Positions 1 to 64,000 of a stretch of 64,000 nucleotides of DNA are shown in pieces. The first letter of the stretch is position 1; every line of letters starts with the position of its first letter. The DNA comes from Sporanaerobium hydrogeniformans. Its GTDB lineage: Bacteria > Bacillota > Clostridia > Lachnospirales > Cellulosilyticaceae. The translations under genes were made by a program, and so were the position numbers. The stretch covers positions 1 to 64,000 of the forward strand of contig NZ_PEDL01000010.1 of assembly GCF_002735925.1 (NCBI RefSeq), given 5' to 3'. The notes under the pieces are model-generated. The model was given only the letters and a program-made list of their open reading frames with translations, was not told the DNA's origin and did no database searches.

Positions 1-191
1 GGCATAGCAGAGAAGCCAAGTCTGGAAGGGATAAACGCTGAAGGCATCTAAGCGTGAAGCCCCCCTCAAGATAAGACTTCCCATTCCGAAAGGAAGTAAG
101 ACCCCTTAGAGACTATGAGGTAGATAGGCTTAGGCTGTAAGTGCAGTAATGCATGTAGGTACTAAGTACTAACGGTTCGAGGGTTTGACCT
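1..191 (+). rRNA. 23S ribosomal RNA, 3' end (partial)
   Basis: The first ~190 bases match the conserved 3' end of bacterial 23S rRNA: the 'aaggcatctaagcgtgaagc' stretch at about 41-60, and the tail ending in 'actaacggttcgagggtttgacct'. The 5' part lies outside the window. The exact 3' end is estimated from the conserved terminal helix. No 5S gene follows; after about 75 bases there is a terminator. Confidence 0.95.
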
Positions 192-266
192 AAAATAGGA
201 TGGTATGACCATCACAACGGTTAAAACAAAGTATGTCGTAGTATTTGTTTTTGAGAGTATAAGTGA

Positions 267-315
267 AAAAAGCCTTATTAAAAGCAGAAAAACTGCTTTT
301 TGAATAAGGCTTTTT
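267..315 (+). terminator. Rho-independent terminator of the rRNA operon
   Basis: Long stem: AAAGCCTTATT pairs with AATAAGGCTTT, and an inner AAAGCAG/CTGCTTT pair closes it, followed by TTTTT. It lies 75 bases after the 23S 3' end, so the rRNA transcript ends here without a 5S gene. Confidence 0.9.
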
Positions 316-608
316 GTGTTTTTTATTTTCAGATATCTACCTATGATTGATATAAAGGTATTCATTTGATTTATTATAATTTATCTTTTTGTCTATTTTT
401 ACTATTTATCAACTAATAAAAGCTGTCGGTTACGTATGATTTGGTTACTTTTTTGTTGTTGATAATGTCAAAAAAAGAAAAAAGTGAAAAATTATGCAAT
501 AAATGGTAGAATTATTTGCTGAATAGTATAAAAATTATATACAATTTATTGAGTTATTTATATAATAGAAAATAAATTCATTTTTGTAAATAAAAGGGGG
601 ATATTACG
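316..608 (+). other. Intergenic leader of the NRPS locus
   Basis: 293 bases of very AT-rich DNA with no convincing gene. It holds a possible sigma-A promoter, TTGCTG at 516-521 and TATACA at 538-543 (16-base spacer), and a strong ribosome-binding site (AAAGGGGGA) just before 609. A weak TATCAAC...GTTGATA inverted repeat lies near 407-463. No riboswitch or T-box signature was recognised. Confidence 0.4.
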
Positions 609-2465
609 ATGATAAATCATGTATTAAATGGAAAAAAAAGAGACACTAAGAATCTTACAGTTGTAAGACTTTTTGAGAAGCAAGCTATAGAAAATCAAAA
701 TAAAATGGCACTAAAGTTTAGGGATAAAACCTTCACATATAAAGAACTTAATCAGAAGGGTAATCAAGTGGCACATTATTTGAGAAGTATAGGGGTTAAG
801 AATGGAGAGCTAGTAGGAATATATCTTGAAAGATCAGAACAAATGATTGTTGTATTACTAGGAATATTAAAGGCTGGAGCTGTTTATGTACCTCTTGATC
901 CTACCCACCCACAAGAAAGAAATAACTATATTATCAAAAAATCAGCTATGAAGTGGCTTATGACACATACTGAATTAGAAGGTGATGTTACTCATGAAGG
1001 CCTGCAAAAGATATGTATAGATCAAAAATGGGAAGTTATTGAAAAAGGGTGTTGTGAAAATTTAGATATAAATTATAAAGAGAGTGATTTAGCGTATGTT
1101 ATTTTTACTTCTGGTTCTACAGGAAAACCTAAAGGAGTTGCTATAAGGCATGAGGGTGTAGCGAATTACTTATTATGTATGAGAGAGACACTTGACTTGT
1201 CAGGTGATGAAAGAGCACTTGCAACAATAACTATTACATTTGATGTTTCAGTTTCTGAAATATTTCTGCCTTTAATAAGTGGAGCAACTTTAATATTTGT
1301 TGGGAGTGAAGAAGTAAAAGATGGCATGAAGCTTAAGGCTTTAATAGATGAAGAAGGTATTACGCTTATGCAGCCTACACCGTCTACATTATATATGCTT
1401 TTAGATGCAGGCTGGAAAGGTAATCAGAGACTAAGCATAGTAGTAGGTGGAGAAGCTTGGAATATTCAGTTAGCTAAGAAATTAATGGAAGACGAAATTA
1501 AATCACTATGGAATGTTTATGGTCCTACTGAAACTACCATTTATTCTACTATAGCAAAAATAACTAGTGAGAATACCTTTATACCACTAGGTCAGCCAAT
1601 TGACCAAACAACATTGTATGTATTAGATGAAAAAATGAATCCTATAGAAGTAGGTGAAGAGGGGGAACTTTATATTGGTGGAGTTGGTGTGGCTAAAGGT
1701 TATTTAAATAATGAAGAACTAACAAGAGAAAGTTTTATACAAAATCCTTTTGGAGAAGAGCAAGAACGCATATATAAAACAGGAGATATTATTAAGCGTG
1801 TAGATAAAGAAACACTGGCTTATATTGGTAGAAAGGATTTTCAGGTTAAAATAAGAGGTTTTCGTATTGAACTTGGTGAAATTGAAAAAGCCATACTGAT
1901 GCAACCTGGAGTAAGTCAAGCTGTTGTAGTAGCAGTTACAAAGGACAAAGATACTAGATTGTGTGCTTATGTTAAGGGATTAATAAATAATTCATTAAAT
2001 ACTCTTGAGGTAAGGCATAACTTAGAAAAGTTATTGCCACCTTATATGATTCCTAACTTCATTATAGCATTAGAAGAATTCCCCCAAACGAGTAACGGTA
2101 AGATTGATCGCAAAGCACTTATGAATCAGGAGGTACAGAGTATAGAAACAAATGATTATGTTGCGCCTAGAACAGAATTTGAGCAAGAAATAGCTAATTT
2201 GTGGGAAGAATTGTTGGATATAGAGGGAATAGGGATTAAAGAAAACTTTTTAGAGCTGGGTGGTCACTCATTAATGGCTAATCGCCTTATTATTCGTATG
2301 AATAAGTCCTTTGGAACAACTCTAACATTACTAGATATCTTGTCTTCTAAGCTCACTATAGAAGATATGGCAAGAATAGTGGAAGATAATTTACTAAGTA
2401 ATCTTTCTGAAGAAGAATTGGAAGAATTATTAAGTGAAGTAGCAGAGGAGGAGGAGAATGGCTAA
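609..2465 (+). CDS. NRPS adenylation-PCP protein (initiation module)
   Basis: A free-standing A-PCP protein of 618 aa that should activate one amino acid and load it on its own carrier. The adenylation domain spans about residues 18-500, with TSGSTGKPKG near 168, YGPTETT near 304, the A7/A8 region (YKTGD, GRKDFQVKIRGFRIELGEIE) and the terminal NGKIDR lysine. The PCP follows, with phosphopantetheine serine S554 in LGGHSL. A short, very acidic tail (LSEEELEELLSEVAEEEE) may dock to the partner synthetase. Aligned by eye to PheA, the pocket residues read D-V-S-Q-V-G-V-I-Y plus K; I cannot assign the substrate. No condensation domain precedes it, so it probably starts the chain. It overlaps the next gene by 8 bases. 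Confidence 0.93.
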   Translation: MINHVLNGKKRDTKNLTVVRLFEKQAIENQNKMALKFRDKTFTYKELNQKGNQVAHYLRSIGVKNGELVGIYLERSEQMIVVLLGILKAGAVYVPLDPTHPQERNNYIIKKSAMKWLMTHTELEGDVTHEGLQKICIDQKWEVIEKGCCENLDINYKESDLAYVIFTSGSTGKPKGVAIRHEGVANYLLCMRETLDLSGDERALATITITFDVSVSEIFLPLISGATLIFVGSEEVKDGMKLKALIDEEGITLMQPTPSTLYMLLDAGWKGNQRLSIVVGGEAWNIQLAKKLMEDEIKSLWNVYGPTETTIYSTIAKITSENTFIPLGQPIDQTTLYVLDEKMNPIEVGEEGELYIGGVGVAKGYLNNEELTRESFIQNPFGEEQERIYKTGDIIKRVDKETLAYIGRKDFQVKIRGFRIELGEIEKAILMQPGVSQAVVVAVTKDKDTRLCAYVKGLINNSLNTLEVRHNLEKLLPPYMIPNFIIALEEFPQTSNGKIDRKALMNQEVQSIETNDYVAPRTEFEQEIANLWEELLDIEGIGIKENFLELGGHSLMANRLIIRMNKSFGTTLTLLDILSSKLTIEDMARIVEDNLLSNLSEEELEELLSEVAEEEENG

Positions 2466-3765
2466 TATTATCTTAGTCACCCATTGGACAGGGGGAGACG
2501 TCATTCCGTTTATTAAGCTAGGTTATCATCTCAAGAATGAAGGACATGAGGTCACCTTATTTACTCACTGTGAATATGAGTTGCAGGCTAAAGAAAAAAA
2601 ATTAGACTTTGTGGCTCTTGATAACCCAGAACTTTATAAGCAAATGAATGAAGAGTTATACCAATTAGCAGATCCTATCAATAAGAGAGAAGAATGTATA
2701 GAATTTCAGCTTAAATATCATGGCAAAGAAAGGTTATTAGCTGAATATGAAAAGATAGTACCCTATTGTAATAAGCCTGAAACCATTATCCTAGCTAGGC
2801 ACCGTTCAAGTGTATCAGGTTTATTGGTAGCAGAAAAGTTAAAATTACCTTATGCATCTGTAGTACTTGCACCTAATTACTTTTCACATATGGATCTACA
2901 TGACAAAATATTTGGACAAGAGTTAATAAAAGAAATTAATAAAGTTAGAATGCAGTTAGACTTACCACAGATAAAAAGTTGGAAAAACTGGCTATATAGT
3001 CCTAAATCCATGTGGGGGATTTGGCCGGAATGGTTTGCTAGTAAAACTGAAGATTGGCCTCAAGGTGTATCAACTATAGGATTCTTTGAGCAAGAGATAG
3101 ATGAAAATGAATTATTTGATCCAACAATTGAAAGGCTATTAGAAACTACTGAACCTATTGTTTTAATTTCTGGGGGAAGCAGTGAGATGGTAAGTCCTAG
3201 GTTTTATGAAGTGGCGGTTAAGGCATGTGAGCAGGCAGGTTTTAGGGGCATATTAGTTACGAAATATGAAAGGCTTGTACCAAAGGATTTACCAAGTCCT
3301 ATTCTATGGGTAAAACAAATACATTTAGTAAGTCTTATGAGGAGAGTAAATATCATTATTCATCATGGAGGAATGGGAACACTAAATGAGGCCATTAGTG
3401 CAGGAATTCCACAAATTATTATGCCGCATTTGACAGATGGACCAGATAATGCCGAAAGACTTGTTAAATTAGGTATAGCAAAATCCTTTGCTAAAGCAAG
3501 ATGGGATAGTGACTTAATAGCTGAAGCTATTGTAACTTCTTTACAACCAGAGGTTATAGAAAAATGCAGATATTATCAAGAACAGAATGAAGAAATATAT
3601 AAGCAAAGACGTTGGGTGAAGTTGATTAATGAGATAAAGCCCTATGAAGGAATAATACAGGAACCATTAGAAAAAGTACAGCTAGTTAAAAAGAAAGAAG
3701 TTTTACAAGAAGACAACAGACGTGAGCAGTTACTTGCCATTATTAAAAGAAAAAGAAAGGAGTGA
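2458..3765 (+). CDS. GT1-family glycosyltransferase (first of tandem pair)
   Basis: A 435-aa GT-B fold glycosyltransferase of the UGT/macrolide type. The N-terminus (ILVTHWTGGDVIPFIKLG) is the GDV-P-F-LA-type acceptor-domain start. The nucleotide-sugar site is HHGGMGTLNEAISAGIPQI from H302-H303, with a DGPDNAERLVKLG region after it. The C-terminus is a basic-acidic helical tail. The start is set by GAGGAGGAG just upstream and overlaps the A-PCP gene. A paralogue follows directly, so two sugars or two positions are probably modified. The donor and acceptor are unknown; location between two NRPS genes makes a peptide or carrier-bound aminoacyl acceptor likely (inference). Confidence 0.88.
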   Translation: MANIILVTHWTGGDVIPFIKLGYHLKNEGHEVTLFTHCEYELQAKEKKLDFVALDNPELYKQMNEELYQLADPINKREECIEFQLKYHGKERLLAEYEKIVPYCNKPETIILARHRSSVSGLLVAEKLKLPYASVVLAPNYFSHMDLHDKIFGQELIKEINKVRMQLDLPQIKSWKNWLYSPKSMWGIWPEWFASKTEDWPQGVSTIGFFEQEIDENELFDPTIERLLETTEPIVLISGGSSEMVSPRFYEVAVKACEQAGFRGILVTKYERLVPKDLPSPILWVKQIHLVSLMRRVNIIIHHGGMGTLNEAISAGIPQIIMPHLTDGPDNAERLVKLGIAKSFAKARWDSDLIAEAIVTSLQPEVIEKCRYYQEQNEEIYKQRRWVKLINEIKPYEGIIQEPLEKVQLVKKKEVLQEDNRREQLLAIIKRKRKE

Positions 3766-3773
3766 TGAGAACT

Positions 3774-5123
3774 ATGGGAAATGTTGTGATCGTTACACAT
3801 TGGTTAGATGGAGATGTTATTCCATTTGTAAGAATTGGAAAAGTGCTTAGAGATAGAGGACATAAGGTAACACTCCTTACACATTGTCATTTTGAGAAAA
3901 TGGCTAAAGAGGCAGGCTTAGACTTTGAACCATGGGATACACCAGAAGAGTACAAACAGTTAGTAGAAGAAATGAATGGTGGGATTGTATTAGGGATAAA
4001 CAATGAGGATTTTAAAAAAAAGCATGAAAGCTTTGAAGTTAGGATGAAAGAATATGACAAGATCTTGAAATACTGTAAAGAAGAAAATACAGTTATTTTA
4101 TGTAAGAATAGGTCAAGTATAGCAGCTCATATGGTTGCTGAGAAGTATGAATTACCATTAGCCTCTGTAATGATGAACCCAACAGAAGTAGTAAGTATGA
4201 TTTCTTTTGATAGACTTTATGGAAAAAAAGATATACCTCTTTGTAATAAATTAAGAGAAGAGATAGGATTACCTCCTATTAAAAGTTGGCTACAATGGGA
4301 GAGCAGCCCTAGTATGACTCTTGCTTTTTGGCCAAGCTGGTATGCTAAGCCAGAACAAAATTGGCCTCGTCCTATAGAAACGATAGGTTTTCCTATTGAA
4401 GAAGGAAAGGAAGCTATAAAAAGAGAGATACCTGAAGATTTCAAGATATGGCTTAAGGAACATGAGAAGCCTTTACTTATTTCAGGAGGTACTACAAAGC
4501 TTATTGATCCACTTTTTTATCCAATGAGTATAGCGGCAGCTGAGCTTTTAAATAAACCAACCATTGTCTTAAGCAGATATAAAGAATTACTTCCAGAAGA
4601 ATTACCAGCTAATGTGAGGTGGTATTCCTATTTGCCCTTAGATGAAATTATGCCTTATTTAGGAGGTTTGATTCATCATGGGGGGATGGGGACATTATCA
4701 GGAGCTCTTAGAGGAGGGGTTCCCCAATTAATCCTACCTTGTTTTGTGGATAGGCCTTATAATGCTGCTTTAATAAAAGAACTCGGAGTAGGCAATTATC
4801 TTTATAGACCTAAGTGGAAGCCAGAAACTATTGCTAAGGCTGTAAAGGAGTTGATGGTACCAGAGATAAAAGAAAGATGCCTTATATATGCAGGAAAAAT
4901 GAAGCAAAATAATGGGGTATCTATTGCAGCTGATAAGGTGGAAAGCCTAATGAAAGAACCCCAATATATCTATAGATTTAACCATGATTATAATGGCTAT
5001 GATTATGAATTAGGAGAAAAAGAGGAAGAAGAAAGGAGTAAAAAAAATAAAATTTTTAAAGATCTAACAAAAGAGCAAAAAATGAAACTTTTATTCCATA
5101 TAAGAAATAGGGGGGGATGCTGA
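3774..5123 (+). CDS. GT1-family glycosyltransferase (second of tandem pair)
   Basis: Paralogue of the preceding gene with the same start pattern (MGNVVIVTHWLDGDVIPFVRIG) and the same HHGGMGTLSGALRGGVPQLI motif from H301-H302. I place the start at ATG 3774 because its N-terminus aligns with the first enzyme and AAAGGAG lies 11 bases upstream; a GTG at 3762 and an ATG at 3765 are in frame but sit on the ribosome-binding site. The C-terminal about 40 residues are charged (EKEEEERSKKNK) and end in an RNRGGC tail. It overlaps nothing and its stop is 1 base from the next GTG start, so translation is probably coupled. Confidence 0.87.
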   Translation: MGNVVIVTHWLDGDVIPFVRIGKVLRDRGHKVTLLTHCHFEKMAKEAGLDFEPWDTPEEYKQLVEEMNGGIVLGINNEDFKKKHESFEVRMKEYDKILKYCKEENTVILCKNRSSIAAHMVAEKYELPLASVMMNPTEVVSMISFDRLYGKKDIPLCNKLREEIGLPPIKSWLQWESSPSMTLAFWPSWYAKPEQNWPRPIETIGFPIEEGKEAIKREIPEDFKIWLKEHEKPLLISGGTTKLIDPLFYPMSIAAAELLNKPTIVLSRYKELLPEELPANVRWYSYLPLDEIMPYLGGLIHHGGMGTLSGALRGGVPQLILPCFVDRPYNAALIKELGVGNYLYRPKWKPETIAKAVKELMVPEIKERCLIYAGKMKQNNGVSIAADKVESLMKEPQYIYRFNHDYNGYDYELGEKEEEERSKKNKIFKDLTKEQKMKLLFHIRNRGGC

Positions 5124-5124
5124 C

Positions 5125-8100
5125 GTGGAAGAGCAAGAAAAAAGAGTTTTATCTTTACAGCAAAGGCGTATGCTTATTGAAAAGAATAAGAAAAAACAAG
5201 CTTTACAGGATATTTCTTGTGTTTGCCGAAAACCAGGAGAAAATATCTTTCCTGCCTCTTTTTCTCAACGAAGGATATGGTTCATGTACCAACTAAAACC
5301 TAATAGTATTGAGTATAATGTGCCAGAAGCTTATATTATAAAAGGAAAATTTAGTTTAGTTCACTGCCGTGAAGCATTTGATGAAATTGTTTCAAGACAT
5401 GAGGTACTTAGGACTACTTTTAGAGAAATTGAAGGTGAACCTATGCAAGTTGTTCATCCTCATAAAAAATCAGCTTTTGAATACCTAGATTTTTCTCCAA
5501 TGGAAGAAGGTAAAGAAAAAGATTTAATTATTGATCAAGAGGTAAAGAAAGCTACTAATTGTATATTTGATTTGGAAAAAGGTCCTCTTATACAATTTTT
5601 ATTGATAAAAAAACAAGAAAATATACATATTTTAGTTATAGTAGCACATCATAGTGTAATTGATTCATGGTCCCTAAGTATTTTAAGGAGAGAATTTCAA
5701 GTTATCTATCAAAGTAAATGTCAATCAAAAGACGTAATTCCTTTAGCTCCTCTTAAAGTGCAATATGGTGATTTTGCTTTGTGGCAACAGAAAAACATGA
5801 CCAGCAAAAAGTTGTCAAAACAACTTGACTATTGGGTCAGTAAGTTAAAAGATTATATCGAGGATATAAAGTTACCAACAGATTTTAACAGACCACCTAT
5901 ACGAACAGCTAGGGGGGCAGCCCATAGCTTTAATAGTTCTCCCCAATTAGCAAAACAAATAAAAAAGTTGGCAAGTGAAAATGATTGTACAACATTTATG
6001 GTACTACTTTCTGCTTTTCAAATTCTCCTTTATCATTATACTCATCAAGAACGAATAGTAGTAGGAACGACTGCTAGCTCTAGACCAACCCCAGAGACTG
6101 AGGAAATAATAGGCTTCTTTATTAATAATTTAACCTTTAACACCTATATTGGTGATAAACCATCCTTTAAAGACTATTTGTTACGTGTAAAAGATGAAAC
6201 GCTTGCTATGTATAAGAATCAAGAGGTACCCTTTGAAAAGGTGGTAGAAGCATTACATTTAAAACGAGACTTAAGCCGTACAGCTATTTACCAAGTTATG
6301 TTTAATTATTTAAGTGCAGCAGGAGATCACTCTGAGATGAAAGAATTAAATAGTCAGATGTATGGACTAGGAGGAAGTAAAGCAACTACTGATTTAAATC
6401 TATTTGCATGGGAAGAAGAAGATAGTATTCACTTTAACTTTGAATATTGTACAGATTTATTTAGAGAGTCTACTATACAACGTTTAGGGCAACATTATAT
6501 TACCCTACTTAATAGTATAGTGGAAGATAGTACAAGAACAATTGATAAAATGCCTTTATTAACAAGCATCGAAAGAGAATGCCTGTTAAGTAGGGGGAAA
6601 AGGCAAATGATATCAGTAGATTCCAGTATAGTTATACACCGCCTATTTGAAGAGCAGGTAAACAAAGCGCCCAAACATACAGCGGTTTATTTTGAGGGGA
6701 AAGAAGTAAGTTATGAAGAATTAAATCAGAATGCTAATAAAGTAGCCCATTATTTGTTAGATTTAGGTATAACACCAGGTACTAAAATAGGTCTCTTTAT
6801 GGATCGTTCTATAGAAATGATTATAGCTATGCTAGGAGTATTAAAAGCAGGTGGAGCTTATGTACCATTAGACCCTACTTATCCTGCAAACCGTATTAGC
6901 AGTATTATAGAGAGAGCTAGAACTAGGCATATACTTACTCAAAGACATTTACTAGCTAGTTTTCCTGAAATGGATAAAATACAATTAGTAGGCATAGATA
7001 CTTTATTAGAAGGAAATAATGGGATGAAAAATCCTGACTTAGAGTTATCTGGTGAAGCACTGATGTATATACTTTTTACATCTGGTTCAACAGGTGAACC
7101 TAAAGGTGTAATGATTAAGCATAGAAATTATGTGAGCTATATAAAAGCAATTACTAAAAGGTTAGAAATGAATGAACCTCTTAGCTTTGCAATTGTTACT
7201 ACCTTTGCTGCAGATTTAGGTAGTTTTAATATCTTTGCTCCCCTTCTAACTGGAGGATGTGTTCATGTTATTGCTTATGAACGAGCTACTGACCCTGATT
7301 GGCTAGCTGCTTATTTTAAGGTTCATCCTATAGATGTCATTAAGATGGTTCCTAGTCATTATGAAGCACTCCAAGTAGGAAAAGATGCCAAAAGTATAGT
7401 GCCTAGAAAGATGATTATCTTTGCAGGAGAAACTTTAAGGCAAGAGATACCTAAAAAGGTATGGGAATATAATCCTAATTGTAGAGTATTTAATAACTAT
7501 GGACCAACAGAAACAACAGTATCTGTTTTGGCTTATGAGGTAAAGAAAGATAAGGTAAGAGAAGGATACCCCATCCCACTAGGAACTCCTTTAGAAAATA
7601 GTTATGTTTATGTACTAGATGAAAATAAACAGCTCGTACCATTTGGGGTGATTGGAGAACTTTATATTGGGGGAGAAGGGGTATCTGAAGGATATTTGGA
7701 GAGGGAGGACTTGACAAGAGAGAGATTTCTATATGATCCTTTTGATAGTGAAGGAAAAAGAAAGTTATATAAAAGTGGTGACTTGGTAAGATGTCTAGAG
7801 GATGGTAGTATTGAATTTGTTGGAAGGGCAGATAGGCAGATTAAAATAAGAGGTTATCGAGTAGAGTTAGGTGCTATTGAAAGAGTCACTCAGGAGCATG
7901 AAGCAGTACAAGAAGCTATAGCACAGGTGGCTACAGAAAAGGATGGAAGCAGTAGACTAATTGTCTATATAACCTTACATAAAGAGTTATTAACCTTTAA
8001 TACAACAGTTTTAAGAAAGTACTTAAAAAATAAGTTGCCAGATTATATGGTACCAAATTCTTTTGTAGTTCTAAAAAGTATACCTATTAATGCTAACGGT

Positions 8101-10599
8101 AAAATTGACTACAAAGCACTTCCTATACCAGATAGAAGCCAAGAAGAAAGTGAAGCTTATGTGGCACCTAGAAATGAGTGGGAGGAAAAGTTAGCAACTA
8201 TATGGTGTGAAGTCTTAGGAATCAAAAAGGTTGGAATAGATGATAATTTTTTTGACTTAGGAGGGGAATCATTTAAAGCTATTAAGATAACTAGAAAAAT
8301 AGGAAAGAATGTTAGTGTTATTGACCTCTTTAAGTTTCCTACTATAAGAGAGCTAAGTCATCGTCTTTTGGGAGAAGTTCAAGAAGAAGAAGGGCGTTTG
8401 ATAAAATTGACACCTAATACTCAAAAGAACATCTTAATGAATTATATTTGTTTTCCTTTTGCTGCAGGAAGTGCTATTTCCTTTCAGCCACTAGCTAATG
8501 AGCTACCTGAAAATTGTGCTTTATACGGTGTTCGCATGCCGGGGCGAGACTTTTCAAAACCAGAGGATATAGGAGGTACTATAGAGAGCATTGTACATGA
8601 ATGTGTTACCGAAATTCAGGAGAAAGTACAAGGACCCATCAGTATTTATGCACAATGTATAGCAGGAGCTTGGGGACTGCTTCTTGCCTATGAATTGAGG
8701 AAGCAGGGCATAAAAGTAGTAACACTATTTGAAGCGGCTAATTTTCCCTCGCCAAGGCTTCCAGGAAAAATAAGTGAATGGTGGTCAAAACTTTTCCCAG
8801 CAGATAGATGGATGTCTAATCGCGTCTATAGAGAAACTCTAAGAAGTCTTGGTAATGAAGATGATATGGGAAATGTAGAGGAGGAGAATTTTCTTATTGC
8901 AGGCATTAGACATGAAGTAAGATTAGGAGAAGATTTTTTCTCTAAAACTTACTATGATTCAACGTTTGAAAAAGTAGATGTACCTATCTGTTGTATTATA
9001 GGAGAACAGGATCGTAGTACAGAGTACTATCAGGAAAGATACCATGAATGGGAGCGATACAGCGATCAGGTGAGTTTGAATGTAATTAAAGAAGCAGGAC
9101 ACTTTTTTCAGAAACACCAACCTAAACAACTATGTGGTATTATGACTGAAAAAATAATGCAATACATGGAAGATGAAAGACTTCTAGTTGTTAAAAATAA
9201 GAAAGAAGAAAAAACTTCCTTTGAACTAATAGAGGGAGGAAAGAAAAGCATAAAAGACGAAGGAAGTATGAAACTTTTCTTCATTATTATTTTGGGACAA
9301 GTTATCTCTATCTTAGGATCAAATCTGTCTAGCTTTGCTACTGGTATTTGGATTTATAATCAGACAGGTTCAATAGGCAACTTTAGTGCTATCTCTGTAT
9401 GTGCATTGGTTCCAAGTATTATTTTTGCTCCTTTAGCAGGTGTTGTAGCAGACTACTATGATAAGAGAAAAATTATGATATTAGGTGATTTATGTTCTGT
9501 TTTAGGAACCCTGCTTGTATTGGTCATGTATAGCTTAGGCAGATTGGAAGTATGGCATATTTGTTTGGCAGTTGTTGTTTCATCTACAGGTGGTGCATTT
9601 CAAAGCCCAGCTTTTTTATCAGCCATTCCTATTCTTGTGCCCAAGCGTTACTTAGGTCAGGCAAATGGAATTTTGCAGTTTGTTACATCTGGAGGACAAA
9701 TGCTAGGACCTATTTTGGGAGCAGGAGCACTTTATTTATTAGGTATGAAAGGCGTATTGTTTATGGATTTCATTACTTGTTTTGCTACAGTAGGCACACT
9801 TCTTTGTATAAAGTTCCCTAATAGGAGTTTCAAGAAGCGAGAAGAACCATTTATCAAAGAGCTTATTGGTGGCTGGTACTATATTATGAAAAGATATAGT
9901 TTAGTAGTAATGGTAGCATTCTTTGTAGTTGCTAACTTTCTAATGAGTTTAGTTACGGTGCTTTTTACCCCATTAGCTATTGCACTATCTACAGTAAAAG
10001 GGCTAGGCTTTGTATTAGGAGCTAATGCTGCTGGAGTTGTGTTAGGATCTATTATTATGAGTTTATGGGGGGGAACTAAAAGAAGAGCTAATGGTATGGT
10101 TGGATTTTTAATACTTAGTGGAGTTTCTATTATAATAATGGGAATTAGGCCATCTGCTTTATTACTTGGAATAGGACTATTTTTATTTGGGATATCTATA
10201 GCTTTTGTAGATACACATTGGCAGATTATGATTCAAACCAAAGTAGGATTAGAATTACAAGGAAGGGTCTTTTCCATTAATCAAATGTTAGTATCTGTCT
10301 TTAGACCTATGGCATTTTTATTAGCAGCACCTTTATGTGAAAAAATATTTGAGCCTATGATGATGAGTAAATCGCCTATTGTAGAGAGCATTAAACTGAT
10401 AATAGGAACGGGAGATACTAGAGGGATGGGGCTTTTATTTGTTAGTGTAGGCTTAGTATTATTTATTTGGAGCATTTTAGGATTTAATTATAAGCCGCTA
10501 CGCAATATGGAAGATTATTTACCAGATGCTATTCCAGGACCTGTTATTTATAAAGATAAAGATAAGATTCAGGCAAGTATTGATCGTGCAGTGAGCTAA
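5125..10599 (+). CDS. NRPS C-A-PCP-TE module fused to an MFS exporter
   Basis: An 1824-aa protein with five parts. Condensation domain at about 45-480 with HHSVIDS (second His about residue 175) in place of the usual HHxxxDG. Adenylation domain at about 503-990 with TSGSTGEPKG near 653 and YGPTETT near 792; its A4 region reads FAADLGSFNIF, an unusual variant. PCP serine S1049 in LGGESF. Thioesterase at about 1107-1345 with Cys nucleophile C1178 (YAQCIAG), D1296 and H1326 (AGHFF). Then an MFS domain of the EntS/MFS_3 type from M1382 to about 1800 with some 10-12 membrane helices. The start is GTG behind GGGGGG. The module should join the residue from the upstream A-PCP protein to its own, release the product and export it. 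Confidence 0.92.
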   Translation: MEEQEKRVLSLQQRRMLIEKNKKKQALQDISCVCRKPGENIFPASFSQRRIWFMYQLKPNSIEYNVPEAYIIKGKFSLVHCREAFDEIVSRHEVLRTTFREIEGEPMQVVHPHKKSAFEYLDFSPMEEGKEKDLIIDQEVKKATNCIFDLEKGPLIQFLLIKKQENIHILVIVAHHSVIDSWSLSILRREFQVIYQSKCQSKDVIPLAPLKVQYGDFALWQQKNMTSKKLSKQLDYWVSKLKDYIEDIKLPTDFNRPPIRTARGAAHSFNSSPQLAKQIKKLASENDCTTFMVLLSAFQILLYHYTHQERIVVGTTASSRPTPETEEIIGFFINNLTFNTYIGDKPSFKDYLLRVKDETLAMYKNQEVPFEKVVEALHLKRDLSRTAIYQVMFNYLSAAGDHSEMKELNSQMYGLGGSKATTDLNLFAWEEEDSIHFNFEYCTDLFRESTIQRLGQHYITLLNSIVEDSTRTIDKMPLLTSIERECLLSRGKRQMISVDSSIVIHRLFEEQVNKAPKHTAVYFEGKEVSYEELNQNANKVAHYLLDLGITPGTKIGLFMDRSIEMIIAMLGVLKAGGAYVPLDPTYPANRISSIIERARTRHILTQRHLLASFPEMDKIQLVGIDTLLEGNNGMKNPDLELSGEALMYILFTSGSTGEPKGVMIKHRNYVSYIKAITKRLEMNEPLSFAIVTTFAADLGSFNIFAPLLTGGCVHVIAYERATDPDWLAAYFKVHPIDVIKMVPSHYEALQVGKDAKSIVPRKMIIFAGETLRQEIPKKVWEYNPNCRVFNNYGPTETTVSVLAYEVKKDKVREGYPIPLGTPLENSYVYVLDENKQLVPFGVIGELYIGGEGVSEGYLEREDLTRERFLYDPFDSEGKRKLYKSGDLVRCLEDGSIEFVGRADRQIKIRGYRVELGAIERVTQEHEAVQEAIAQVATEKDGSSRLIVYITLHKELLTFNTTVLRKYLKNKLPDYMVPNSFVVLKSIPINANGKIDYKALPIPDRSQEESEAYVAPRNEWEEKLATIWCEVLGIKKVGIDDNFFDLGGESFKAIKITRKIGKNVSVIDLFKFPTIRELSHRLLGEVQEEEGRLIKLTPNTQKNILMNYICFPFAAGSAISFQPLANELPENCALYGVRMPGRDFSKPEDIGGTIESIVHECVTEIQEKVQGPISIYAQCIAGAWGLLLAYELRKQGIKVVTLFEAANFPSPRLPGKISEWWSKLFPADRWMSNRVYRETLRSLGNEDDMGNVEEENFLIAGIRHEVRLGEDFFSKTYYDSTFEKVDVPICCIIGEQDRSTEYYQERYHEWERYSDQVSLNVIKEAGHFFQKHQPKQLCGIMTEKIMQYMEDERLLVVKNKKEEKTSFELIEGGKKSIKDEGSMKLFFIIILGQVISILGSNLSSFATGIWIYNQTGSIGNFSAISVCALVPSIIFAPLAGVVADYYDKRKIMILGDLCSVLGTLLVLVMYSLGRLEVWHICLAVVVSSTGGAFQSPAFLSAIPILVPKRYLGQANGILQFVTSGGQMLGPILGAGALYLLGMKGVLFMDFITCFATVGTLLCIKFPNRSFKKREEPFIKELIGGWYYIMKRYSLVVMVAFFVVANFLMSLVTVLFTPLAIALSTVKGLGFVLGANAAGVVLGSIIMSLWGGTKRRANGMVGFLILSGVSIIIMGIRPSALLLGIGLFLFGISIAFVDTHWQIMIQTKVGLELQGRVFSINQMLVSVFRPMAFLLAAPLCEKIFEPMMMSKSPIVESIKLIIGTGDTRGMGLLFVSVGLVLFIWSILGFNYKPLRNMEDYLPDAIPGPVIYKDKDKIQASIDRAVS

Positions 10600-10626
10600 G
10601 AGTAAAAAGATAAAGGGGGAAATGCT

Positions 10627-11373
10627 ATGAAAAAGGCATATCTTACCATAGATGATGGGCCTTCAGCATTTAGAAAAGAGCGAGTAGATATTTTGAAAAA
10701 ATATGACATTCAAGCTATTTGGTTTAGTTCGGGAGAGTATCTTTTAAAGAGGGAAGAAGAAGCTATCTATACCATAAAAAATGGAGGGGTTATAGGTAAT
10801 CATTCCTATAACCATCCTCATTTTTCTGCTGTAGTGTTGGAAGAATGTTATCAGCAAATAAAACGAACAGATGAAATTATTGAAGCGCTTTATAAAGAAG
10901 CTGGGGTGGAACGACCTATTAAAGCATTTAGATTTCCTTATGGTGATAAGGGAGTTGAAAAAGCATTTTATGATTTAGATTATAGTTTTGAAGAAAAGAA
11001 GAGAGTTGAAGCTATTCAAGGTTTTTTAAAAGAATTAGGGTATCAAACCTTGGAGTTTAAAGATATTCATTATGGGTATTTTCAAAGGCTAAAAGAAAAG
11101 AAGCACATTGATTGGTACTGGACTTATGATGCAATGGAATGGTGTATTTTTCAAGAAAGACCACCTTATGGCATAAAAACATTAGAAGATATATTGGAGC
11201 TTATGGAAATAGATTTACCTGAACGTTGGATGGGGCTTAATAATAAAAAATCAAATGAAATTATTGTAGTCCATGATCATGATCAGACTCTGGAATTTTT
11301 TGAACCTATTATTAAAGCATTCTTAGATAAGGGTATTAATTTTAAAAAATATACTAAGGATATGAGGCACTAA
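10627..11373 (+). CDS. NodB-type polysaccharide/sugar deacetylase
   Basis: A 248-aa carbohydrate esterase 4-like protein. The metal/catalytic motif TIDDGPS covers residues 7-13 (D10, D11), and the second motif GNHSYNHP supplies H59 and H63. A late VVHDHDQT segment is in the usual place of the last catalytic His region. There is no signal peptide, so it acts in the cytoplasm, unlike peptidoglycan or chitin deacetylases. In this locus its likely substrate is an N-acetyl-sugar added by the two glycosyltransferases (inference from context). AAAGGGGGA precedes the ATG, and the stop is 1 base from the next start. Confidence 0.85.
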   Translation: MKKAYLTIDDGPSAFRKERVDILKKYDIQAIWFSSGEYLLKREEEAIYTIKNGGVIGNHSYNHPHFSAVVLEECYQQIKRTDEIIEALYKEAGVERPIKAFRFPYGDKGVEKAFYDLDYSFEEKKRVEAIQGFLKELGYQTLEFKDIHYGYFQRLKEKKHIDWYWTYDAMEWCIFQERPPYGIKTLEDILELMEIDLPERWMGLNNKKSNEIIVVHDHDQTLEFFEPIIKAFLDKGINFKKYTKDMRH

Positions 11374-11374
11374 T

Positions 11375-12041
11375 ATGGAGATTTATGGGATTTATTTATC
11401 TTTCCATAAGGCTGATGAAATAATAGAAAAATATAAAGAGCAACTTATGCCAGCAAAAAGAAAGCGACTTGTAAGGCTGAGAAAGAAAGAGGATCAATTA
11501 AGGCTATTAGCAGGTGATTTATTAATGCAATATGGGCTATATCAAGAATTTGGCTTAGAACCTAAACAACTTGAGATAGTCTATAATACTTATGGTAAAC
11601 CATATATATCAGGATATAAATACTGCTATTTTAATATTAGTCATTCCCATGAATGGGTGGTATGTGCTATAGATAAAAGTGAAATGGGTATAGATATTGA
11701 GAAGGTTGAAGAGATAGATCTTGATATGATTAAGATAATCTGTAATCAAGAGGAATATAAGATATTTTACTCAAAAAGGATAAGTAATTATCAAGCAAAA
11801 CTCTATGAAATGTGGACTATTAAAGAAAGTTATACGAAAGGCTTAGGAAGGGGATTATCAATACCTTTTTCTCAGATAAACATTAATGAGAAAAAAAAAT
11901 GAAGTAGCCTTATTTAATAATCAGAAATCTACAAAAAGGTATTATAAGAAAAGCAAACAGATAGAAGGATATGAACTGGCAGTATGCACTAAGAAACCTA
12001 TACAAAAAATAAAAATAAAGCAAGTAGAGCTTTTTTATTAA
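11375..12041 (+). pseudogene. Sfp-type 4'-phosphopantetheinyl transferase, frame broken in an A9 run
   Basis: The first 175 codons (11375-11902) are an Sfp-like PPTase: the KRLVRLRKKEDQLRLLAGDLL region, the NISHSHEWVVCAI strand, the magnesium site MGIDIEKV, and WTIKESYTKGLG. Frame 0 stops right after nine A's (11891-11899). Reading one A fewer continues without a stop through a tail containing KKSKQIEGYELAVCTKK and ending at TAA 12041, giving about 221 aa, the normal Sfp length and the expected C-terminal strand. This enzyme should prime S554 and S1049 of the NRPS proteins. The break may be a sequencing error, phase variation, or be overcome by slippage. If real, the 175-aa product lacks only the last part of the C-terminal domain. 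Confidence 0.85.
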
Positions 12042-12133
12042 GGTCTTTTTGTATATAATTGTATGCTCAAAGAGAAAATGGTATGCTAGTAGTATAGGAA
12101 AATAAAATAGAAAGTGTGGAGGCGGTAAGTAGG

Positions 12134-13177
12134 ATGAAAATACTTTTTATTGGGGGTACGGGTACTATTAGTGCAGGGATTACTAGGGAATTAATTAAGA
12201 ATCCAAAGATTGAGCTTTATTTGATTAATCGTGGTTCACGTAGTGAGGAATTTGCAGATAAAGTTACTTTTATAAAAGGAGATATTAATAAGGAGGCTGA
12301 GATAGCAAAAAAAATAGAAGGCTTACAATTTGATGTAGTAGCTGATTTTATTGGTTATTTGCCAGAACATATAGAAAGAGATTATCGTTTATTTAAGGGT
12401 AAAACCAAGCAATTTATGTACATAAGTTCTGCATCTGCTTATCAAAAACCATTAAATGATTATAGGATTACAGAAGCAACACCTGTTTCTAATCCTTATT
12501 GGGAATACTCTAGAAACAAGATAGCTTGTGAAGACTATTTGATAAAATTATACCGTAATGAAGGATTTCCAGTAACGATTATCCGTCCAAGCCATACTTA
12601 TGATGAACGTTCGGTACCAGTTGGGGTGCGAGGAGAAAAAGGAAGCTGGCAAGTTATTAAAAGGATACTTGAAGGAAAGCCAGTTATTATTCATGGAGAT
12701 GGGACCTCACTTTGGACGATGACACATGCGTGTGATTTTGCTAAAGGCTTTATAGGACTTATGGGAAATTTCCGTGCAATTGGAGAAACTATACACATTA
12801 CATCCGATGAAACCTTGACATGGAATCAAATTTATCAGTGCATTGCAAATGCTTTAGGAGTGGAACTACATGCTTATCATGTAGCTTCTGAATTTTTAGC
12901 AGCAGTAAGTAAGTATGATTTTATAGGTGGATTAATAGGGGATAAAGCCAACTCCGTTGTATTTGATAATAGTAAATTAAAGCGATTAGTACCTGATTTT
13001 GTGGCAACTAAACATTTTGAAGAAGGTATTAAAGAAACCATTGACTATGTACTTACTCATGAAGAGTGTCAAAAAGAAGATCAGGCATTTGATGCATGGT
13101 GTAATTATGTTATAGAGGTATTAGAAGAAGCAAAAAATACTTTGGCAAATAAAAAGCAATGTACCCAGCTAATGTAG
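12134..13177 (+). CDS. NAD(P)-dependent epimerase/dehydratase-like protein
   Basis: An extended short-chain dehydrogenase with the Rossmann motif GGTGTIS at the N-terminus (residues 7-13), a SSAS strand and the catalytic YxxxK pair Y125/K129. I chose ATG 12134 because GGAGGCGG lies 8 bases upstream and the Rossmann strand starts directly after it; a GTG at 12116 would place the ribosome-binding site inside the gene. It lies 92 bases after the PPTase and ends at its own terminator. It may act on a nucleotide sugar used by the glycosyltransferases, but it resembles general sugar epimerases that occur alone, so membership in the NRPS locus is uncertain. Confidence 0.8.
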   Translation: MKILFIGGTGTISAGITRELIKNPKIELYLINRGSRSEEFADKVTFIKGDINKEAEIAKKIEGLQFDVVADFIGYLPEHIERDYRLFKGKTKQFMYISSASAYQKPLNDYRITEATPVSNPYWEYSRNKIACEDYLIKLYRNEGFPVTIIRPSHTYDERSVPVGVRGEKGSWQVIKRILEGKPVIIHGDGTSLWTMTHACDFAKGFIGLMGNFRAIGETIHITSDETLTWNQIYQCIANALGVELHAYHVASEFLAAVSKYDFIGGLIGDKANSVVFDNSKLKRLVPDFVATKHFEEGIKETIDYVLTHEECQKEDQAFDAWCNYVIEVLEEAKNTLANKKQCTQLM

Positions 13178-13290
13178 TACCAATCTCTTTTTTAAAATAA
13201 GGAATAAGGTTATTTGGAAATAAGAGCTTCATAAGAAATAGAGATTAAAAAAATATATAGCAGGTAAAAATAATAAAATATAAATAGATA

Positions 13291-13337
13291 AAAGAGTGTT
13301 ATAAGGTTAGGAAGCTAATTTTATAGCACTTTTTTTA
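13291..13337 (+). terminator. Terminator after the epimerase gene
   Basis: Stem GTGTTATAA / TTATAGCAC with an inner GTTAG/CTAAT pair, followed by TTTTTTT. It lies between the epimerase and the LacI-controlled operon. Confidence 0.75.
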
Positions 13338-13378
13338 TATGTGTAATTCCTAAAAACATGTAAAAATATATATAAAAT

Positions 13379-13400
13379 TTTATATAAACGTTTATATAAA
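13379..13400. promoter_or_regulatory. LacI-family operator (perfect palindrome)
   Basis: Core TATATAAACGTTTATATA is an 18-bp perfect palindrome with the central CG typical of LacI/PurR-type operators, and the symmetry extends two bases on each side (22 bp). It is about 180 bases before the LacI gene, so it is a good candidate for autoregulation of the sugar operon. Confidence 0.75.
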
Positions 13401-13521
13401 GTGGAATATAAAAAATAACCAATAAATAGAGGTAAAAAGTTTTATTAATTTGAACTTTAAATATAAAAATATACAAAATAAACAAAAAGTATAATATAAT
13501 TTAAATATTATATGTTAACAG

Positions 13522-13551
13522 TTGTTTATAATTTAAAGAATAGAATATAAT
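13522..13551 (+). promoter_or_regulatory. Likely promoter of the LacI-led sugar operon
   Basis: TTGTTT at 13522-13527 and TATAAT at 13546-13551, with an 18-base spacer. The ribosome-binding site AAGGAGATAT follows within 10-20 bases, so the leader would be short. The surrounding 13401-13521 is AT-rich with other weak -10-like boxes, so a second start further upstream near the palindrome is possible. Confidence 0.45.
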
Positions 13552-13576
13552 TTAATTACAAAGGAGATATAAAATT

Positions 13577-14593
13577 TTGAAAACAAGCATAAGACAAATT
13601 AGTCAAATTACAGGATTTTCTATAGCAACCGTTTCAAATGCACTAAACGGTAAGAAGGGTGTTAACAAAGAAACTGCAGAAAAAATTTTGAAGGTTGCTA
13701 AGGCGCATGGTTACCTTAGTGAAAGGAAAATCACAAATATTAACTTTGTGATTTGTAAGAAAAGTGGTGATATTATATCCGATACGCCTTTCTTTTCAGC
13801 ACTAATAGAGGGTGTAGAAATGGAAAGTAGGAAATGTGGGTATCGCACAGTTATCCAAAAGCTCGATCAATCTAGTGTGGAATATGAAAGCATACTGGAA
13901 GGAATTTTAAATGATGGGGCATCAGGTATTTTACTACTAGCTACTGAGCTTAGTGAGGAGGACATCAAGGATTTTGAACGTGCAGTGAGTCCATTGGTTA
14001 TTGTAGATAGCTGGTATACCAAGAGCAAATTTGATGCTGTATTAATTAATAATACAGACTCTGTAACAGCTGCAGTAGAGTACCTTATAGGGAAAGGACA
14101 TAGAGAGATTGGCTATTTAAAAAGTCAATTAAGGATTAAAAATTTTACCTATAGAGCTCAAGGTTATAGGCGTGCCCTTTTGCAAAGAAGAATACCAATT
14201 AATGAGGAATTTCAAGTGAAATTGACACCTACTACAGAAGGTGCCTATAGGGATATGGATTCTTATTTACGCACATCACCCAAGCTTCCAACAGCTTTTG
14301 TAGCGGATAATGACATTATAGCTTTAGCTGCTATCAAAGCATTAAAGCAGCATGGATATAAGGTCCCTCAAGATATTTCTGTTATTGGTTTTGATGACTT
14401 ACCTTTTTGTAATATATCTTCACCTAGTCTAACGACAGTTAGGGTATTTAAACAGGACATGGGGAGATTGGCTGTTAGAAAATTAATTGACCGTATTCAA
14501 AATGGTGTAGGGATCAACACGAAAACAGAAATAGGAACAGAATTTATAGAAAGAGATAGTGTGTGTGAATTAAAAAAAAGTAATGGAGGATGA
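13577..14593 (+). CDS. LacI/GalR-family transcriptional regulator
   Basis: A 338-aa repressor. The N-terminal helix-turn-helix is IRQISQITGFSIATVSNALNGK, followed by the hinge helix region and a periplasmic-binding-protein-like effector domain (for example VIGFDDLPFCNISSPSLTTVR). The start is TTG preceded by AAGGAGATAT; there is no ATG nearby. It is the first gene of a tightly packed operon for a sugar isomerase, split transketolase, kinase and ABC importer, and its likely operator is the palindrome at 13379-13400. The effector is presumably the imported sugar or its phosphate. Confidence 0.92.
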   Translation: MKTSIRQISQITGFSIATVSNALNGKKGVNKETAEKILKVAKAHGYLSERKITNINFVICKKSGDIISDTPFFSALIEGVEMESRKCGYRTVIQKLDQSSVEYESILEGILNDGASGILLLATELSEEDIKDFERAVSPLVIVDSWYTKSKFDAVLINNTDSVTAAVEYLIGKGHREIGYLKSQLRIKNFTYRAQGYRRALLQRRIPINEEFQVKLTPTTEGAYRDMDSYLRTSPKLPTAFVADNDIIALAAIKALKQHGYKVPQDISVIGFDDLPFCNISSPSLTTVRVFKQDMGRLAVRKLIDRIQNGVGINTKTEIGTEFIERDSVCELKKSNGG

Positions 14594-14595
14594 GT

Positions 14596-16023
14596 ATGAA
14601 TAAGTTAAGATTAGGTTTTGCACCTACTAGGAGATTTACCTTTAGTAAAGAAGATGCACATAAATATAAAAACATGATAAGAAAGTACATAGATACGTAT
14701 GATATTGAAGTCATAGATATTGAAGACATGAACGAAGAAGGACTTTTATATAATGATACTGAAATGGCTTATAAGATAGCAGATAAATTTATAAGAGAAA
14801 AAGTAGATGCAGTATTTGTCCCACATTGTAACTTTGGAACAGAAGATACAGTAGCTAAAATGTGTAAAGAAGTCGGAAAGCCTGTTTTGTTATGGGCTCC
14901 AAGAGATGAAGATCCTTTAGAGGATGGTACAAGATTGAGAGATAGTCAATGCGGTGTGCTTGCGACAGGTTCAGTTTTAAGAAGATTTAATGTTTCTTTT
15001 ACATACATTCCTAGTACAACTATAGAAGATTCTATTTTTAAACGGGGCTTCGAAAACTTCTTAAAGGCAGCAAATGTTGTAAAAGCATTTAATAGCATTA
15101 GGATACTACAGATATCGACACGTCCTGCTGATTTCTGGTCAGTTATTTGTAATGAAGGGGAACTTTTAGAAAAGTTTAATATTCAAATCTACCCTATTAG
15201 CTTAAAGGAAATTGAACTAAAAACATTAGAAATTGAAGCATCGAATAGTGAAGCATTAGCAAAAGAGATAGAAAAAATTAAAGGCTTAGTGGATTGTTCG
15301 GCAGCTGATGAAAGTAGTGTGAAGAGAGTAGCAGCCCTTAAACTGGCAATGCGTTATTACATTGATAAAGAACTTTGTACCTGCGCAGCCATTCAGTGTT
15401 GGTCAGCACTTCAAGAAAGTCTAGGGATCATGCCCTGTCTTGCCAATGCACTTTTAACGGATGAAGGCATACCAGTTGCTTGTGAAACAGATATTCACGG
15501 TGCGATTTCATCTGTTATGGCTTATGCGGCAACCATGAATCAAAAGTCTCCTTTTTTTGCAGATATTACAGTAAGACATACCAGTAATGAGAATGGAGAG
15601 CTCTTGTTCCACTGTGGCAATTTCCCAGTAAGTCTCACAAAATGTGAGTGTAAAACAAGCTTTAATAAGCATTTCTTGTTTGATGACCATGCACCAGGTA
15701 CCCACGAAGGTGAAATTATAGGTGGTGAAATGACGATTGTCAGATTTGATGGTGATCATGGTGAGTATCAATTATTTTTAGGAAAAGCAAGAGGAATTGA
15801 AGGTAAATTTACAAGAGGAACGTATGTATGGGTTGAAGTAAATGATTGGCTTGAGTGGGAAGATAAATTAGTAACAGGACCTTATATCCATCACTGTAGC
15901 GGGATTCATGAGGATGTAGTACCTGCTTTATATGAAGCTTGTAAATACATTAAAGGACTTAGACCAGACCCCGTTGATCCAAAAGAACCCGAGATAAAAG
16001 CGTGGTTAAGAGGGAGTATCTAA
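14596..16023 (+). CDS. L-fucose/D-arabinose isomerase-like sugar isomerase
   Basis: A 475-aa member of the FucI fold family, which interconverts aldoses and ketoses with a divalent metal. Visible features are the N-terminal VFVPHCNFGTEDTVAKMC region, the central CETDIHGAISSVMAYA segment with acidic metal ligands, and a C-terminal HHCSG near the end. E. coli FucI is about 590 aa, so this is a shorter, diverged member. ATG 14596 is preferred: GGAGG ends 6 bases upstream, whereas ATG 14590 overlaps it. It follows LacI with coupled spacing and precedes a split transketolase. The substrate may be a branched or short aldose rather than fucose (inference from the neighbours). Confidence 0.82.
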   Translation: MNKLRLGFAPTRRFTFSKEDAHKYKNMIRKYIDTYDIEVIDIEDMNEEGLLYNDTEMAYKIADKFIREKVDAVFVPHCNFGTEDTVAKMCKEVGKPVLLWAPRDEDPLEDGTRLRDSQCGVLATGSVLRRFNVSFTYIPSTTIEDSIFKRGFENFLKAANVVKAFNSIRILQISTRPADFWSVICNEGELLEKFNIQIYPISLKEIELKTLEIEASNSEALAKEIEKIKGLVDCSAADESSVKRVAALKLAMRYYIDKELCTCAAIQCWSALQESLGIMPCLANALLTDEGIPVACETDIHGAISSVMAYAATMNQKSPFFADITVRHTSNENGELLFHCGNFPVSLTKCECKTSFNKHFLFDDHAPGTHEGEIIGGEMTIVRFDGDHGEYQLFLGKARGIEGKFTRGTYVWVEVNDWLEWEDKLVTGPYIHHCSGIHEDVVPALYEACKYIKGLRPDPVDPKEPEIKAWLRGSI

Positions 16024-16036
16024 GTAGGAGGGAATT

Positions 16037-16861
16037 ATGCAGAATTTAAGGGCAAAATCATTTGAAATTAGAAAGTCTATTTGGAACATGATCTATAAGG
16101 CTAAAGCAGGTCATGTAGGTGGAGATTTTAGTGTATGTGATATTCTAGTAAGCCTTTACTATAAACATATGAATATTGAGCCTGATGAAATAGATAGTCC
16201 TCTAAGAGACCGATTTATCTTGAGTAAAGGACACTCCGTAGAAGCCTATTACAGTGTACTTGCAGATAGAGGGTTTTTTCCTAAGGAAGACTTAGAAACC
16301 TTTTCACAGTTTAAATCCAAATATATTGGTCATCCCAATAATAAAGTAAATGGAGTTGAGATGAATTCAGGTTCATTAGGTCACGGCTTATCAGTGGGTG
16401 TAGGTATGGCTATAGCTGGTAAAATGGATCACCTACCTTACAATGTTTATGTAGTGATGGGAGATGGTGAGCTGGCTGAAGGCTCTGTTTGGGAAGGAGC
16501 TATGGCTGCAGGTCATTATAAATTAGATAATCTGATTGCTGTTATTGATAGAAATAGACTGCAAATATCTGGTACAACAGAAGAAGTAATGACGCAAGAC
16601 AGCCAAGAGGAACGCTGGAGGAGCTTTGGCTGGCATGTGCTTACTACTGATGGAAATAACTATGATGCCTTGGATCATGCTTTTAAAGAAGCTAAAAAAG
16701 TAAAAGGTAAACCCACTATGATTATAGCTGAAACAACGAAAGGTTACGGCATCTCTTTTGTAGAGGGAAAAAGAGAATGGCATCATAAGGTACCGAATGC
16801 AGAAGAATATCTAAAAGGCTTGGAAGAGCTAGAAGAAAGGAGAAGAGCTGCCAATGAATAA
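16037..16861 (+). CDS. Transketolase, N-terminal subunit
   Basis: A 274-aa thiamine-diphosphate-binding half of a split transketolase. The cofactor motif GDGELAEGSVWEGAMAAGHYKLDNLIAVIDRN starts near residue 142 (GDG ... N). KAGHVGGDFS and SKGHSVEAYY are conserved active-site stretches with their histidines. Its stop overlaps the start of the C-terminal subunit by 8 bases, as is common for such pairs. A dedicated transketolase inside a sugar operon points to a pathway where an unusual ketose phosphate is cleaved by two-carbon transfer. Confidence 0.92.
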   Translation: MQNLRAKSFEIRKSIWNMIYKAKAGHVGGDFSVCDILVSLYYKHMNIEPDEIDSPLRDRFILSKGHSVEAYYSVLADRGFFPKEDLETFSQFKSKYIGHPNNKVNGVEMNSGSLGHGLSVGVGMAIAGKMDHLPYNVYVVMGDGELAEGSVWEGAMAAGHYKLDNLIAVIDRNRLQISGTTEEVMTQDSQEERWRSFGWHVLTTDGNNYDALDHAFKEAKKVKGKPTMIIAETTKGYGISFVEGKREWHHKVPNAEEYLKGLEELEERRRAANE

Positions 16862-17795
16862 CATTCCTAATCGTCAAGTGATTTGTGAAGTGCTCCTAGA
16901 AAAAGCTGCAATAGATAAAGATGTTATAGTGCTTTGCAGCGATTCAAGAGGGTCTGCTTCACTAGAAAAGTTTGCAAATACCTATCCTTCACAATTTGTA
17001 GAAGTGGGGATAGCAGAGCAGAGTTTAGTATCTATTAGTGCAGGACTTGCTAGATGTGGAAAAAAGGTTTTTGCGGCTTCTCCAGCCTGTTTTTTATCAA
17101 CACGTAGTATGGAGCAATGCAAGGTAGATGTAGCCTATTCCAACACCAATGTAAAGCTCATTGGTATCAGTGGTGGAATAAGTTATGGGGCACTTGGTAT
17201 GACACATCACTCTGCGCAGGATATTGCCACACTTGCAGCTATCCCCAATATGAGGGTTTACTTACCGAGTGACAGGCATCAGACCAGGAAACTAATTGAG
17301 CAAATTGGTCAAGATGAGAAGCCAGCTTACATAAGAGTAGGACGCAATCCGGTAGAGGATGTCTATGATGAAAGTAGTATTCCTTTTGAATTAGATAAAG
17401 CTTCTATAGTAACAGATGGAGATGACTTAACTATCATTGCTTGTGGTGAAATGGTAAAGCCATCTCAGGATGCAGCACTTGAGTTAAAAAAGCAAGGAAT
17501 TAACGTAAGGGTTATTGACATGTACTGCCTTAAACCGCTGGATAAAGAAGTGATTATCAAAGCAGCAAAAGAGACTAAGAGAATTATTACTATAGAGGAA
17601 CATTCTCCAATAGGGGGATTAGGCACTATGGTGAGCCAAGTTGTTGCAGAACATTATCCTGTTAAGGTGAAGAATCTTGCACTACCAGATGAAGCGGTTG
17701 TGGCAGGAAAATCTCAAGAAGTATTTGACTATTATAGGTTAAATGCAAAAGGCTTGATCGAAACAGCTATGGAGTTGATAAATGATGGAAAATAA
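16854..17795 (+). CDS. Transketolase, C-terminal subunit
   Basis: A 313-aa pyrimidine-binding and C-terminal half of a split transketolase. It has VEVGIAEQSLVSISAGLARCG, the conserved glutamate region of TPP enzymes, followed by GGISYGALGMTHHSAQDIA with the active-site histidines, and the C-terminal domain ending in a EEHSPIGGLGTMVSQ region. It works with the preceding subunit as a heterotetramer in other bacteria. It overlaps the following kinase gene by 14 bases. Confidence 0.92.
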   Translation: MNNIPNRQVICEVLLEKAAIDKDVIVLCSDSRGSASLEKFANTYPSQFVEVGIAEQSLVSISAGLARCGKKVFAASPACFLSTRSMEQCKVDVAYSNTNVKLIGISGGISYGALGMTHHSAQDIATLAAIPNMRVYLPSDRHQTRKLIEQIGQDEKPAYIRVGRNPVEDVYDESSIPFELDKASIVTDGDDLTIIACGEMVKPSQDAALELKKQGINVRVIDMYCLKPLDKEVIIKAAKETKRIITIEEHSPIGGLGTMVSQVVAEHYPVKVKNLALPDEAVVAGKSQEVFDYYRLNAKGLIETAMELINDGK

Positions 17796-19278
17796 AAAGT
17801 ACCTATTAGCAATAGATCAAAGTACATCAGGGACCAAGGCTCTATTATTTGATGAGGGGGGTAATATTGCTCATAGATATGATAAACCTCATAAACAAAT
17901 CACCAATAATAGAGGATGGGTTGAACATAATCCGGAAGAAATTTATGACAATTTAATTGAATGTGTGAAGCAAGTGGTACATGAAGCAGAGGTTAATAAA
18001 GAGAGTATCGTTGGTATAGGACTCAGCAACCAAAGAGAAACTGCTGTAGTATGGGATAAGTTTTCTGGGAGGTCACGTTATAATGCCATTGTATGGCAGT
18101 GTAATCGGGGTGAAGCTATTTGCAAAGAAATAGCTGACCAAGGGCAAGCTGAAAGTATTCAGTCTCGTACAGGGCTTCCTCTTTCTCCCTATTTTTCAGC
18201 AGCTAAGATAAGTTGGGTACTAAGATACTTAGAAACAAATGAAGAAAGTATAGAGGAGCTTTGTGCAGGGACTATGGACAGCTATTTGATCTATAGGCTT
18301 ACAAAAGGTAAAGTTTTTAAGACAGACTACTCCAATGCTTCACGTACTCAACTATTTAATATTTTAGATCTTAAATGGGATGAAGAAATAGCAAGTTTAT
18401 TTAAGATAAATCCAGCTATTTTACCAGAAGTTTGTAATTCGAATGCAAGTTACGGAGAAACAGACCTTGAGGGGTATCTTGATAGACCTATACCTATTCA
18501 TGCTGTACTAGGGGATTCTCATGGAGCTTTATTTGGTCAAGGTTGCTTGGAAAAAGGTATGGTAAAGGCAACTTATGGAACGGGTTCCTCTATTATGATG
18601 AACATTGGAGAAAAACCTATTTTTAGTAAAAAAGGAATAGTTACTTCTTTAGCTTGGAAAATAGGCGATAAGCCAGAATACGTTTTGGAAGGCAATATTA
18701 ATTATACAGGAGCAGTTTTAAAATGGGTGACAGAAGACCTTAAGCTTATTTCTTCACCAAAGGAGTCCGAGACTTGTGCTTTTGCAGCCAATGAAGCAGA
18801 TAAAACCTATCTTGTTCCTGCCTTTACAGGTTTAGGAGCTCCTTATTGGAACAGTGAGGCAACTGCCCAGATAAGTGGTATGACACGTATAACAGGAAAA
18901 AATGAAGTAGTGAAGGCAGCATTAGAGAGTATTGCTTATCAAATAGCAGATATTATTTATCTGATGAAAGAAGAAGCTCAGATAGATATTCAAGAACTGC
19001 GAGTAGATGGAGGACCTACACGGAACCAATATCTGATGCAATTTCAAAGTAATATCCTAGACCTAAAGATACAAGTACCTAAATGGGAAGAGTTATCTGC
19101 TATAGGTGTAGCTTACATGGCAGGCACTGAGCTGGGTCTTTATGACAAAAATGCCATTTTTAATAATATTGAAAGAACACAATTTACATCTTACTTTAAT
19201 ACTGCTGAAAGAAAAGAAAAATATTTAGGTTGGCAACAAGCAGTGCAATCAGTATTAATAAGGGCAAAAAACAACTAA
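17782..19278 (+). CDS. FGGY-family carbohydrate kinase (glycerol kinase-like)
   Basis: A 498-aa two-domain sugar kinase. The N-terminal phosphate-binding motif is AIDQSTSGTKALLFD, the acceptor region includes NQRETAVVWD, and the C-terminal domain carries GTGSSIMMN and DGGPTRNQYLMQFQSNIL, the ADENOSINE/FGGY-2 type signature. It resembles glycerol kinase most closely, yet the operon (isomerase, transketolase, sugar importer) suggests the substrate is the ketose made by the isomerase. An apulose kinase-like role is one candidate. ATG 17785 is also possible. Confidence 0.88.
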   Translation: MMENKKYLLAIDQSTSGTKALLFDEGGNIAHRYDKPHKQITNNRGWVEHNPEEIYDNLIECVKQVVHEAEVNKESIVGIGLSNQRETAVVWDKFSGRSRYNAIVWQCNRGEAICKEIADQGQAESIQSRTGLPLSPYFSAAKISWVLRYLETNEESIEELCAGTMDSYLIYRLTKGKVFKTDYSNASRTQLFNILDLKWDEEIASLFKINPAILPEVCNSNASYGETDLEGYLDRPIPIHAVLGDSHGALFGQGCLEKGMVKATYGTGSSIMMNIGEKPIFSKKGIVTSLAWKIGDKPEYVLEGNINYTGAVLKWVTEDLKLISSPKESETCAFAANEADKTYLVPAFTGLGAPYWNSEATAQISGMTRITGKNEVVKAALESIAYQIADIIYLMKEEAQIDIQELRVDGGPTRNQYLMQFQSNILDLKIQVPKWEELSAIGVAYMAGTELGLYDKNAIFNNIERTQFTSYFNTAERKEKYLGWQQAVQSVLIRAKNN

Positions 19279-19368
19279 CTTAATGTGCTGTATATAGACA
19301 AGATACTAGACTATAAAGACTTTCTCCAAGGGTATAAAAAAGGGTATTTCGGGGTTTTCCCGTAATCC

Positions 19369-19396
19369 GGATTGTTTCCTAATTAAGAAGCAATCC
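19369..19396 (+). other. Hairpin in the leader of the binding-protein gene
   Basis: GGATTG pairs with CAATCC around a TTC/GAA and TAATTA centre. It is not followed by T's, so it is not a simple terminator. It sits 36 bases before the binding-protein start in the 154-base gap after the kinase and may stabilise the downstream message. Two smaller stems near 19341-19366 (CGGGGTTTTCCCG) are also present. Confidence 0.4.
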
Positions 19397-19432
19397 TATA
19401 GAAACTATATATTAATTGAGGAGGAATAAAAG

Positions 19433-20471
19433 ATGTTAAGAAAAGTTCTAGGGACATTAATGAGTACGGTTATGATTTCCATGTTATTAGTAGGATGTGG
19501 AGGTTCTACCGCGCAGGAAAAAACAACTGGGGGAGAAGTAGCAAAAGAAACAGTAGCAGAAAAAAAAGGTTGAAGAGAAGGCACCTCAAACTCCAGAAGC
19601 GAGTAAATCTAATCTTATTTATATTATAACACCTTCACACTCCAACCCATTCTTTAAAACAGAGGCAGATGCAGCCAGTGCTAAAGCAAAAGAATTAGGG
19701 TATGAAGTAAAGACAGCTTCACATGATGACGACCCAACCAAACAAGCTGAATTATTTGATAGTGCAATCGCAGATAAAGCTGCTGCTATTATTTGTGACA
19801 ATGCAGGGGCAGATGTTACAGTAGAAGCTGTTCAAAAGGCTAAAGATGCAGGTATTCCTACATTTCTTATTGACCGTGAAATCAATAAAGAAGGGGTAGC
19901 TATCTCACAAATTGTAGCCAATAACTATCAAGGAGCAAAAGCAATTGCAGAAGCTTGGGTAGAAGCAATGGGTGAAAAAGGGAAGTATGCAGAGTTATTA
20001 GGCAAGGAGACTGATACAAATGCAGGTGTGCGTTCAGCAGCATTCCATGAAGTGATTGATCAATATGATACCTTTGAGATGGTTGCAGTTCAAACAGCTA
20101 ATTGGGAACAAACTCAAGGTTATGAAAAAACAGAAACTATTCTTCAATCTAATCCAGATATTACAGGTATTATTTGTGGTAATGATACAATGGCTGTAGG
20201 TGCAGCTGAAGCTTGTGCAGCAGCTGGAAGAAGCGATATTAAAATTATTGGTGTAGATGGCTCTGATGAAGCAGCAGCTTTGATTAAAGAAGGAAAAATG
20301 ACAGGTACTGCCTTACAACAATGTGCACTCATTGCAGAGATGGCAGTAGAGCAAGCGGATAAATATCTAAAAGAAGGTAGCACAGGTTTACCAGAAAAGC
20401 AATTAGTAGATTGTCTTGCTATTACAGCTGATAATGTAGATAATTTAAAAGCTTTTGTGTATAAGGAATAA
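19433..20471 (+). pseudogene. Rbs-type sugar-binding lipoprotein, frame broken in an A8 run
   Basis: ATG 19433 behind GAGGAGGAATAA opens a lipoprotein signal (TVMISMLLVGCGGS). After about 45 codons frame 0 stops at TGA, directly behind eight A's (19560-19567). Reading one A fewer continues without a stop from KKVEEKAPQTPE into a complete type 1 periplasmic-binding-protein domain (SNLIYIITPSHSNPFFKTEADAA..., then ITGIICGNDTMAVGAAEA) and ends at 20471. The restored protein is about 345 aa, normal for RbsB-like proteins. The rest of the importer (ATPase, permease) is intact. The break is either a homopolymer sequencing error or a real mutation in the linker between lipobox and sugar-binding domain. 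Confidence 0.85.
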
Positions 20472-20476
20472 CAATT

Positions 20477-20519
20477 TTTCAGACAACAGAGAGCGAGGGC
20501 TTTTTGTTGTCTGAAATTT
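20477..20519 (+). terminator. Hairpin after the binding-protein gene (partial terminator)
   Basis: TTTCAGACAACA pairs perfectly with TGTTGTCTGAAA across a 16-base loop, followed by only a short T run. Such a hairpin behind a binding-protein gene usually lowers read-through or protects the upstream mRNA, giving more binding protein than permease. Confidence 0.6.
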
Positions 20520-20593
20520 CTTAGTCCATAGAGAAATTAATAATAAATAAAAGTCAAGGTGTTTAAAAAATAAATGATAGGTAGGAGAACAGA

Positions 20594-21235
20594 ATGAAGA
20601 GAAGGATGTATTTATCTGTAGCTGTAGCATTAGTGCTAATGGCAACTACTCTAACAGGATGTGTAAAAGTTGTAAAGATAGGTGAAGAAGGTAAATTAAC
20701 GGGTAAGGTAAAGTTTGATGCAGGTGAGAGTGTAACAGAGCTTTGGGAAAGCGCACAAGCTAATATTGAAGAAAAGGCTGTGGATCTTAATTCATTTTTA
20801 AAAGAGGCCAATGGGGATTTAAAATCCTTAGCAGACAAGTATGGCAAATATTCTATGGGCACAAGTGGGAGTATTAGTTATGCTGTGAAAGGTACAGGTA
20901 TTGTAGAAGAAGTTAATCAAGAAAAGAAAGCAGGCTATATGGTAGTTAAGCTAGTTGGTTATGAGGGGAAAGAAGTCATTAAGCTTCAAATAGGGAGTAT
21001 TTATAAAGGCTCTTCTACGAGAGATGTACTAGATATTATTAACTTTGGTGATTATACCAATCAAGAAGAATGGGCAGCTATTTCTAAGGAACTGCATACA
21101 ATGATTCATACGAATGTCATAACAGCAAATAAGCCAGAAAATTTAATTGGAAAAACTATTGATTTTATTGGAAGCTTTACAGAAAGTGGAAATGATGAAT
21201 TGTTAATTACACCTATAAAATTAACAGTAAAATAA
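20594..21235 (+). CDS. DUF2291-family lipoprotein of a sugar ABC operon
   Basis: A 213-aa protein with a lipoprotein signal (ALVLMATTLTGCVKVVKIGEEGKLTG). Its predicted fold is the small beta-rich DUF2291 type, which occurs next to rbs/xyl-type ABC importers in Firmicutes and Proteobacteria. Its biochemical role is not known; it may help the binding protein. It lies between the binding protein and the ATPase and is preceded by a GTAGGAG ribosome-binding site. Confidence 0.8.
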   Translation: MKRRMYLSVAVALVLMATTLTGCVKVVKIGEEGKLTGKVKFDAGESVTELWESAQANIEEKAVDLNSFLKEANGDLKSLADKYGKYSMGTSGSISYAVKGTGIVEEVNQEKKAGYMVVKLVGYEGKEVIKLQIGSIYKGSSTRDVLDIINFGDYTNQEEWAAISKELHTMIHTNVITANKPENLIGKTIDFIGSFTESGNDELLITPIKLTVK

Positions 21236-21254
21236 ATGCGGAGGTTAACCGGAA

Positions 21255-22790
21255 ATGAAAAAGATATGTAAAGAAGGGGTATGCCTTCGTGCAGAAGGTG
21301 TTAGTAAAATATATCCAGGTACCAAAGCACTTGATCAGGTAGACTTTGATCTTCTTACAGGGAAAGTAAATGTATTAATTGGTGAAAATGGGGCTGGAAA
21401 ATCTACACTTATGAAAATTATTGCAGGTATTGAGCAGCCAAGTGAAGGTAAAATTTATATGGGTGAAGAAGAAGTACACTTTAGAGATACTTCTGAAGCT
21501 AGAAAACATGGGATTGGTATTATTCATCAAGAGTTAAATCTATTTCCCAATCTTCCAGTTTATCAAAATCTATTTATGGCACGAGAAAAAAAGAAAGGTT
21601 TAGGGGTGGATAACGTCTATCATAAAGAACAAGCAGAGAAGATATTGGAACGCTTAGAACATCCCATTCCTGTAGAGACTTTGGTAAGTGAGCTGCGAGT
21701 AGGGCAACAACAAATGATAGAGATAGCACGTAATTTACTAGAAGACGATTTGAAAATTTTAATTATGGATGAGCCGACGTCTTCCTTGTCAGAGCAAGAG
21801 GTGCAAGTTTTGTTTAAAATTATGCGTGAGTTAACCGCTCAAGGCATCTCCATCGTTTATATATCACATAGACTAGAAGAAATTATGAAAATCGGAGATC
21901 ATGTAACCATCCTGCGTGATGGGAAATATGTGGCTGATGCAGATGTAAGTGACATTGATGTACCTTGGATTGTAAAGCAAATGACAGGTGAAGAGAGGGC
22001 TTATCCTAAGAAAAACCGTAACATTGAGTGGTGCAAGCAAGAAAGTGTTTTAGAAGTTAAAAAATTAACTTTGCCAAAGCAAGGTGGAGGTTATTTGCTA
22101 AAAGATATAAGCTTTGACCTAAAAAAAGGAGAAATATTAGGGATATATGGATTAATGGGTGCGGGACGTACAGAATTATTTGAGTGCATCATGGGATTAA
22201 GACCTGAGCATACCGGTGAATTTTTCTTAGATGGTAAAAAAATAGAGGTTAAATCTATAGCTGAACAAATTGATAGAGGATTTGCTTTGGTTCCAGAAGA
22301 CCGTCAGAGAGAGGGACTTGTTCAAACGCTAGATATTGGTAGAAACTGTTCCTTATCGGCACTAAAGAATTATAAAAAATTCTGTTTTGTGGATTTTGCA
22401 AAAGAAGATAAGCATGTAGAATCACAAATCAAGGATATACATATTAAAGTAGTGGATAAGAGGCTACCTATTTTATCCTTAAGTGGCGGTAATCAACAAA
22501 AAGTAGTCATTGGAAAAGGAATTTTAACCAGGCCTAAAATTTTGTTAATGGACGAACCTAGTCGAGGCATTGATATTGGTGCAAAAACAGAAGTATTTGA
22601 CATTATTAACCAATATGCAGAACAAGGGCTCTCGATTATTGTTATTTCTTCTGAGTTAAAAGAAATTATTTCTATAGCTGATCGTGTTATTGTTCTTTCC
22701 AATGGGATTAAAACGGGAGAATTAGTGGGAGATGAGATTAAAGAAGAGACGCTTGTCCTAGAATCTTATAAAGGCCATCATGGTCAATAG
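21255..22790 (+). CDS. Sugar ABC transporter ATPase (RbsA-like, two nucleotide-binding domains)
   Basis: A 511-aa ATPase with two fused nucleotide-binding domains. The first has Walker A GENGAGKSTLMK, signature LRVGQQQMIEIARN and Walker B LIMDEPTSSLS. The second has a degenerate Walker A (GLMGAGRTELFE), signature LSGGNQQKVVIGK and Walker B LLMDEPSRGID. This arrangement is the hallmark of CUT2-type importers for monosaccharides. It energises the permease that follows 22 bases later. Confidence 0.95.
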   Translation: MKKICKEGVCLRAEGVSKIYPGTKALDQVDFDLLTGKVNVLIGENGAGKSTLMKIIAGIEQPSEGKIYMGEEEVHFRDTSEARKHGIGIIHQELNLFPNLPVYQNLFMAREKKKGLGVDNVYHKEQAEKILERLEHPIPVETLVSELRVGQQQMIEIARNLLEDDLKILIMDEPTSSLSEQEVQVLFKIMRELTAQGISIVYISHRLEEIMKIGDHVTILRDGKYVADADVSDIDVPWIVKQMTGEERAYPKKNRNIEWCKQESVLEVKKLTLPKQGGGYLLKDISFDLKKGEILGIYGLMGAGRTELFECIMGLRPEHTGEFFLDGKKIEVKSIAEQIDRGFALVPEDRQREGLVQTLDIGRNCSLSALKNYKKFCFVDFAKEDKHVESQIKDIHIKVVDKRLPILSLSGGNQQKVVIGKGILTRPKILLMDEPSRGIDIGAKTEVFDIINQYAEQGLSIIVISSELKEIISIADRVIVLSNGIKTGELVGDEIKEETLVLESYKGHHGQ

Positions 22791-22811
22791 TCAAAAAAGG
22801 AGATTTAAAAA

Positions 22812-23858
22812 ATGAATACAAATAAAAAGGGTACTTACAATAAATTAGGAATGACTCTTTTAAAAGGAAGGACATTTATTGTACTCATTATTCTATTAGT
22901 GTTTTTTAGTTTAACTGCAGATAATTTTTTTAGTATGAATACTGCCCTACTTATTGGTAAACATGTTGCACTCTATGGGATTTTGGCAATCGGTATGACC
23001 TATGTCATTATTACAGGGGGAATTGACCTTTCGGTGGGAGCTATTGTAGGGCTAGCAGGAATGGTAGCGGGAGGATTGATTCAGAATGGGTTACAGTTAA
23101 AAATGTTAGGAGTTACCTTGTATTTTAGTATACCTGCTATTGTATGTATTACGATTTTACTAGGAGCACTGATTGGAGCCATTAATGGCTTTGTAATTAC
23201 AAGATTTAATGTGGCACCATTTATTGCTACTCTAGGTATGATGTATATGGCTAGAGGCCTTGGAAATATTCACTCAAACGGCGCAACCTATTCGGATTTA
23301 AAAGGTTATGAAGGATTAGGGAATGAAGGCTGGAAATTCTTTGGCTCTAACCTAGTAGGTATCCCTGTAGGCCTAGTTATTCTTGTTATCATGGCAATAG
23401 TCTTTTCTGTTATTTTAAAGAAAACCTCTTTTGGATGGCATGTCTTTTCCATTGGAGGAAATGAAAAAGCAGCTAGGTTATCAGGTGTAAAAGTTAATAA
23501 GGTAAAGATTTTAGTTTATATTATATCTGGTATTTGTGCTGCTGTGGTTGGAATTATTGCCTCTTCACAGCTGGCAGCTGCTACCCCAAAAACAGGGGAA
23601 TCGTGGGAAATGAATGCGATTGCAGCCGCTGTATTGGGAGGGACCTCTATGGCAGGTGGGATTGGTACCATTGGAGGAACAATTGTAGGAGCATTTGTTA
23701 TAGGTGTCATTAATGATGGAATGGTTATGTGCGGCGTATCTGAATTCTGGCAAATGGTCATTAAAGGGGTAGTTATTATCCTTGCAGTAATCATTGATCA
23801 ATTTCAGCGAAACCTTCAAGCTAAAATGGCGCTACAAGCACGAAATGAAAACAAATAA
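22812..23858 (+). CDS. Sugar ABC transporter permease (RbsC-like)
   Basis: A 348-aa integral membrane protein with about 9-10 hydrophobic segments and the CUT2 family features GGIDLSVGAIVGLAG, IGAINGFVITRFNVAPFIATLGMM and AAAVLGGTSMAGGIGTI. It forms the homodimeric channel of the importer. AAAAGGAG precedes the ATG. Confidence 0.95.
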   Translation: MNTNKKGTYNKLGMTLLKGRTFIVLIILLVFFSLTADNFFSMNTALLIGKHVALYGILAIGMTYVIITGGIDLSVGAIVGLAGMVAGGLIQNGLQLKMLGVTLYFSIPAIVCITILLGALIGAINGFVITRFNVAPFIATLGMMYMARGLGNIHSNGATYSDLKGYEGLGNEGWKFFGSNLVGIPVGLVILVIMAIVFSVILKKTSFGWHVFSIGGNEKAARLSGVKVNKVKILVYIISGICAAVVGIIASSQLAAATPKTGESWEMNAIAAAVLGGTSMAGGIGTIGGTIVGAFVIGVINDGMVMCGVSEFWQMVIKGVVIILAVIIDQFQRNLQAKMALQARNENK

Positions 23859-23872
23859 CAAGAGGTGATGAG

Positions 23873-24274
23873 ATGAAAAAGAGAGGCATATTACATACAC
23901 AACTAGCTAGCTGTATTGCGGCTTTGGGACATAAAGATTTATTTATGATTGGAGATGCGGGGATGCCTATCCCACAGGGAGTTCCTATTGTAGACTTAGC
24001 TTTATGTGGAGGCGTACCTAGTTTTAAGCAGGTATTAGATGCTGTATTAGAAGAAGCAGAGCTTGAATATTATTATTTAGCAGAAGAAATCCAAGATAAG
24101 AATCCTCTAATTGAAAAGTATATTTATGATGTTCTAGAGGGCATAAAAGGAGAAAGGATACCACATATAGAGCTTAAAAGGCTGAGTAAAGAAGTGAAGT
24201 TTGCTATTCGGACAGGTGAGTTTACGCCTTATGCAAATGTGATTTTGCGAGCAGGGGTTGCCTTTGAAGCTTAA
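23873..24274 (+). CDS. rbsD: RbsD/FucU-family sugar mutarotase (D-ribose pyranase-like)
   Basis: A 133-aa protein of the RbsD type. The conserved N-terminal HTQLASCIAALGHKDLFMIGDAGMPIP holds the catalytic His (GH) and Asp, and the C-terminus has the RTGEFTPYANVILRAGV signature. It converts imported sugar between ring forms so that the isomerase or kinase can use it. The match to the family is clear, but the sugar is open: the neighbouring enzymes do not include a ribokinase. Confidence 0.9.
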   Translation: MKKRGILHTQLASCIAALGHKDLFMIGDAGMPIPQGVPIVDLALCGGVPSFKQVLDAVLEEAELEYYYLAEEIQDKNPLIEKYIYDVLEGIKGERIPHIELKRLSKEVKFAIRTGEFTPYANVILRAGVAFEA

Positions 24275-24340
24275 GTAAATTGTTTTATATATTTTATCTT
24301 GCGTGGCAATTGATTTTAGGGCAAATAGTTTAGCAACGGG

Positions 24341-24392
24341 GGAGTGTCACAGGACTAGATAACTAGTTTGTGATACTCCACTTTTTTAATTA
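24341..24392 (+). terminator. Terminator of the LacI-led sugar operon
   Basis: GGAGTGTCACA pairs with TGTGATACTCC (one G-U pair) with a CTAGATAACTAG inner stem, followed by ACTTTTTTAA. The rest of 24275-24556 is AT-rich with no gene I can support. Confidence 0.85.
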
Positions 24393-24556
24393 TTTACAAA
24401 ATATCTGTTGTAACTACAGTTCAATGTAAAAATAGGTCTTATGGAACTAATACAATTTGGCTGAGGGGTGTATTGGCATAGATAAATCTCGATAATTATT
24501 AGGGGAAATACATAATAAAAGTGTGTTAAAAATAGCAAGAATAAAGGAGAATCGGT

Positions 24557-26311
24557 TTGAAATATATCAAAATTCCTATAAAAAAGCTTAGAGATAAATT
24601 TTTGCTTGCGATGTTAATACTAACTTTAGTTCCCATTGTTATTCAAACAAATATATCTGTTACAACTTCTAGGCGAATTATAGAGGAAAATTATATTAGT
24701 ACCTATAATGTAAGTTTAAATGTGTCTAGCCAAAACTTAGATCTTTTGCTTGAGCCCATTATTAATAGTGGTAGAACTATTATCGGAAATGCACAGTTAC
24801 AAAATATTTTAAGAGAACGAGGAATTCAAAAGCTAAGTGCCAAAGATATGGCCTATATAGAAAAAGAATGGGTGAGTATTATGGCACAAAATAATTATAT
24901 TGATTCTGTGTATTTTTTTACGAAGCATAATCAATTAGTTTATAGGCATAAGGCGACAGATATTAGTGGTAAGCTCCAAAATATCAATATAAAAGATATG
25001 AAGAATCTAGAGTGGTATAAGAGAGCTATAGATGCAAATGGTAAAGAAATTTTTATTTGCCAAAATATTATTGCGAATATCATTGGTGACGCTAACAATA
25101 TTAATAAATATGTAAGCTGTGTAAAATTAGTAAAAGACTTGGAAGCACCTTATAGTATCAGGGGGGTATTAGTTATTAATTTACGCAAGGAAATATTAAA
25201 TGGTGTTTTTGCAGGTACAAGTAGGGAGGAACCTAGTGCTCATTGTATCTACGATTTATCAAGTAATGCTTTTTTAATTGAGAACGCAGAAGGGCAAGTA
25301 GCTACCATTGATAAAAAAATAGAAGCTATTAAAGCTTATAAAGAACATAAAACTTATAAAAATCCAACTTATGTTATAAGTAGTGCGCGCAATGCGACAA
25401 CAGGTTGGGAGCTTTATAACATAGTAGAACGTCAATGGTTAGAAAGTCAAAGTAATGCGATTACATTAAAATCTATTGGACTTGCTATCGTTGAATTTAT
25501 ATTAATTACAATGGCCTTTATCCTTATTAGTAGAGCTATTAGTAGACCTTTAGAAAAGCTAGAACGTGTGATTGCTCAATGTAGGAAGGGGAATTATTCT
25601 GTTGAAGAGGATTTTGATGATTCAGAGATAGGTGAGATAGGTCATCAATTTTTAGAGGTAGTTAATAATAATATTCGGCTAAAGGATGACTTAATGCATA
25701 CAACGATTAAACAAAAAGAAGCTGAGCTTATGGCTCTTCAAGAACAAATTAATCCTCATTTTTTGTACAATACATTGGATTTATTATATTGGAAAGCGGA
25801 AATAAATGAACAAAGAGAAATTGCGGATTTAACAATTCTTCTTTCCAATATCTTTAAGCTCACTCTTAATAAAGGAGAGCTTATCACAGAAGTGAAAAAA
25901 GAAATAGAACATATTACCTATTATACAAAGATACAAAAAATGCGTTATGGAAAGCGTTTAGATATTGTTATAGATATAGAGGAGAGTATATTATCTTGTA
26001 AGATCATTAAGTTATTACTCCAACCTATAGTAGAAAATGCTATTCAGCATGGGATAGAACCTAAAATAGGAGGGGGACAGGTAGTTATTAGGGGGTATAG
26101 AGAAGGTGAAAAGCTCATTTTTAGTATTAGTGATAACGGGGTAGGGATAAAAGATATAGAGCAACTAGAAGAAGGGTATGGTTTTAAAAATGTAAAGGAG
26201 CGTATTGCACTCTACTATGGTCAAAATGGCAATATAGAGGTGACAAGTGAATGGAATAAGGGAACCTGTGTGCGAATCCTACTAGAAAAGTTGAGAGGGG
26301 GGGAAGGATGA
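24557..26311 (+). CDS. YesM/LytS-like sensor histidine kinase
   Basis: A 584-aa membrane kinase. TM1 is at about 13-33, an extracellular Cache-like sensor region covers about 35-295, TM2 is at about 298-322, then HAMP, and the kinase core with EQINPHFLYNTLDLLYWKAE (H401) and a HATPase with LLQPIVENAIQHGIEP and DNGVGI. The start is TTG behind AAAGGAGA; the next ATG lies inside TM1. It overlaps the response regulator by 4 bases. The pair stands directly before a carbohydrate importer and hydrolases and most likely senses an extracellular sugar through a binding protein or directly. Confidence 0.92.
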   Translation: MKYIKIPIKKLRDKFLLAMLILTLVPIVIQTNISVTTSRRIIEENYISTYNVSLNVSSQNLDLLLEPIINSGRTIIGNAQLQNILRERGIQKLSAKDMAYIEKEWVSIMAQNNYIDSVYFFTKHNQLVYRHKATDISGKLQNINIKDMKNLEWYKRAIDANGKEIFICQNIIANIIGDANNINKYVSCVKLVKDLEAPYSIRGVLVINLRKEILNGVFAGTSREEPSAHCIYDLSSNAFLIENAEGQVATIDKKIEAIKAYKEHKTYKNPTYVISSARNATTGWELYNIVERQWLESQSNAITLKSIGLAIVEFILITMAFILISRAISRPLEKLERVIAQCRKGNYSVEEDFDDSEIGEIGHQFLEVVNNNIRLKDDLMHTTIKQKEAELMALQEQINPHFLYNTLDLLYWKAEINEQREIADLTILLSNIFKLTLNKGELITEVKKEIEHITYYTKIQKMRYGKRLDIVIDIEESILSCKIIKLLLQPIVENAIQHGIEPKIGGGQVVIRGYREGEKLIFSISDNGVGIKDIEQLEEGYGFKNVKERIALYYGQNGNIEVTSEWNKGTCVRILLEKLRGGEG

Positions 26312-27846
26312 TTAGGCTTGTATTAATAGATGATGAAATGATTGTGCTAGAAGGAGTAAAGAAATTAATTAAATGGGAAGAGTTAGGGTTTGAGCTTGTG
26401 GGGTGTGCAGTAGATGGAGAGGACGGATTAAAAAAGGTAAGAAAGTTAAAGCCAGATCTAGTCATAACAGATATACGGATGCCAGGATTAGATGGGTTAA
26501 GCCTTATTGATACCTTGAAGAGAGAATTTGAAGATATACTTTTTGTAATCATTAGTGGACATTCGGATTTTGAATATGCGAAAAAAGCTTTAACATTAGG
26601 TGTAGTAGACTACCTAGAAAAACCTATTACAATACCTAATATGAATCATTTATTAGAACGTATAAAAATCTTATACAATCAAAAAAATGAGCAAAGAATA
26701 GATAAGCAAAAAAGCCGGTCATTAGAAAAAGTAACGCTTCGAAAGAATTTACTTGAATATCTATATAGTGACATGGTAGATATTCACATCAAGGAGTGGA
26801 TTCCTTTTCAAGCAGAAGAGGTATTTGCTGTTTTTAAAGGAAAGATAAAAGGTGATTTTACTGTAAAAAATGAAGAGTTAGAAAATGTGATAAAAAATAA
26901 ACTGAAGGATAATGTACTACAACCCCTTATTATCCAATCCAAACCTAGTTTTATTGGGATACTCATAGGAGTGGAAGATATTCCTAAGGCTAAGTGGCAC
27001 TATGCTTTTGAAATGCTTTATAAGCAGTTAAAAGGGATGTATGGTGAGCTTTATATGGGAGTAGGTGAAATGAAGGTAGAATTAGAAAACTTAGGAAATT
27101 CCTATAGGACAAGTAAAAGTGCTTTAAACTATAGCTCTTTTAAAGAAGTAAAAGAAGTGGTTTTTTATGAAGATATTATAAGGGATATGAGAGGCGTTGA
27201 GCTCGAAAAATTTGATGAAACCTACTTTATCCAAGCTATTAGACGTGGGAAAAAGGAAGAAGTATTAAAAAATATAGAAAAGTATTTAGAGCAGCTTAAA
27301 ACAAGTAATACAGATATAAGGATTTTTAAACAGGAGTGTTTAAGACTTATTTATTTAGGAAGTGAAATGGTAGAGGAACGTAATAAGAACTTTAAAATTT
27401 TAATAAATGGGAATATGTTACCTCATGAAGCATTTGCTATAGGTAGTAGCTATAAGCAGATGAAGGAATGGATGAGAATAAGTTTTGAAACGATTTTAGA
27501 AGAATTTGAGAAACTAAGTACAAGGCAAGTTCATCATGTGTTAGACAGGGCTAAGGATTATATAGATCAATATTACAACACAGAAATTTGTCTAAATGAG
27601 GTAGCAGAAAAGGTAGGAATTAATCCAGCTTATTTAAGTCAGCTTTTCAAAGAAAAGATGGGCATCTCCTATGTGAGGTATATTACTGAAATGCGCTTAA
27701 CGTATGCTAAAAAATTATTGGATCAAGGTTATAAGGTAGCAGAAGTGGGTGAAAAGGTAGGGTATTTCAACTACAGATATTTTTGTGATACCTTCAAGAA
27801 ATATGAAGGAATTACACCTAGTCAGTATAGAGAAAACAAGAGATAA
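26308..27846 (+). CDS. YesN-like response regulator with AraC-type DNA-binding domain
   Basis: A 512-aa regulator. The receiver domain (residues 1-120) has the phosphoacceptor D55 in VITDIRMPGLDG and the conserved lysine in LEKPIT. A long middle region follows, and the C-terminal AraC domain has two HTH units (CLNEVAEKVGINPAYLSQLFKEKMG and KVAEVGEKVGYFNYRYFCDTFKKYEGITPSQYR). It shares an ATGA overlap with the kinase. Direct repeats at 27891-27924, upstream of the binding-protein gene, are its likely target. Confidence 0.93.
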   Translation: MIRLVLIDDEMIVLEGVKKLIKWEELGFELVGCAVDGEDGLKKVRKLKPDLVITDIRMPGLDGLSLIDTLKREFEDILFVIISGHSDFEYAKKALTLGVVDYLEKPITIPNMNHLLERIKILYNQKNEQRIDKQKSRSLEKVTLRKNLLEYLYSDMVDIHIKEWIPFQAEEVFAVFKGKIKGDFTVKNEELENVIKNKLKDNVLQPLIIQSKPSFIGILIGVEDIPKAKWHYAFEMLYKQLKGMYGELYMGVGEMKVELENLGNSYRTSKSALNYSSFKEVKEVVFYEDIIRDMRGVELEKFDETYFIQAIRRGKKEEVLKNIEKYLEQLKTSNTDIRIFKQECLRLIYLGSEMVEERNKNFKILINGNMLPHEAFAIGSSYKQMKEWMRISFETILEEFEKLSTRQVHHVLDRAKDYIDQYYNTEICLNEVAEKVGINPAYLSQLFKEKMGISYVRYITEMRLTYAKKLLDQGYKVAEVGEKVGYFNYRYFCDTFKKYEGITPSQYRENKR

Positions 27847-27890
27847 GCTATTGATAATTGGATAAAATGCATATAAATATTTTTGATTAT

Positions 27891-27924
27891 ATAAAAAAAC
27901 ATGACATTTTATAAAAAATATGAC
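27891..27924 (+). promoter_or_regulatory. Direct repeat, candidate site for the YesN-like regulator
   Basis: Two copies of the pattern ATAAAAAA(C/T)ATGAC at 27891-27905 and 27911-27924, with the ATGAC parts 19 bases apart, i.e. about two helical turns. AraC-type response regulators bind such direct repeats close to the -35 region. The gene served (27990) starts about 65 bases further on. Confidence 0.5.
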
Positions 27925-27989
27925 GCTAATAATATACAAAAAATAGTGATAATATATAATTATCAAATCATTAAGAGAGGGTTGAAAAA

Positions 27990-29345
27990 ATGAAATCTAA
28001 ATTATTGATGGGGGCATTAAGTTTAGCACTCTGCACATCTTTATTAGGAGGGTGTGGAAGTGGAAAAGGTACAGCAAGTGAACCAACGCAAAAAGCTGCA
28101 GAAGCACCTAAAGAGACAGCTAAAGAGGCAGAAAAACCAGCAGGTGAAAAAAAGACAATTAAATTCCTATCTATTTGGCCAGAAGATAAAGATAACTCCA
28201 AACTTATTTTGGAACTAACGGAAGAATATAAGAAAGAAAATCCTAATTTTGATATGGAGTTTGAGTACATAGCGCCCGATGACCTGGTTTCAAAGATTAA
28301 GGTGCTTCTTGCCAGTGATGATTTACCTGATGTATTTGCTTATGAGTCTGGGGAACCACTTGCTGAGCTTATTGATGCAGGCGCAGTAGTAGATATGGAG
28401 GCAGCACTTCAAGATCTTGGTATTGCTGATTGCGTAGATGAAGGGGCAAAGAGTCTTTTAAAAACTTTAGTAGATGGCAGGGGCCTTTATGATTTGCCAC
28501 TTGGGCTCAACATTGAAGGTATGTGGTATAACAAAGCCTTATTTGAAAAGGCAGGTATTGCCGAAGCGCCCAAGACATGGGATGAATTAGAAGCTGCATG
28601 TGATAAATTGATGGCAGCTGGTATTCAGCCTATTGCTGGAGGAGGAAAGGATAAATGGCCACTCACTCGTCTTCTCAATGCTTATATTATGAGAAGCATA
28701 GGGGTAGATGCTATGTTAGAAGTAAAACAAGGTAAAAGGAAGATGACAGATCCTGAATTTGTAAAAGCTGCTGAAGTTATTCAAAACATGGTGAAAAAAG
28801 GTTATTTTGGGCAAGGTGTAACAACAGTTGATCAAGGTACAGCAGTTTCTATGGTACTTAATGGGCAAGCAGCTATGCACTACAATGGTAGCTGGGTAAC
28901 AGAAAACTTGAACAGTGCAGATAATGCAGCAGGTCCAGAAGGAATTGGATACTTTAATATACCAACAGTAGCAGGTGGTCCAGGCAAATTAGATGAATAC
29001 TCTATGAACTGTGGAAATATCCTAACATTCTCTTCTAAAAAATATGATGCAGCAACAGCCGATTGGGTAAAATATGTATTTACTAGAATGGGTGACAAAG
29101 CGATTACTGATTATGGCGCATTTAAAGGCTTTAAAATCAACAATATGCCTTCTAGCTTAACGTATTATACCAATATTGTAGCGGATAACTTGAAGGCAGC
29201 AAAAGGTTCTTCTTTGTGGTTTGAAGGACGTTTTGATGCGAAGACAAGTAAAATTGCACAAGATTATGTTCAAACACTATTTAATGGTGAAATAACACCA
29301 GAAGAATATATGACAGCTATTCAAGACTCACTTGATGGAAAATAA
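27990..29345 (+). CDS. Extracellular sugar-binding lipoprotein (family 1, CUT1 importer)
   Basis: A 451-aa lipoprotein. The signal ends in SLLGGCGSG, followed by a low-complexity Ala/Glu/Lys/Pro linker and the solute-binding domain (KTIKFLSIWPEDKDNSKLILELTEEYKKENP, NGQAAMHYNGSWVTENL). It delivers oligosaccharide to the two permeases that follow. A hairpin behind it should keep its level above that of the permeases. Confidence 0.92.
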   Translation: MKSKLLMGALSLALCTSLLGGCGSGKGTASEPTQKAAEAPKETAKEAEKPAGEKKTIKFLSIWPEDKDNSKLILELTEEYKKENPNFDMEFEYIAPDDLVSKIKVLLASDDLPDVFAYESGEPLAELIDAGAVVDMEAALQDLGIADCVDEGAKSLLKTLVDGRGLYDLPLGLNIEGMWYNKALFEKAGIAEAPKTWDELEAACDKLMAAGIQPIAGGGKDKWPLTRLLNAYIMRSIGVDAMLEVKQGKRKMTDPEFVKAAEVIQNMVKKGYFGQGVTTVDQGTAVSMVLNGQAAMHYNGSWVTENLNSADNAAGPEGIGYFNIPTVAGGPGKLDEYSMNCGNILTFSSKKYDAATADWVKYVFTRMGDKAITDYGAFKGFKINNMPSSLTYYTNIVADNLKAAKGSSLWFEGRFDAKTSKIAQDYVQTLFNGEITPEEYMTAIQDSLDGK

Positions 29346-29373
29346 GAAGAACAACTACTAGTGATTAAAAGCC

Positions 29374-29416
29374 AGAGGAGCAAAGCAACAATGAAAAGAG
29401 GCTTGCTCCTCTTTTT
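29374..29416 (+). terminator. Hairpin after the binding-protein gene (partial terminator)
   Basis: AGAGGAGCAA pairs with TTGCTCCTCT, followed by TTTT. It lies between the binding-protein gene and the permeases and probably causes partial termination, as is common in CUT1 operons. Confidence 0.75.
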
Positions 29417-29468
29417 GTATCAAAAATTAGAATATAAACGTTAAATAATATGAAGAGGGGTGAATAAG

Positions 29469-30359
29469 ATGGAGAAAGTATTAGGGGATAAAAAGGCAAT
29501 TGCGCTATTTATAGTACCACCTTTACTACTTTTTATAGGTGTTGTCTTTATACCTATTATATGGTCTATTGTGTATTCTCTTTATTCAGGGATGCCAGGG
29601 GTTAAGTTTGATTTTGTGGGTTTATCTAATTATACAAAAATGATGCAAGATAAAACCTTTTGGCAAGCCTTTTGGATGAATATGCGCTATGTTGGTATTG
29701 TAACATCGGGACAAATATTATTTGGGCTACTGATGGCAATGATTTTTCAATTTGCTATAAAAAAATATAAAGTATTTGTACGTACGATTGTATTTTTTCC
29801 TGTTGTACTTCCTAGTGTAGCTGTAGCTCAGCTCTTTTCAAAGATGTTTGAGATTACACCAAGCTATGGACTTATAAATGCTTTATTAGAAGTTATGGGT
29901 TTAACTGAACTTATACAGCCTTGGTTAGGTCAAGGAGGAACAGCTTTTGGTGTACTTTGTATCATGGATATCTGGACTGCAATTGGTTTTTATGCTGTTA
30001 TTATCTATGGTGCATTAGTAGATATACCGGGAGAAGTCATTGAAGCAGCTCAAATAGATGGGGCTAATAGTTTTCAGCTGTTTAGGCGCATACTTATTCC
30101 TTTGTTAAAACCTATTTTGACCACTTGCTTTATTTTTAGTTTATCGGGGACACTCAAGATGTTCGAAAGTGCAACGGCTTTAACAAAGGGAGGTCCAGGT
30201 GTAGCAACACGTTCACTTTCTATGTTTATGTACAATACATCCTTTACCTATAGTGAATATGGTTATGGCAGTACGGTTGCTGTATTTATATTAATAGAGT
30301 GTTTAGTAGCTACATGTTTAGTTGGACTTATTTCTAAGAAGCTGAAAGGGGATGTATAG
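29469..30359 (+). CDS. Sugar ABC transporter permease (MalF/LplB-like)
   Basis: A 296-aa permease with 6 transmembrane segments and the EAA loop EVIEAAQIDGANSFQLFRRILIPLLKP. I take ATG 29469 because AGAGGGG lies 8 bases upstream; the in-frame GTG at 29460 overlaps that site. It pairs with the next permease. No ATPase gene is present in this operon. Confidence 0.93.
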   Translation: MEKVLGDKKAIALFIVPPLLLFIGVVFIPIIWSIVYSLYSGMPGVKFDFVGLSNYTKMMQDKTFWQAFWMNMRYVGIVTSGQILFGLLMAMIFQFAIKKYKVFVRTIVFFPVVLPSVAVAQLFSKMFEITPSYGLINALLEVMGLTELIQPWLGQGGTAFGVLCIMDIWTAIGFYAVIIYGALVDIPGEVIEAAQIDGANSFQLFRRILIPLLKPILTTCFIFSLSGTLKMFESATALTKGGPGVATRSLSMFMYNTSFTYSEYGYGSTVAVFILIECLVATCLVGLISKKLKGDV

Positions 30360-30361
30360 AA

Positions 30362-31243
30362 ATGGAAGAGATAGTGAGACAACAGAAAATAAAAATAGCG
30401 CATAAAAGAAAGATACAGTCTAAAACCTTGCCGTTTATAGGTAAATTAGGAATTGCACTTATACTCCTTATTGAAATCTATCCTATTATTTGGATTATAC
30501 TTTCCTCTTTTAAATCGACTCAGGAGTTTAATATGACACCTTCTTATAGCCTTCCAACAGCTATTCATTTGGAGAATTATGTGACAGCTTGGAAAGCAGG
30601 AAAGATGAATATATTCTTTACGAATAGTGCTATTAATACTTTAGTTTCTTTAATATTTATCCTAGCATTTAGTACAATGGCTTCTTTTGCTTTGACAAAA
30701 ATGAAGTGGAAAGGGAGGGATTTAGTGTTAAAAATTTTCTTAAGTGGCATTATGATTCCTACAGTTATTGTACTTATTCCTTTATTTACGGTTTATAAAA
30801 ATGTAGGGTTATTAAATACACGTACAGCCCTTATTATTTCATATGTTGCCTTTGGGTTGTCTCTCTCTATTTATTTACTGAGTACGTATCTTAAATATAT
30901 TCCAGATGATTTAATTGAGGCAGCTGTTATAGATGGAGCTAATATTTATCAGGTTTTTCTGGAAATTATCCTTCCTCTTCTTAAGACAGGTATTGTAACA
31001 GTCCTAGTTATTCAGTTTTTCTTTAAGTGGAATGACTTAATGTTTTCCATGACTTTTGTAAGCAAAACGGAACTTAAAACGATCCAAACAGGGCTTTTAT
31101 ATTTTTCAGATATGTATGGCAATAGGAATTGGGGGGCTATTTTTGCTTCTATCGGAATTAGTGTGATGCCTACCCTCCTTTTATATGGTTGTCTCAATAA
31201 AATGGTTATAGAAGGGATGACATCAGGAGCTGTTAAGGGCTAG
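30362..31243 (+). CDS. Sugar ABC transporter permease (MalG/LplC-like)
   Basis: A 293-aa permease with 6 transmembrane segments and the EAA loop LIEAAVIDGANIYQVFLEIILPLLKT. It starts 2 bases after its partner. Both permeases presumably share an MsmX-type ATPase encoded elsewhere, as known for many Firmicute CUT1 importers. Confidence 0.93.
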   Translation: MEEIVRQQKIKIAHKRKIQSKTLPFIGKLGIALILLIEIYPIIWIILSSFKSTQEFNMTPSYSLPTAIHLENYVTAWKAGKMNIFFTNSAINTLVSLIFILAFSTMASFALTKMKWKGRDLVLKIFLSGIMIPTVIVLIPLFTVYKNVGLLNTRTALIISYVAFGLSLSIYLLSTYLKYIPDDLIEAAVIDGANIYQVFLEIILPLLKTGIVTVLVIQFFFKWNDLMFSMTFVSKTELKTIQTGLLYFSDMYGNRNWGAIFASIGISVMPTLLLYGCLNKMVIEGMTSGAVKG

Positions 31244-31260
31244 GAAATGGAGGTAAGAAG

Positions 31261-32853
31261 ATGAAGGTAGGTATACAAAATCCTATATTAAGAGGATTTA
31301 ATCCTGATCCGAGTATTTTGCGAGTAGGAGAAGATTATTATATTGCAACCTCTACCTTTGAGTGGTTTCCAGGTGTGCAAATTCATCATTCTAAAGATTT
31401 GGTCAGTTGGGAATTAGTAGCAAGACCTCTTTGTACAATAGAACACTTGAATATGATAGGCAATCTGCCATCAGCTGGAGTATGGGCCCCTTGTCTAAGT
31501 TACGATAACGGTTTATTTTATCTTATTTTTAGTGATGTTAAAGCCTATGCTGTAGAGCCTTTTAAAGATGTTTATAACTATGTAACAACAGCCACACAAG
31601 TAGGAGGGGAGTGGAGTAAACCGAGCTACTTAAATAGTAGTGGATTTGATCCTTCGCTTTTTCATGATGAGGATGGGCGTAAATGGTTAGTAAATATGGA
31701 GTGGGATTATAGGAAGCAAGGTATAAAGAAATTTACAGGTATTTTACTTCAAGAGTATGATGCAGAACAAAAAAAGTTAGTAGGAGAAAGCTATAAAATT
31801 TTTGCAGGAACTTCACTAGGGTTAACGGAAGCGCCTCACTTATATAAAAGAAACGGATATTATTATCTGGTAACAGCAGAGGGAGGAACATCCTATGAGC
31901 ATGCTGTAACCGTTGCAAGAAGTAGGACGCTTCTAGGACCTTATACTGTGCATCCTAGAAATCCTATATTGACAGCCTATGGTAAAGAAACTCTTATTCA
32001 AAAGGCTGGGCATGCCAGTTTAGTAGAAACGCCGGAGGGGAAATGGTATATAGCTTATTTAGGTGCTAGACCGATACAAGGGAAATGCCCATTAGGAAGG
32101 GAAACTTGTTTGCAAGAGCTGGAATGGGATAAGGAAGATTGGCCTTTTCTAAAAGGCGGGGGCAATAGCCCTCGTACTACTGTTGAAGTTGAGGTAAAAA
32201 GAAATGAGTCACTACAACTTGCTACTAGAGAGCAGGGTACTAAACACTATTTGTTTAATGAAGAAAGCTTTTGGGAGGATTTTCAAAGTCTTAGGGTACC
32301 TTTAAATAAAGAAGACATACACATAGATAGAGAGAAGGGATACCTCTCACTAAGAGGGAGAGAAAGTATCTACTCAAGGCATTATCAAAGCTTATTAGCT
32401 AGGAGGCAAGAGGATTTAACTTTTGAGGCTGAAGTAGTGATGCAGTTTGAGCCCTCCCATTTTATGCAGATGGCAGGTCTTATCTATCGATATAATGAAG
32501 AGAATCTCTATTATTTATATATGAGCCATGATGAACATTTAAAAAGTAGAGTGCTTTGTTTAATTTGTGTGAATCAAGGAACCTATACACTTCTTGCGAC
32601 AAAAGCTATACAAGCAGATGAAGTCACTTTAAAAGTAAAAGTAGAGAAAGAGAAAACGCATTTTTATTACAAAGAAAAAGATCAGGAAAGCTATCAGTTG
32701 GTAGCAGATAATCTAGATACTACTATCTTGTCAGATGAGCATGCCATCCCTATGTGCTTTACAGGGGCTTTTGTAGGGCTGTGTGTACAGGATTTAAAAG
32801 AACAAAAATGTTGGGCAACTTTTAAAAGATTTACTTATACTGGGAAGGAGTAA
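31261..32853 (+). CDS. Glycoside hydrolase family 43 (beta-xylosidase/arabinofuranosidase-like)
   Basis: A 530-aa enzyme. The five-bladed propeller at about 5-310 carries the three family-43 acidic residues: D16 (FNPDPSI), D130 (GFDPSLF) and E190 (LTEAPHLY). A C-terminal beta-sandwich domain at about 325-525 (FEAEVVMQFEPSHFMQMAGLIYRYNEENLYYLY) resembles the concanavalin-like domain of XynB-type beta-xylosidases. No signal peptide, so it acts on imported oligosaccharides in the cytoplasm. It is the first hydrolase after the permeases. Confidence 0.92.
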   Translation: MKVGIQNPILRGFNPDPSILRVGEDYYIATSTFEWFPGVQIHHSKDLVSWELVARPLCTIEHLNMIGNLPSAGVWAPCLSYDNGLFYLIFSDVKAYAVEPFKDVYNYVTTATQVGGEWSKPSYLNSSGFDPSLFHDEDGRKWLVNMEWDYRKQGIKKFTGILLQEYDAEQKKLVGESYKIFAGTSLGLTEAPHLYKRNGYYYLVTAEGGTSYEHAVTVARSRTLLGPYTVHPRNPILTAYGKETLIQKAGHASLVETPEGKWYIAYLGARPIQGKCPLGRETCLQELEWDKEDWPFLKGGGNSPRTTVEVEVKRNESLQLATREQGTKHYLFNEESFWEDFQSLRVPLNKEDIHIDREKGYLSLRGRESIYSRHYQSLLARRQEDLTFEAEVVMQFEPSHFMQMAGLIYRYNEENLYYLYMSHDEHLKSRVLCLICVNQGTYTLLATKAIQADEVTLKVKVEKEKTHFYYKEKDQESYQLVADNLDTTILSDEHAIPMCFTGAFVGLCVQDLKEQKCWATFKRFTYTGKE

Positions 32854-32857
32854 TAAG

Positions 32858-34612
32858 ATGAGTGAGCAGAAATCACGTTGGGTACCAGATACCCTTATGT
32901 TAGAGGAGCGTGCAGAAGTAGCTTTAAATGCTATGATTAATGTAGCGGATGAAGATTATGAATATATTCCTTTTTTTATGGCAAATTTTAAGGCAAAGCC
33001 TGCTTATATGATGCACGGCAATTGGGACTACGGCTCAAGTCATGGCCGTTTAGTCGATTCCATTGTGTTAGCACGAGAAATGACAGGTAGTGATTTAGGG
33101 AAGCAGGTAGAGATGCGTTATAGGGAGAATCTCCTCTCCTTCTTTAGAGAAGATGGTCTTAGTTACCGTAGGGATACGTTTAAGCATCAAGATTTAAAAG
33201 ATTATCATTGTACTTTTGAGGAAAGTGCTAGTATGATTGACCAACGTGCAGTTTTATTAGGGTTAACGACTTGGTATTTAGCAACGGGGGATGAACGTGT
33301 AAAAGGTTATGCTGACCGCCACTGTGCAGCGCTTAAAGAAATTGCTAGAAAAGAAAGAGATTCTTGGTACTATCCTGCTTCTGAATACACTACTCATGGA
33401 TGGCCTTCTTTTGATGCAGTACATACACGACTGGCAGTAGATCCCTGTGCTATGTGGGGGAGGCAGGTGATGCCCATTATTCGTTACTATGAAGTAACAG
33501 GTAATCCAGATGCCTTTGAACTAGCAGAAAAATTTGTTCATAATATTATTTATCGAAGTGGCGCCTTTCATCAAGATGGAAGTTTTAATGGCGCTCTAGA
33601 GTACCGAAATGGACATTTTCATACGCGTATGGGGACACTAGCTTCTATTGCACGTTTTGGTTATGTCACACGAGATGCAAGTCTGATTGCTTGGGTTAAA
33701 AAATCTTTTGATTGGGCGAGAACAAAGTGTACTACCTTTGGTTGGACACCAGGAGATATGCATGACCAAGCCTATGAGCATGAAACTTGTACTTTAGTAG
33801 ATGCTATCAATACGAGTATTTGGCTCGCTAAAAGTGGTTACTCCGAATACTGGGGTGTAGCTGAAAAATTTATTCGCAATCACCTAACAGAAGCACAGAT
33901 AATGGATGTGAGCTGGATTGAGGAATATGATAAAAAGGATAAAGATATTCCTGAGTATAAGACTTTTTATAAAGTGGCACAAAGGTTAAGGGGAACTTTT
34001 GCAGGTTATGCAGCTCCTAATGACTTTGTTTATGATGGTCTTGCAGGAAGAGGGCATATGATGGATGTTCAAACTTGTTGCGTGGCTTCTGGTGTAAGAG
34101 GATTATACCAAGGTTGGAATAATATTTTGACGTGGGAAAGAGAGCGCCTTAGTGTCAATCTTTTGTTGAATCGAACAGCTAAAGAGATGAATATTAATAG
34201 CTACTTACCACACCAAGGAAAAGTAGAACTTGAAATCAAAGAAGGATTGAAGGAACTTGTTGTTCGAATACCAGAATGGGTACCTTATGGAGCAGTAAGG
34301 GTTATAAGGCAAAAAGCAGATGGGACCCAAAAAGAGGAAACAGGACGTACCTTGAGCTGGGTAAAAACTTACTTTATAAACTTAAAACAAGCAGAGGCAG
34401 GCGAAAGAATCACTTTAATATTCCCTATGAAAGAACGGACGACCATTGAAAAAGCAGTAGATAATGAATTTGTCGTTAAATGGCGTGGGGATGATGTAAT
34501 AGGTGTTTCACCAGAAGGAACCTATTATCCTCTTTATAGTAAACGTAAAATTTATGAGGAAGTACCTATGCGTGAAGTAACTTATAAAGAAGGAGTTCAA
34601 TCCTTAGAATAA
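32858..34612 (+). CDS. GH127-like glycoside hydrolase (probable beta-L-arabinofuranosidase type)
   Basis: A 584-aa cytoplasmic protein with an (alpha/alpha)6-barrel-like N-terminal part and a C-terminal beta-sandwich (VELEIKEGLKELVVRIPEWV) in the order seen in GH127/GH146 enzymes. The VQTCCVASGVRGLY stretch has the paired cysteines of the zinc-thiolate site in that group, although the flanking CCPPN pattern of GH127 is replaced. I therefore call the superfamily but not the exact family. It lies 4 bases after the GH43 gene. Confidence 0.65.
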   Translation: MSEQKSRWVPDTLMLEERAEVALNAMINVADEDYEYIPFFMANFKAKPAYMMHGNWDYGSSHGRLVDSIVLAREMTGSDLGKQVEMRYRENLLSFFREDGLSYRRDTFKHQDLKDYHCTFEESASMIDQRAVLLGLTTWYLATGDERVKGYADRHCAALKEIARKERDSWYYPASEYTTHGWPSFDAVHTRLAVDPCAMWGRQVMPIIRYYEVTGNPDAFELAEKFVHNIIYRSGAFHQDGSFNGALEYRNGHFHTRMGTLASIARFGYVTRDASLIAWVKKSFDWARTKCTTFGWTPGDMHDQAYEHETCTLVDAINTSIWLAKSGYSEYWGVAEKFIRNHLTEAQIMDVSWIEEYDKKDKDIPEYKTFYKVAQRLRGTFAGYAAPNDFVYDGLAGRGHMMDVQTCCVASGVRGLYQGWNNILTWERERLSVNLLLNRTAKEMNINSYLPHQGKVELEIKEGLKELVVRIPEWVPYGAVRVIRQKADGTQKEETGRTLSWVKTYFINLKQAEAGERITLIFPMKERTTIEKAVDNEFVVKWRGDDVIGVSPEGTYYPLYSKRKIYEEVPMREVTYKEGVQSLE

Positions 34613-34641
34613 AAGAACAGCTTACATAGAGGAGGAGCAGG

Positions 34642-37600
34642 ATGCAAAAATTATTTGAAAAAATACAAACTAAATTAGAGACGTATCGCCCTATTCCTTT
34701 TTGGTCATGGAATGATAAGCTTGAAAAAGAAGTAATGACATGGCAAATTAAGGAAATGGCAAAGGTTGGCTGTGGAGGTTATTTCATGCATGCCCGGGGA
34801 GGTATCCAAACTGATTATCTAGGAGAAGAGTGGTTTGAAAAAATAGAGCTTGGTATTCAAGAAGGGATAAAAGCAGATGTACATCCTTGGGTATATGATG
34901 AGTGTGGCTGGCCAAGTGGTTTTGCCAGCGGTAAGGTGACGGCTAAAGGAGAGCTGTATCATGCTAAGGGATTAGTGCTAGATGAAATAGAGGATTTAGC
35001 AAGTTACCAAAAAGATAAATACTTTTTAGGTTTCTATGTCTTAATGGAAGAGAACGGACAGCTGCAAAAAATAAATGAGGAGCAGAAAAAAGGCAACTAT
35101 CAAAAAGCGCATACTAAACTATTTGCTATGCGCTATACCGTATGTCCGGATTACATTGATATTTTAAACAAAGAAGTTGTACGTTATTTTATAGAGTGTA
35201 CACATGAGGAGTATTATAAACGATTTAAAGAAAACTTTGGTAAAGGCTTAGAGGGTTTTTTTACAGATGAACCACGTATTTCGGAAGGCAGTGTGCCTTG
35301 GTCACATCTTTTGCCAGAAGAGTTTGAAAGACGCTATGGCTATAATTTAGTAGAACAGCTACCTGCTTTATTTATTAGATGCAAGGGCTATGCCAAGGTG
35401 AGGTATGATTTTTGGAGGATGATAAGTGACTTATTTGTCAAAGCCTTCATGAAACAAATTTACGATTGGTGTGAAGATCATAACTGTCAGTTAACAGGGC
35501 ATGTGATGATGGAAGAGAGTATTTATAGTCAAATGACAGGTACAGCAGGAAGTATGCCTTTTTATGAATACATGCATATACCGGGCATTGATTGGCTAAG
35601 AAGAACCATTGGAAACTCTATTATAGCTAAACAGGTAGCATCGGTAGCAGAGCAATTAGGTAAGACGAAAGTATTAACGGAAAGCTATGCCCTTTGTGGT
35701 TGGAATGTTACGCTAGAAGAACTCAAATGGATTGCTGAATGGCAATTTGTAAATGGAGTGAACCTCATGTGCCAGCACTTAGAGGGATATACGCTAAGAG
35801 GACTACGTAAAAGGGATTACCCCCCTTCGTTGTTTGTTCAACAAACATGGTGGGAGGAGTATAAGACTTTTAATGATTATTTAGCCCGTTTAGGTGCTCT
35901 ATTAACCGAAGGGACAAAAAGGGTGGATACGCTCGTTCTTCATCCGATGCAAAGTGGTTGGATTAGCTATGATGGTACCAACAATGAAGAAGTTAAGAAG
36001 CTAGATAAAGATTTAATAACCCTTACTGATTATTTGATAGAGGAGCACATAGACTATCATTTTGGAGATGAAACACTCTTAGAAAAGTATGCAAAGGTAG
36101 AAGGGAATACTTTTAGAGTTGGCAATGGTTGCTACCACAATGTGATTATTCCTAGTAGCTATACATTGAAAAATCACACAGTGACTCTAATTGAAGAGTT
36201 TATAGAAAGAGGCGGAGTAGTTATTTCAGCAGGAGAGTTTCCGATGCTTTGTGAAGGAGAACCAGATTGGCGTCTAAAAAAACTGAGTAAGGTGATACAG
36301 ACATTAAGTCATAAGGAAGGCTTGAGTGCAAGGATAAAAAGGGCAGATACTCAGGCTGTTTATATAAGGGCCAATCAGCAGGAGATAGGTGCTATTCGCT
36401 ATACAGAAAGAAATACAGAAGAGGGCAGAGTCCTTTTCCTAGCTAATTTGAGTAAAGAAAAAAATTATTCTACCCAAGTTACTTTAAAAGGGTGCTATAA
36501 AGTGGATTATTTAGATTTAGAAAAGATGGAAACAAGGCCTTGCAAGATAACTTATGCTCTAGAAAATACAGAAGTAGAGTTAAGCTTTGCTCCTATGCAA
36601 TCTTATCTTTTAATTGCTAAAGAGGTAGAGGAGGTCATGCAGTTAGAGCAAGAGACGGAATCTGTATATTGTATGGATATGCAACAGACTGATTGGTCTG
36701 TTAAAAATATGGATTTGAATGCTCTTACTTTAGATAAATGTCGTTACAGAATAGATAAAGGAGAGTGGCAAGAAGAAGTTCCTGTTATTCATCTCATGAA
36801 ACACTTACTAGCCCTTAAAAGACCTTGTCAGGTAGAGATGGACTTTAGCTTTGAAATCCATGCTTCTTTGGAAAAGATAGAAAGTTTTTATCTAATAGCA
36901 GAGGAAGCAGAAGCATTTCAAATAACTATCAATGATCACGTTATAGCTTATAAAGAAGAAGGCTGGTGGAAAGATACGGCTTTTAAAAAAGTAACGATAC
37001 GTCCCTTTTTAAAAAAGGGAAAAAACCATATTTATATGAAAAGATTCTTTTATCAATCACCCCATGTATATCATGTGCTATTTGATGAAGGTGTCTATGA
37101 AACAGAATTCAATCAACTTACTTATGATGTAGAATTAGAAAGTATTTATTTATTAGGTGATTTTGGAGTAATCAGTGAAGGTGCTTATGAAATATTAGAG
37201 AGAGATGGATTGCGTACGGCAGGACCTTTTAAAATAGTAGAAGAGCCTAAAATGTTAAAAGGAGGGGACTTTACAAGCCAAGGTTTATGCTTCTTCTCGG
37301 GGAAACTACATTTAGAATGTAATCTTAAAATAAATAAAGAAGAGGGAGGGGCTATTTATTTAGATTTTGGACGTATTAAAGCACCTTTATTTAAGTTGTT
37401 TATTAATGGAGAATATGTAGATAAAAAGTTATGGGCACCTTTTAAAGTAGATATTACAGCTTATGTAAAAAAGGGAATAAATCAGGTAGGAATAGAGCTT
37501 TACTCTAGCAATAGAAATCTATTAGGTCCTCATCACCATATAAACGGAGAAATCTATAATGTAGGACCTCTTAGTTTTAGTGGGGAATGGAGTTGGTGTG

Positions 37601-37692
37601 AACGTCCTACAGAAGGTGTAGAAATCCAAGAAGTAGATAGAAGTAGGTCTTATTGGCGAGATGATTATTGCTTTGTGAAATTTGGTATTTAA
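34642..37692 (+). CDS. GH106-like glycoside hydrolase (alpha-L-rhamnosidase type)
   Basis: A 1016-aa cytoplasmic enzyme. The N-terminus PIPFWSWNDKLEKEVMTWQIKEMAKVGCGGYF, followed by YDECGWPSGFASGKV, GFFTDEPRIS and CQHLEGYTLRG, is the pattern of GH106-type barrels. The C-terminal third has beta-sandwich domains, including a jelly-roll with a galactose-binding look (INGEYVDKKLWAPFKVDITAYVKKGINQVGIELY). Known GH106 enzymes release rhamnose from pectic rhamnogalacturonans, but many related proteins are uncharacterised. A ribosome-binding site GAGGAGGAG precedes it. Confidence 0.75.
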   Translation: MQKLFEKIQTKLETYRPIPFWSWNDKLEKEVMTWQIKEMAKVGCGGYFMHARGGIQTDYLGEEWFEKIELGIQEGIKADVHPWVYDECGWPSGFASGKVTAKGELYHAKGLVLDEIEDLASYQKDKYFLGFYVLMEENGQLQKINEEQKKGNYQKAHTKLFAMRYTVCPDYIDILNKEVVRYFIECTHEEYYKRFKENFGKGLEGFFTDEPRISEGSVPWSHLLPEEFERRYGYNLVEQLPALFIRCKGYAKVRYDFWRMISDLFVKAFMKQIYDWCEDHNCQLTGHVMMEESIYSQMTGTAGSMPFYEYMHIPGIDWLRRTIGNSIIAKQVASVAEQLGKTKVLTESYALCGWNVTLEELKWIAEWQFVNGVNLMCQHLEGYTLRGLRKRDYPPSLFVQQTWWEEYKTFNDYLARLGALLTEGTKRVDTLVLHPMQSGWISYDGTNNEEVKKLDKDLITLTDYLIEEHIDYHFGDETLLEKYAKVEGNTFRVGNGCYHNVIIPSSYTLKNHTVTLIEEFIERGGVVISAGEFPMLCEGEPDWRLKKLSKVIQTLSHKEGLSARIKRADTQAVYIRANQQEIGAIRYTERNTEEGRVLFLANLSKEKNYSTQVTLKGCYKVDYLDLEKMETRPCKITYALENTEVELSFAPMQSYLLIAKEVEEVMQLEQETESVYCMDMQQTDWSVKNMDLNALTLDKCRYRIDKGEWQEEVPVIHLMKHLLALKRPCQVEMDFSFEIHASLEKIESFYLIAEEAEAFQITINDHVIAYKEEGWWKDTAFKKVTIRPFLKKGKNHIYMKRFFYQSPHVYHVLFDEGVYETEFNQLTYDVELESIYLLGDFGVISEGAYEILERDGLRTAGPFKIVEEPKMLKGGDFTSQGLCFFSGKLHLECNLKINKEEGGAIYLDFGRIKAPLFKLFINGEYVDKKLWAPFKVDITAYVKKGINQVGIELYSSNRNLLGPHHHINGEIYNVGPLSFSGEWSWCERPTEGVEIQEVDRSRSYWRDDYCFVKFGI

Positions 37693-37715
37693 TGAAGAGA
37701 GGGGAGAAATGAATA

Positions 37716-38987
37716 ATGGCATATCTGGAAATGGAAAAGCAGCAGATTAAAGATTATATTTTGAAGAATTTAAAAAGGACACTGAAAGAAGCCAATGACT
37801 ATTTAAAATATCCTTTTATAGATCCTGGCTCTGTTTATGATGGGAACTTGTGGGATTGGGATTCTTTTTGGGCAACCTATGCCCTACTAAATATGACAAA
37901 GGAAATAGCTGTGGAATTAAAAGAAAAAGTTATTTTGCATGCAAAGGGTAACATTTATAACTTTTTTGATAATCAATTAGAAGATGGCTATATTCCTATG
38001 ATGATTGAAAAGACAGAGCTTAAAGAACCTTATTTAAATATAAAGCATAAAGAAGGGGTTATAATGAATATGTGTAAGCCTTTTTTATGCCAACAGATTG
38101 GTCTTATTAGTGGATTTATTGAAGATTATACATGGGTATTACCCTATAAAGAAAAGATTAAAAAGTATTTTGATTGCTACAAGAAATACTATTATAACCC
38201 CAAAGTAGGACTCTATGTGTGGGCAGATGATATCATGATAGGGATAGATAATGATCCTTCGAGCTTCGGAAGACCTAAATTTTCTACAGCCAATATTTAT
38301 CTTAATAGCTTTATGGTCAGTGAATTAAAAGCTGCCATTAAACTTTTTAGAGCCTGGCAGGAGGAGGAAAGTGTTCAAAGCTTGCAAGGAGAATTAAATG
38401 AGCTTATAGAAAACATCAATAAAGAGTGCTGGGATAAGCGAGATGCCTTTTATTACTCTGTGGATGTAGACATTTGTACACGAGAATTTGATTGGTTTCA
38501 TAAAGGTTTAGGTGTATTTTGGAATACGTTACCTATAAAGATTAGGTCTTGTTCTTCCTTAGTACCACTTTATGTAGGCTTTCCGAGTAAAAAGCAAGCA
38601 GAGGCTATCAAAAATCATCTACTAGATCCCACTACCTTTGGCAGTCCATGGGGGATTACTTCTTTAGCGATGGATGAAAAGATGTATAACTTAGAAGCAA
38701 CCAATAATCCTTCTAACTGGTTAGGACCTATTTGGATGGTGACACAATATTTAGTTTTTAGAGGTTTGATGAACTATGGCTATACAGCCGAAGCCAAGGC
38801 TCTTTGCGAAAGAATTATACAGCTACTAAGCCAAGATATACAAAAAACTGGAACCTTACATGAGTTTTATCATCCTATGACGGGAGAGCCTATTATGAAT
38901 GCCGGTTTTATGAACTGGAATATGCTCGTTATTAATATGATGGATGAATTAGAGCAGAAGTCATCTATGTATGAACTTATTTTTTAA
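37716..38987 (+). CDS. GH63/GH37-like (alpha/alpha)6 glycosidase
   Basis: A 423-aa cytoplasmic protein of the trehalase/mannosylglycerate hydrolase (MGH1-like) type. The diagnostic motifs are YDGNLWDWDSFWATYAL near residue 40 and NNPSNWLGPIWMVTQYLVFRGL near 340, plus GTLHEFYHPMTGEP near the end. Substrate is not evident. It ends the run of hydrolases that follow the importer. Confidence 0.75.
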   Translation: MAYLEMEKQQIKDYILKNLKRTLKEANDYLKYPFIDPGSVYDGNLWDWDSFWATYALLNMTKEIAVELKEKVILHAKGNIYNFFDNQLEDGYIPMMIEKTELKEPYLNIKHKEGVIMNMCKPFLCQQIGLISGFIEDYTWVLPYKEKIKKYFDCYKKYYYNPKVGLYVWADDIMIGIDNDPSSFGRPKFSTANIYLNSFMVSELKAAIKLFRAWQEEESVQSLQGELNELIENINKECWDKRDAFYYSVDVDICTREFDWFHKGLGVFWNTLPIKIRSCSSLVPLYVGFPSKKQAEAIKNHLLDPTTFGSPWGITSLAMDEKMYNLEATNNPSNWLGPIWMVTQYLVFRGLMNYGYTAEAKALCERIIQLLSQDIQKTGTLHEFYHPMTGEPIMNAGFMNWNMLVINMMDELEQKSSMYELIF

Positions 38988-39050
38988 AGAGAAATAAGGA
39001 AATGGTAGAGTAAAAGCTCATTTATAGGCTAGAGAAAGGATGTTAGAAGT

Positions 39051-39974
39051 ATGATTTATGATAAGTATAAATTTGTAGTACCAAAAGAAAAACAGGTACG
39101 AGTTATTACTAATACGGATGCTTACAATGAGGCTGATGATCAATTTGCTATTGTGCAGACTCTTTTAAGTCCCAAATTAGATAATGTAGGTATGATAGCT
39201 GCACACTACGGAATAGAGAGAGATTCAGATAGTATGGAAAAGAGCTATGAAGAAATAAATAGGATTTTTGATGCCATGAACCTTGAAAAAGAAGGGATGA
39301 TTTTTAAAGGAGCAGATAAACCTTTAAAAGATAGGGTGACACCAGTGGATTCAGAAGGAGCGAGGCTTATCATAAAAGAAGCAATGTCAGATGATACTAG
39401 ACCTCTTTTCGTAACCTTTATGGGCCCACTTACAGATCTTGCAAGTGCCTACCTTATAGAGCCACGTATTGCTAGTCGTTTAACTGCTATTTGGATTGGT
39501 GGAGGGCAATATCCAGTAGGTGGGGTAGAGTTTAACTTATCAAATGACATTCATGCCGCAAACATTGTATTTGGTTCAGCCATACCAGTATGGCAAGTGC
39601 CCAAAAATGTTTACGAAATGATGCCTGTATCTTTAGCAGAGCTAGAATGCCGTGTGGAACCTTGCGGGGGGATTGGGAAATATGTTTTTAATCAATTAAT
39701 AGAACATTCACACGCAGATATTCCTAGAAAGAGTCCATTTAGAACAGGAGAGAGCTGGGTGTTAGGTGATTCACCAGCAGTAGGTCTTATCCTTTATGAA
39801 CACCGCTTTGAATTTGATTACATTCCAGCACCTCAAATTACTCAAGATATGACATATATACATACAGGCCTTAATCGACCCATTCGCGTTTATAGAAAGA
39901 TTGATTCACGTTTGATTTTGGAAGACTTCTATTGTAAGCTTGCATTATTTGCTAGAAGAAATAATGCCAACTAA
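39051..39974 (+). CDS. Inosine/uridine-preferring nucleoside hydrolase family protein
   Basis: A 307-aa protein. The N-terminal calcium-binding motif DxDxxxDD is present as NTDAYNEADDQFAI, and the middle has FMGPLTDLASAYLIEP, the TNxA-type region of the family. In a carbohydrate operon such proteins may cleave a glycosyl bond other than a nucleoside. Separated by 63 bases from the previous gene and followed by the operon terminator. Confidence 0.82.
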   Translation: MIYDKYKFVVPKEKQVRVITNTDAYNEADDQFAIVQTLLSPKLDNVGMIAAHYGIERDSDSMEKSYEEINRIFDAMNLEKEGMIFKGADKPLKDRVTPVDSEGARLIIKEAMSDDTRPLFVTFMGPLTDLASAYLIEPRIASRLTAIWIGGGQYPVGGVEFNLSNDIHAANIVFGSAIPVWQVPKNVYEMMPVSLAELECRVEPCGGIGKYVFNQLIEHSHADIPRKSPFRTGESWVLGDSPAVGLILYEHRFEFDYIPAPQITQDMTYIHTGLNRPIRVYRKIDSRLILEDFYCKLALFARRNNAN

Positions 39975-40021
39975 TAGAGAAAATAGAGATTTTTAAAATA
40001 AAGAGCAAAAGAATGCTTTCT

Positions 40022-40055
40022 AAGCTGCGGATAAAATGATTATCTGCAGCTTTTT
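40022..40055 (+). terminator. Terminator of the hydrolase operon
   Basis: AAGCTGCGGATAA pairs with TTATCTGCAGCTT (one mismatch-like G-U) followed by TTTTT. Confidence 0.9.
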
Positions 40056-40128
40056 GTATGAGGAAAACTATTTATTTAGTACTCAGGATATCTTAGAATA
40101 ATAGAAGGTAAAAGGGAGTGAAAAAATG

Positions 40129-40156
40129 TTGTAATTAAAGACAATAGGAGTATAAT
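40129..40156 (+). promoter_or_regulatory. Promoter of the chemoreceptor gene
   Basis: TTGTAA at 40129-40134 and TATAAT at 40151-40156 with a 16-base spacer. A small stem CTAAATAA/TTATTTAG follows in the leader at about 40160-40182. Confidence 0.55.
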
Positions 40157-40204
40157 GATATCTAAATAAGACTATTATTTAGCAAACATAAAGAGGGGAA
40201 TTAT

Positions 40205-41617
40205 ATGAGGAAAAGTATTAAAATTAAACTTTTTACTATGATTATCATTTTAGGAAGTATCGGGTTGATAGGAATGACTATTAATGGAGAAAATATACGA
40301 AACACTCAAAAAGCCGTCAAGACTATAACTGAGGAGTATGAAAAGGTAATACGAGAGCTAAGCACAATAGATCAAGAGTTAGCAGCTAAAGATTTACAGC
40401 AAATGGAGCAGGTAGTGGCACAACAAACAAGCATCTACCAAAAATCTATAGTTATAAATGTAATTATCTATTTAATTGCCATTTTAGCGATTATTACTTG
40501 TATTGTAATAAGCTTAAAGACGATTGTTAGGCCTTTAACTCGTGCAAGTAAACATCTTGATCAAATAATGCAAGATATACATAAGGGTAAAGGAGATTTA
40601 ACAGGGCGCATAGCATGTGAAACCAATGATGAAATAGCTGACTTAGTAAAAGGAATCAATACATTTATAGATTTTCTTCAGCAAACTGTTGGAGGCATGA
40701 AGCAAACCTCAACACATATTGAAGAAAATGTACATAGAGTTGTTGGTAATGTCTATGCTGTTAATGAAACGATACATGACACATCAGCTGCAATGGAGCA
40801 ATTAGCGGCTAGCATGGAAGAAGTATCTGCCACATCTGAGCAAATTAGTAGCTCATCTCAAGAGATTTATAATGTGATGGTAGCAACAGTTGATAGGGCT
40901 CAGGAAGGAGCTAAAGTAGCAAGAGAGAAGAAAGAAGAGGTAGAAAAAGTTAAGTTAGAGGTACTAGAAAGTAAAGAAGTAGCTCATGGGATTGTTATAA
41001 GTATAAGTGAGATACTTAAAAAGGCAATTTTAGAGAGTAAACAAGTACAAACGATCAATGAGCTTACAACCAATATTCTTACTATTTCATCTCAAACCAA
41101 TCTTTTAGCCTTAAATGCGTCTATTGAAGCAGCTAGAGCAGGCGAGGCGGGTAGAGGTTTTGCTGTAGTAGCAGATGAGATTAGAACATTGGCAGATACA
41201 ACAAAGACAGCAGCTAACCAAATTCAAAAAATCAGTATGTTGGTAGTGGAGGCAGTAGAGGCCTTAGCGGGTAACTCAGAAAAATTATTAGGATTTATTA
41301 ATTCCCAAGTATTAGGTGATTATGAAAAGTTGGCATCTATTGCAGGGGATTACAATCAAGAGACCGCTATGCATAGTAATTTTTTGACGGCACTTGTAAA
41401 CGATGCCGTTCATATTCAGCAAACACTTGAAGGGATTACCCAATCTATAGAGTCCATTGCAGTAACCATTGATGAAAGCACCAGTGCCGTAGGGAATGTG
41501 GCTAAAAACTCTACTGATTTAGTAGGTGCTATGGATCGTATTAAAATAGAAGTGCAAGAAACACAGAGTATTGCAGACAAAATGGTAGAAGGTTTCCAAA
41601 TGTTTACCAGTATTTAA
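40205..41617 (+). CDS. Methyl-accepting chemotaxis protein
   Basis: A 470-aa receptor. TM1 lies at about 8-26, a short extracytoplasmic region at 27-78, TM2 at about 80-102, HAMP ([19 protein letters not shown]) and a coiled-coil signalling domain with the conserved tip [38 protein letters not shown]. The outside region of only about 50 residues is too short for a standard ligand-binding domain, so it may sense through another protein or the membrane state. It stands alone behind the hydrolase operon; a role in taxis toward plant sugars is possible. Confidence 0.93.
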
Positions 41618-41626
41618 TATTTATGC

Positions 41627-41655
41627 TTGACATAAAGAATGATATTGGATATAAT
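41627..41655 (+). promoter_or_regulatory. Consensus promoter of the 5S rRNA-tRNA-Gly unit
   Basis: Perfect TTGACA (41627-41632) and TATAAT (41650-41655) with an exact 17-base spacer, ending 12 bases before the 5S gene. This is the strongest sigma-A promoter seen in the window. Confidence 0.9.
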
Positions 41656-41667
41656 GAGATTACATTT

Positions 41668-41784
41668 TTTGGTGATGATGCGCTTAGGGGAAACACCCGT
41701 TTCCATACCGAACACGATGGTTAAGACTTAAGCGGCCGATGGTACTTGTTTGGAGACGAACTGGGAGAGTAGGTGGTTGCCAAA
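41668..41784 (+). rRNA. 5S ribosomal RNA (isolated)
   Basis: A 117-base 5S rRNA: the terminal stem TTTGGT/GCCAAA, the conserved 'aacacccgtttccataccgaacacgatggttaag' region (41693-41727) and 'gagagtaggtggttgcc' at the 3' end. It has its own promoter and is followed 5 bases later by tRNA-Gly. No 16S or 23S gene is near. Confidence 0.95.
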
Positions 41785-41789
41785 TTTTT

Positions 41790-41860
41790 GCGGGTGTAGT
41801 TCAATGGTAGAACTCCAGCCTTCCAAGCTGGCCACGTGGGTTCGATTCCCATCACCCGCT
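41790..41860 (+). tRNA. tRNA-Gly (anticodon TCC)
   Basis: 71 bases; acceptor stem GCGGGTG/CACCCGC, anticodon loop CTTCCAA in stem CCAGC/GCTGG, T-arm GGGTTCGATTCCC. The 3' CCA is not encoded. Co-transcribed with the 5S gene. Confidence 0.96.
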
Positions 41861-41877
41861 TGTAATAAATGGGGATA

Positions 41878-41933
41878 AAATAGGGTTGTCCAGAGTTAAT
41901 TAAGTGATTAGCTCTGGAACAACCCTATTTTTA
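41878..41933. terminator. Bidirectional terminator between tRNA-Gly and the AraC gene
   Basis: AAAATAGGGTTGT...CCAGAG pairs with CTCTGG...ACAACCCTATTTTT, with A and T runs on both sides, so it can end both the 5S-tRNA transcript and the converging AraC gene. Confidence 0.88.
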
Positions 41934-41944
41934 TTAACAATGAA

Positions 41945-42784
41945 TTAACGTTTAGTACGCATAATCTTTTTAAATTGATTAGGAGAATAACCAGTCACTT
42001 CTTTGAAGCGTTCGGAGAAATAAAAGGGATTGCTAAAACCAAGCTGATCACTAATGTCACTTATAAGCTGGTTGGTTTCAATAAGTAAATCACAAGCTCG
42101 TTGTATTTTAAGACGGTTAAAATATTCAATAGGTGTATAAGAAGTATAGGATTTAAATTTTCTTATAAAGTAATATTTAGAAAGATTAATAGAGGATGCA
42201 AGGGTGTTAACAGGACAGCGAACATCAAGATGATTTCGCATCCATTCAATAGTGCTTTCAATGTCTTGAAAGCCTTTTTTTGATTTGGTATAGTTTAAGC
42301 TTAATTCTTTAAGTTCACATAGTAACAGTTGTAAATAGGAAGAAGCCTTAAGCATATTTGTTTCAAGATAGTCTATTTTAAATAAAGGGTAGAGCTGATT
42401 AAAATAGTGAATAAGCCTAGGTTGTTCACCTACACATAGGAGACTTTCTTGAAATAATAAAGGGGCATGTGTACCTTTAAAATGGAGCCAGTAGATGGAC
42501 CAAGGGTTTTCTTCTAGAGCACCATACTCATGGGCTGTATAACTAGGTATGAGGAGGACATCTCCTTTTTTTATAGAGAAATGTTTATTTTCTAAACGAA
42601 GATAGCCTTGCCCATCTGTGCAGTAAATAAGGATGTACTCGGCAATACCTTCACGTTTGATAAAGTGCCCCTCAGAATGATTATAATAGCCACAACAGGT
42701 GATAAAAAGATGATGTAAAATAGGATGTTTCTCAAAAGAGAGACATATTTTATCAGGGATAATATAAGATAAATCACGTGACAT
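41945..42784 (-). CDS. AraC-family transcriptional regulator
   Basis: A 279-aa regulator. The N-terminal cupin-like effector domain (YILIYCTDGQGYLRLENKHFSIKKGDVLLIPSYTAHEYG) senses a small molecule and the C-terminal AraC DNA-binding domain has two HTH units (VNTLASSINLSKYYFIRKFK and ISDISDQLGFSNPFYFSERFKEVTGYSPNQFKK). I set the start at the ATG at 42784 because GGAGG lies 8 bases before it; an upstream TTG covers that site. It is divergent from the UroD-family gene at 42894 and probably controls it. Confidence 0.9.
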   Translation of the reverse strand: MSRDLSYIIPDKICLSFEKHPILHHLFITCCGYYNHSEGHFIKREGIAEYILIYCTDGQGYLRLENKHFSIKKGDVLLIPSYTAHEYGALEENPWSIYWLHFKGTHAPLLFQESLLCVGEQPRLIHYFNQLYPLFKIDYLETNMLKASSYLQLLLCELKELSLNYTKSKKGFQDIESTIEWMRNHLDVRCPVNTLASSINLSKYYFIRKFKSYTSYTPIEYFNRLKIQRACDLLIETNQLISDISDQLGFSNPFYFSERFKEVTGYSPNQFKKIMRTKR

Positions 42785-42837
42785 AGGAAGTTCCTCCAAA
42801 GGGCAATATTGTGTAGATACTAGGCAACTATACTTAT

Positions 42838-42865
42838 TTTACAATATATTTTATAATGCTACAAT
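42838..42865 (+). promoter_or_regulatory. Promoter of the UroD-family gene
   Basis: TTTACA at 42838-42843 and TACAAT at 42860-42865, 16-base spacer, about 28 bases before the ATG in the 109-base divergent region with the AraC gene. Confidence 0.5.
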
Positions 42866-42893
42866 ACTATTATTATCAATATGGAGGGGTTAT

Positions 42894-44162
42894 ATGAGCA
42901 ATTATGCAATGAGTCAAAGGGATAGAGCAATACTTAGGGAACTAGCTAAAAAGCAGTATGAATATTCACAGCTTCCTCTGATGAAACAAAGAGAGGTAGA
43001 GTGGCAGCTACATAATGATTTACAAGGTCAAAAACCTATGATTCATATAGAAGTAGACACTTTTGAAGAAGAAATTATAAAAGATAGGCTTCAGTGTGAA
43101 AGTGAAAAAGCAAGAGTAATAGAAAGACAGTTACTTCACAATATGCTCAATCATGAAGTTGTAGGAGATGATCAGATTGTGCGTGATCACTACCCTATAA
43201 GGTGGAAATCGTGGTTTAAATTATTCGGGTTTGAGACAACTAAAGTAGAAACAAAAGATGCAAAAGGAAGAAGTATAGGTCATCACTTTAATTACCATAT
43301 TTCAGATTTAGGAGATGCATTACCTACTTTAGGAGCTACAGATTTTGGAGTAGATAAGGAAGCAACTTACGCTTATAAGGCAGAAGTAGAAGAAATAATA
43401 GGGGATATTTTACCTGTTAAAATAGTCTTTGACTGTCTTTATGCCGTACCTACACAAGAGGTTGTACATATGATGGGGATGGAAAATATGCTCTTTAGTA
43501 TGTATGATTATCCAGATGAGTTTAAAGTGTTTATGAATCGTATTGCTGATGATTATATAAGCTATTTTAAATATTTAGAGGAGGAAGGATGTATTCTTCC
43601 AACAACGGGTAATCAAATATTAGGGCAAGGCTCATTATGCTATACCAAGCAGCTTCCTAATGCGCAGGCATTAGAAGGTAAGAAAGTGACTACTTTTGAT
43701 GTATGGGGATTTATGGATTCACAAGAAACAGTGGGCATATCACCTGCTATGTTTAATGAGTTTATCTTTCCTTATTATAAAAAAGTTGCAAACTTATATG
43801 GTAGACTTTCTTACGGATGTTGTGAACCTGTACATGCTATTTGGGAACAATGTATTAGTAAACTTCCAAGGCTAAGTAAGGTATCTATCTCTCCTTGGTG
43901 TGATGAAGCCTTTATGGCAGAACAATTAAGAGGAAGTAAGGTGATTTATCATCGCAAACCTAGCCCGAACTTCTTAGGGGTAGGAAAAGAGTTAGATGAA
44001 GAAGCGGTTAGAGAACATATTACAAAGACGCTTCAATTAGCTAGAGGATGTAAGCTAGAAATTACGCAAAGAGATGTCTATACATTAGAGGGCAATATTC
44101 CTAAAGTAAGAAGATATGTAGAGATTATACGTGAGCTTATTGAAACCCATTGGCAGTCTTAA
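42894..44162 (+). CDS. Uroporphyrinogen decarboxylase-family protein (methyltransferase-like)
   Basis: A 422-aa protein with the UroD/MtbA TIM-barrel pattern. The GCCEPVHAIWEQCISKLPRL segment near residue 305 has the Cys/His cluster of zinc-dependent corrinoid methyltransferases rather than a true HemE; the N-terminus also lacks the HemE start (PVWxMRQAGRY). No heme genes or corrinoid protein lie nearby. The divergent AraC regulator suggests induction by a sugar or methylated compound. The substrate is unknown. Confidence 0.72.
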   Translation: MSNYAMSQRDRAILRELAKKQYEYSQLPLMKQREVEWQLHNDLQGQKPMIHIEVDTFEEEIIKDRLQCESEKARVIERQLLHNMLNHEVVGDDQIVRDHYPIRWKSWFKLFGFETTKVETKDAKGRSIGHHFNYHISDLGDALPTLGATDFGVDKEATYAYKAEVEEIIGDILPVKIVFDCLYAVPTQEVVHMMGMENMLFSMYDYPDEFKVFMNRIADDYISYFKYLEEEGCILPTTGNQILGQGSLCYTKQLPNAQALEGKKVTTFDVWGFMDSQETVGISPAMFNEFIFPYYKKVANLYGRLSYGCCEPVHAIWEQCISKLPRLSKVSISPWCDEAFMAEQLRGSKVIYHRKPSPNFLGVGKELDEEAVREHITKTLQLARGCKLEITQRDVYTLEGNIPKVRRYVEIIRELIETHWQS

Positions 44163-44217
44163 AACAAAAGCTAGGATCCTTTAGATTCAAATAAAGGATT
44201 TTAGCTTTTTTGTTTTA
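44163..44217 (+). terminator. Terminator of the UroD-family gene
   Basis: AACAAAAGCTAGGATCCTTTA pairs with TAAAGGATTTTAGCTTTTTTGTT with one A-rich bulge, followed by TT-rich sequence. Only the stem ends are quoted in part: AAAGCTA/TAGCTTT and CCTTTA/TAAAGG. Confidence 0.85.
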
Positions 44218-44292
44218 AGAGCTAAAAACCTAGTTAGCTTGTCTTTAGATTTATAGGTGGAAAAGTAGTGGGTTACTTCTAAAAAAGAAGGA

Positions 44293-44357
44293 TTGACTTT
44301 TTAATAAAAAAGAGTATACTGTAACCACAAGTGTCTTTACACATAATTTTACACATA
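44293..44357 (+). promoter_or_regulatory. Promoter and operator-like direct repeat of the niaX-like gene
   Basis: TTGACT (44293-44298), 16-base spacer and TATACT (44315-44320). Just downstream, TTTACACATA occurs twice (44336-44345 and 44348-44357), 12 bases apart, at about +10 to +32. A repeat in that place could bind a repressor such as a niacin-responsive regulator, but I cannot match it to a known motif. Confidence 0.55.
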
Positions 44358-44376
44358 TTTTGAGGGGGATTTAAAA

Positions 44377-44934
44377 GTGAAAACAAAAGTAGATATTCGT
44401 ACCATGGTAGTTGCAGCAATGTTATGTGCAATAGGGATTATGATTCCTATGATTTCACCGATAAAGGTCATTATTGAGCCAGCTTCTTTTACACTCGCTA
44501 GTCATGTAGCTATATTTATTGCATTATTTATATCACCAATGACAGCTCTATTTGTAGCATTAGGAACTACAGCAGGATTCTTTTTAGCAGGATTTCCACC
44601 TCAAGTTGTACTTCGTGCATTAAGTCATGTATTATTTGCAGTAGGTGGAGCTCTTTATCTAGCTAAGCGCCCTGAGACGATGAGTAAACCTGTAAACATG
44701 ACAGTCTTTGGGATGATATTAGCTGTTATTCATGCAGTTAGTGAAGTACTTATTGTTCTTCCATTTTATATGTCAGGGACAGCTAGTTCAAATACATGGT
44801 ATGTTCTTTTTGGTTTAGTAGGGCTAGGAACAGTTGTGCATAGTATGATAGATTATACACTTTCTATAGCAGTTTGGAAGGTTGTTGCAAAGGTTTCTAA
44901 TGTAGGGATGAAGCGTAGTAATAAAGCATGTTAG
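44377..44934 (+). CDS. niaX: Niacin ECF transporter S component-like (NiaX)
   Basis: A 185-aa membrane protein with about 6 hydrophobic segments. SPIKVIIEPASFTLASHVAIFIALFISPMTALFVALGTTAGFFLAGFPPQVVLRALSHVLFA is the pattern I associate with NiaX, the substrate-binding S component that uses the shared EcfA/EcfA'/EcfT module encoded elsewhere. The start is GTG with GAGGGGGA upstream. The direct repeats in the leader suggest repression. Assignment to niacin rests on sequence resemblance from memory; another vitamin is possible. Confidence 0.7.
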   Translation: MKTKVDIRTMVVAAMLCAIGIMIPMISPIKVIIEPASFTLASHVAIFIALFISPMTALFVALGTTAGFFLAGFPPQVVLRALSHVLFAVGGALYLAKRPETMSKPVNMTVFGMILAVIHAVSEVLIVLPFYMSGTASSNTWYVLFGLVGLGTVVHSMIDYTLSIAVWKVVAKVSNVGMKRSNKAC

Positions 44935-44972
44935 GTTAGATTTTCAAGGGAAAGGTGGATGCTGCGTTTAGT

Positions 44973-45596
44973 TTAAAGGTAAACATCTACCACAAATCCC
45001 TTAAGAGTTTCCTGCTGTGCATAGGATAAAAAGGCTGGAAGTGGTGTAAGGGTGTGTGATTCAGGATGAGGGAGATAAATACGCCCACACTCTGTACAGA
45101 TAAGGGCTTCTGGCTGGCGATTTACTTGAGGATAGAAATAAGAAAAACCAATACCTAGTGGGTCAGAGTAATGGAATAAAGGTCCAGTAGTCTGGAGGGC
45201 ATAATGGTTTTGAGGACCAAGAGGAATGGGAAGGTCAGAAACATTTTCTTCTAAGTTAGAGCCAAGGACTTCACCAGAGGGTAAAGTTAGAGCATGGTAA
45301 ACAAGTGCATAAGAAGAAAGATTAGTAGTAGAGAGCACAGCAAGATTATAGGAAGGATCTTGTTCATATGCAGCTTCCTTTTCATAGGCCTCATCAGGAT
45401 TGATAGCAGTAAAAGGTATAAAATAATTCCTATCTAAAAGAGGAATCTGAGGAAGGGTCATTTGAGGAGTAACTGATGCTAATGTGTTTTCTAAAAGATG
45501 CGCACAAGTAGTACAGGCTAATAAACCTACCTGCTTTAGTTTTCTTTGTCCGATAAAATTAATAAGTTGAGTTAATCGATAGTTAGGTACAATCAT
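44973..45596 (-). CDS. Hypothetical protein with two CxxC motifs
   Basis: A 207-aa protein with no signal peptide or membrane helix. It has CTTC near residue 28 and CTEC near residue 167 (LICTECGRIYLP), which could together bind a metal. The remainder is Pro/Leu/Tyr-rich with no family I recognise. The upstream ribosome-binding site (TGAGGC) is weak. It is convergent with the niaX-like gene and I rate it real from its length, absence of a better gene on the other strand, and sensible composition. No function is proposed. Confidence 0.6.
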   Translation of the reverse strand: MIVPNYRLTQLINFIGQRKLKQVGLLACTTCAHLLENTLASVTPQMTLPQIPLLDRNYFIPFTAINPDEAYEKEAAYEQDPSYNLAVLSTTNLSSYALVYHALTLPSGEVLGSNLEENVSDLPIPLGPQNHYALQTTGPLFHYSDPLGIGFSYFYPQVNRQPEALICTECGRIYLPHPESHTLTPLPAFLSYAQQETLKGFVVDVYL

Positions 45597-45681
45597 TGGT
45601 ATAGCCTCACATTTTATAATCTCTTCTATTTATATCGACAAAAACTTGAAGTAGCTATAGATATTTTTTTGAAAAAAGGTA

Positions 45682-45710
45682 TTGACTTACGTCAAAGAAG
45701 GTATTATAAT
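45682..45710 (+). promoter_or_regulatory. Promoter of the tRNA-Leu/tRNA-Ser unit
   Basis: TTGACT at 45682-45687 and TATAAT at 45705-45710 with a 17-base spacer, 35 bases before tRNA-Leu. Confidence 0.85.
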
Positions 45711-45745
45711 TCATTAGGTAACAAGTAATTAAAGCTTGTTCACAT

Positions 45746-45830
45746 GCCCGAGTGGCGGAACTGGCAGACGCACAGGACTTAAAATCCTGCGAGCTAACCC
45801 CTCGTACCGGTTCGATTCCGGTCTCGGGCA
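45746..45830 (+). tRNA. tRNA-Leu (anticodon TAA)
   Basis: 85 bases with a long variable arm; acceptor GCCCGAG/CTCGGGC with discriminator A, anticodon loop CTTAAAA in stem CAGGA/TCCTG, T-arm CCGGTTCGATTCCGG. CCA is not encoded. Confidence 0.96.
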
Positions 45831-45843
45831 TATAATTAAATAA

Positions 45844-45929
45844 GGAGAGATGGTCGAGTTGGTTTAAGGCACCGGTCTTGAAAACCGGCGAGGGTAACAC
45901 CTCCCTGGGTTCGAATCCCAGTCTCTCCG
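45844..45929 (+). tRNA. tRNA-Ser (anticodon TGA)
   Basis: 86 bases with a long variable arm; acceptor GGAGAGA/TCTCTCC with discriminator G, anticodon loop CTTGAAA in stem CCGGT/ACCGG, T-arm CTGGGTTCGAATCCCAG. CCA is not encoded. Confidence 0.96.
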
Positions 45930-45936
45930 TTTGTGA

Positions 45937-45987
45937 AAAGGGCTATAGTCAAATTAATCATTTAGATTAGTTAGACTATAGCCCTTT
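45937..45987 (+). terminator. Terminator of the tRNA-Leu/tRNA-Ser unit
   Basis: AAAGGGCTATAGTC pairs perfectly with GACTATAGCCCTTT across a loop that itself has self-complementary ATTAATC/GATTAG parts. Confidence 0.85.
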
Positions 45988-45989
45988 GT

Positions 45990-46303
45990 TGTATAAAAAT
46001 AAAGTAAAACTAAGATCTGGCGATATTGTTACACTAATCCACTAAATAGAAGAGCATAAAGATGAGGGTGATAATGACCACTTGTGCAAATTTTAAACCA
46101 CTTGTTCATAACACCTTGAAAGGTACTTGACAAAATGTTACTCTAATAAAAACTACTAGACTTCAGATAAAGGGGGCTGGTAGTTTTTTGATTGCTTCAA
46201 GAAGAAGTATATTATTAAAAATTTCATTTAAAACAATAATATTTATTAATATCTCAAATAAAATAACTATATAAAACGAGTTCACAACGGAAGGTAAAAA
46301 TAA
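45990..46303. other. Intergenic region, possible mobile-element relic
   Basis: About 310 bases without a supported gene. CCACTTGT occurs twice (46078-46085 and 46098-46105) around TGCAAATTTTAAA, and TTGACAAAATGTTACTC follows near 46127-46143. Multiple short repeats of this kind resemble the terminal repeats of IS21-type elements, but no transposase remains. It could equally be chance in AT-rich DNA. A terminator-like hairpin lies at 46148-46189. Confidence 0.25.
46148..46189 (+). terminator. Terminator-like hairpin without an obvious upstream gene
   Basis: AAAAACTACTAG pairs with CTGGTAGTTTTT (one G-U), followed by T's. No gene ends directly before it, so it may belong to a lost gene or a small transcript starting after the tRNA terminator. 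Confidence 0.6.
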
Positions 46304-47944
46304 ATGGAAAAAAGAAAGTATCTTAGAGTCATTAACATCAATGGAATACTCACGAGTTTTAGGTATCTCTCACTTTTTTTAACTTCATATTTTTATATGT
46401 TTATAGTGAATGAGCACTCGTGGCAAACAAAAATTTTAGTTGTAGTTGGGCTAGTGCTTACAGGGATAATAATGAATTTTATTTACTTAAATGAAAGAAT
46501 AAATAAGATAGGGCTTATAGTTGCTTTATTTGCAGAAACACTAGGCAATATTTTTTTATTAAGTCTATCTGGTAATTTTCAAAGTCCTTATATTTGGTAT
46601 GGGTTAAATACAGTGATTATGGCAGTAGTTGGACTTGAGAGTTATATGTGTTGGGGAGATCTGGCTATTTATATAAGCCTTTTAGGAATGACAACTATTT
46701 ATGATCGTTTGTTGCATCCTGTGCAGACAAATACCTTTTTTGCGGATATGAACATTACAGTAGGATTAATAATGGCTACATTTGCTTTTCAAGTTATTAT
46801 GAAGCATGTGAGAAAAATAGAGGATAAGACAGATGAGTTATTGATACTCAACGAGAAACTGAGTAGTGCCAATAAGAAGGTTGAAGAGACGATGACTTAT
46901 ATGTGTAAAATTTATGAGATTATTCATCTTTTTAGTACGCAAAACAATAGGCAGGATCTTATTCAGCTTATCCTGGATTATACTACTAAAATGTTTAAAG
47001 TAAACGAAGTATTTTTTATCGAGATAGGAGAAGATGAAAAACACTATAAATTTTATGGGAATAAAGTTGACAAGATAAAGACTGATTTACTGATAAATAA
47101 AGCTTTTGCTGTATGGCAAGGGCAAGATGAACCAAATAACAAATGGATTTTAGAGGTCGAAGATCAAAACTTTACCTGTGTGCCAATAGGGTATACCTAT
47201 AAGCAATTTGGTTTGCTACTTATAGAAGGGATACAGGATGTAGAGCAGCTGAATAGTATTATTCAGCTAAGTGGGATGCTCTTTAAAAAATTTGAAGTTG
47301 AAGCTATCAATGAAGAATTACTCATTAGTGAGGAGCAAAATCGTATTGCCAATGAGATCCATGATCAGGTATTACAAAAGTTATTTGGTGTAACATGTAA
47401 CCTTTTTGCATTGGCAAAAAAAACTTATAGTCTAGATAAGGAGCTAATTGGAGAGGAAATTAATTCTAATCGTGAGATACTTCATAAAGCCATGACAGAA
47501 TTACGTCAGACAATTTATGGATTAAGCTGGGATAAGGAGGGAAAAAGCAGTTTTGAGACACGTGTTGAAGAATACATAAAAGAAATGCAAAAACTGTATC
47601 ACATTCCTATTCAATTTCAATGGACAGGGGAACTTCAATGGCTTACAGCCAAAGAGCAAACGTCTTTGTACCGTATTATCTGTGAGGGGATATCTAATGG
47701 GATAAGGCATGGAGAAGCTACCTCTATAATGATCGATCTAGCTATAAAGGAAACCCATATTCAGCTATGTATAAAAGACAATGGTAGAGGATTTGATAAA
47801 ACAAAGGTAGAACAAAGTCATCAAATGGGATTAGGGCTTAGAAATATGCAGCATCTGTCGAGAGATTTAGCAGGAAAGATGGAGATTGATTCAGAAGAGG
47901 GAAAGGGAACTTTGCTAAAAGTAAGTATACCGAATAAAGTCTAG
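46304..47944 (+). CDS. NarX/DegS-like membrane sensor histidine kinase
   Basis: A 546-aa kinase. The N-terminal region (about 15-165) has 5-6 transmembrane helices without a large extracellular loop, so it probably senses a membrane or intramembrane signal. A coiled coil and a GAF-like domain (about 200-335) follow, then the HisKA_3 dimerisation helix with RIANEIHDQVLQKLFG (H353) and a HATPase with ICEGISNGIRHGEA and DNGRGFD. The cognate regulator is 20 bases downstream. Its position directly before the surface-assembly locus makes it a likely regulator of that locus. Confidence 0.92.
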   Translation: MEKRKYLRVININGILTSFRYLSLFLTSYFYMFIVNEHSWQTKILVVVGLVLTGIIMNFIYLNERINKIGLIVALFAETLGNIFLLSLSGNFQSPYIWYGLNTVIMAVVGLESYMCWGDLAIYISLLGMTTIYDRLLHPVQTNTFFADMNITVGLIMATFAFQVIMKHVRKIEDKTDELLILNEKLSSANKKVEETMTYMCKIYEIIHLFSTQNNRQDLIQLILDYTTKMFKVNEVFFIEIGEDEKHYKFYGNKVDKIKTDLLINKAFAVWQGQDEPNNKWILEVEDQNFTCVPIGYTYKQFGLLLIEGIQDVEQLNSIIQLSGMLFKKFEVEAINEELLISEEQNRIANEIHDQVLQKLFGVTCNLFALAKKTYSLDKELIGEEINSNREILHKAMTELRQTIYGLSWDKEGKSSFETRVEEYIKEMQKLYHIPIQFQWTGELQWLTAKEQTSLYRIICEGISNGIRHGEATSIMIDLAIKETHIQLCIKDNGRGFDKTKVEQSHQMGLGLRNMQHLSRDLAGKMEIDSEEGKGTLLKVSIPNKV

Positions 47945-47964
47945 GTAAATAGGGGAGAGGTAAG

Positions 47965-48603
47965 ATGAAATTATTGATTGTAGATGACCATGAGATTGTA
48001 AGGAAGGGACTTATTGCTAGCTTAGCTATAGAACAGCTATTTGATGAGATAGATGAGGCAGATAGCATAGAAAAAGGGATGAAATCTCTCATCCTAAATA
48101 AACCAGATATGACTATTGTAGATATCAATTTAGGGAATAAGGAGAATGGCTTAACACTTATAGAAAAGGCTAAAGAGAAAAAGTTAATCACTCAGTTTAT
48201 TGTACTCACATCTTCTTCAAGAGTAGGGGACTTTTTAAGAGCTAAGACATTAGAAGTAGAAGGTTATATTTTGAAGGACTCAGATATGGAAGATATTATC
48301 TATGGTATTCGTTCTGTGATAAGAGGACGTAAATTCTATGATGCACAAATTGAAATACAAGTAGAGCAGCATAAGGATCCTTTAAAAGAAAAGCTAACAG
48401 AGAGAGAATATGAGGTACTCGTGGAGTTAGGCAAAGGTTTAACCAATGGTCAGATTGCAGAGACTCTTTTTATTACAGAGAATACGGTTAAAAAGCATAT
48501 TAGCAATTTAATGAGTAAACTAGAGCTAGCGCATCGTACAGAAGTAGCACTTTTTGCTGCAAAGAGGTGGCGAAGGGTAGAAGACCAATTGGTCAAAAAG
48601 TAG
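47965..48603 (+). CDS. NarL/LuxR-type response regulator
   Basis: A 212-aa regulator: receiver domain with phosphoacceptor D53 (TIVDINLGNKENG) and a C-terminal LuxR HTH (LTEREYEVLVELGKGLTNGQIAETLFITENTVKKHISNLMSKL). It forms a pair with the preceding kinase. The first structural gene of the next locus starts 109 bases downstream in the same direction, so the locus may be read through or activated by this regulator. Confidence 0.94.
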   Translation: MKLLIVDDHEIVRKGLIASLAIEQLFDEIDEADSIEKGMKSLILNKPDMTIVDINLGNKENGLTLIEKAKEKKLITQFIVLTSSSRVGDFLRAKTLEVEGYILKDSDMEDIIYGIRSVIRGRKFYDAQIEIQVEQHKDPLKEKLTEREYEVLVELGKGLTNGQIAETLFITENTVKKHISNLMSKLELAHRTEVALFAAKRWRRVEDQLVKK

Positions 48604-48711
48604 TAGTATAAATACTTGTGATTGGTAATGTATGGAAATTAAATCCCCTCTATAATAAGATTATAAAGAAGAACCGTAAAGGGTTTAAAAATAAAAAGGG
48701 GAGATTTAGGA

Positions 48712-49524
48712 ATGAGAAAATCAAAATTAATGATAGGCGTATTAGTTGTATCCATTGCATTACTTGGCACAGGTTATGCGTACTGGACAGATCAACTAAC
48801 ACTTAATTCCACAGTAGAAACAGGAAAATTGAATGTCATTTATACAGCAGCACCTACACTTGCTAAAGGGGAATTGCAACAAGGCAAGGGTGGTGTACTG
48901 ACATGCGGAAAAGAAGAACATGAACATTATGGAATTCCTTTTAGTTTTACTGATTGCTATGATGCGTGGGGAAGAATTGTATGTGGTAAGACAGAACATA
49001 AACATGGCCCAGAATGCTATTCATCAGCAAGTGATCAAGTTTTAGAAAATGAGGGGTATATTATAATCAATCCAACAGGTACACAAACAAGTGAAAAAGA
49101 AATATCATTTGGTGTTGCCAATATGTATCCAGGTAGTTTTGCTACAGCTACATTTACAGCTGAAAACAATGGAACCATTCCAGCAGTTATTGACTATGTA
49201 GAAGTTGCAGAAGGTTTAACAGATGCAGATAAAGCTTTCTTAGGTATTTTAGATGTAGAATTAACAGGAAGTTATATAGATAAAGATGGTGTAACTCAAA
49301 AACTTGCCAAAACAGGAAAATTAGTGAACTTAGCAAGCGTTATGAGTGAGTTTTATGGTAATGCAAGATTGGAGCCTGGTAAGACTATTACAACTACTAT
49401 GAAGGTTACATTTGCAGGTAATGCAGCTTCTGGTGATGATTATGAAAAAAATGGTTCAACCATCACAGTAAAGACAAACTGGATTCAGCACAATGCCTTA
49501 ACTACTGCAGCAAAAGCAGAGTAA
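48712..49524 (+). CDS. SipW-dependent TasA/CalY-like secreted protein with Cys/His motif
   Basis: A 270-aa exported protein. The SipW-type signal is LMIGVLVVSIALLGTGYAYWTDQLTLNSTVETGKL, as in TasA and camelysin, fibre-forming matrix proteins. The mature part has a beta-sandwich with FTAENNGTIPAVIDYVEVAEGLT and ATMKVTFAG-type strands. An insertion at about residues 62-101 repeats LTCGKEEHEHYG and IVCGKTEHKHGPECY, the CGKxEHxHxxxC pattern known from large surface proteins of Lachnospiraceae; it is probably metal-binding. Its own hairpin behind the gene suggests it is made at a higher level than the downstream genes. Likely the main structural subunit. Confidence 0.85.
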   Translation: MRKSKLMIGVLVVSIALLGTGYAYWTDQLTLNSTVETGKLNVIYTAAPTLAKGELQQGKGGVLTCGKEEHEHYGIPFSFTDCYDAWGRIVCGKTEHKHGPECYSSASDQVLENEGYIIINPTGTQTSEKEISFGVANMYPGSFATATFTAENNGTIPAVIDYVEVAEGLTDADKAFLGILDVELTGSYIDKDGVTQKLAKTGKLVNLASVMSEFYGNARLEPGKTITTTMKVTFAGNAASGDDYEKNGSTITVKTNWIQHNALTTAAKAE

Positions 49525-49560
49525 TAAGAGACTAAATAGACGTTAAAATAAAAGCTAACA

Positions 49561-49605
49561 AAATAGAAGGGGAGATTCTAAGGTGAGAATCACCTCTTCT
49601 ATTTG
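49561..49605 (+). terminator. Hairpin after the first TasA-like gene (partial terminator)
   Basis: AAATAGAAG...GATTCT pairs with AGAATC...CTTCTATTT with small internal mismatches. The T run is weak, so read-through to the next genes is probable. Confidence 0.65.
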
Positions 49606-49708
49606 TATACTACTTTAGTAGTAGAAGAGATTATACTTTATAATCAATGAGAGAAAGGAATAAGAATATAAAATGAGAATGGAATAGTAATCCAAGGAGA
49701 GAGATGCA

Positions 49709-50347
49709 ATGAAGAAGAAAAACTTCTTAATAGGAATTGCAATGATAGGCGTAGCCTTTTTTGGCACAGGATATGCCTACTGGAATGATAGCTTAACGGT
49801 TAATACCACAGTGCAAACGGGAAAGTTAAAGATGGTCGCAGTGGTTTCTAAACAAAAGGAAAGTAGAGATAAAAATGAAAAATGTATCACGTCAGAAGTC
49901 ATAGAAGGATACAGTGGCTTTTGTTATAGATTAGATAAAAAGCTTATACCTGGAAGTGGTTATGAATTTGAGGCAACATTTATTAATCAAGGGACAATAC
50001 CAGCTGTATTAGAAGAAATAATGATTACACCATCTACTGATGCAGATACAGAAAGTTATGAGGCACTTTATGGTTCGGAAATGGTATTTGTTTTACAAGA
50101 TGAAAAGGGAGAACTTATACGTCAGTTGGAGATCGAAGGTGAGATGCCACTCATGACACTCACAACCCAAATCAATAAGAAATTACAAGAGGAAGAAGCT
50201 TTTAGGATAGAAGTAGGGCAAAGTATTCTTTTAAAGGGGAAAGTGATGCTTAGTCCAAAGCTGACTTCTAAAAATGGAAAAAATAAATGTGAAGGTAAAG
50301 AAGCAAGCTTTGATATTAAGTTGATGTATAAACAACATAACCAGTAG
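49709..50347 (+). CDS. SipW-dependent TasA/CalY-like secreted protein (second)
   Basis: A 212-aa protein with the same signal type (IAMIGVAFFGTGYAYWNDSLTVNTTVQTGKLKM) as the first. The mature region has FEATFINQGTIPAVLEEIMITPS, corresponding to the ENNGTIPAVIDYVEV strands of its paralogue, and two cysteines (KCITSE, GFCYR) that could form a disulfide. No Cys/His insertion. Behind GGAGAGAG, in the same transcription direction. Confidence 0.8.
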   Translation: MKKKNFLIGIAMIGVAFFGTGYAYWNDSLTVNTTVQTGKLKMVAVVSKQKESRDKNEKCITSEVIEGYSGFCYRLDKKLIPGSGYEFEATFINQGTIPAVLEEIMITPSTDADTESYEALYGSEMVFVLQDEKGELIRQLEIEGEMPLMTLTTQINKKLQEEEAFRIEVGQSILLKGKVMLSPKLTSKNGKNKCEGKEASFDIKLMYKQHNQ

Positions 50348-50383
50348 GATTTACTGGTTTATTAATGCGAAAGGGGGAGGAGA

Positions 50384-51067
50384 ATGTGTGCTAGAAAATT
50401 TAGCAAAATATATGTACTCGCCTTGCTGGTCACACTAGTGAGTAGTACTTTAGGAATAAGCTATGCTTACTGGACAGATGCTAATATCATCCATTCCGAG
50501 GTTAAAACAGCAAAGTTTACACCTGCAGAGACAGGATCACTTAAGTCCAATTGCAGGGTAAGGAGTAGGGAATGGGATAGTTTATTAACGTGCAATTATG
50601 ATCAGGAGACAGTGGAGCTGGTGATAGAGGCAGAGGAAGAAGAAGGTATTGAAATACCCCTTACCTATGCAGGGTATGAAATTTATACCATAGGTGAAGG
50701 TGGTTATTTTTCAGATGCAGCCCATGAGGCAGATTGTTTACTTATTGAAAATAGAGATATGACGCGAGGTAAGGTGCAAGATTATGAACTAGGAGCAGTT
50801 AATTTGCAAGTACAATTGAATATAGATAGGGAACAATTAGCCACTGCCCTAGAAGCCAAAGGAATAAATTCAACTTCTCTATGTATGGTGAGGTTAAAAG
50901 TATTTTTAAAGCAAGAAGGCTATGATGTAAACGATGAAGCAGGTTGGGGATACAGTATGACAAAGAAACTTCAAGGTATTTTTAGAGAACCTAAAGTAGA
51001 AGAAGCTGAGAATGTAAAGGAAGTATCTGGAGTAGTCAATGCGCAAGAAGTGATTGATGAAAAATAA
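50384..51067 (+). CDS. SipW-dependent TasA/CalY-like secreted protein (third)
   Basis: A 227-aa protein. The signal reads VLALLVTLVSSTLGISYAYWTDANIIHSEVKTAKFTP, with the same SYAYWTD processing region. The mature part is more diverged: it has four cysteines (NCRVRS, LTCNYD, DCLLIE, LCMVR), an EEEEGIEIPLTYAGYEI strand and an acidic C-terminal tail. It may be a minor or cap subunit (inference). The signal peptidase gene follows 12 bases later. Confidence 0.75.
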   Translation: MCARKFSKIYVLALLVTLVSSTLGISYAYWTDANIIHSEVKTAKFTPAETGSLKSNCRVRSREWDSLLTCNYDQETVELVIEAEEEEGIEIPLTYAGYEIYTIGEGGYFSDAAHEADCLLIENRDMTRGKVQDYELGAVNLQVQLNIDREQLATALEAKGINSTSLCMVRLKVFLKQEGYDVNDEAGWGYSMTKKLQGIFREPKVEEAENVKEVSGVVNAQEVIDEK

Positions 51068-51079
51068 AAGGAGAAGCGT

Positions 51080-52288
51080 GTGATAGGGGAACTTACTAAT
51101 ACTCAATATAAAAAAATAGCGAATGGTTTGGTGTTAATTATTCTCCTTTTTTATACTCTGGAAAACTCCTTTGTAGCAAAGTATATAGGAGGGACACTGT
51201 TTGTATACGGAGTAAAGCCACTTTTTTATATCCTCATTGCAATGATAATGGCATGGAAGGTACCTAAAGTACGTTCATGTGGTAAATTGCTTCATCAATC
51301 AACAGTGTATACCTGGGCCTTTAACTGTGGTGTTATTTATATAGTAGCTAATATACTAGGGGGGGTTATTCAAGGTTTTGGGAAAAGTCCTTATAACCTA
51401 ACCCCACTAGGGATGATAACCAACATCTGGACAGTAGGTAGTGTACTAATAGGAAGAGAAATGATACGCGCTTATGTGATAAATAGTCATAAAGGCCTAA
51501 AGTCTAAGGTTTTCTTTGGAGTAGTTGTTCTTATTATGACCTTTACGAATATACGTTTAGCTGAAATAAAAGGACTAAGTGATTTAGAGACATGGACTAT
51601 TTTTATGGCAGAAAAATTAATACCAGAGTTATGTCATAACCTATTAGCAACTTATCTAGTGATGTACGCAGGACCACTTGCCTCTATCCTTTATTTAGGG
51701 ATGATTGAAGCTGTCATGTGGCTTTCACCTATATTACCTAATATCAATTGGTTAGGTAAAGGGGTCATAGGGATGCTCATTCCCCTACTTTGTTTAGTAT
51801 ATATCCATACTCAGTATCTAAGCCTTACCAAAAAAATAAAAATGTATAAGGAAAAGCAAGAGAAATTAATAGAGTGGGTACCTTTTACTTTAATCACTAT
51901 TAGTTTTATATGGTTTGTAGCAGGAGTATTCCCTATCTATCCTTCAGCCATAGCGACAGGAAGTATGCAACCCCTGATAGATCCAGGAGATGTCATCCTC
52001 TTAGAGAAGATAAAAGATATGGAAGATGTGAAGCGTTTAAAGGTAGGAGATGTTATCCAATTTAAAAGAGGGGATATATTGATTACCCATAGGATTATAG
52101 AAGTAGTAGAAGAGCAAAATGGATTCGTCTTTCGAACGAAAGGGGATAATAATTCCGTAGAAGATAGGCAGGTTGTTGTACCAGAGAATTTGAAAGGTAT
52201 CCTCAAAGGCATAGTACCTAAAGTGGGGTATTTAACGATTCTATTAAAGAGTCAGGATTTAAGTAGCTTAGAAGAGGTAGAATTCTGA
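51080..52288 (+). CDS. ER/SipW-type signal peptidase I with multi-TM N-terminal extension
   Basis: A 402-aa membrane protease. The C-terminal catalytic domain starts at about 270: the nucleophile S295 is in ATGSMQPLIDPGDVILLEK, and the general base is H337 in ITHRIIEV rather than Lys, the Ser-His dyad of SipW, archaeal and ER enzymes. GDNNSVEDRQVV is the third conserved box. B. subtilis SipW is about 190 aa; here about 260 extra residues with roughly 7-8 membrane helices precede the catalytic TM. The start is GTG behind AAAGGAG. It should process the three TasA-like proteins and perhaps the LPQTG protein. Confidence 0.9.
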   Translation: MIGELTNTQYKKIANGLVLIILLFYTLENSFVAKYIGGTLFVYGVKPLFYILIAMIMAWKVPKVRSCGKLLHQSTVYTWAFNCGVIYIVANILGGVIQGFGKSPYNLTPLGMITNIWTVGSVLIGREMIRAYVINSHKGLKSKVFFGVVVLIMTFTNIRLAEIKGLSDLETWTIFMAEKLIPELCHNLLATYLVMYAGPLASILYLGMIEAVMWLSPILPNINWLGKGVIGMLIPLLCLVYIHTQYLSLTKKIKMYKEKQEKLIEWVPFTLITISFIWFVAGVFPIYPSAIATGSMQPLIDPGDVILLEKIKDMEDVKRLKVGDVIQFKRGDILITHRIIEVVEEQNGFVFRTKGDNNSVEDRQVVVPENLKGILKGIVPKVGYLTILLKSQDLSSLEEVEF

Positions 52289-52316
52289 ACACTACTAGGG
52301 ATGGGGAGTGATAATC

Positions 52317-53216
52317 GTGAGAAGAAAGAAAGGGAAAATAGTAGGCCTAACACTTATTATTGGAGCCATTTTATTACAAGTAGGTTATGCAGCTACAGTC
52401 AATATAGAGGGAATAAATGGCACAGCAGACTACAAGGTGGTATTAGAATGTAGTGCAGGTGCAAAAGATGACTATATTACAGAACCTACTATTGAAGATA
52501 TAGGAAATGGGACGGCCAAGATAACAGTAGGTAATTTATATCCAGGTGGGAAGTTTACAGTCAATAATACCATCCGAAATACTGGTGCAAAGGATGTATT
52601 ATTTAAAGGTATAGATATTGCTTATGTAGAAGGAGAGAAAGAACTTTATAATAGCCTTGTCATCTATGAAGAGGATAAAGAGTTTGTAGGTCTAGAAACT
52701 TATGAAAGTCACCTCGCCCAAGCTATGGAACTGCGTTATAAAGATAATATCTTTAAGTCAGGGGAGGCTGCATTATTACCTTTAACAATAGGAATGTCAC
52801 CAGATGAAATAGGTTTGCAAGGAAAAAGAGTTAATTTTAAAATTAGCCTCATATATGAACAATACCTACCTACTATAGAAGAAGGAGGCACAGGTAACAC
52901 AACTAGCAATAACTCTCCAAATACAGATCCGACACAGCTTGAAAAGGTGCCAAGTGAACCTACCCAGATAGAAGAAGAGGCTATACCAGGTGGCCCCGCT
53001 CAGATAGAAGAGGAAGCTGTACCAGGTGAACCGGTTACTATAGAAGAAGAGGCTGTACCAGGTGGCCCTGCTCAGATAGAAGAGGAGGACCTGCCAGTAG
53101 GTCCAACAAAATTACCTCAGACTGGCGGCTTACCTACACTATTTATCTATGGAATAGGAATAGTTATGCTAGGTAGTGGCATAAGTATTTATAGGATGTC
53201 AAAAAAACAAGAATGA
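52317..53216 (+). CDS. LPXTG cell-wall-anchored protein with Pro/Glu repeat stalk
   Basis: A 299-aa protein. The signal is basic then hydrophobic (VGLTLIIGAILLQVGYAATVNIEG), similar in place to the TasA-like signals. A TasA-like beta region follows (VGNLYPGGKFTVNNTIRNTGAKDVLFKGIDIAYV), then a Ser/Asn/Pro linker, four 12-aa repeats, and the sorting signal LPQTG (about residues 263-267 of this start) with a hydrophobic helix and RMSKKQE tail. GTG 52317 is preferred since GGGGAG is 8 bases upstream; GTG 52308 overlaps it. The class D sortase downstream is the likely anchoring enzyme, making this a wall anchor for the TasA-like fibre. Confidence 0.88.
   Translation: MRRKKGKIVGLTLIIGAILLQVGYAATVNIEGINGTADYKVVLECSAGAKDDYITEPTIEDIGNGTAKITVGNLYPGGKFTVNNTIRNTGAKDVLFKGIDIAYVEGEKELYNSLVIYEEDKEFVGLETYESHLAQAMELRYKDNIFKSGEAALLPLTIGMSPDEIGLQGKRVNFKISLIYEQYLPTIEEGGTGNTTSNNSPNTDPTQLEKVPSEPTQIEEEAIPGGPAQIEEEAVPGEPVTIEEEAVPGGPAQIEEEDLPVGPTKLPQTGGLPTLFIYGIGIVMLGSGISIYRMSKKQE
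52965..53108 (+). repeat. Four 36-bp tandem repeats (12-aa EEEAVPGGPAQI type)
   Basis: Four in-frame 36-bp units at 52965, 53001, 53037 and 53073 encode QIEEEAIPGGPA, QIEEEAVPGEPV, TIEEEAVPGGPA and QIEEEDLPVGPT. Copies 1-3 are highly similar in DNA, suggesting recent duplication. The product is an acidic, proline-rich stalk between the folded part and the LPQTG anchor; copy number may vary between strains. Confidence 0.9.
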
Positions 53217-53222
53217 TTAGGT

Positions 53223-53252
53223 GAAAAGGGCTCCAACCGGGTAGCCCTTTTC
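53223..53252 (+). terminator. Hairpin after the LPXTG gene (weak terminator)
   Basis: GAAAAGGGCT pairs with AGCCCTTTTC around CCAACCGGGT. Only TTTTC follows, then GGCACG, so it is likely partial. The next gene begins 37 bases later. Confidence 0.5.
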
Positions 53253-53288
53253 GGCACGTTAAAAAGACAAAAAATAAGGGGGAGCAGG

Positions 53289-54389
53289 ATGAAGAGATTT
53301 GAACGAATAAGACTCCATAAGTGGGTAAGAATGATACTTATAGGGGGGCTAGGTGTATTAAGTCTAGTAGGTATAGGGGTTATAGTAAAAGAGGTTAGGG
53401 CTGAGCATATTCAGGAACAACAACGTTCACTTTATGACTATAGATTGAAGTCGGCGTTTAACTACCAGGTCTATTTATTGCCAAATAAACTTTATGAAGA
53501 AGGAAAGCAGGGGGAGGAGGAAACCTACCTTGCAGAATTTGTTGATAAGATTGAAATAGGTCTAGAGAGTGTTTTTGAAGGAAGTGAGGTAGCAGATATA
53601 CAGGGTCAGTATCAGATTGCGGGGACTGTGCAGGGTTATACGACGAAAGAGGAGAAAAAGCAAATTATCTGGAGTAAAACCTTTGAGATACTTCCTTCTA
53701 AATCTTTTAAAGAGCACACCGATAAACACCATATAAAGCCTACTATACAAGTAGATTTTGCTTATTATAATCAGTTCGCACGAGATATTATAGAAGCCTC
53801 CCAGGTGAATACACCGGTAGAGTTAGTGATTAAGTTAGAAGGAAAGCAAACCATTACTACACAAGCGGGAATAGTGCCGGGAGAGATACAAGGAACGATT
53901 ACCATTCCACTTAATACAGCTTATTTTAGCATTAAGAAAGAGGGAGGAGCAGAAGTAAAGGATTCTTTGTGGGAGACTTATACGGTTCCTATTCCAATCA
54001 ATATTCAAATCATTATACTAGGGGTATTTATGATGATACTAGGAGTAATTCTTTTAGGAGGAGTTATCCTACTTACAGAACCTTTGAGTGCAAGAGATTT
54101 ACGTTTTAGGCAACTTAAGAGATTACTTAATAATTATGGGAATCGTATGGTAGCTATAGACACTCTAAGACCTATAGATACTAGTGAGGGATATTATGTA
54201 AGTTCTCTAGAAGACCTCATAAAAATAGCAGATGAGATAGAAAAACCAGTTTTTTACCAACGTTATAATAAGCTATTAGAACTTGACACTTTTTATGTAG
54301 AGCAAGAAAAGGTTACTTATATTTATAAACTTGAAGCGTTTAATGATGGAGAATACGTAAAAGAGCAAATAGAAGAGTCAATAAGTTAG
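53289..54389 (+). CDS. DUF5305-like membrane protein
   Basis: A 366-aa protein. TM1 at about 14-35, a 200-residue outside domain of beta-rich character (YQIAGTVQGYTTKEEKKQIIWSKTFEILPSK, VELVIKLEGKQTITTQAG), TM2 at about 238-260 (INIQIIILGVFMMILGVILLGGVIL) and a cytoplasmic tail of about 100 residues. This layout and the sequence feel match DUF5305, found in archaea and Firmicutes near SipW-type signal peptidases. The role is unknown; it may be an assembly or export partner for the TasA-like proteins. Confidence 0.72.
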   Translation: MKRFERIRLHKWVRMILIGGLGVLSLVGIGVIVKEVRAEHIQEQQRSLYDYRLKSAFNYQVYLLPNKLYEEGKQGEEETYLAEFVDKIEIGLESVFEGSEVADIQGQYQIAGTVQGYTTKEEKKQIIWSKTFEILPSKSFKEHTDKHHIKPTIQVDFAYYNQFARDIIEASQVNTPVELVIKLEGKQTITTQAGIVPGEIQGTITIPLNTAYFSIKKEGGAEVKDSLWETYTVPIPINIQIIILGVFMMILGVILLGGVILLTEPLSARDLRFRQLKRLLNNYGNRMVAIDTLRPIDTSEGYYVSSLEDLIKIADEIEKPVFYQRYNKLLELDTFYVEQEKVTYIYKLEAFNDGEYVKEQIEESIS

Positions 54390-54414
54390 CAACCATTAGG
54401 ATAGGAGGAGAAAA

Positions 54415-55224
54415 ATGAGTTTATGGCAAGTAAGTTACCAAAAAATAATATTTTTTATGGGGTTACTGATTGCTTGTAACTGTTATGCTGCGAGTCAACC
54501 CTCTATTGATAGTCGAGATAGTCACAAAGGGGTTGTACATATTGCCTATAAAGAAGCATCATCAAAAAAGGTAAAGGTCATCATTGAAAAGGGAAACAAG
54601 AAATATACATATGATTTAAAAAACACAGGAGAAGTAGAAGATTTTCCTTTGCAAATGGGAAATGGAACGTATACGATTAAAGTTTTAGAAAATACAGCAG
54701 GAACTTCCTATTATATAGTAAGTTCACAAACAGTAGAGGTTAAGTTACAGAATGAAAATAGTGTTTACCTAAATACCATTCAGAATATGAAATGGTCAGA
54801 AGACTCTAATGCCATAAAAAAAGCAGTAGAAATGACTAACACTACAACAAATTTGCAAGAAAAAGCAAATATACTTTATAAGCATATGGTACAAAGTTAC
54901 ACGTATGATTATTATAAATTAGCGAAGCTTCCATCTACATATATACCTGTTATTGACCAGACTTTTAAAGATAAAACAGGGATTTGTTATGATTTTTCTT
55001 CACTTTATGGTGCCATGTTACGTAGTCAAGGGATTCCAGCTAAACTCATAAAAGGTTACACTCCTAATGCAGAGGGGTACCATGCATGGAATGAGGTGTA
55101 TGACCAGGAGAAGAAGAAGTGGTTGATTATTGATACCACTTATGATTTACAGGTGATTGCTAAAAAACCAGATGTAAAAATGACAAAGTCAGAGAAAGAT
55201 TATCAAAAGGTAAATGAATATTAA
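54415..55224 (+). CDS. Secreted transglutaminase-like protein
   Basis: A 269-aa exported protein with an N-terminal signal (IIFFMGLLIACNCYAASQPS) and a transglutaminase-like domain at about 140-255. The catalytic triad is visible: C191 (GICYDFSSLYGAMLRSQGIPA), H223 (GYHAWNEVY) and D240 (WLIIDTTYD). A beta domain precedes it. Bacterial members act as transglutaminases, peptidases or peptidoglycan-related enzymes. In this locus it could cross-link or trim surface fibres; that is inference. Confidence 0.82.
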   Translation: MSLWQVSYQKIIFFMGLLIACNCYAASQPSIDSRDSHKGVVHIAYKEASSKKVKVIIEKGNKKYTYDLKNTGEVEDFPLQMGNGTYTIKVLENTAGTSYYIVSSQTVEVKLQNENSVYLNTIQNMKWSEDSNAIKKAVEMTNTTTNLQEKANILYKHMVQSYTYDYYKLAKLPSTYIPVIDQTFKDKTGICYDFSSLYGAMLRSQGIPAKLIKGYTPNAEGYHAWNEVYDQEKKKWLIIDTTYDLQVIAKKPDVKMTKSEKDYQKVNEY

Positions 55225-55248
55225 TCATGCTATGGGGTATAGGGAGAA

Positions 55249-55932
55249 ATGAAATATATAGGTAGAGGATTGATTGCATTAGGGCTCATCATCATGATTA
55301 TTCCGACTATAGGCACTCTTTGGATTCAATATGAAGAGCAGAGCCTCTATATTGCATATTTACAAGAACAGCAATTACAAAGGCAAGAGCAACAAGCTGT
55401 AGAAGTAGAGCAGAAGGAAGGGGCTGAAGGGGTAGGGGAGATAGATACTTTTGAAGAGAGGCTTGTTGAAAAAGAAGAAGAAGGCTTGCTTCTTATTCAT
55501 AAGGAAGAAGGTGAAGTGATTGGCAAAATCAAAATACCTGCTATTAAACTTGACCTTTTACTATTAGAAGGGATAACAGAAAAAAGTCTTTCAAAAGGAG
55601 CAGGGCATATGACAGGGACAGCTTGGCCGGGGCAGAAAGGGAATTGCACCATTGCAGGTCATAGAAACTATACCTTCGGTTCAAGATTCAACAGATTAGG
55701 TCAAGTAAAAGAGGGAGATGTAATCATTTTAGAAGTAGGAGATAAGGCGTATACCTATAAGGTAACAGAGATAAAAGTAGTCATACCAGAGGATTTATCG
55801 CCACTGGAGCAACCTCTTACTGAGAGAAAAGTTACCTTGATTACTTGTCATCCTATTTATAAGGCAACACACCGTTTAATTGTCATAGGAGAAAAAACAG
55901 AGAGTGAAGAGACAGGTCATACAGTAAGATAA
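55249..55932 (+). CDS. Class D sortase
   Basis: A 227-aa sortase. N-terminal TM at about 5-27, a Gln/Glu-rich coil (EEQSLYIAYLQEQQLQ) and the beta-barrel catalytic domain from about 88. The active residues are H138 (AGHRN), C200 (LITCHP) and R209 (THRLIVIGE). The class D assignment rests on short length and the N-terminal anchor; class E or a pilus class is less likely. It should cleave the LPQTG of the wall protein at 52317. It ends 15 bases before the GspF-like gene. Confidence 0.9.
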   Translation: MKYIGRGLIALGLIIMIIPTIGTLWIQYEEQSLYIAYLQEQQLQRQEQQAVEVEQKEGAEGVGEIDTFEERLVEKEEEGLLLIHKEEGEVIGKIKIPAIKLDLLLLEGITEKSLSKGAGHMTGTAWPGQKGNCTIAGHRNYTFGSRFNRLGQVKEGDVIILEVGDKAYTYKVTEIKVVIPEDLSPLEQPLTERKVTLITCHPIYKATHRLIVIGEKTESEETGHTVR

Positions 55933-55946
55933 TGGAGGTGGGAATA

Positions 55947-56963
55947 ATGAGAGAAAAGGAATTAGCCATTTTTTGTACTCAAATAGAAATGATTTTAAAA
56001 GCAGGGATTACTCTATCAGAGGGGGTAGGGATGATTGCAGAAGATATAGAGGAGCACACATTAGCAAACCATTTTAAACGAATAGAAAAATATTTAGAAG
56101 AGGGAAGAACGCTACATGATGCTTTAGAAGAAGAGGGAAGTTTTCCGAGCTATATGGTTCATATGGTCAAGATAGGAAGTTTATCGGGGAGAATGGAAGA
56201 GGTTATGGGCGCATTAGGACACTATTATGACAGAGAAGATCAACTGCGACAAAGTGTTAGAGGAGCTGTTTTTTATCCCTTGCTACTTTGTTTTATGATG
56301 TTTGTAGTCATGCTCTTTCTTTCTATAAAGGTACTCCCTGTTTTTGAGAAGGTATTTAATACATTAGGGGGAAGCTTGGTTGGACTTGCACACTATTTTA
56401 TGAGGTTTGGTGAATTACTTAGCCGGTATATTTATGGGGTAGTAGGAATAATGGGGGTTGTTCTCATTAGTGTCATTCTTTTGTTAAAGACTCAAAAAGG
56501 AACCACTTTCATCAAAAATCTAATCAATCACTTAAAGATAACGGAAAAAATAGCTATTTCACGTTTTGCTTCTGCTCTTTCTTTAATGTTAGCAAGTGGG
56601 ATGGATACAGAGGAGGCATTAAAAACAGCATTAATGGCTATTGAAAATAAAAAAGTACAAGCAAGAGGTGAAGAGAGTATTCTACTTATGGAAAGTGGAA
56701 AAGGGTTTATAGAAGCATTGAGAGAAGGTAACTTTTTTTCGAGTCTTACGCTTAGGAAGTTAAGTATAGGTTTGCGTACTGGTAATTTGGACGAAGTAAT
56801 GGTACAAGTAGCGAACCAGTATGATGAGGAGGTACAGGAAGCTCTTGCAAAAGTGGTTTCTCTCATAGAACCTATTTTAGTGGGAATTTTAGCAGTAGTG
56901 ATAGGTAGTGTTTTATTATCTGTTATGCTTCCGTTAATGGGGATCATGGCATCTATAGGTTAA
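55947..56963 (+). CDS. GspF/PilC-family inner-membrane platform protein
   Basis: A 338-aa protein with two T2SSF domains. The first (about 5-125) has LKAGITLSEGVGMIAEDIEE and is followed by TM1 (VFYPLLLCFMMFVVMLFLSI), then TM2, the second T2SSF domain (RFASALSLMLASGMDTEEALKTALMAIE) and a final TM (LIEPILVGILAVVIGSVLLSVMLPLM). This is the membrane platform on which pilus ATPases act. I use ATG 55947 because GGAGGTGG is 5 bases before it; ATG 55932 overlaps the sortase stop. It is about 60 aa shorter than E. coli GspF. Confidence 0.9.
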   Translation: MREKELAIFCTQIEMILKAGITLSEGVGMIAEDIEEHTLANHFKRIEKYLEEGRTLHDALEEEGSFPSYMVHMVKIGSLSGRMEEVMGALGHYYDREDQLRQSVRGAVFYPLLLCFMMFVVMLFLSIKVLPVFEKVFNTLGGSLVGLAHYFMRFGELLSRYIYGVVGIMGVVLISVILLLKTQKGTTFIKNLINHLKITEKIAISRFASALSLMLASGMDTEEALKTALMAIENKKVQARGEESILLMESGKGFIEALREGNFFSSLTLRKLSIGLRTGNLDEVMVQVANQYDEEVQEALAKVVSLIEPILVGILAVVIGSVLLSVMLPLMGIMASIG

Positions 56964-56974
56964 AGGAGGGTAGT

Positions 56975-57295
56975 ATGAAACGGTATCATTTAGGGCAAGG
57001 CATAGGAACCCTATTATTTTTTCTTATCATGATAGGTGTTGTTTGGAGAGGGATACAAATTACTACAACAAGTGTAGAAGATAAGGGGCTAGACACATTA
57101 AATCACGCTATTCGAAGGGCAGTCGTACAGTGCTATGCCATAGAAGGGATGTACCCCAGAAATATAGGGTATATAGAGGATAATTATGGCATTATGATTG
57201 ATACTTCCAGATACATTGTGCACTATGAAATATTTGCCTCAAATATTATGCCAGATATTACTGTATTGACAAGAGGGGGAGGGGAAAAAGAGTGA
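56975..57295 (+). CDS. Small single-TM protein of the pilus-like cluster
   Basis: A 106-aa protein. One N-terminal membrane helix (GTLLFFLIMIGVVWRGIQI), then a short outside domain with YPRNIGYIEDNYGIMIDTSRYIVHYEIFASNIMPDITV, a small beta pattern reminiscent of minor pilin-like proteins. No standard G-F-T-L-x-E prepilin cleavage site can be seen. Overlaps the next gene by 4 bases (GTGA-type coupling). Confidence 0.72.
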   Translation: MKRYHLGQGIGTLLFFLIMIGVVWRGIQITTTSVEDKGLDTLNHAIRRAVVQCYAIEGMYPRNIGYIEDNYGIMIDTSRYIVHYEIFASNIMPDITVLTRGGGEKE

Positions 57296-57786
57296 AGGCA
57301 AAATATAGATGGAATGAATACACTTCTGAAACGTTACTTATGTTAACAATCCTTCTTCTATTTGTAAGTACTTCTTTTATAGTAGTGAAAGTAGGGGCTG
57401 ATGTTTATAAGAAGATTGTACAGGATATGGAAAGTCATTTTGAAAGAAGCACACCCCTTCTCTATATAGCAACCAAGATTAGGCAAAATGATCAAGTGGG
57501 AAAGATAGAGCTTGAGCAAAAAGAAGGACAAAATGTTTTAGTCATAACGGAAGATTTAGAGGGAACAAGGTATGAGACATGGATTTATAATTATGAAGGA
57601 GCCCTTTATGAAGCCTTTATAGAGAAAGGAACAACTATTAAATTGTCAGATGGGATGCGTATTATGGAGATACATGATTTAAAAATGCAACAATTAGAAA
57701 ATCAAATGCTAAATATTGTTGTAAAAGATAAAGAGAGCAAGGAATTGGAACTGTCATTATGCTTAAAGAGCAAGGCAAAGCAGTAA
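57292..57786 (+). CDS. DUF4860-like pseudopilin-type protein
   Basis: A 164-aa protein with GTG start. N-terminal helix SETLLMLTILLLFVSTSFIVVKV with a glutamate at its start, similar in place to the Glu5 of pseudopilins but without the Gly-Phe cleavage pair. The outside domain has EGTRYETWIYNYEGALYEAFIEKG and resembles the DUF4860 domain, a family seen in Firmicute type IV pilus-like clusters. The family call is from memory and moderate. Confidence 0.65.
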   Translation: MKAKYRWNEYTSETLLMLTILLLFVSTSFIVVKVGADVYKKIVQDMESHFERSTPLLYIATKIRQNDQVGKIELEQKEGQNVLVITEDLEGTRYETWIYNYEGALYEAFIEKGTTIKLSDGMRIMEIHDLKMQQLENQMLNIVVKDKESKELELSLCLKSKAKQ

Positions 57787-57799
57787 GAAGGAGGGAGTT

Positions 57800-58261
57800 A
57801 TGAAGAATAGTAGGATATCCCATTTAAGAGCTTTTTTGGTAGAGTTGATGAGTGTTGTGCTCTTTTTTTCGGTGGCACTTGCCCTTATGAGTAGGGTTTT
57901 TGCAGCTGCTCATAATTTAAGGCAGAAGGCTTCTGATTTAACAGAGGCTGTGGCAAAAGTACAAACTTTGGCGGAGTATGCTAAAGCTAGTTATTCTAAA
58001 GAAGACTATAAGCAAAGTCTTATTGCATTAGGTGGTATAGAAGTAGGAGAGAATATTCATTTTTATTATGATGAAAAATGGCAATTACAATCTTGGAAAG
58101 AAGAAAGTTGTTATGTGGTAGAGGTCTTAACGCAGATAGAGTCTCTAAAGAGTGGGGAATGTATACGCATTAATATTGCTACTAAGAACAAAGAGGAGTC
58201 TATTTACAACCTGCAAGTAAAGAAATATTATACTGGCATAGTAAGGGGCGATAAGACATGA
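57800..58261 (+). CDS. Pseudopilin-like small membrane protein
   Basis: A 153-aa protein. N-terminal helix AFLVELMSVVLFFSVALALMSRVF has phenylalanine and a glutamate in near-prepilin spacing, followed by an alpha-helical stalk (AHNLRQKASDLTEAVAKVQTLAEYAKASY) and a small C-terminal domain with one cysteine pair (SCYVV, GECIRI). This is the best pilin-like layout in the cluster, but the canonical GFTLxE is absent. Overlaps the next gene by 4 bases. Confidence 0.7.
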   Translation: MKNSRISHLRAFLVELMSVVLFFSVALALMSRVFAAAHNLRQKASDLTEAVAKVQTLAEYAKASYSKEDYKQSLIALGGIEVGENIHFYYDEKWQLQSWKEESCYVVEVLTQIESLKSGECIRINIATKNKEESIYNLQVKKYYTGIVRGDKT

Positions 58262-58689
58262 AAAGAAAAATGAAGGGTGCTATAGGTATAGGTACCTCCT
58301 CTATGATTATGATTTTTGTGCTATTAGCAATTGTCACATTGGGGATACTGGCATTAGAAACGGCTCAAGCAGATTACAGATTAGCACAAAGGGTAGGGGA
58401 GAGCATCAAGCTATTTTATGAGGCAGACAGTCAGGCAGAGGAGCAATTAGCATGTCGTATTGAAGAGATAGCCGATGATACATTTATAGAGGGAGAGAAA
58501 AATACCTCCTTTGAGGTAACTTATGAGGTGCCAATGGGAGAAAAACAGAAACTATGTGTACAGGTAGAAGTAACAAAAAAGAGTGGGATAATGGAATATA
58601 AAAAAACAGATTGGCATGTTGAAAATATAGAGGAATGGCAGCTCGAAGAGAATGGCTTAGGTTTTGGTGATATTAGGGTACAAGATTAG
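58258..58689 (+). CDS. Small single-TM protein of the pilus-like cluster
   Basis: A 143-aa protein. N-terminal helix IGTSSMIMIFVLLAIVTLGILALETAQADYRLAQ followed by a helical segment and a short beta domain (NTSFEVTYEVPMGEKQKLCVQVEVTKKSG). It resembles the TadE/PilX-like minor pilin layout with a stalk helix. No function is certain. It precedes the PilT gene by 11 bases. Confidence 0.7.
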   Translation: MKRKMKGAIGIGTSSMIMIFVLLAIVTLGILALETAQADYRLAQRVGESIKLFYEADSQAEEQLACRIEEIADDTFIEGEKNTSFEVTYEVPMGEKQKLCVQVEVTKKSGIMEYKKTDWHVENIEEWQLEENGLGFGDIRVQD

Positions 58690-58700
58690 GAGGAAAGGAA

Positions 58701-59759
58701 ATGGATGCAAAGAAACTTTTTAAAGAAGCAGTAGAACATGACGTAACAGACATATTTGTGGTGGCAGGGGCACCACTTGCTTTTAAAATTAGAGGAAACA
58801 TCGGTTTAAGAGACGATAATAAATTAATGCCTGAAAAGACAAAGGAGCTTATTGAGGCTATTTATATACTTGCAGAGCGTGATACAAGGAATTTATCAGA
58901 AAAGGGAGATGATGATTTTTCCTTTTCTATTCCAAAGGTAGGCAGGTTTAGGGTAAATACTTATAAACAAAGAGGTTCACAAGCTGCAGTTATAAGAGTC
59001 GTTCAGTTTGAATTACCCCATATTGAAACATTAGGTATTCCTAAGCAAATAATTGATTTGTATAAGAGAACAAAAGGGCTTGTACTTGTAACAGGACCTG
59101 CAGGGAGTGGGAAATCGACCACACTTTCTTGCATCATTGATCAGATTAATAAGACAAGGACAAGTCATGTTATTACGCTAGAAGATCCTATAGAATTCAT
59201 CCATAAACATAATAAAAGCATTGTTAGTCAACGAGAAATAGGGACAGATACAGCAAGCTATGTACAAGGTTTAAGGGCAGCACTGAGAGAGGCGCCTGAC
59301 GTTATCTTGCTAGGTGAGATGAGAGATTTTGAGACTATTAATATTGCCATGACAGCAGCAGAGACAGGCCAACTAGTACTAGGCACACTACATACATTAG
59401 GAGCAGCTAATACAGTGGATCGTATCATAGACGTTTTCCCGGCGAATCAACAACAACAGATTAGGACGCAGCTTTCTATGGTTTTACAAGCCATTGTTTC
59501 ACAGCAACTTATACCAGGAAAAGACGGAGCGGTTTTACCTGTTTTTGAGATAGTGTTTGTCAATAGTGCTATACGTAATATGATTAGAGAATCTAAGATG
59601 CATCAAATAGATTCAGTTATTTTTGCGGCTAAAGAAGAAGGAATGTGTAATATGGATGGCAGTATCATTAAACTTTATCAAGAAGGCAAAATTACAGGGG
59701 ACAATGCCATTGCCTATAGCATAAATCATGAGGCAATGCGCAAGAAAATTGGAGAATGA
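58701..59759 (+). CDS. pilT: PilT-family twitching-type ATPase
   Basis: A 352-aa ATPase. N-terminal PAS-like domain (FKEAVEHDVTDIFVVAGAPLAFKI) followed by the RecA-like core: Walker A GPAGSGKST (K138), the Asp box TLEDPIEFIH, Walker B DVILLGEMRDFETI and the His box GTLHTLGAANTVDRIIDVF. AALREAPDVILLGEMRD is the PilT signature rather than PilB. Normally PilT retracts pili; here it is the only ATPase in the cluster and may drive the platform protein at 55947. Confidence 0.93.
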   Translation: MDAKKLFKEAVEHDVTDIFVVAGAPLAFKIRGNIGLRDDNKLMPEKTKELIEAIYILAERDTRNLSEKGDDDFSFSIPKVGRFRVNTYKQRGSQAAVIRVVQFELPHIETLGIPKQIIDLYKRTKGLVLVTGPAGSGKSTTLSCIIDQINKTRTSHVITLEDPIEFIHKHNKSIVSQREIGTDTASYVQGLRAALREAPDVILLGEMRDFETINIAMTAAETGQLVLGTLHTLGAANTVDRIIDVFPANQQQQIRTQLSMVLQAIVSQQLIPGKDGAVLPVFEIVFVNSAIRNMIRESKMHQIDSVIFAAKEEGMCNMDGSIIKLYQEGKITGDNAIAYSINHEAMRKKIGE

Positions 59760-59801
59760 GGTTTAAAAGTAAGTAAAATAAAAACATTTATTAGAAAGGT
59801 A

Positions 59802-59830
59802 TTGAAAATCTTGTCCAAATTATATAAAAT
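59802..59830 (+). promoter_or_regulatory. Promoter of tRNA-Gln
   Basis: TTGAAA at 59802-59807 and TAAAAT at 59825-59830 with a 17-base spacer, about 20 bases before the tRNA. Confidence 0.6.
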
Positions 59831-59850
59831 AACATTAAATATTTTAATGA

Positions 59851-59922
59851 TGAGCTGTCGCCAAGCGGTAAGGCCCTGGATTCTGACTCCAGCACTCGAA
59901 GGTTCGAATCCTTCCAGCTCAG
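59851..59922 (+). tRNA. tRNA-Gln (anticodon CTG)
   Basis: 72 bases; acceptor TGAGCTG/CAGCTCA with U1-A72 typical of Gln, discriminator G, anticodon loop TTCTGAC in stem CTGGA/TCCAG, T-arm AAGGTTCGAATCCTT. CCA is not encoded. Confidence 0.95.
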
Positions 59923-59928
59923 TTAAGG

Positions 59929-59967
59929 AAGCATATCTTTTCAAGTGAGAAGGATATGCTTTTTTTG
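59929..59967 (+). terminator. Terminator of tRNA-Gln
   Basis: AGCATATCTT pairs with AGGATATGCT, extended by TTC/GAG-type pairs, followed by TTTTTTT. Confidence 0.88.
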
Positions 59968-59993
59968 TTATACGAAAATATTTTAAATAAAAA

Positions 59994-60018
59994 TGAACCG
60001 ATTAGGAAGGTGAAGTCT
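59994..60018 (+). promoter_or_regulatory. Possible ECF-sigma promoter (autoregulation)
   Basis: TGAACC at 59994-59999 and AGTCTC near 60014-60019 with a 14-base spacer resemble the TGAAAC-N15/16-CGTC form of ECF promoters. It lies 35 bases before the sigma-factor gene, the usual place for an autoregulated promoter. Spacing is slightly short. Confidence 0.4.
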
Positions 60019-60053
60019 CTTATAAATAGGTGCACCAATAAGGAGGGGAAAAG

Positions 60054-60647
60054 ATGGAAGAGATAGAACTTATAAGAAAGGTAAGAGAAGGTGATAAGGA
60101 AGCCTTTGGAGCCCTTTTTGAACGCTATAAGGTACAAGCAATCCGTACGGTTTATCTGATAACGGGTGATCAATATAGAAGTGAGGACATTGTTCAGGAG
60201 GCTTTTGTGAAGTGCTATTTGAGTATTCATAAGTTAAGGAATCCAGAACAGTTTAGAGCATGGTTTTTTAGAATACTTACTCGGCTTGCATGGCGAAATG
60301 ATGTGAGGGCGAAGCGAATGGTACCTACAGAGGATATCATGGAAGTTATGAATAAGAAGGCAGACCAAATTTCTTTGGAGAATATTTATTTGCAGAGTGA
60401 AACGCAAAGACTTCTTCAGGGTGAAATTGAAAAATTAGGTAGTGAACACCAAATGATTCTTATTTTGTATTATTACAATGAGTTGTCTGTTAAAGAAATT
60501 GCTAAAGTAGTAGGATGTCTAGAAGGAACAGTAAAGTCACGCTTGCATACAGCAAGGGGCCAGTTAAAGAAGGCGCTCATAGCAAGGCAAGAGAGTAAAG
60601 TAGAGAATGGGGAGGGTGAAGGGTATGAGGCGTACAGAGGTATTTGA
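60054..60647 (+). CDS. ECF-type RNA polymerase sigma factor
   Basis: A 197-aa sigma-70 family factor. Region 2 has EAFGALFERYKVQAIRTVYLITGDQYRSEDIVQEAFVKCYLSIHKL with the RAWFFRILTRLAWR -10 recognition part; region 4 has ILYYYNELSVKEIAKVVGCLEGTVKSRLHTARGQLKKAL. It is followed, with a 23-base overlap, by a membrane protein that fits an anti-sigma factor. Confidence 0.93.
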   Translation: MEEIELIRKVREGDKEAFGALFERYKVQAIRTVYLITGDQYRSEDIVQEAFVKCYLSIHKLRNPEQFRAWFFRILTRLAWRNDVRAKRMVPTEDIMEVMNKKADQISLENIYLQSETQRLLQGEIEKLGSEHQMILILYYYNELSVKEIAKVVGCLEGTVKSRLHTARGQLKKALIARQESKVENGEGEGYEAYRGI

Positions 60648-61425
60648 TGAGCAGGTTAAGCAAAGTTTAAATAGAAAAGCAGAAGAGATAGAAATATCAG
60701 AGGTATTATTCCAAAAGATTAAAGCACAAGTTATTCAAAAAGAGGAGGAAAATAAGATGGGAGGTTTCTTTAAAAATAGAAAAATGAAAAAAATGATTAT
60801 GGTGGGAGCAGCATCCTTATTATCAATCACCTGTATAGCAGCACCTATTATACTTCCAGCGTTAAATTCATGGGAAAGTCATGGAAGAACTAGTTTTGAA
60901 AGCTTTCCAACATTAGCACAAGTACAAAAGGAGGTAGACTATACCCCTAAGTATATAGATGAGTTGCCAGGAGGCTTTGTGTTTAAAAGGGCATCGACGG
61001 AGAATATAGAAGGGAAAGATGCAGATGAAAATACAGTAGTTAAAGCCAAAGGCATAAGCTTTTTCTACGAACCTATAGAAGGAAGCAAGGGTAGGATCCT
61101 GAGCTTAGACACCAAACAATTAGCTGAGGAATGGATGAATAGTGGGGAAGCAGAAGAGATAGGTTTAGACGATTTAAAGGTCTACTATGAAGCACGTACT
61201 ATGAAATTCGTACCAGTGGATTATGAACTTACAGAGCAGGATAAACAAGATCAGGAAGCTGGGAAAATAGATATTTCTTATGGTACAGATACGATTCAGG
61301 TTATAAATACACAGGCTATAACTTGGTATGAAGAGGGGATAACCTATACGCTTCTAGACATGGGGTATGAGTTAGACAAAGAACAGCTCCTAGAAATGGT
61401 AGAAGCTGTTTATGCGGTAGAGTAG
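60625..61425 (+). CDS. Putative membrane-bound anti-sigma factor (DUF4367-like)
   Basis: A 266-aa protein. The N-terminal about 55 residues are cytoplasmic and helical, one TM lies at about 62-80 (KMIMVGAASLLSITCIAAPIIL), and the outside domain of about 180 residues includes KYIDELPGGFVFKRASTE and ITYTLLDMGYELDKEQLLEMVEAVYA, the DUF4367-type ending. I use ATG 60625 since GGGGAGGG lies 8-9 bases upstream; ATG 60607 sits on it. It probably holds the ECF factor at the membrane until an envelope signal arrives. Confidence 0.8.
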   Translation: MRRTEVFDEQVKQSLNRKAEEIEISEVLFQKIKAQVIQKEEENKMGGFFKNRKMKKMIMVGAASLLSITCIAAPIILPALNSWESHGRTSFESFPTLAQVQKEVDYTPKYIDELPGGFVFKRASTENIEGKDADENTVVKAKGISFFYEPIEGSKGRILSLDTKQLAEEWMNSGEAEEIGLDDLKVYYEARTMKFVPVDYELTEQDKQDQEAGKIDISYGTDTIQVINTQAITWYEEGITYTLLDMGYELDKEQLLEMVEAVYAVE

Positions 61426-61450
61426 AAGGGATAAGAAATAGTAACAAAGT

Positions 61451-61506
61451 AAAAAAGGCAGAGTGTTACGAGTCATAAGTGACGAGTAACACCCTGCCTT
61501 TTTAAA
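61451..61506 (+). terminator. Terminator of the sigma/anti-sigma operon
   Basis: AAAAAGGCAG...GTGTTAC pairs with GTAACAC...CTGCCTTTTT, a long GC-containing stem followed by T's. Confidence 0.92.
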
Positions 61507-61521
61507 GAGTAATAAAAAATA

Positions 61522-61550
61522 TTGATTTAAGCATAAAAATTTAATATAGT
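61522..61550 (+). promoter_or_regulatory. Promoter of the GntR-led operon
   Basis: TTGATT at 61522-61527 and TATAGT at 61545-61550 with a 17-base spacer. The operator palindrome at 61554-61579 begins just behind the -10 box. Confidence 0.65.
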
Positions 61551-61553
61551 AAT

Positions 61554-61579
61554 AAGTGTATGATGTGAATCATACACTT
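61554..61579. promoter_or_regulatory. GntR/YtrA-type operator (perfect inverted repeat)
   Basis: GTGTATGAT and its exact inverse ATCATACAC are separated by four bases, with two more matching bases on each side (11-bp arms). It overlaps the transcription start, as expected for autorepression by the GntR-type protein encoded next. Confidence 0.82.
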
Positions 61580-61610
61580 TGAGGTTTTGGAGGAAAGGAT
61601 AGGAAATTAC

Positions 61611-61991
61611 ATGCCTGTTGATTTTTCGCATTTTAAAGTGGGACCTACGGGTCCTTTATATAGACAAGTTGTACAATATTTCAAGAAAAGTATGCTTTTA
61701 GGAGAGCTTAAAAATGCAGAAGAAGTACCATCCAGAAGACATTTAGCGGCACTTTTAGGGATTAATCCTACAACGGTTCAAAAGATTTATAGGCAGTTAG
61801 AGGAAGAAGGACTGATTCAGACGACACCTTATTCAAAAACAATAGTTACTATGGATGAAGGAAAAAGGCAGATACTTCAAAAAGAGCTCATTCAAGATGA
61901 ACTAAAAGATTTGATAACTAGCTTTAAGACATGCAATATGGATTTTAAAGAGTTTATAGCACTCGTTACGCAAGTTTGGAACGAAGAGTAG
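61611..61991 (+). CDS. GntR-family regulator (YtrA-like)
   Basis: A 126-aa repressor with winged HTH: FKVGPTGPLYRQVVQYFKKSMLLGELKNAEEVPSRRHLAALLGINPTTVQKIYRQLEEEGLI, and a short C-terminal helical dimerisation part, the YtrA subfamily size. I chose ATG 61611 with AGGA 7 bases upstream; TTG 61587 is in frame but lies on GGAGG. The operator at 61554-61579 is directly upstream. In B. subtilis YtrA controls an ABC exporter operon. Confidence 0.88.
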   Translation: MPVDFSHFKVGPTGPLYRQVVQYFKKSMLLGELKNAEEVPSRRHLAALLGINPTTVQKIYRQLEEEGLIQTTPYSKTIVTMDEGKRQILQKELIQDELKDLITSFKTCNMDFKEFIALVTQVWNEE

Positions 61992-62032
61992 AAGAGAGTA
62001 AGTAAACGAAAAAGGTTATAGGGGGATTAAAG

Positions 62033-62833
62033 ATGAGAGAGCAGCTTAAACAATTAGGATTTCATATGGCATTTGAAATGCATTATTTGTATAAAAAGGT
62101 AATAGCCATTAGTCTAGGACTTATTATTTTACAATGTTTTACCGTTTATATAACGTTAGGAGATTTATATATAGGCAGAATTACGTATTATCCCTTTGAA
62201 CAAGTAGTAAACCATCCTTTTTATAGTCTAAGCTTTGGTGTTAGCTTGGGCTTAGGGTTTATTTTAGCGGGTAGCCTTTTTGTAAAGGATTATTGGCCTA
62301 CTAAAAGTATTTATTCACTTATGACACTCCCTCAAAAAAGGAGTATAAGCTATAGTGCAAAATTAGTAATGGGCGTATTGAGCCTTGCAGTTATTTATAT
62401 AAGTCAGTGGATCAGTGTATTAGGAGCCTATGGTATTTTTAGTCTGCAAAGGTATGTAAAGCCTATGACAAATGGTTTATATATTGGGATGATGCGAAGC
62501 AAATTTCTTTACAACACCCTACCACTTAATGGATTAGAAGGGTGGAATGGACTACTCCTTATTGCTATAACCGTAGCAGCTATGTATGGCGGTATTGCCT
62601 TTTTAAAGGATAAGAAAAGCTTACTTCTTTTACTGGGATTTGGCATGATTTTAGCTTTGCTAGTAAACAGTTTTACCGCTAGTAACATACCTACCTTTTT
62701 AATGACTGCTAGTGGTAACTTTGTGATTTATAAAGAGTATTTACTAAAGGTAGCCCTTTGGAGTCTTTTACTTATTATTTATTGTGTATTTATGTTAAAA
62801 AAAGGTTACCAGCTCTATAGTGAAAACGCGTAG
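62033..62833 (+). CDS. Multi-spanning membrane protein (ABC-2 permease-like)
   Basis: A 266-aa membrane protein with about 6-7 helices (KKVIAISLGLIILQCFTVYITLG; FYSLSFGVSLGLGFILAGSLFVKDY; KLVMGVLSLAVIYISQWISVLGAYGIF; LLLLLGFGMILALLVNSFTA; VALWSLLLIIYCVFMLKKGYQLY). It resembles ABC-2 permeases in YtrA-controlled operons, and the KSIYSLMTLPQKRSISYSAKL stretch fits that type. No ATPase gene lies between it and the regulator, and none is seen before the window end. Confidence 0.72.
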   Translation: MREQLKQLGFHMAFEMHYLYKKVIAISLGLIILQCFTVYITLGDLYIGRITYYPFEQVVNHPFYSLSFGVSLGLGFILAGSLFVKDYWPTKSIYSLMTLPQKRSISYSAKLVMGVLSLAVIYISQWISVLGAYGIFSLQRYVKPMTNGLYIGMMRSKFLYNTLPLNGLEGWNGLLLIAITVAAMYGGIAFLKDKKSLLLLLGFGMILALLVNSFTASNIPTFLMTASGNFVIYKEYLLKVALWSLLLIIYCVFMLKKGYQLYSENA

Positions 62834-62848
62834 AAGGGGAGTGGGAGG

Positions 62849-64000
62849 ATGCAAAAGAAATATTATGGGATGATAGGGGCTTTTATAGCTTGTCTTTTAA
62901 TAGGTATGATAGGACTTAATTGTTTAAGAAGCTATGGAAGGAGGCAAGGTAAAATTGCCCTACAAACATTAGATGGAAATCCTGAAGTTATGAAAGAAGT
63001 AAAGATAACAGGGAGCCTATTTGAGAGTTATCGCAATCAAGCCTTTGAGATAGAAAATGGCAAAACGGTGATTAATGTAAAGGAGGTACTCACTCAGGAG
63101 GAATTAGAGCACCTTTGGAGAGGGACTTCAAGCATTAGTTATAGTGGAAGTTACTTAAAGGAAGTAAAAGAGCCTTACCGTATTAATAACAGAGCTTTTC
63201 TTGAAAGCAGTGTAAGAACTGATGCAATAAAGACTTTAAAAAGTAAAGAAGAAAGGACATGGCCAGGACAGAAAGACGTAGGAATAAAGGAATTTGTTTT
63301 CCACTATAGTGTAGATAAAATAACTCCTAAGTTTGAAATTACTTTTGAAAACTTTAATCATAAAAAGGTTAAAAAGAATATTATTATTCCTGATTACTAT
63401 ATTTACGACGAGGAGGGAAGCTTTGAATATGAAGAGGTGTACACAAAGTATATGGACGAAGACAAGATGTATTTGTCTCAGACTAGTTGTCATGAGAGGG
63501 AAATAAAACAGGAGATCTATCAGCCGTTAAGCTATGCGCTCGTGTTACAAAATGGCAAATATTACTGCACCTTACCTACGACAACGGCCTATAGGGGTAA
63601 TAGTGGGATCTATCGTATTGATACATTTTTTGAAGGGAATTGGCCGAGTGAATTAACGGCTTACTGGAATAGAGATCAGGAAAATCCCCTGCCTATAGAG
63701 CCTAAAGGGTATGAGAAGCTTGTAGACATTCCTCTTGAAGAAGGGAACTTATGTGTCTTCGGGATGAGTAAGATAGGTGACAAACTAGGTGTAATCGTTT
63801 ACCGTCCTCAAAAACAAGGGCAAAGCTTAGCTTTTGAAGTGTGGCTTTATAATAAAGAAAAGCAGCAGTTTACAGATAAAATAGCCCTTGGAAAGGTAGA
63901 GGCTAAGGAAAGTAGTCGTGTCATACTAAGACCTCAAGGAAAGCTTCTTCATGTAGCCCTTCAAGGACAGCAGAAGGTAGATATTTATAGCCTAGAACTG
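62849..64000 (+). CDS. Membrane-anchored protein of unknown function (partial, runs off the end)
   Basis: Open from ATG 62849 (behind GGGAGG) to the window end without a stop, 384 codons seen. One N-terminal TM (GMIGAFIACLLIGMIGLNCL), then a large outside domain with no family I recognise; it includes KEVKITGSLFESYRNQAFEIENGKTVINVKEVL and ENFNHKKVKKNIIIPDYYIYDEEGSFEYEEVYT. Some ABC exporter operons of the YtrA type carry such anchored extracellular proteins. The coding part starts 15 bases after the permease-like gene. Confidence 0.75.
   Translation, partial: MQKKYYGMIGAFIACLLIGMIGLNCLRSYGRRQGKIALQTLDGNPEVMKEVKITGSLFESYRNQAFEIENGKTVINVKEVLTQEELEHLWRGTSSISYSGSYLKEVKEPYRINNRAFLESSVRTDAIKTLKSKEERTWPGQKDVGIKEFVFHYSVDKITPKFEITFENFNHKKVKKNIIIPDYYIYDEEGSFEYEEVYTKYMDEDKMYLSQTSCHEREIKQEIYQPLSYALVLQNGKYYCTLPTTTAYRGNSGIYRIDTFFEGNWPSELTAYWNRDQENPLPIEPKGYEKLVDIPLEEGNLCVFGMSKIGDKLGVIVYRPQKQGQSLAFEVWLYNKEKQQFTDKIALGKVEAKESSRVILRPQGKLLHVALQGQQKVDIYSLEL

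Follow-up and report, generated by a model that had tools for sequence, protein, structure and literature searches.

A TasA-type fibre operon joined to a type IV filament-related module with a transglutaminase in Sporanaerobium hydrogeniformans

The window analysed here comprises the first 64,000 nucleotides of contig NZ_PEDL01000010.1 of Sporanaerobium hydrogeniformans. Its positions 46304-59759 harbour genes that a sequence-only reading had assigned to several different surface systems and, taken together, to one hybrid machine building and anchoring a fibre or pilus. The locus raises the question whether these genes indeed form a single system. All genes named in that reading are intact open reading frames on the + strand, and their coordinates, families and common direction were confirmed. 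The surface-assembly theme is also borne out by the part list, and the statement that no described system combines all these parts is upheld. However, the genes resolve into two modules rather than one machine. The first, module M (48712-54389), corresponds to a matrix-fibre operon of the SipW/TasA type. The second, module P (54415-59759), encodes a transglutaminase, a GspF platform, four pilin-like proteins and PilT and also contains an inserted sortase gene. We consider it probable that the whole is a TasA-type fibre operon fused to module P, the latter acting as a PilT-driven, short tethered pseudopilus with a transglutaminase. The regulatory genes and module M are as follows:

46304..47944, +, membrane sensor histidine kinase, LiaS/NarQ-like (HATPase_c, HisKA_3; kept in L007, L008 and L010)
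47965..48603, +, LuxR/NarL-type response regulator (Response_reg and GerE)
48712..49524, +, TasA-like secreted fibre protein 1 (SipW-type signal, NMYPG...NNG motif; TIGR04088 17.6 bits, cut-off 19)
49709..50347, +, TasA-like protein 2 (SipW-type signal; TIGR04088 23.3, passing the cut-off of 19)
50384..51067, +, TasA-like protein 3, divergent (similarity to syntenic genes only, by iterated profile search; not convincingly assigned to any Pfam or NCBIfam family)
51080..52288, +, SipW/ER-type signal peptidase with an extra N-terminal membrane domain (TIGR02228 74 bits, over cut-off)
52308..53216, +, TasA-like protein with a repeat stalk and a C-terminal LPQTG sorting signal (LPXTG_anchor 18.1 bits, over cut-off)
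53289..54389, +, DUF5305 membrane protein, a constant SipW neighbour (PF17231 105 bits; synteny)

Module M encodes a SipW-type peptidase together with substrates carrying SipW-type signals, as expected for a SipW/TasA matrix operon. The peptidase is of the archaeal/ER type, and its SipW-Bacil score (80 bits) lies under the cut-off of that model. The protein at 52308 is related to the TasA set (hhalign probability 89, E 2e-6), and its LPKTG/LPQTG motif is retained in 5/5 syntenic loci, each of which shows the C-terminal LPXTG, hydrophobic run, basic tail and nearby sortase of a sortase-anchored protein. As 52308 combines a TasA-like character with the LPQTG signal, it is the candidate anchor through which the sortase probably fixes the fibre to the wall. 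In the proposed mechanism, the three TasA-like subunits would be exported and then cleaved by the SipW-type peptidase, the operon being under the kinase-regulator pair, and the fourth TasA-like protein would be joined to the wall by the sortase as the covalent foot of the fibre. Module M points to a TasA-type fibre anchored by a sortase, a candidate route for tethering biofilm matrix to the cell wall.

Similar to the sipW-bsaABC-bsaRS operon of C. perfringens, the locus possesses a SipW peptidase, TasA/BsaA-type proteins, a two-component system and a nearby sortase gene (PMC7395162). In contrast to that operon, one TasA-like subunit carries LPQTG, DUF5305 is present, and the genes are fused to module P. 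BsaA lacks an LPXTG motif, and deletion of srtB had no effect in C. perfringens (PMC7395162). With regard to TasA and the archaeal bundling pili (AbpA/AbpX), the protein at 48712 gave a weak match to AbpX (E 2.6e-4), and an NxYPG motif is common to the TasA-like proteins of the locus. Unlike the archaeal pili, the present locus is bacterial, SipW-dependent and equipped with a predicted wall-anchored member.

Module P contains the following genes:

54415..55224, +, exported transglutaminase-like enzyme, first gene of the module (Transglut_core 75 bits)
55249..55932, +, sortase, class C/D/E-like, in this lineage inserted after the transglutaminase and before GspF (general sortase model 113 bits)
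55932..56963, +, GspF/PilC platform protein, short form (T2SSF 141 bits, over cut-off; tree)
56975..57295, +, pil1, which has no prepilin signal and probably adopts a pilin fold (CYAxEGxYP motif; model pLDDT 87.8)
57292..57786, +, DUF4860, predicted GspJ-type minor pseudopilin without cleavage site (DUF4860 100 bits; model pLDDT 92.9)
57800..58261, +, pil3, pilin in GspI/PilV position (-1 Gly lost, +5 Glu present; outgroup members have the canonical GFTLIE)
58258..58689, +, pil4, pilin in GspK/PilX position (invariant Gly kept)
58701..59759, +, PilT ATPase, last gene of the module (TIGR01420 418.6 bits, over cut-off; Walker A, GEMRD, AIRNMIRE)

The four genes after GspF had been described as small single-TM proteins; the genes stand, and their identity is refined to type IV pilin relatives. 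The structural model of DUF4860 aligned with GspJ/XcpW/EpsJ at VIA-align Z 8.2-9.6, with the next unrelated protein at 4.5, and on these scores DUF4860 is assigned as a GspJ-like pilin by its predicted fold. The best VIA Z of the pil1 model was 7.4, to PilA4, which is suggestive of a pilin fold and weaker than the result for DUF4860. Foldseek alone detected no match at E < 0.001 for either model. Module P thus shares with the type IV filament superfamily (T4aP, Com pilus, T2SS pseudopilus) the T2SSF-type GspF platform, PilT, a pilin-fold subunit in the form of the GspJ-fold DUF4860, pilins in GspI and GspK position and the retained +5 Glu. It differs from the superfamily in that its cluster lacks an extension ATPase, a prepilin peptidase and PilMNO, its cleavage site is lost, and it has a fixed transglutaminase partner. 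PilM, PilN and PilO were not among the conserved neighbours of 133 loci, which sets module P apart from type IVa pili.

The order transglutaminase-GspF-pil1-DUF4860-pil3-pil4-PilT is conserved in Lachnospirales, Oscillospiraceae, Sedimentibacter and others, and about 130 loci across Clostridia share it. GspF and DUF4860 were found in all 133 loci surveyed (133 each), pil1 in 130, pil3 in 124, pil4 in 121, the transglutaminase in 119 and PilT in 91. DUF4860 is present in 121 of 392 genomes of the order and 44 of 393 of the class. Module P is a distinct, widespread system that the sequence-only reading had overlooked.

That reading had joined all parts into one hybrid fibre or pilus; on such a view, the TasA-like fibre would be assembled or cross-linked by the pilus machine and the transglutaminase, and attached by the sortase. 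The compact co-directional order is kept in two sister genera, the sortase and GspF frames overlap by 1 base, and at another locus (L049) a kinase-regulator pair adjoins module P too, all of which favour such a system. Nevertheless, among the 392 genomes of the order, 121 carry DUF4860 of module P, 24 carry DUF5305 of module M and 6 carry both, so that their co-occurrence is at chance level (Fisher p = 0.65). Adjacent modules were confined to 4 genomes, belonging to this genus and a single sister genus, and for each module there are many genomes that carry it complete and lack the other. In addition, C. perfringens BsaA forms polymers in the absence of machinery of this kind (PMC7395162). Because of the chance-level co-occurrence and the adjacency in only two sister genera, the joining of M and P is a local fusion. 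The survey rules out the whole-locus hybrid as a conserved system, the TasA/SipW/DUF5305 genes and the pilus part being apart in almost all relatives, and a single hybrid machine in this organism is quite improbable. Independent occurrence of the parts in relatives, which the earlier reading had itself named as evidence against its proposal, was largely what was found. Within the locus, intergenic gaps are at most 72 nt throughout 49709-59759 and predicted terminators were not above chance (10 versus 7.6, sd 3.1); given these features and the sortase/GspF overlap, a single transcript is plausible, and the two modules may cooperate.

Type IV pilus subunits usually carry the signals through which they are cleaved and assembled. 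In pil3, the -1 Gly was found in 14/14 canonical members and in 25/131 of the main clade, the strict G|xxxxE in 14/14 and 6/131, and the +5 Glu in 14/14 and 129/131. The full class III (prepilin) signal, which combines -1 Gly with +5 Glu, is lost from most of the main clade and present in sister members. DUF4860 showed the strict motif in 0/133 and an acid at +5 in 113/133, no prepilin motif was found in pil1, and pil4 keeps its invariant Gly in 126/126. The signal-less members form one clade (GspF tree support 100/100, PilT tree 99/100), which has lost the prepilin-peptidase site while keeping the +5 Glu.

The module P cluster encodes neither a prepilin peptidase nor an extension ATPase, PilT being its only ATPase. 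The signal-less module was found in seven genomes of at least 96% completeness in which no prepilin peptidase was detected. In four of them (G041, G243, G251, G267; 96-100% complete), no PF01478 protein was found over the cut-off even at E 10; the T2SSE search, which covered these four, detected the module PilT as the only T2SSE protein of real score, and the module GspF is their only T2SSF protein. PF01478 was likewise not found in the other three (G517, one contig; G676, 5 contigs; G591), where the signal-less module is present. Some drafts that keep canonical signals and lack a PF01478 hit (L170-L172, L176, L179) seem to owe this to gaps in the assembly, so that a missing hit in one draft says little by itself. 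The absence in G453, G567, G684, G761 and G067 was discounted, as canonical signals are kept and the drafts may have gaps. The cluster of genus g13 lacks PilT; the single PilT encoded elsewhere is similar to the canonical one.

An ordinary retractile type IV pilus, its pilins processed by a Tad- or T4P-type peptidase and extended by PilB/CpaF in trans, would agree with the Gly of pil4 and with the PF01478 protein in 131/149 genomes tested with module P (76/80 + 55/69). Many genomes with module P also have PilB, and the source genome possesses a separate T4P locus (L067) with PilB, PilM/N/O-like genes and a prepilin peptidase in two frames. In the PF01478-positive majority, module P pilins could be processed in trans. 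Nonetheless, the loss of -1 Gly from most pil3, the lack of the motif in DUF4860 and pil1, the seven peptidase-negative genomes and the four without another T2SSE ATPase make an ordinary pilus unlikely. According to current reviews, no type 4 filament system lacks a pilin, a prepilin peptidase, an extension ATPase or a platform (PMC10191384), and the absence of the peptidase and extension ATPase breaks this stated core.

Module P might also be a relative of the competence (Com) pilus serving DNA uptake in Clostridia. It resembles that pilus in size and make-up, with one ATPase, one platform and four small pilins, without PilMNO, and the canonical members show the order ATPase-GspF-pilins, as in comG. 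However, its ATPase belongs to the PilT family (418 bits) and not to ComGA (142, cut-off 300), GspF scores 122 for ComGB against a cut-off of 240, and a Com pilus depends on the peptidase ComC as well as on an extension ATPase (PMC10191384). Com pilus membership was rejected, as both scores are far under the NCBIfam cut-offs, and kinship with the Com pilus is very improbable.

We prefer the interpretation of module P as a derivative of the type IV filament superfamily, in which pil1, DUF4860, pil3 and pil4 would form a short membrane-anchored pseudopilus based on the GspF platform, with PilT as its sole motor. Main-clade subunits, lacking prepilin peptidase processing, would probably stay membrane-tethered and not build a long pilus.

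The transglutaminase had been placed in fibre assembly; it belongs with the pilus part, as it is present in 119/133 module P loci. The triad Cys191-His223-Asp240 of 54415 is invariant, in line with the Transglutaminase-like superfamily, and among module P transglutaminases the catalytic triad pattern was found in 127/130 and a lipobox-like signal in 69/130. On the outer face, the enzyme would be the dedicated partner and wall-side effector of the pseudopilus, probably cross-linking or cutting proteins in the wall zone (transamidation and proteolysis are both proposed) under control of the PilT-driven stub. Tentatively, module P may have given up filament assembly altogether, with uncleaved pilins tethered in the membrane and a retraction-type motor making up a force-generating pseudopilus by which the enzyme is driven or positioned. 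If true, about one in three Lachnospirales genomes would carry such a mechano-enzymatic device. Archaeal T4P loci with surface transglutaminase-family peptidases similarly and recurrently combine a filament locus with an exported protein of this family, although they have assembly ATPases and prepilin peptidases and belong to another lineage and gene set (PMC4858521).

Searches of the open-licence literature gave no description of DUF4860, of type IV pili with transglutaminase in Lachnospiraceae, or of systems without prepilin peptidase. Having dropped peptidase and extension ATPase but retained pilins and platform, module P is maintained, its synteny tight and its catalytic motifs intact, in bacteria that are abundant in gut and rumen. 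It would offer a test of whether a solitary PilT can function and whether pilins act uncleaved, and it bears on the role of surface transglutaminases tied to pilus loci, including those of archaea (PMC4858521).

The sortase had been called class D, which is unsupported: only the general sortase model passed, class C scores best, and all class models, including class D, are under cut-off. Its proposed link with the pilus parts holds as a recurrent joining in a minority of loci (14/133, 9 outside this family). An ECF sigma factor downstream (60054) was rejected as regulator of module P, since it lies beyond a tRNA and is absent in the sister genus. Upstream of module P, an ECF gene was found in 36/133 loci and a membrane anti-sigma-like gene in 23/133.

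The locus at 46304-59759 of the window contains 16 co-directional genes, as the sequence-only reading had correctly listed. These genes encode a kinase, a LuxR-type regulator, three TasA-like proteins, an ER/SipW-type signal peptidase, an LPQTG protein and a DUF5305 protein, and further a transglutaminase-like protein, a sortase, GspF, four small membrane proteins and PilT. Intergenic gaps are ≤72 nt from 49709 onward, with a one-base overlap between the sortase and GspF genes. Terminators predicted in the locus were not above chance. The fibre operon (module M, 48712-54389) and the pilus part (module P, 54415-59759) may be transcribed jointly in the window. An ECF sigma factor and a DUF4367-type anti-sigma-like gene (60054-61425) lie directly downstream of module P past tRNA-Gln; this pair is absent from sister-genus loci.

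Pfam markers were searched in genomes of the same family and order, with about 80 loci mapped, and a second sample comprised 80 loci from a collection with named records; gene-occurrence counts refer to 133 loci after duplicate removal. The pilus-part marker DUF4860 was detected in 121 of the 392 genomes of the order (60/174 genera) and in 44/393 genomes of the class, and the fibre-part marker DUF5305 in 24 of the 392 genomes of the order. All parts had been proposed to cooperate in one system. The survey of relatives confirmed a conserved order for module P, but both markers co-occur at chance level, in six of 392 genomes versus approximately seven predicted under independence (Fisher p = 0.65). 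Five of the six belong to the window's genus and one sister genus and retain the window gene order; the sixth has the markers on separate contigs. Elsewhere, module M comprises TasA-like genes together with SipW and DUF5305, and a regulator or kinase is often present as well; the order of module P is transglutaminase-GspF-pil1-DUF4860-pil3-pil4-PilT. Among the 80 named-record loci, this order was found again in Butyrivibrio, Lacrimispora, Dorea, Drancourtella, Marasmitruncus, and many Oscillospiraceae; Sedimentibacter also has it, with the transglutaminase on the opposite strand.

Occurrence of module P genes in the surveyed loci
GspF: 133/133
DUF4860: 133/133
pil1: 130/133
pil3: 124/133
pil4: 121/133
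transglutaminase: 119/133
PilT: 91/133
sortase: 14/133

Based on these counts, the transglutaminase belongs to the pilus module, which occasionally includes the sortase as well. In L049, a locus from a same-family genus in which TasA/SipW genes are absent, the transglutaminase comes immediately after a kinase-regulator pair and a fragment resembling an LPXTG protein; this arrangement may be left over from the fusion of both modules or may have preceded it. An ECF sigma factor is located upstream of the transglutaminase in 36/133 loci (e.g. L032, L053, L119, L162), accompanied in 23 of the 133 by a membrane anti-sigma-like protein of ~168 aa, which suggests envelope-stress control in other genera.

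On the simplest reading of its sequences, module M would form a TasA-type fibre whose foot is anchored by the sortase. Without signal and anchor, the LPQTG protein matches the TasA-like set (hhalign probability 89, E 2e-6) and has the NxYPG...NxG pattern in common with it, and LPKTG or LPQTG is kept in 5/5 syntenic copies. The protein encoded at 48712 weakly matches AbpX, an archaeal bundling pilus protein (E 2.6e-4). An imperfect 36-nt repeat in four copies (52932-53097) encodes the acidic IEEEAxPGxP stalk of the LPQTG protein. The nearest described operon, sipW-bsaABC-bsaRS of C. perfringens, similarly has a two-component system and an adjoining sortase gene; however, BsaA lacks LPXTG, and srtB deletion was without effect (PMC7395162).

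A group of divergent members of module P, in which PilT is the first gene, possess ordinary prepilin signals in pil3 (G|FTLIE) and pil4 (G|ATSVLV), and some of these members also in DUF4860 (G|SSLIE). Structure models of pil1 and DUF4860, built on alignments of 63 and 64 sequences (mean pLDDT 87.8 and 92.9), have a single long N-terminal helix followed by strands. The DUF4860 model matched GspJ pseudopilins and the pilin TTHA1219 with Z 8.2-9.6, versus 4.5 for the next unrelated fold; the top match of pil1, PilA4 (Z 7.4), is under the level safe alone. Foldseek E-values alone were not significant for either model.

The GspF tree separates 52 loci from ten that have canonical signals or are T4P (100/100), and the PilT tree gives the same split (99/100). 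Among 145 loci counted for pil3, the canonical members all have the -1 Gly and the strict motif (14/14 for each). In the others, the -1 Gly is present in 25/131 and the strict motif in 6/131, while +5 Glu is retained in 129/131. DUF4860 has the strict motif in 0/133 and an acid in the +5 column in 113/133; in pil4 the Gly is invariant. Retention of +5 Glu without a cleavage site is odd, because its normal partner is the free N-terminus produced by cleavage (PMC10191384). This retention would point to another contact, perhaps with GspF.

According to reviews, all type 4 filament systems have a pilin, a peptidase, an extension ATPase and a platform (PMC10191384); Nanoarchaeota had earlier been noted as a phylum in which no peptidase is detectable (PMC4471445). 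Of 80 genomes with DUF4860 in the first set, 76 possess the prepilin peptidase family PF01478. In the other four (G041, G243, G251, G267; completeness 96-100%), no protein exceeded the PF01478 cut-off in searches up to E 10, the module PilT is the only pilus-type motor ATPase (T2SSE) of real score, and GspF the only platform protein (T2SSF). In the second set, PF01478 was missing in 14 of 69 genomes, including G517 (one contig, 2.97 Mb), G676 (five contigs) and G591 (100% complete), all with the signal-less module. PF01478-negative genomes with canonical signals, probably assembly gaps, were left out of the count. The main argument rests on seven genomes, one a single contig, with the T2SSE scan covering four of the seven. 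Most module P carriers possess a prepilin peptidase, so their pilins may be processed in trans. A canonical T4aP locus lies elsewhere in the window's genome (G000:C11, about 494.8-505.3 kb; L067:7857-18341), with PilB, PilT, a 404-aa PilC, PilM/N/O-like genes and pilins with GFTMIE/GFSLLE signals. Its prepilin peptidase is split over two overlapping frames (L067:12449-12976 and 12930-13226), the second containing the second catalytic motif, which is a frameshift or sequencing error.

The module PilT is intact: most loci retain its Walker A, GEMRD and AIRNLIRE-type motifs. A PilT-only machine would not be absurd, since in V. cholerae PilT helps the MSHA pilus to extend (PMC9815625). Features of the transglutaminase-like protein are a conserved N-terminal region, a C191-H223-D240 triad and a lipobox-like signal, the last in about half of the loci. 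The protein therefore probably sits on the outer side of the membrane, where it would face the pilin heads. Surface peptidases of the transglutaminase family, of unknown role, are likewise strongly linked to archaeal T4P loci (PMC4858521). Given the computed parts and order, the signal loss, and the absence of peptidase in several genomes and of another motor in four, tethered subunits probably form a short pseudopilus on GspF, which PilT would move, with the surface transglutaminase-like enzyme as effector; tethering, force and enzyme substrate are what we infer. In genus g13 (L177; L178, G327:C1:88000-104000) the cluster is without PilT, and a lone PilT located elsewhere is closer to canonical T4P PilT than to module PilT.
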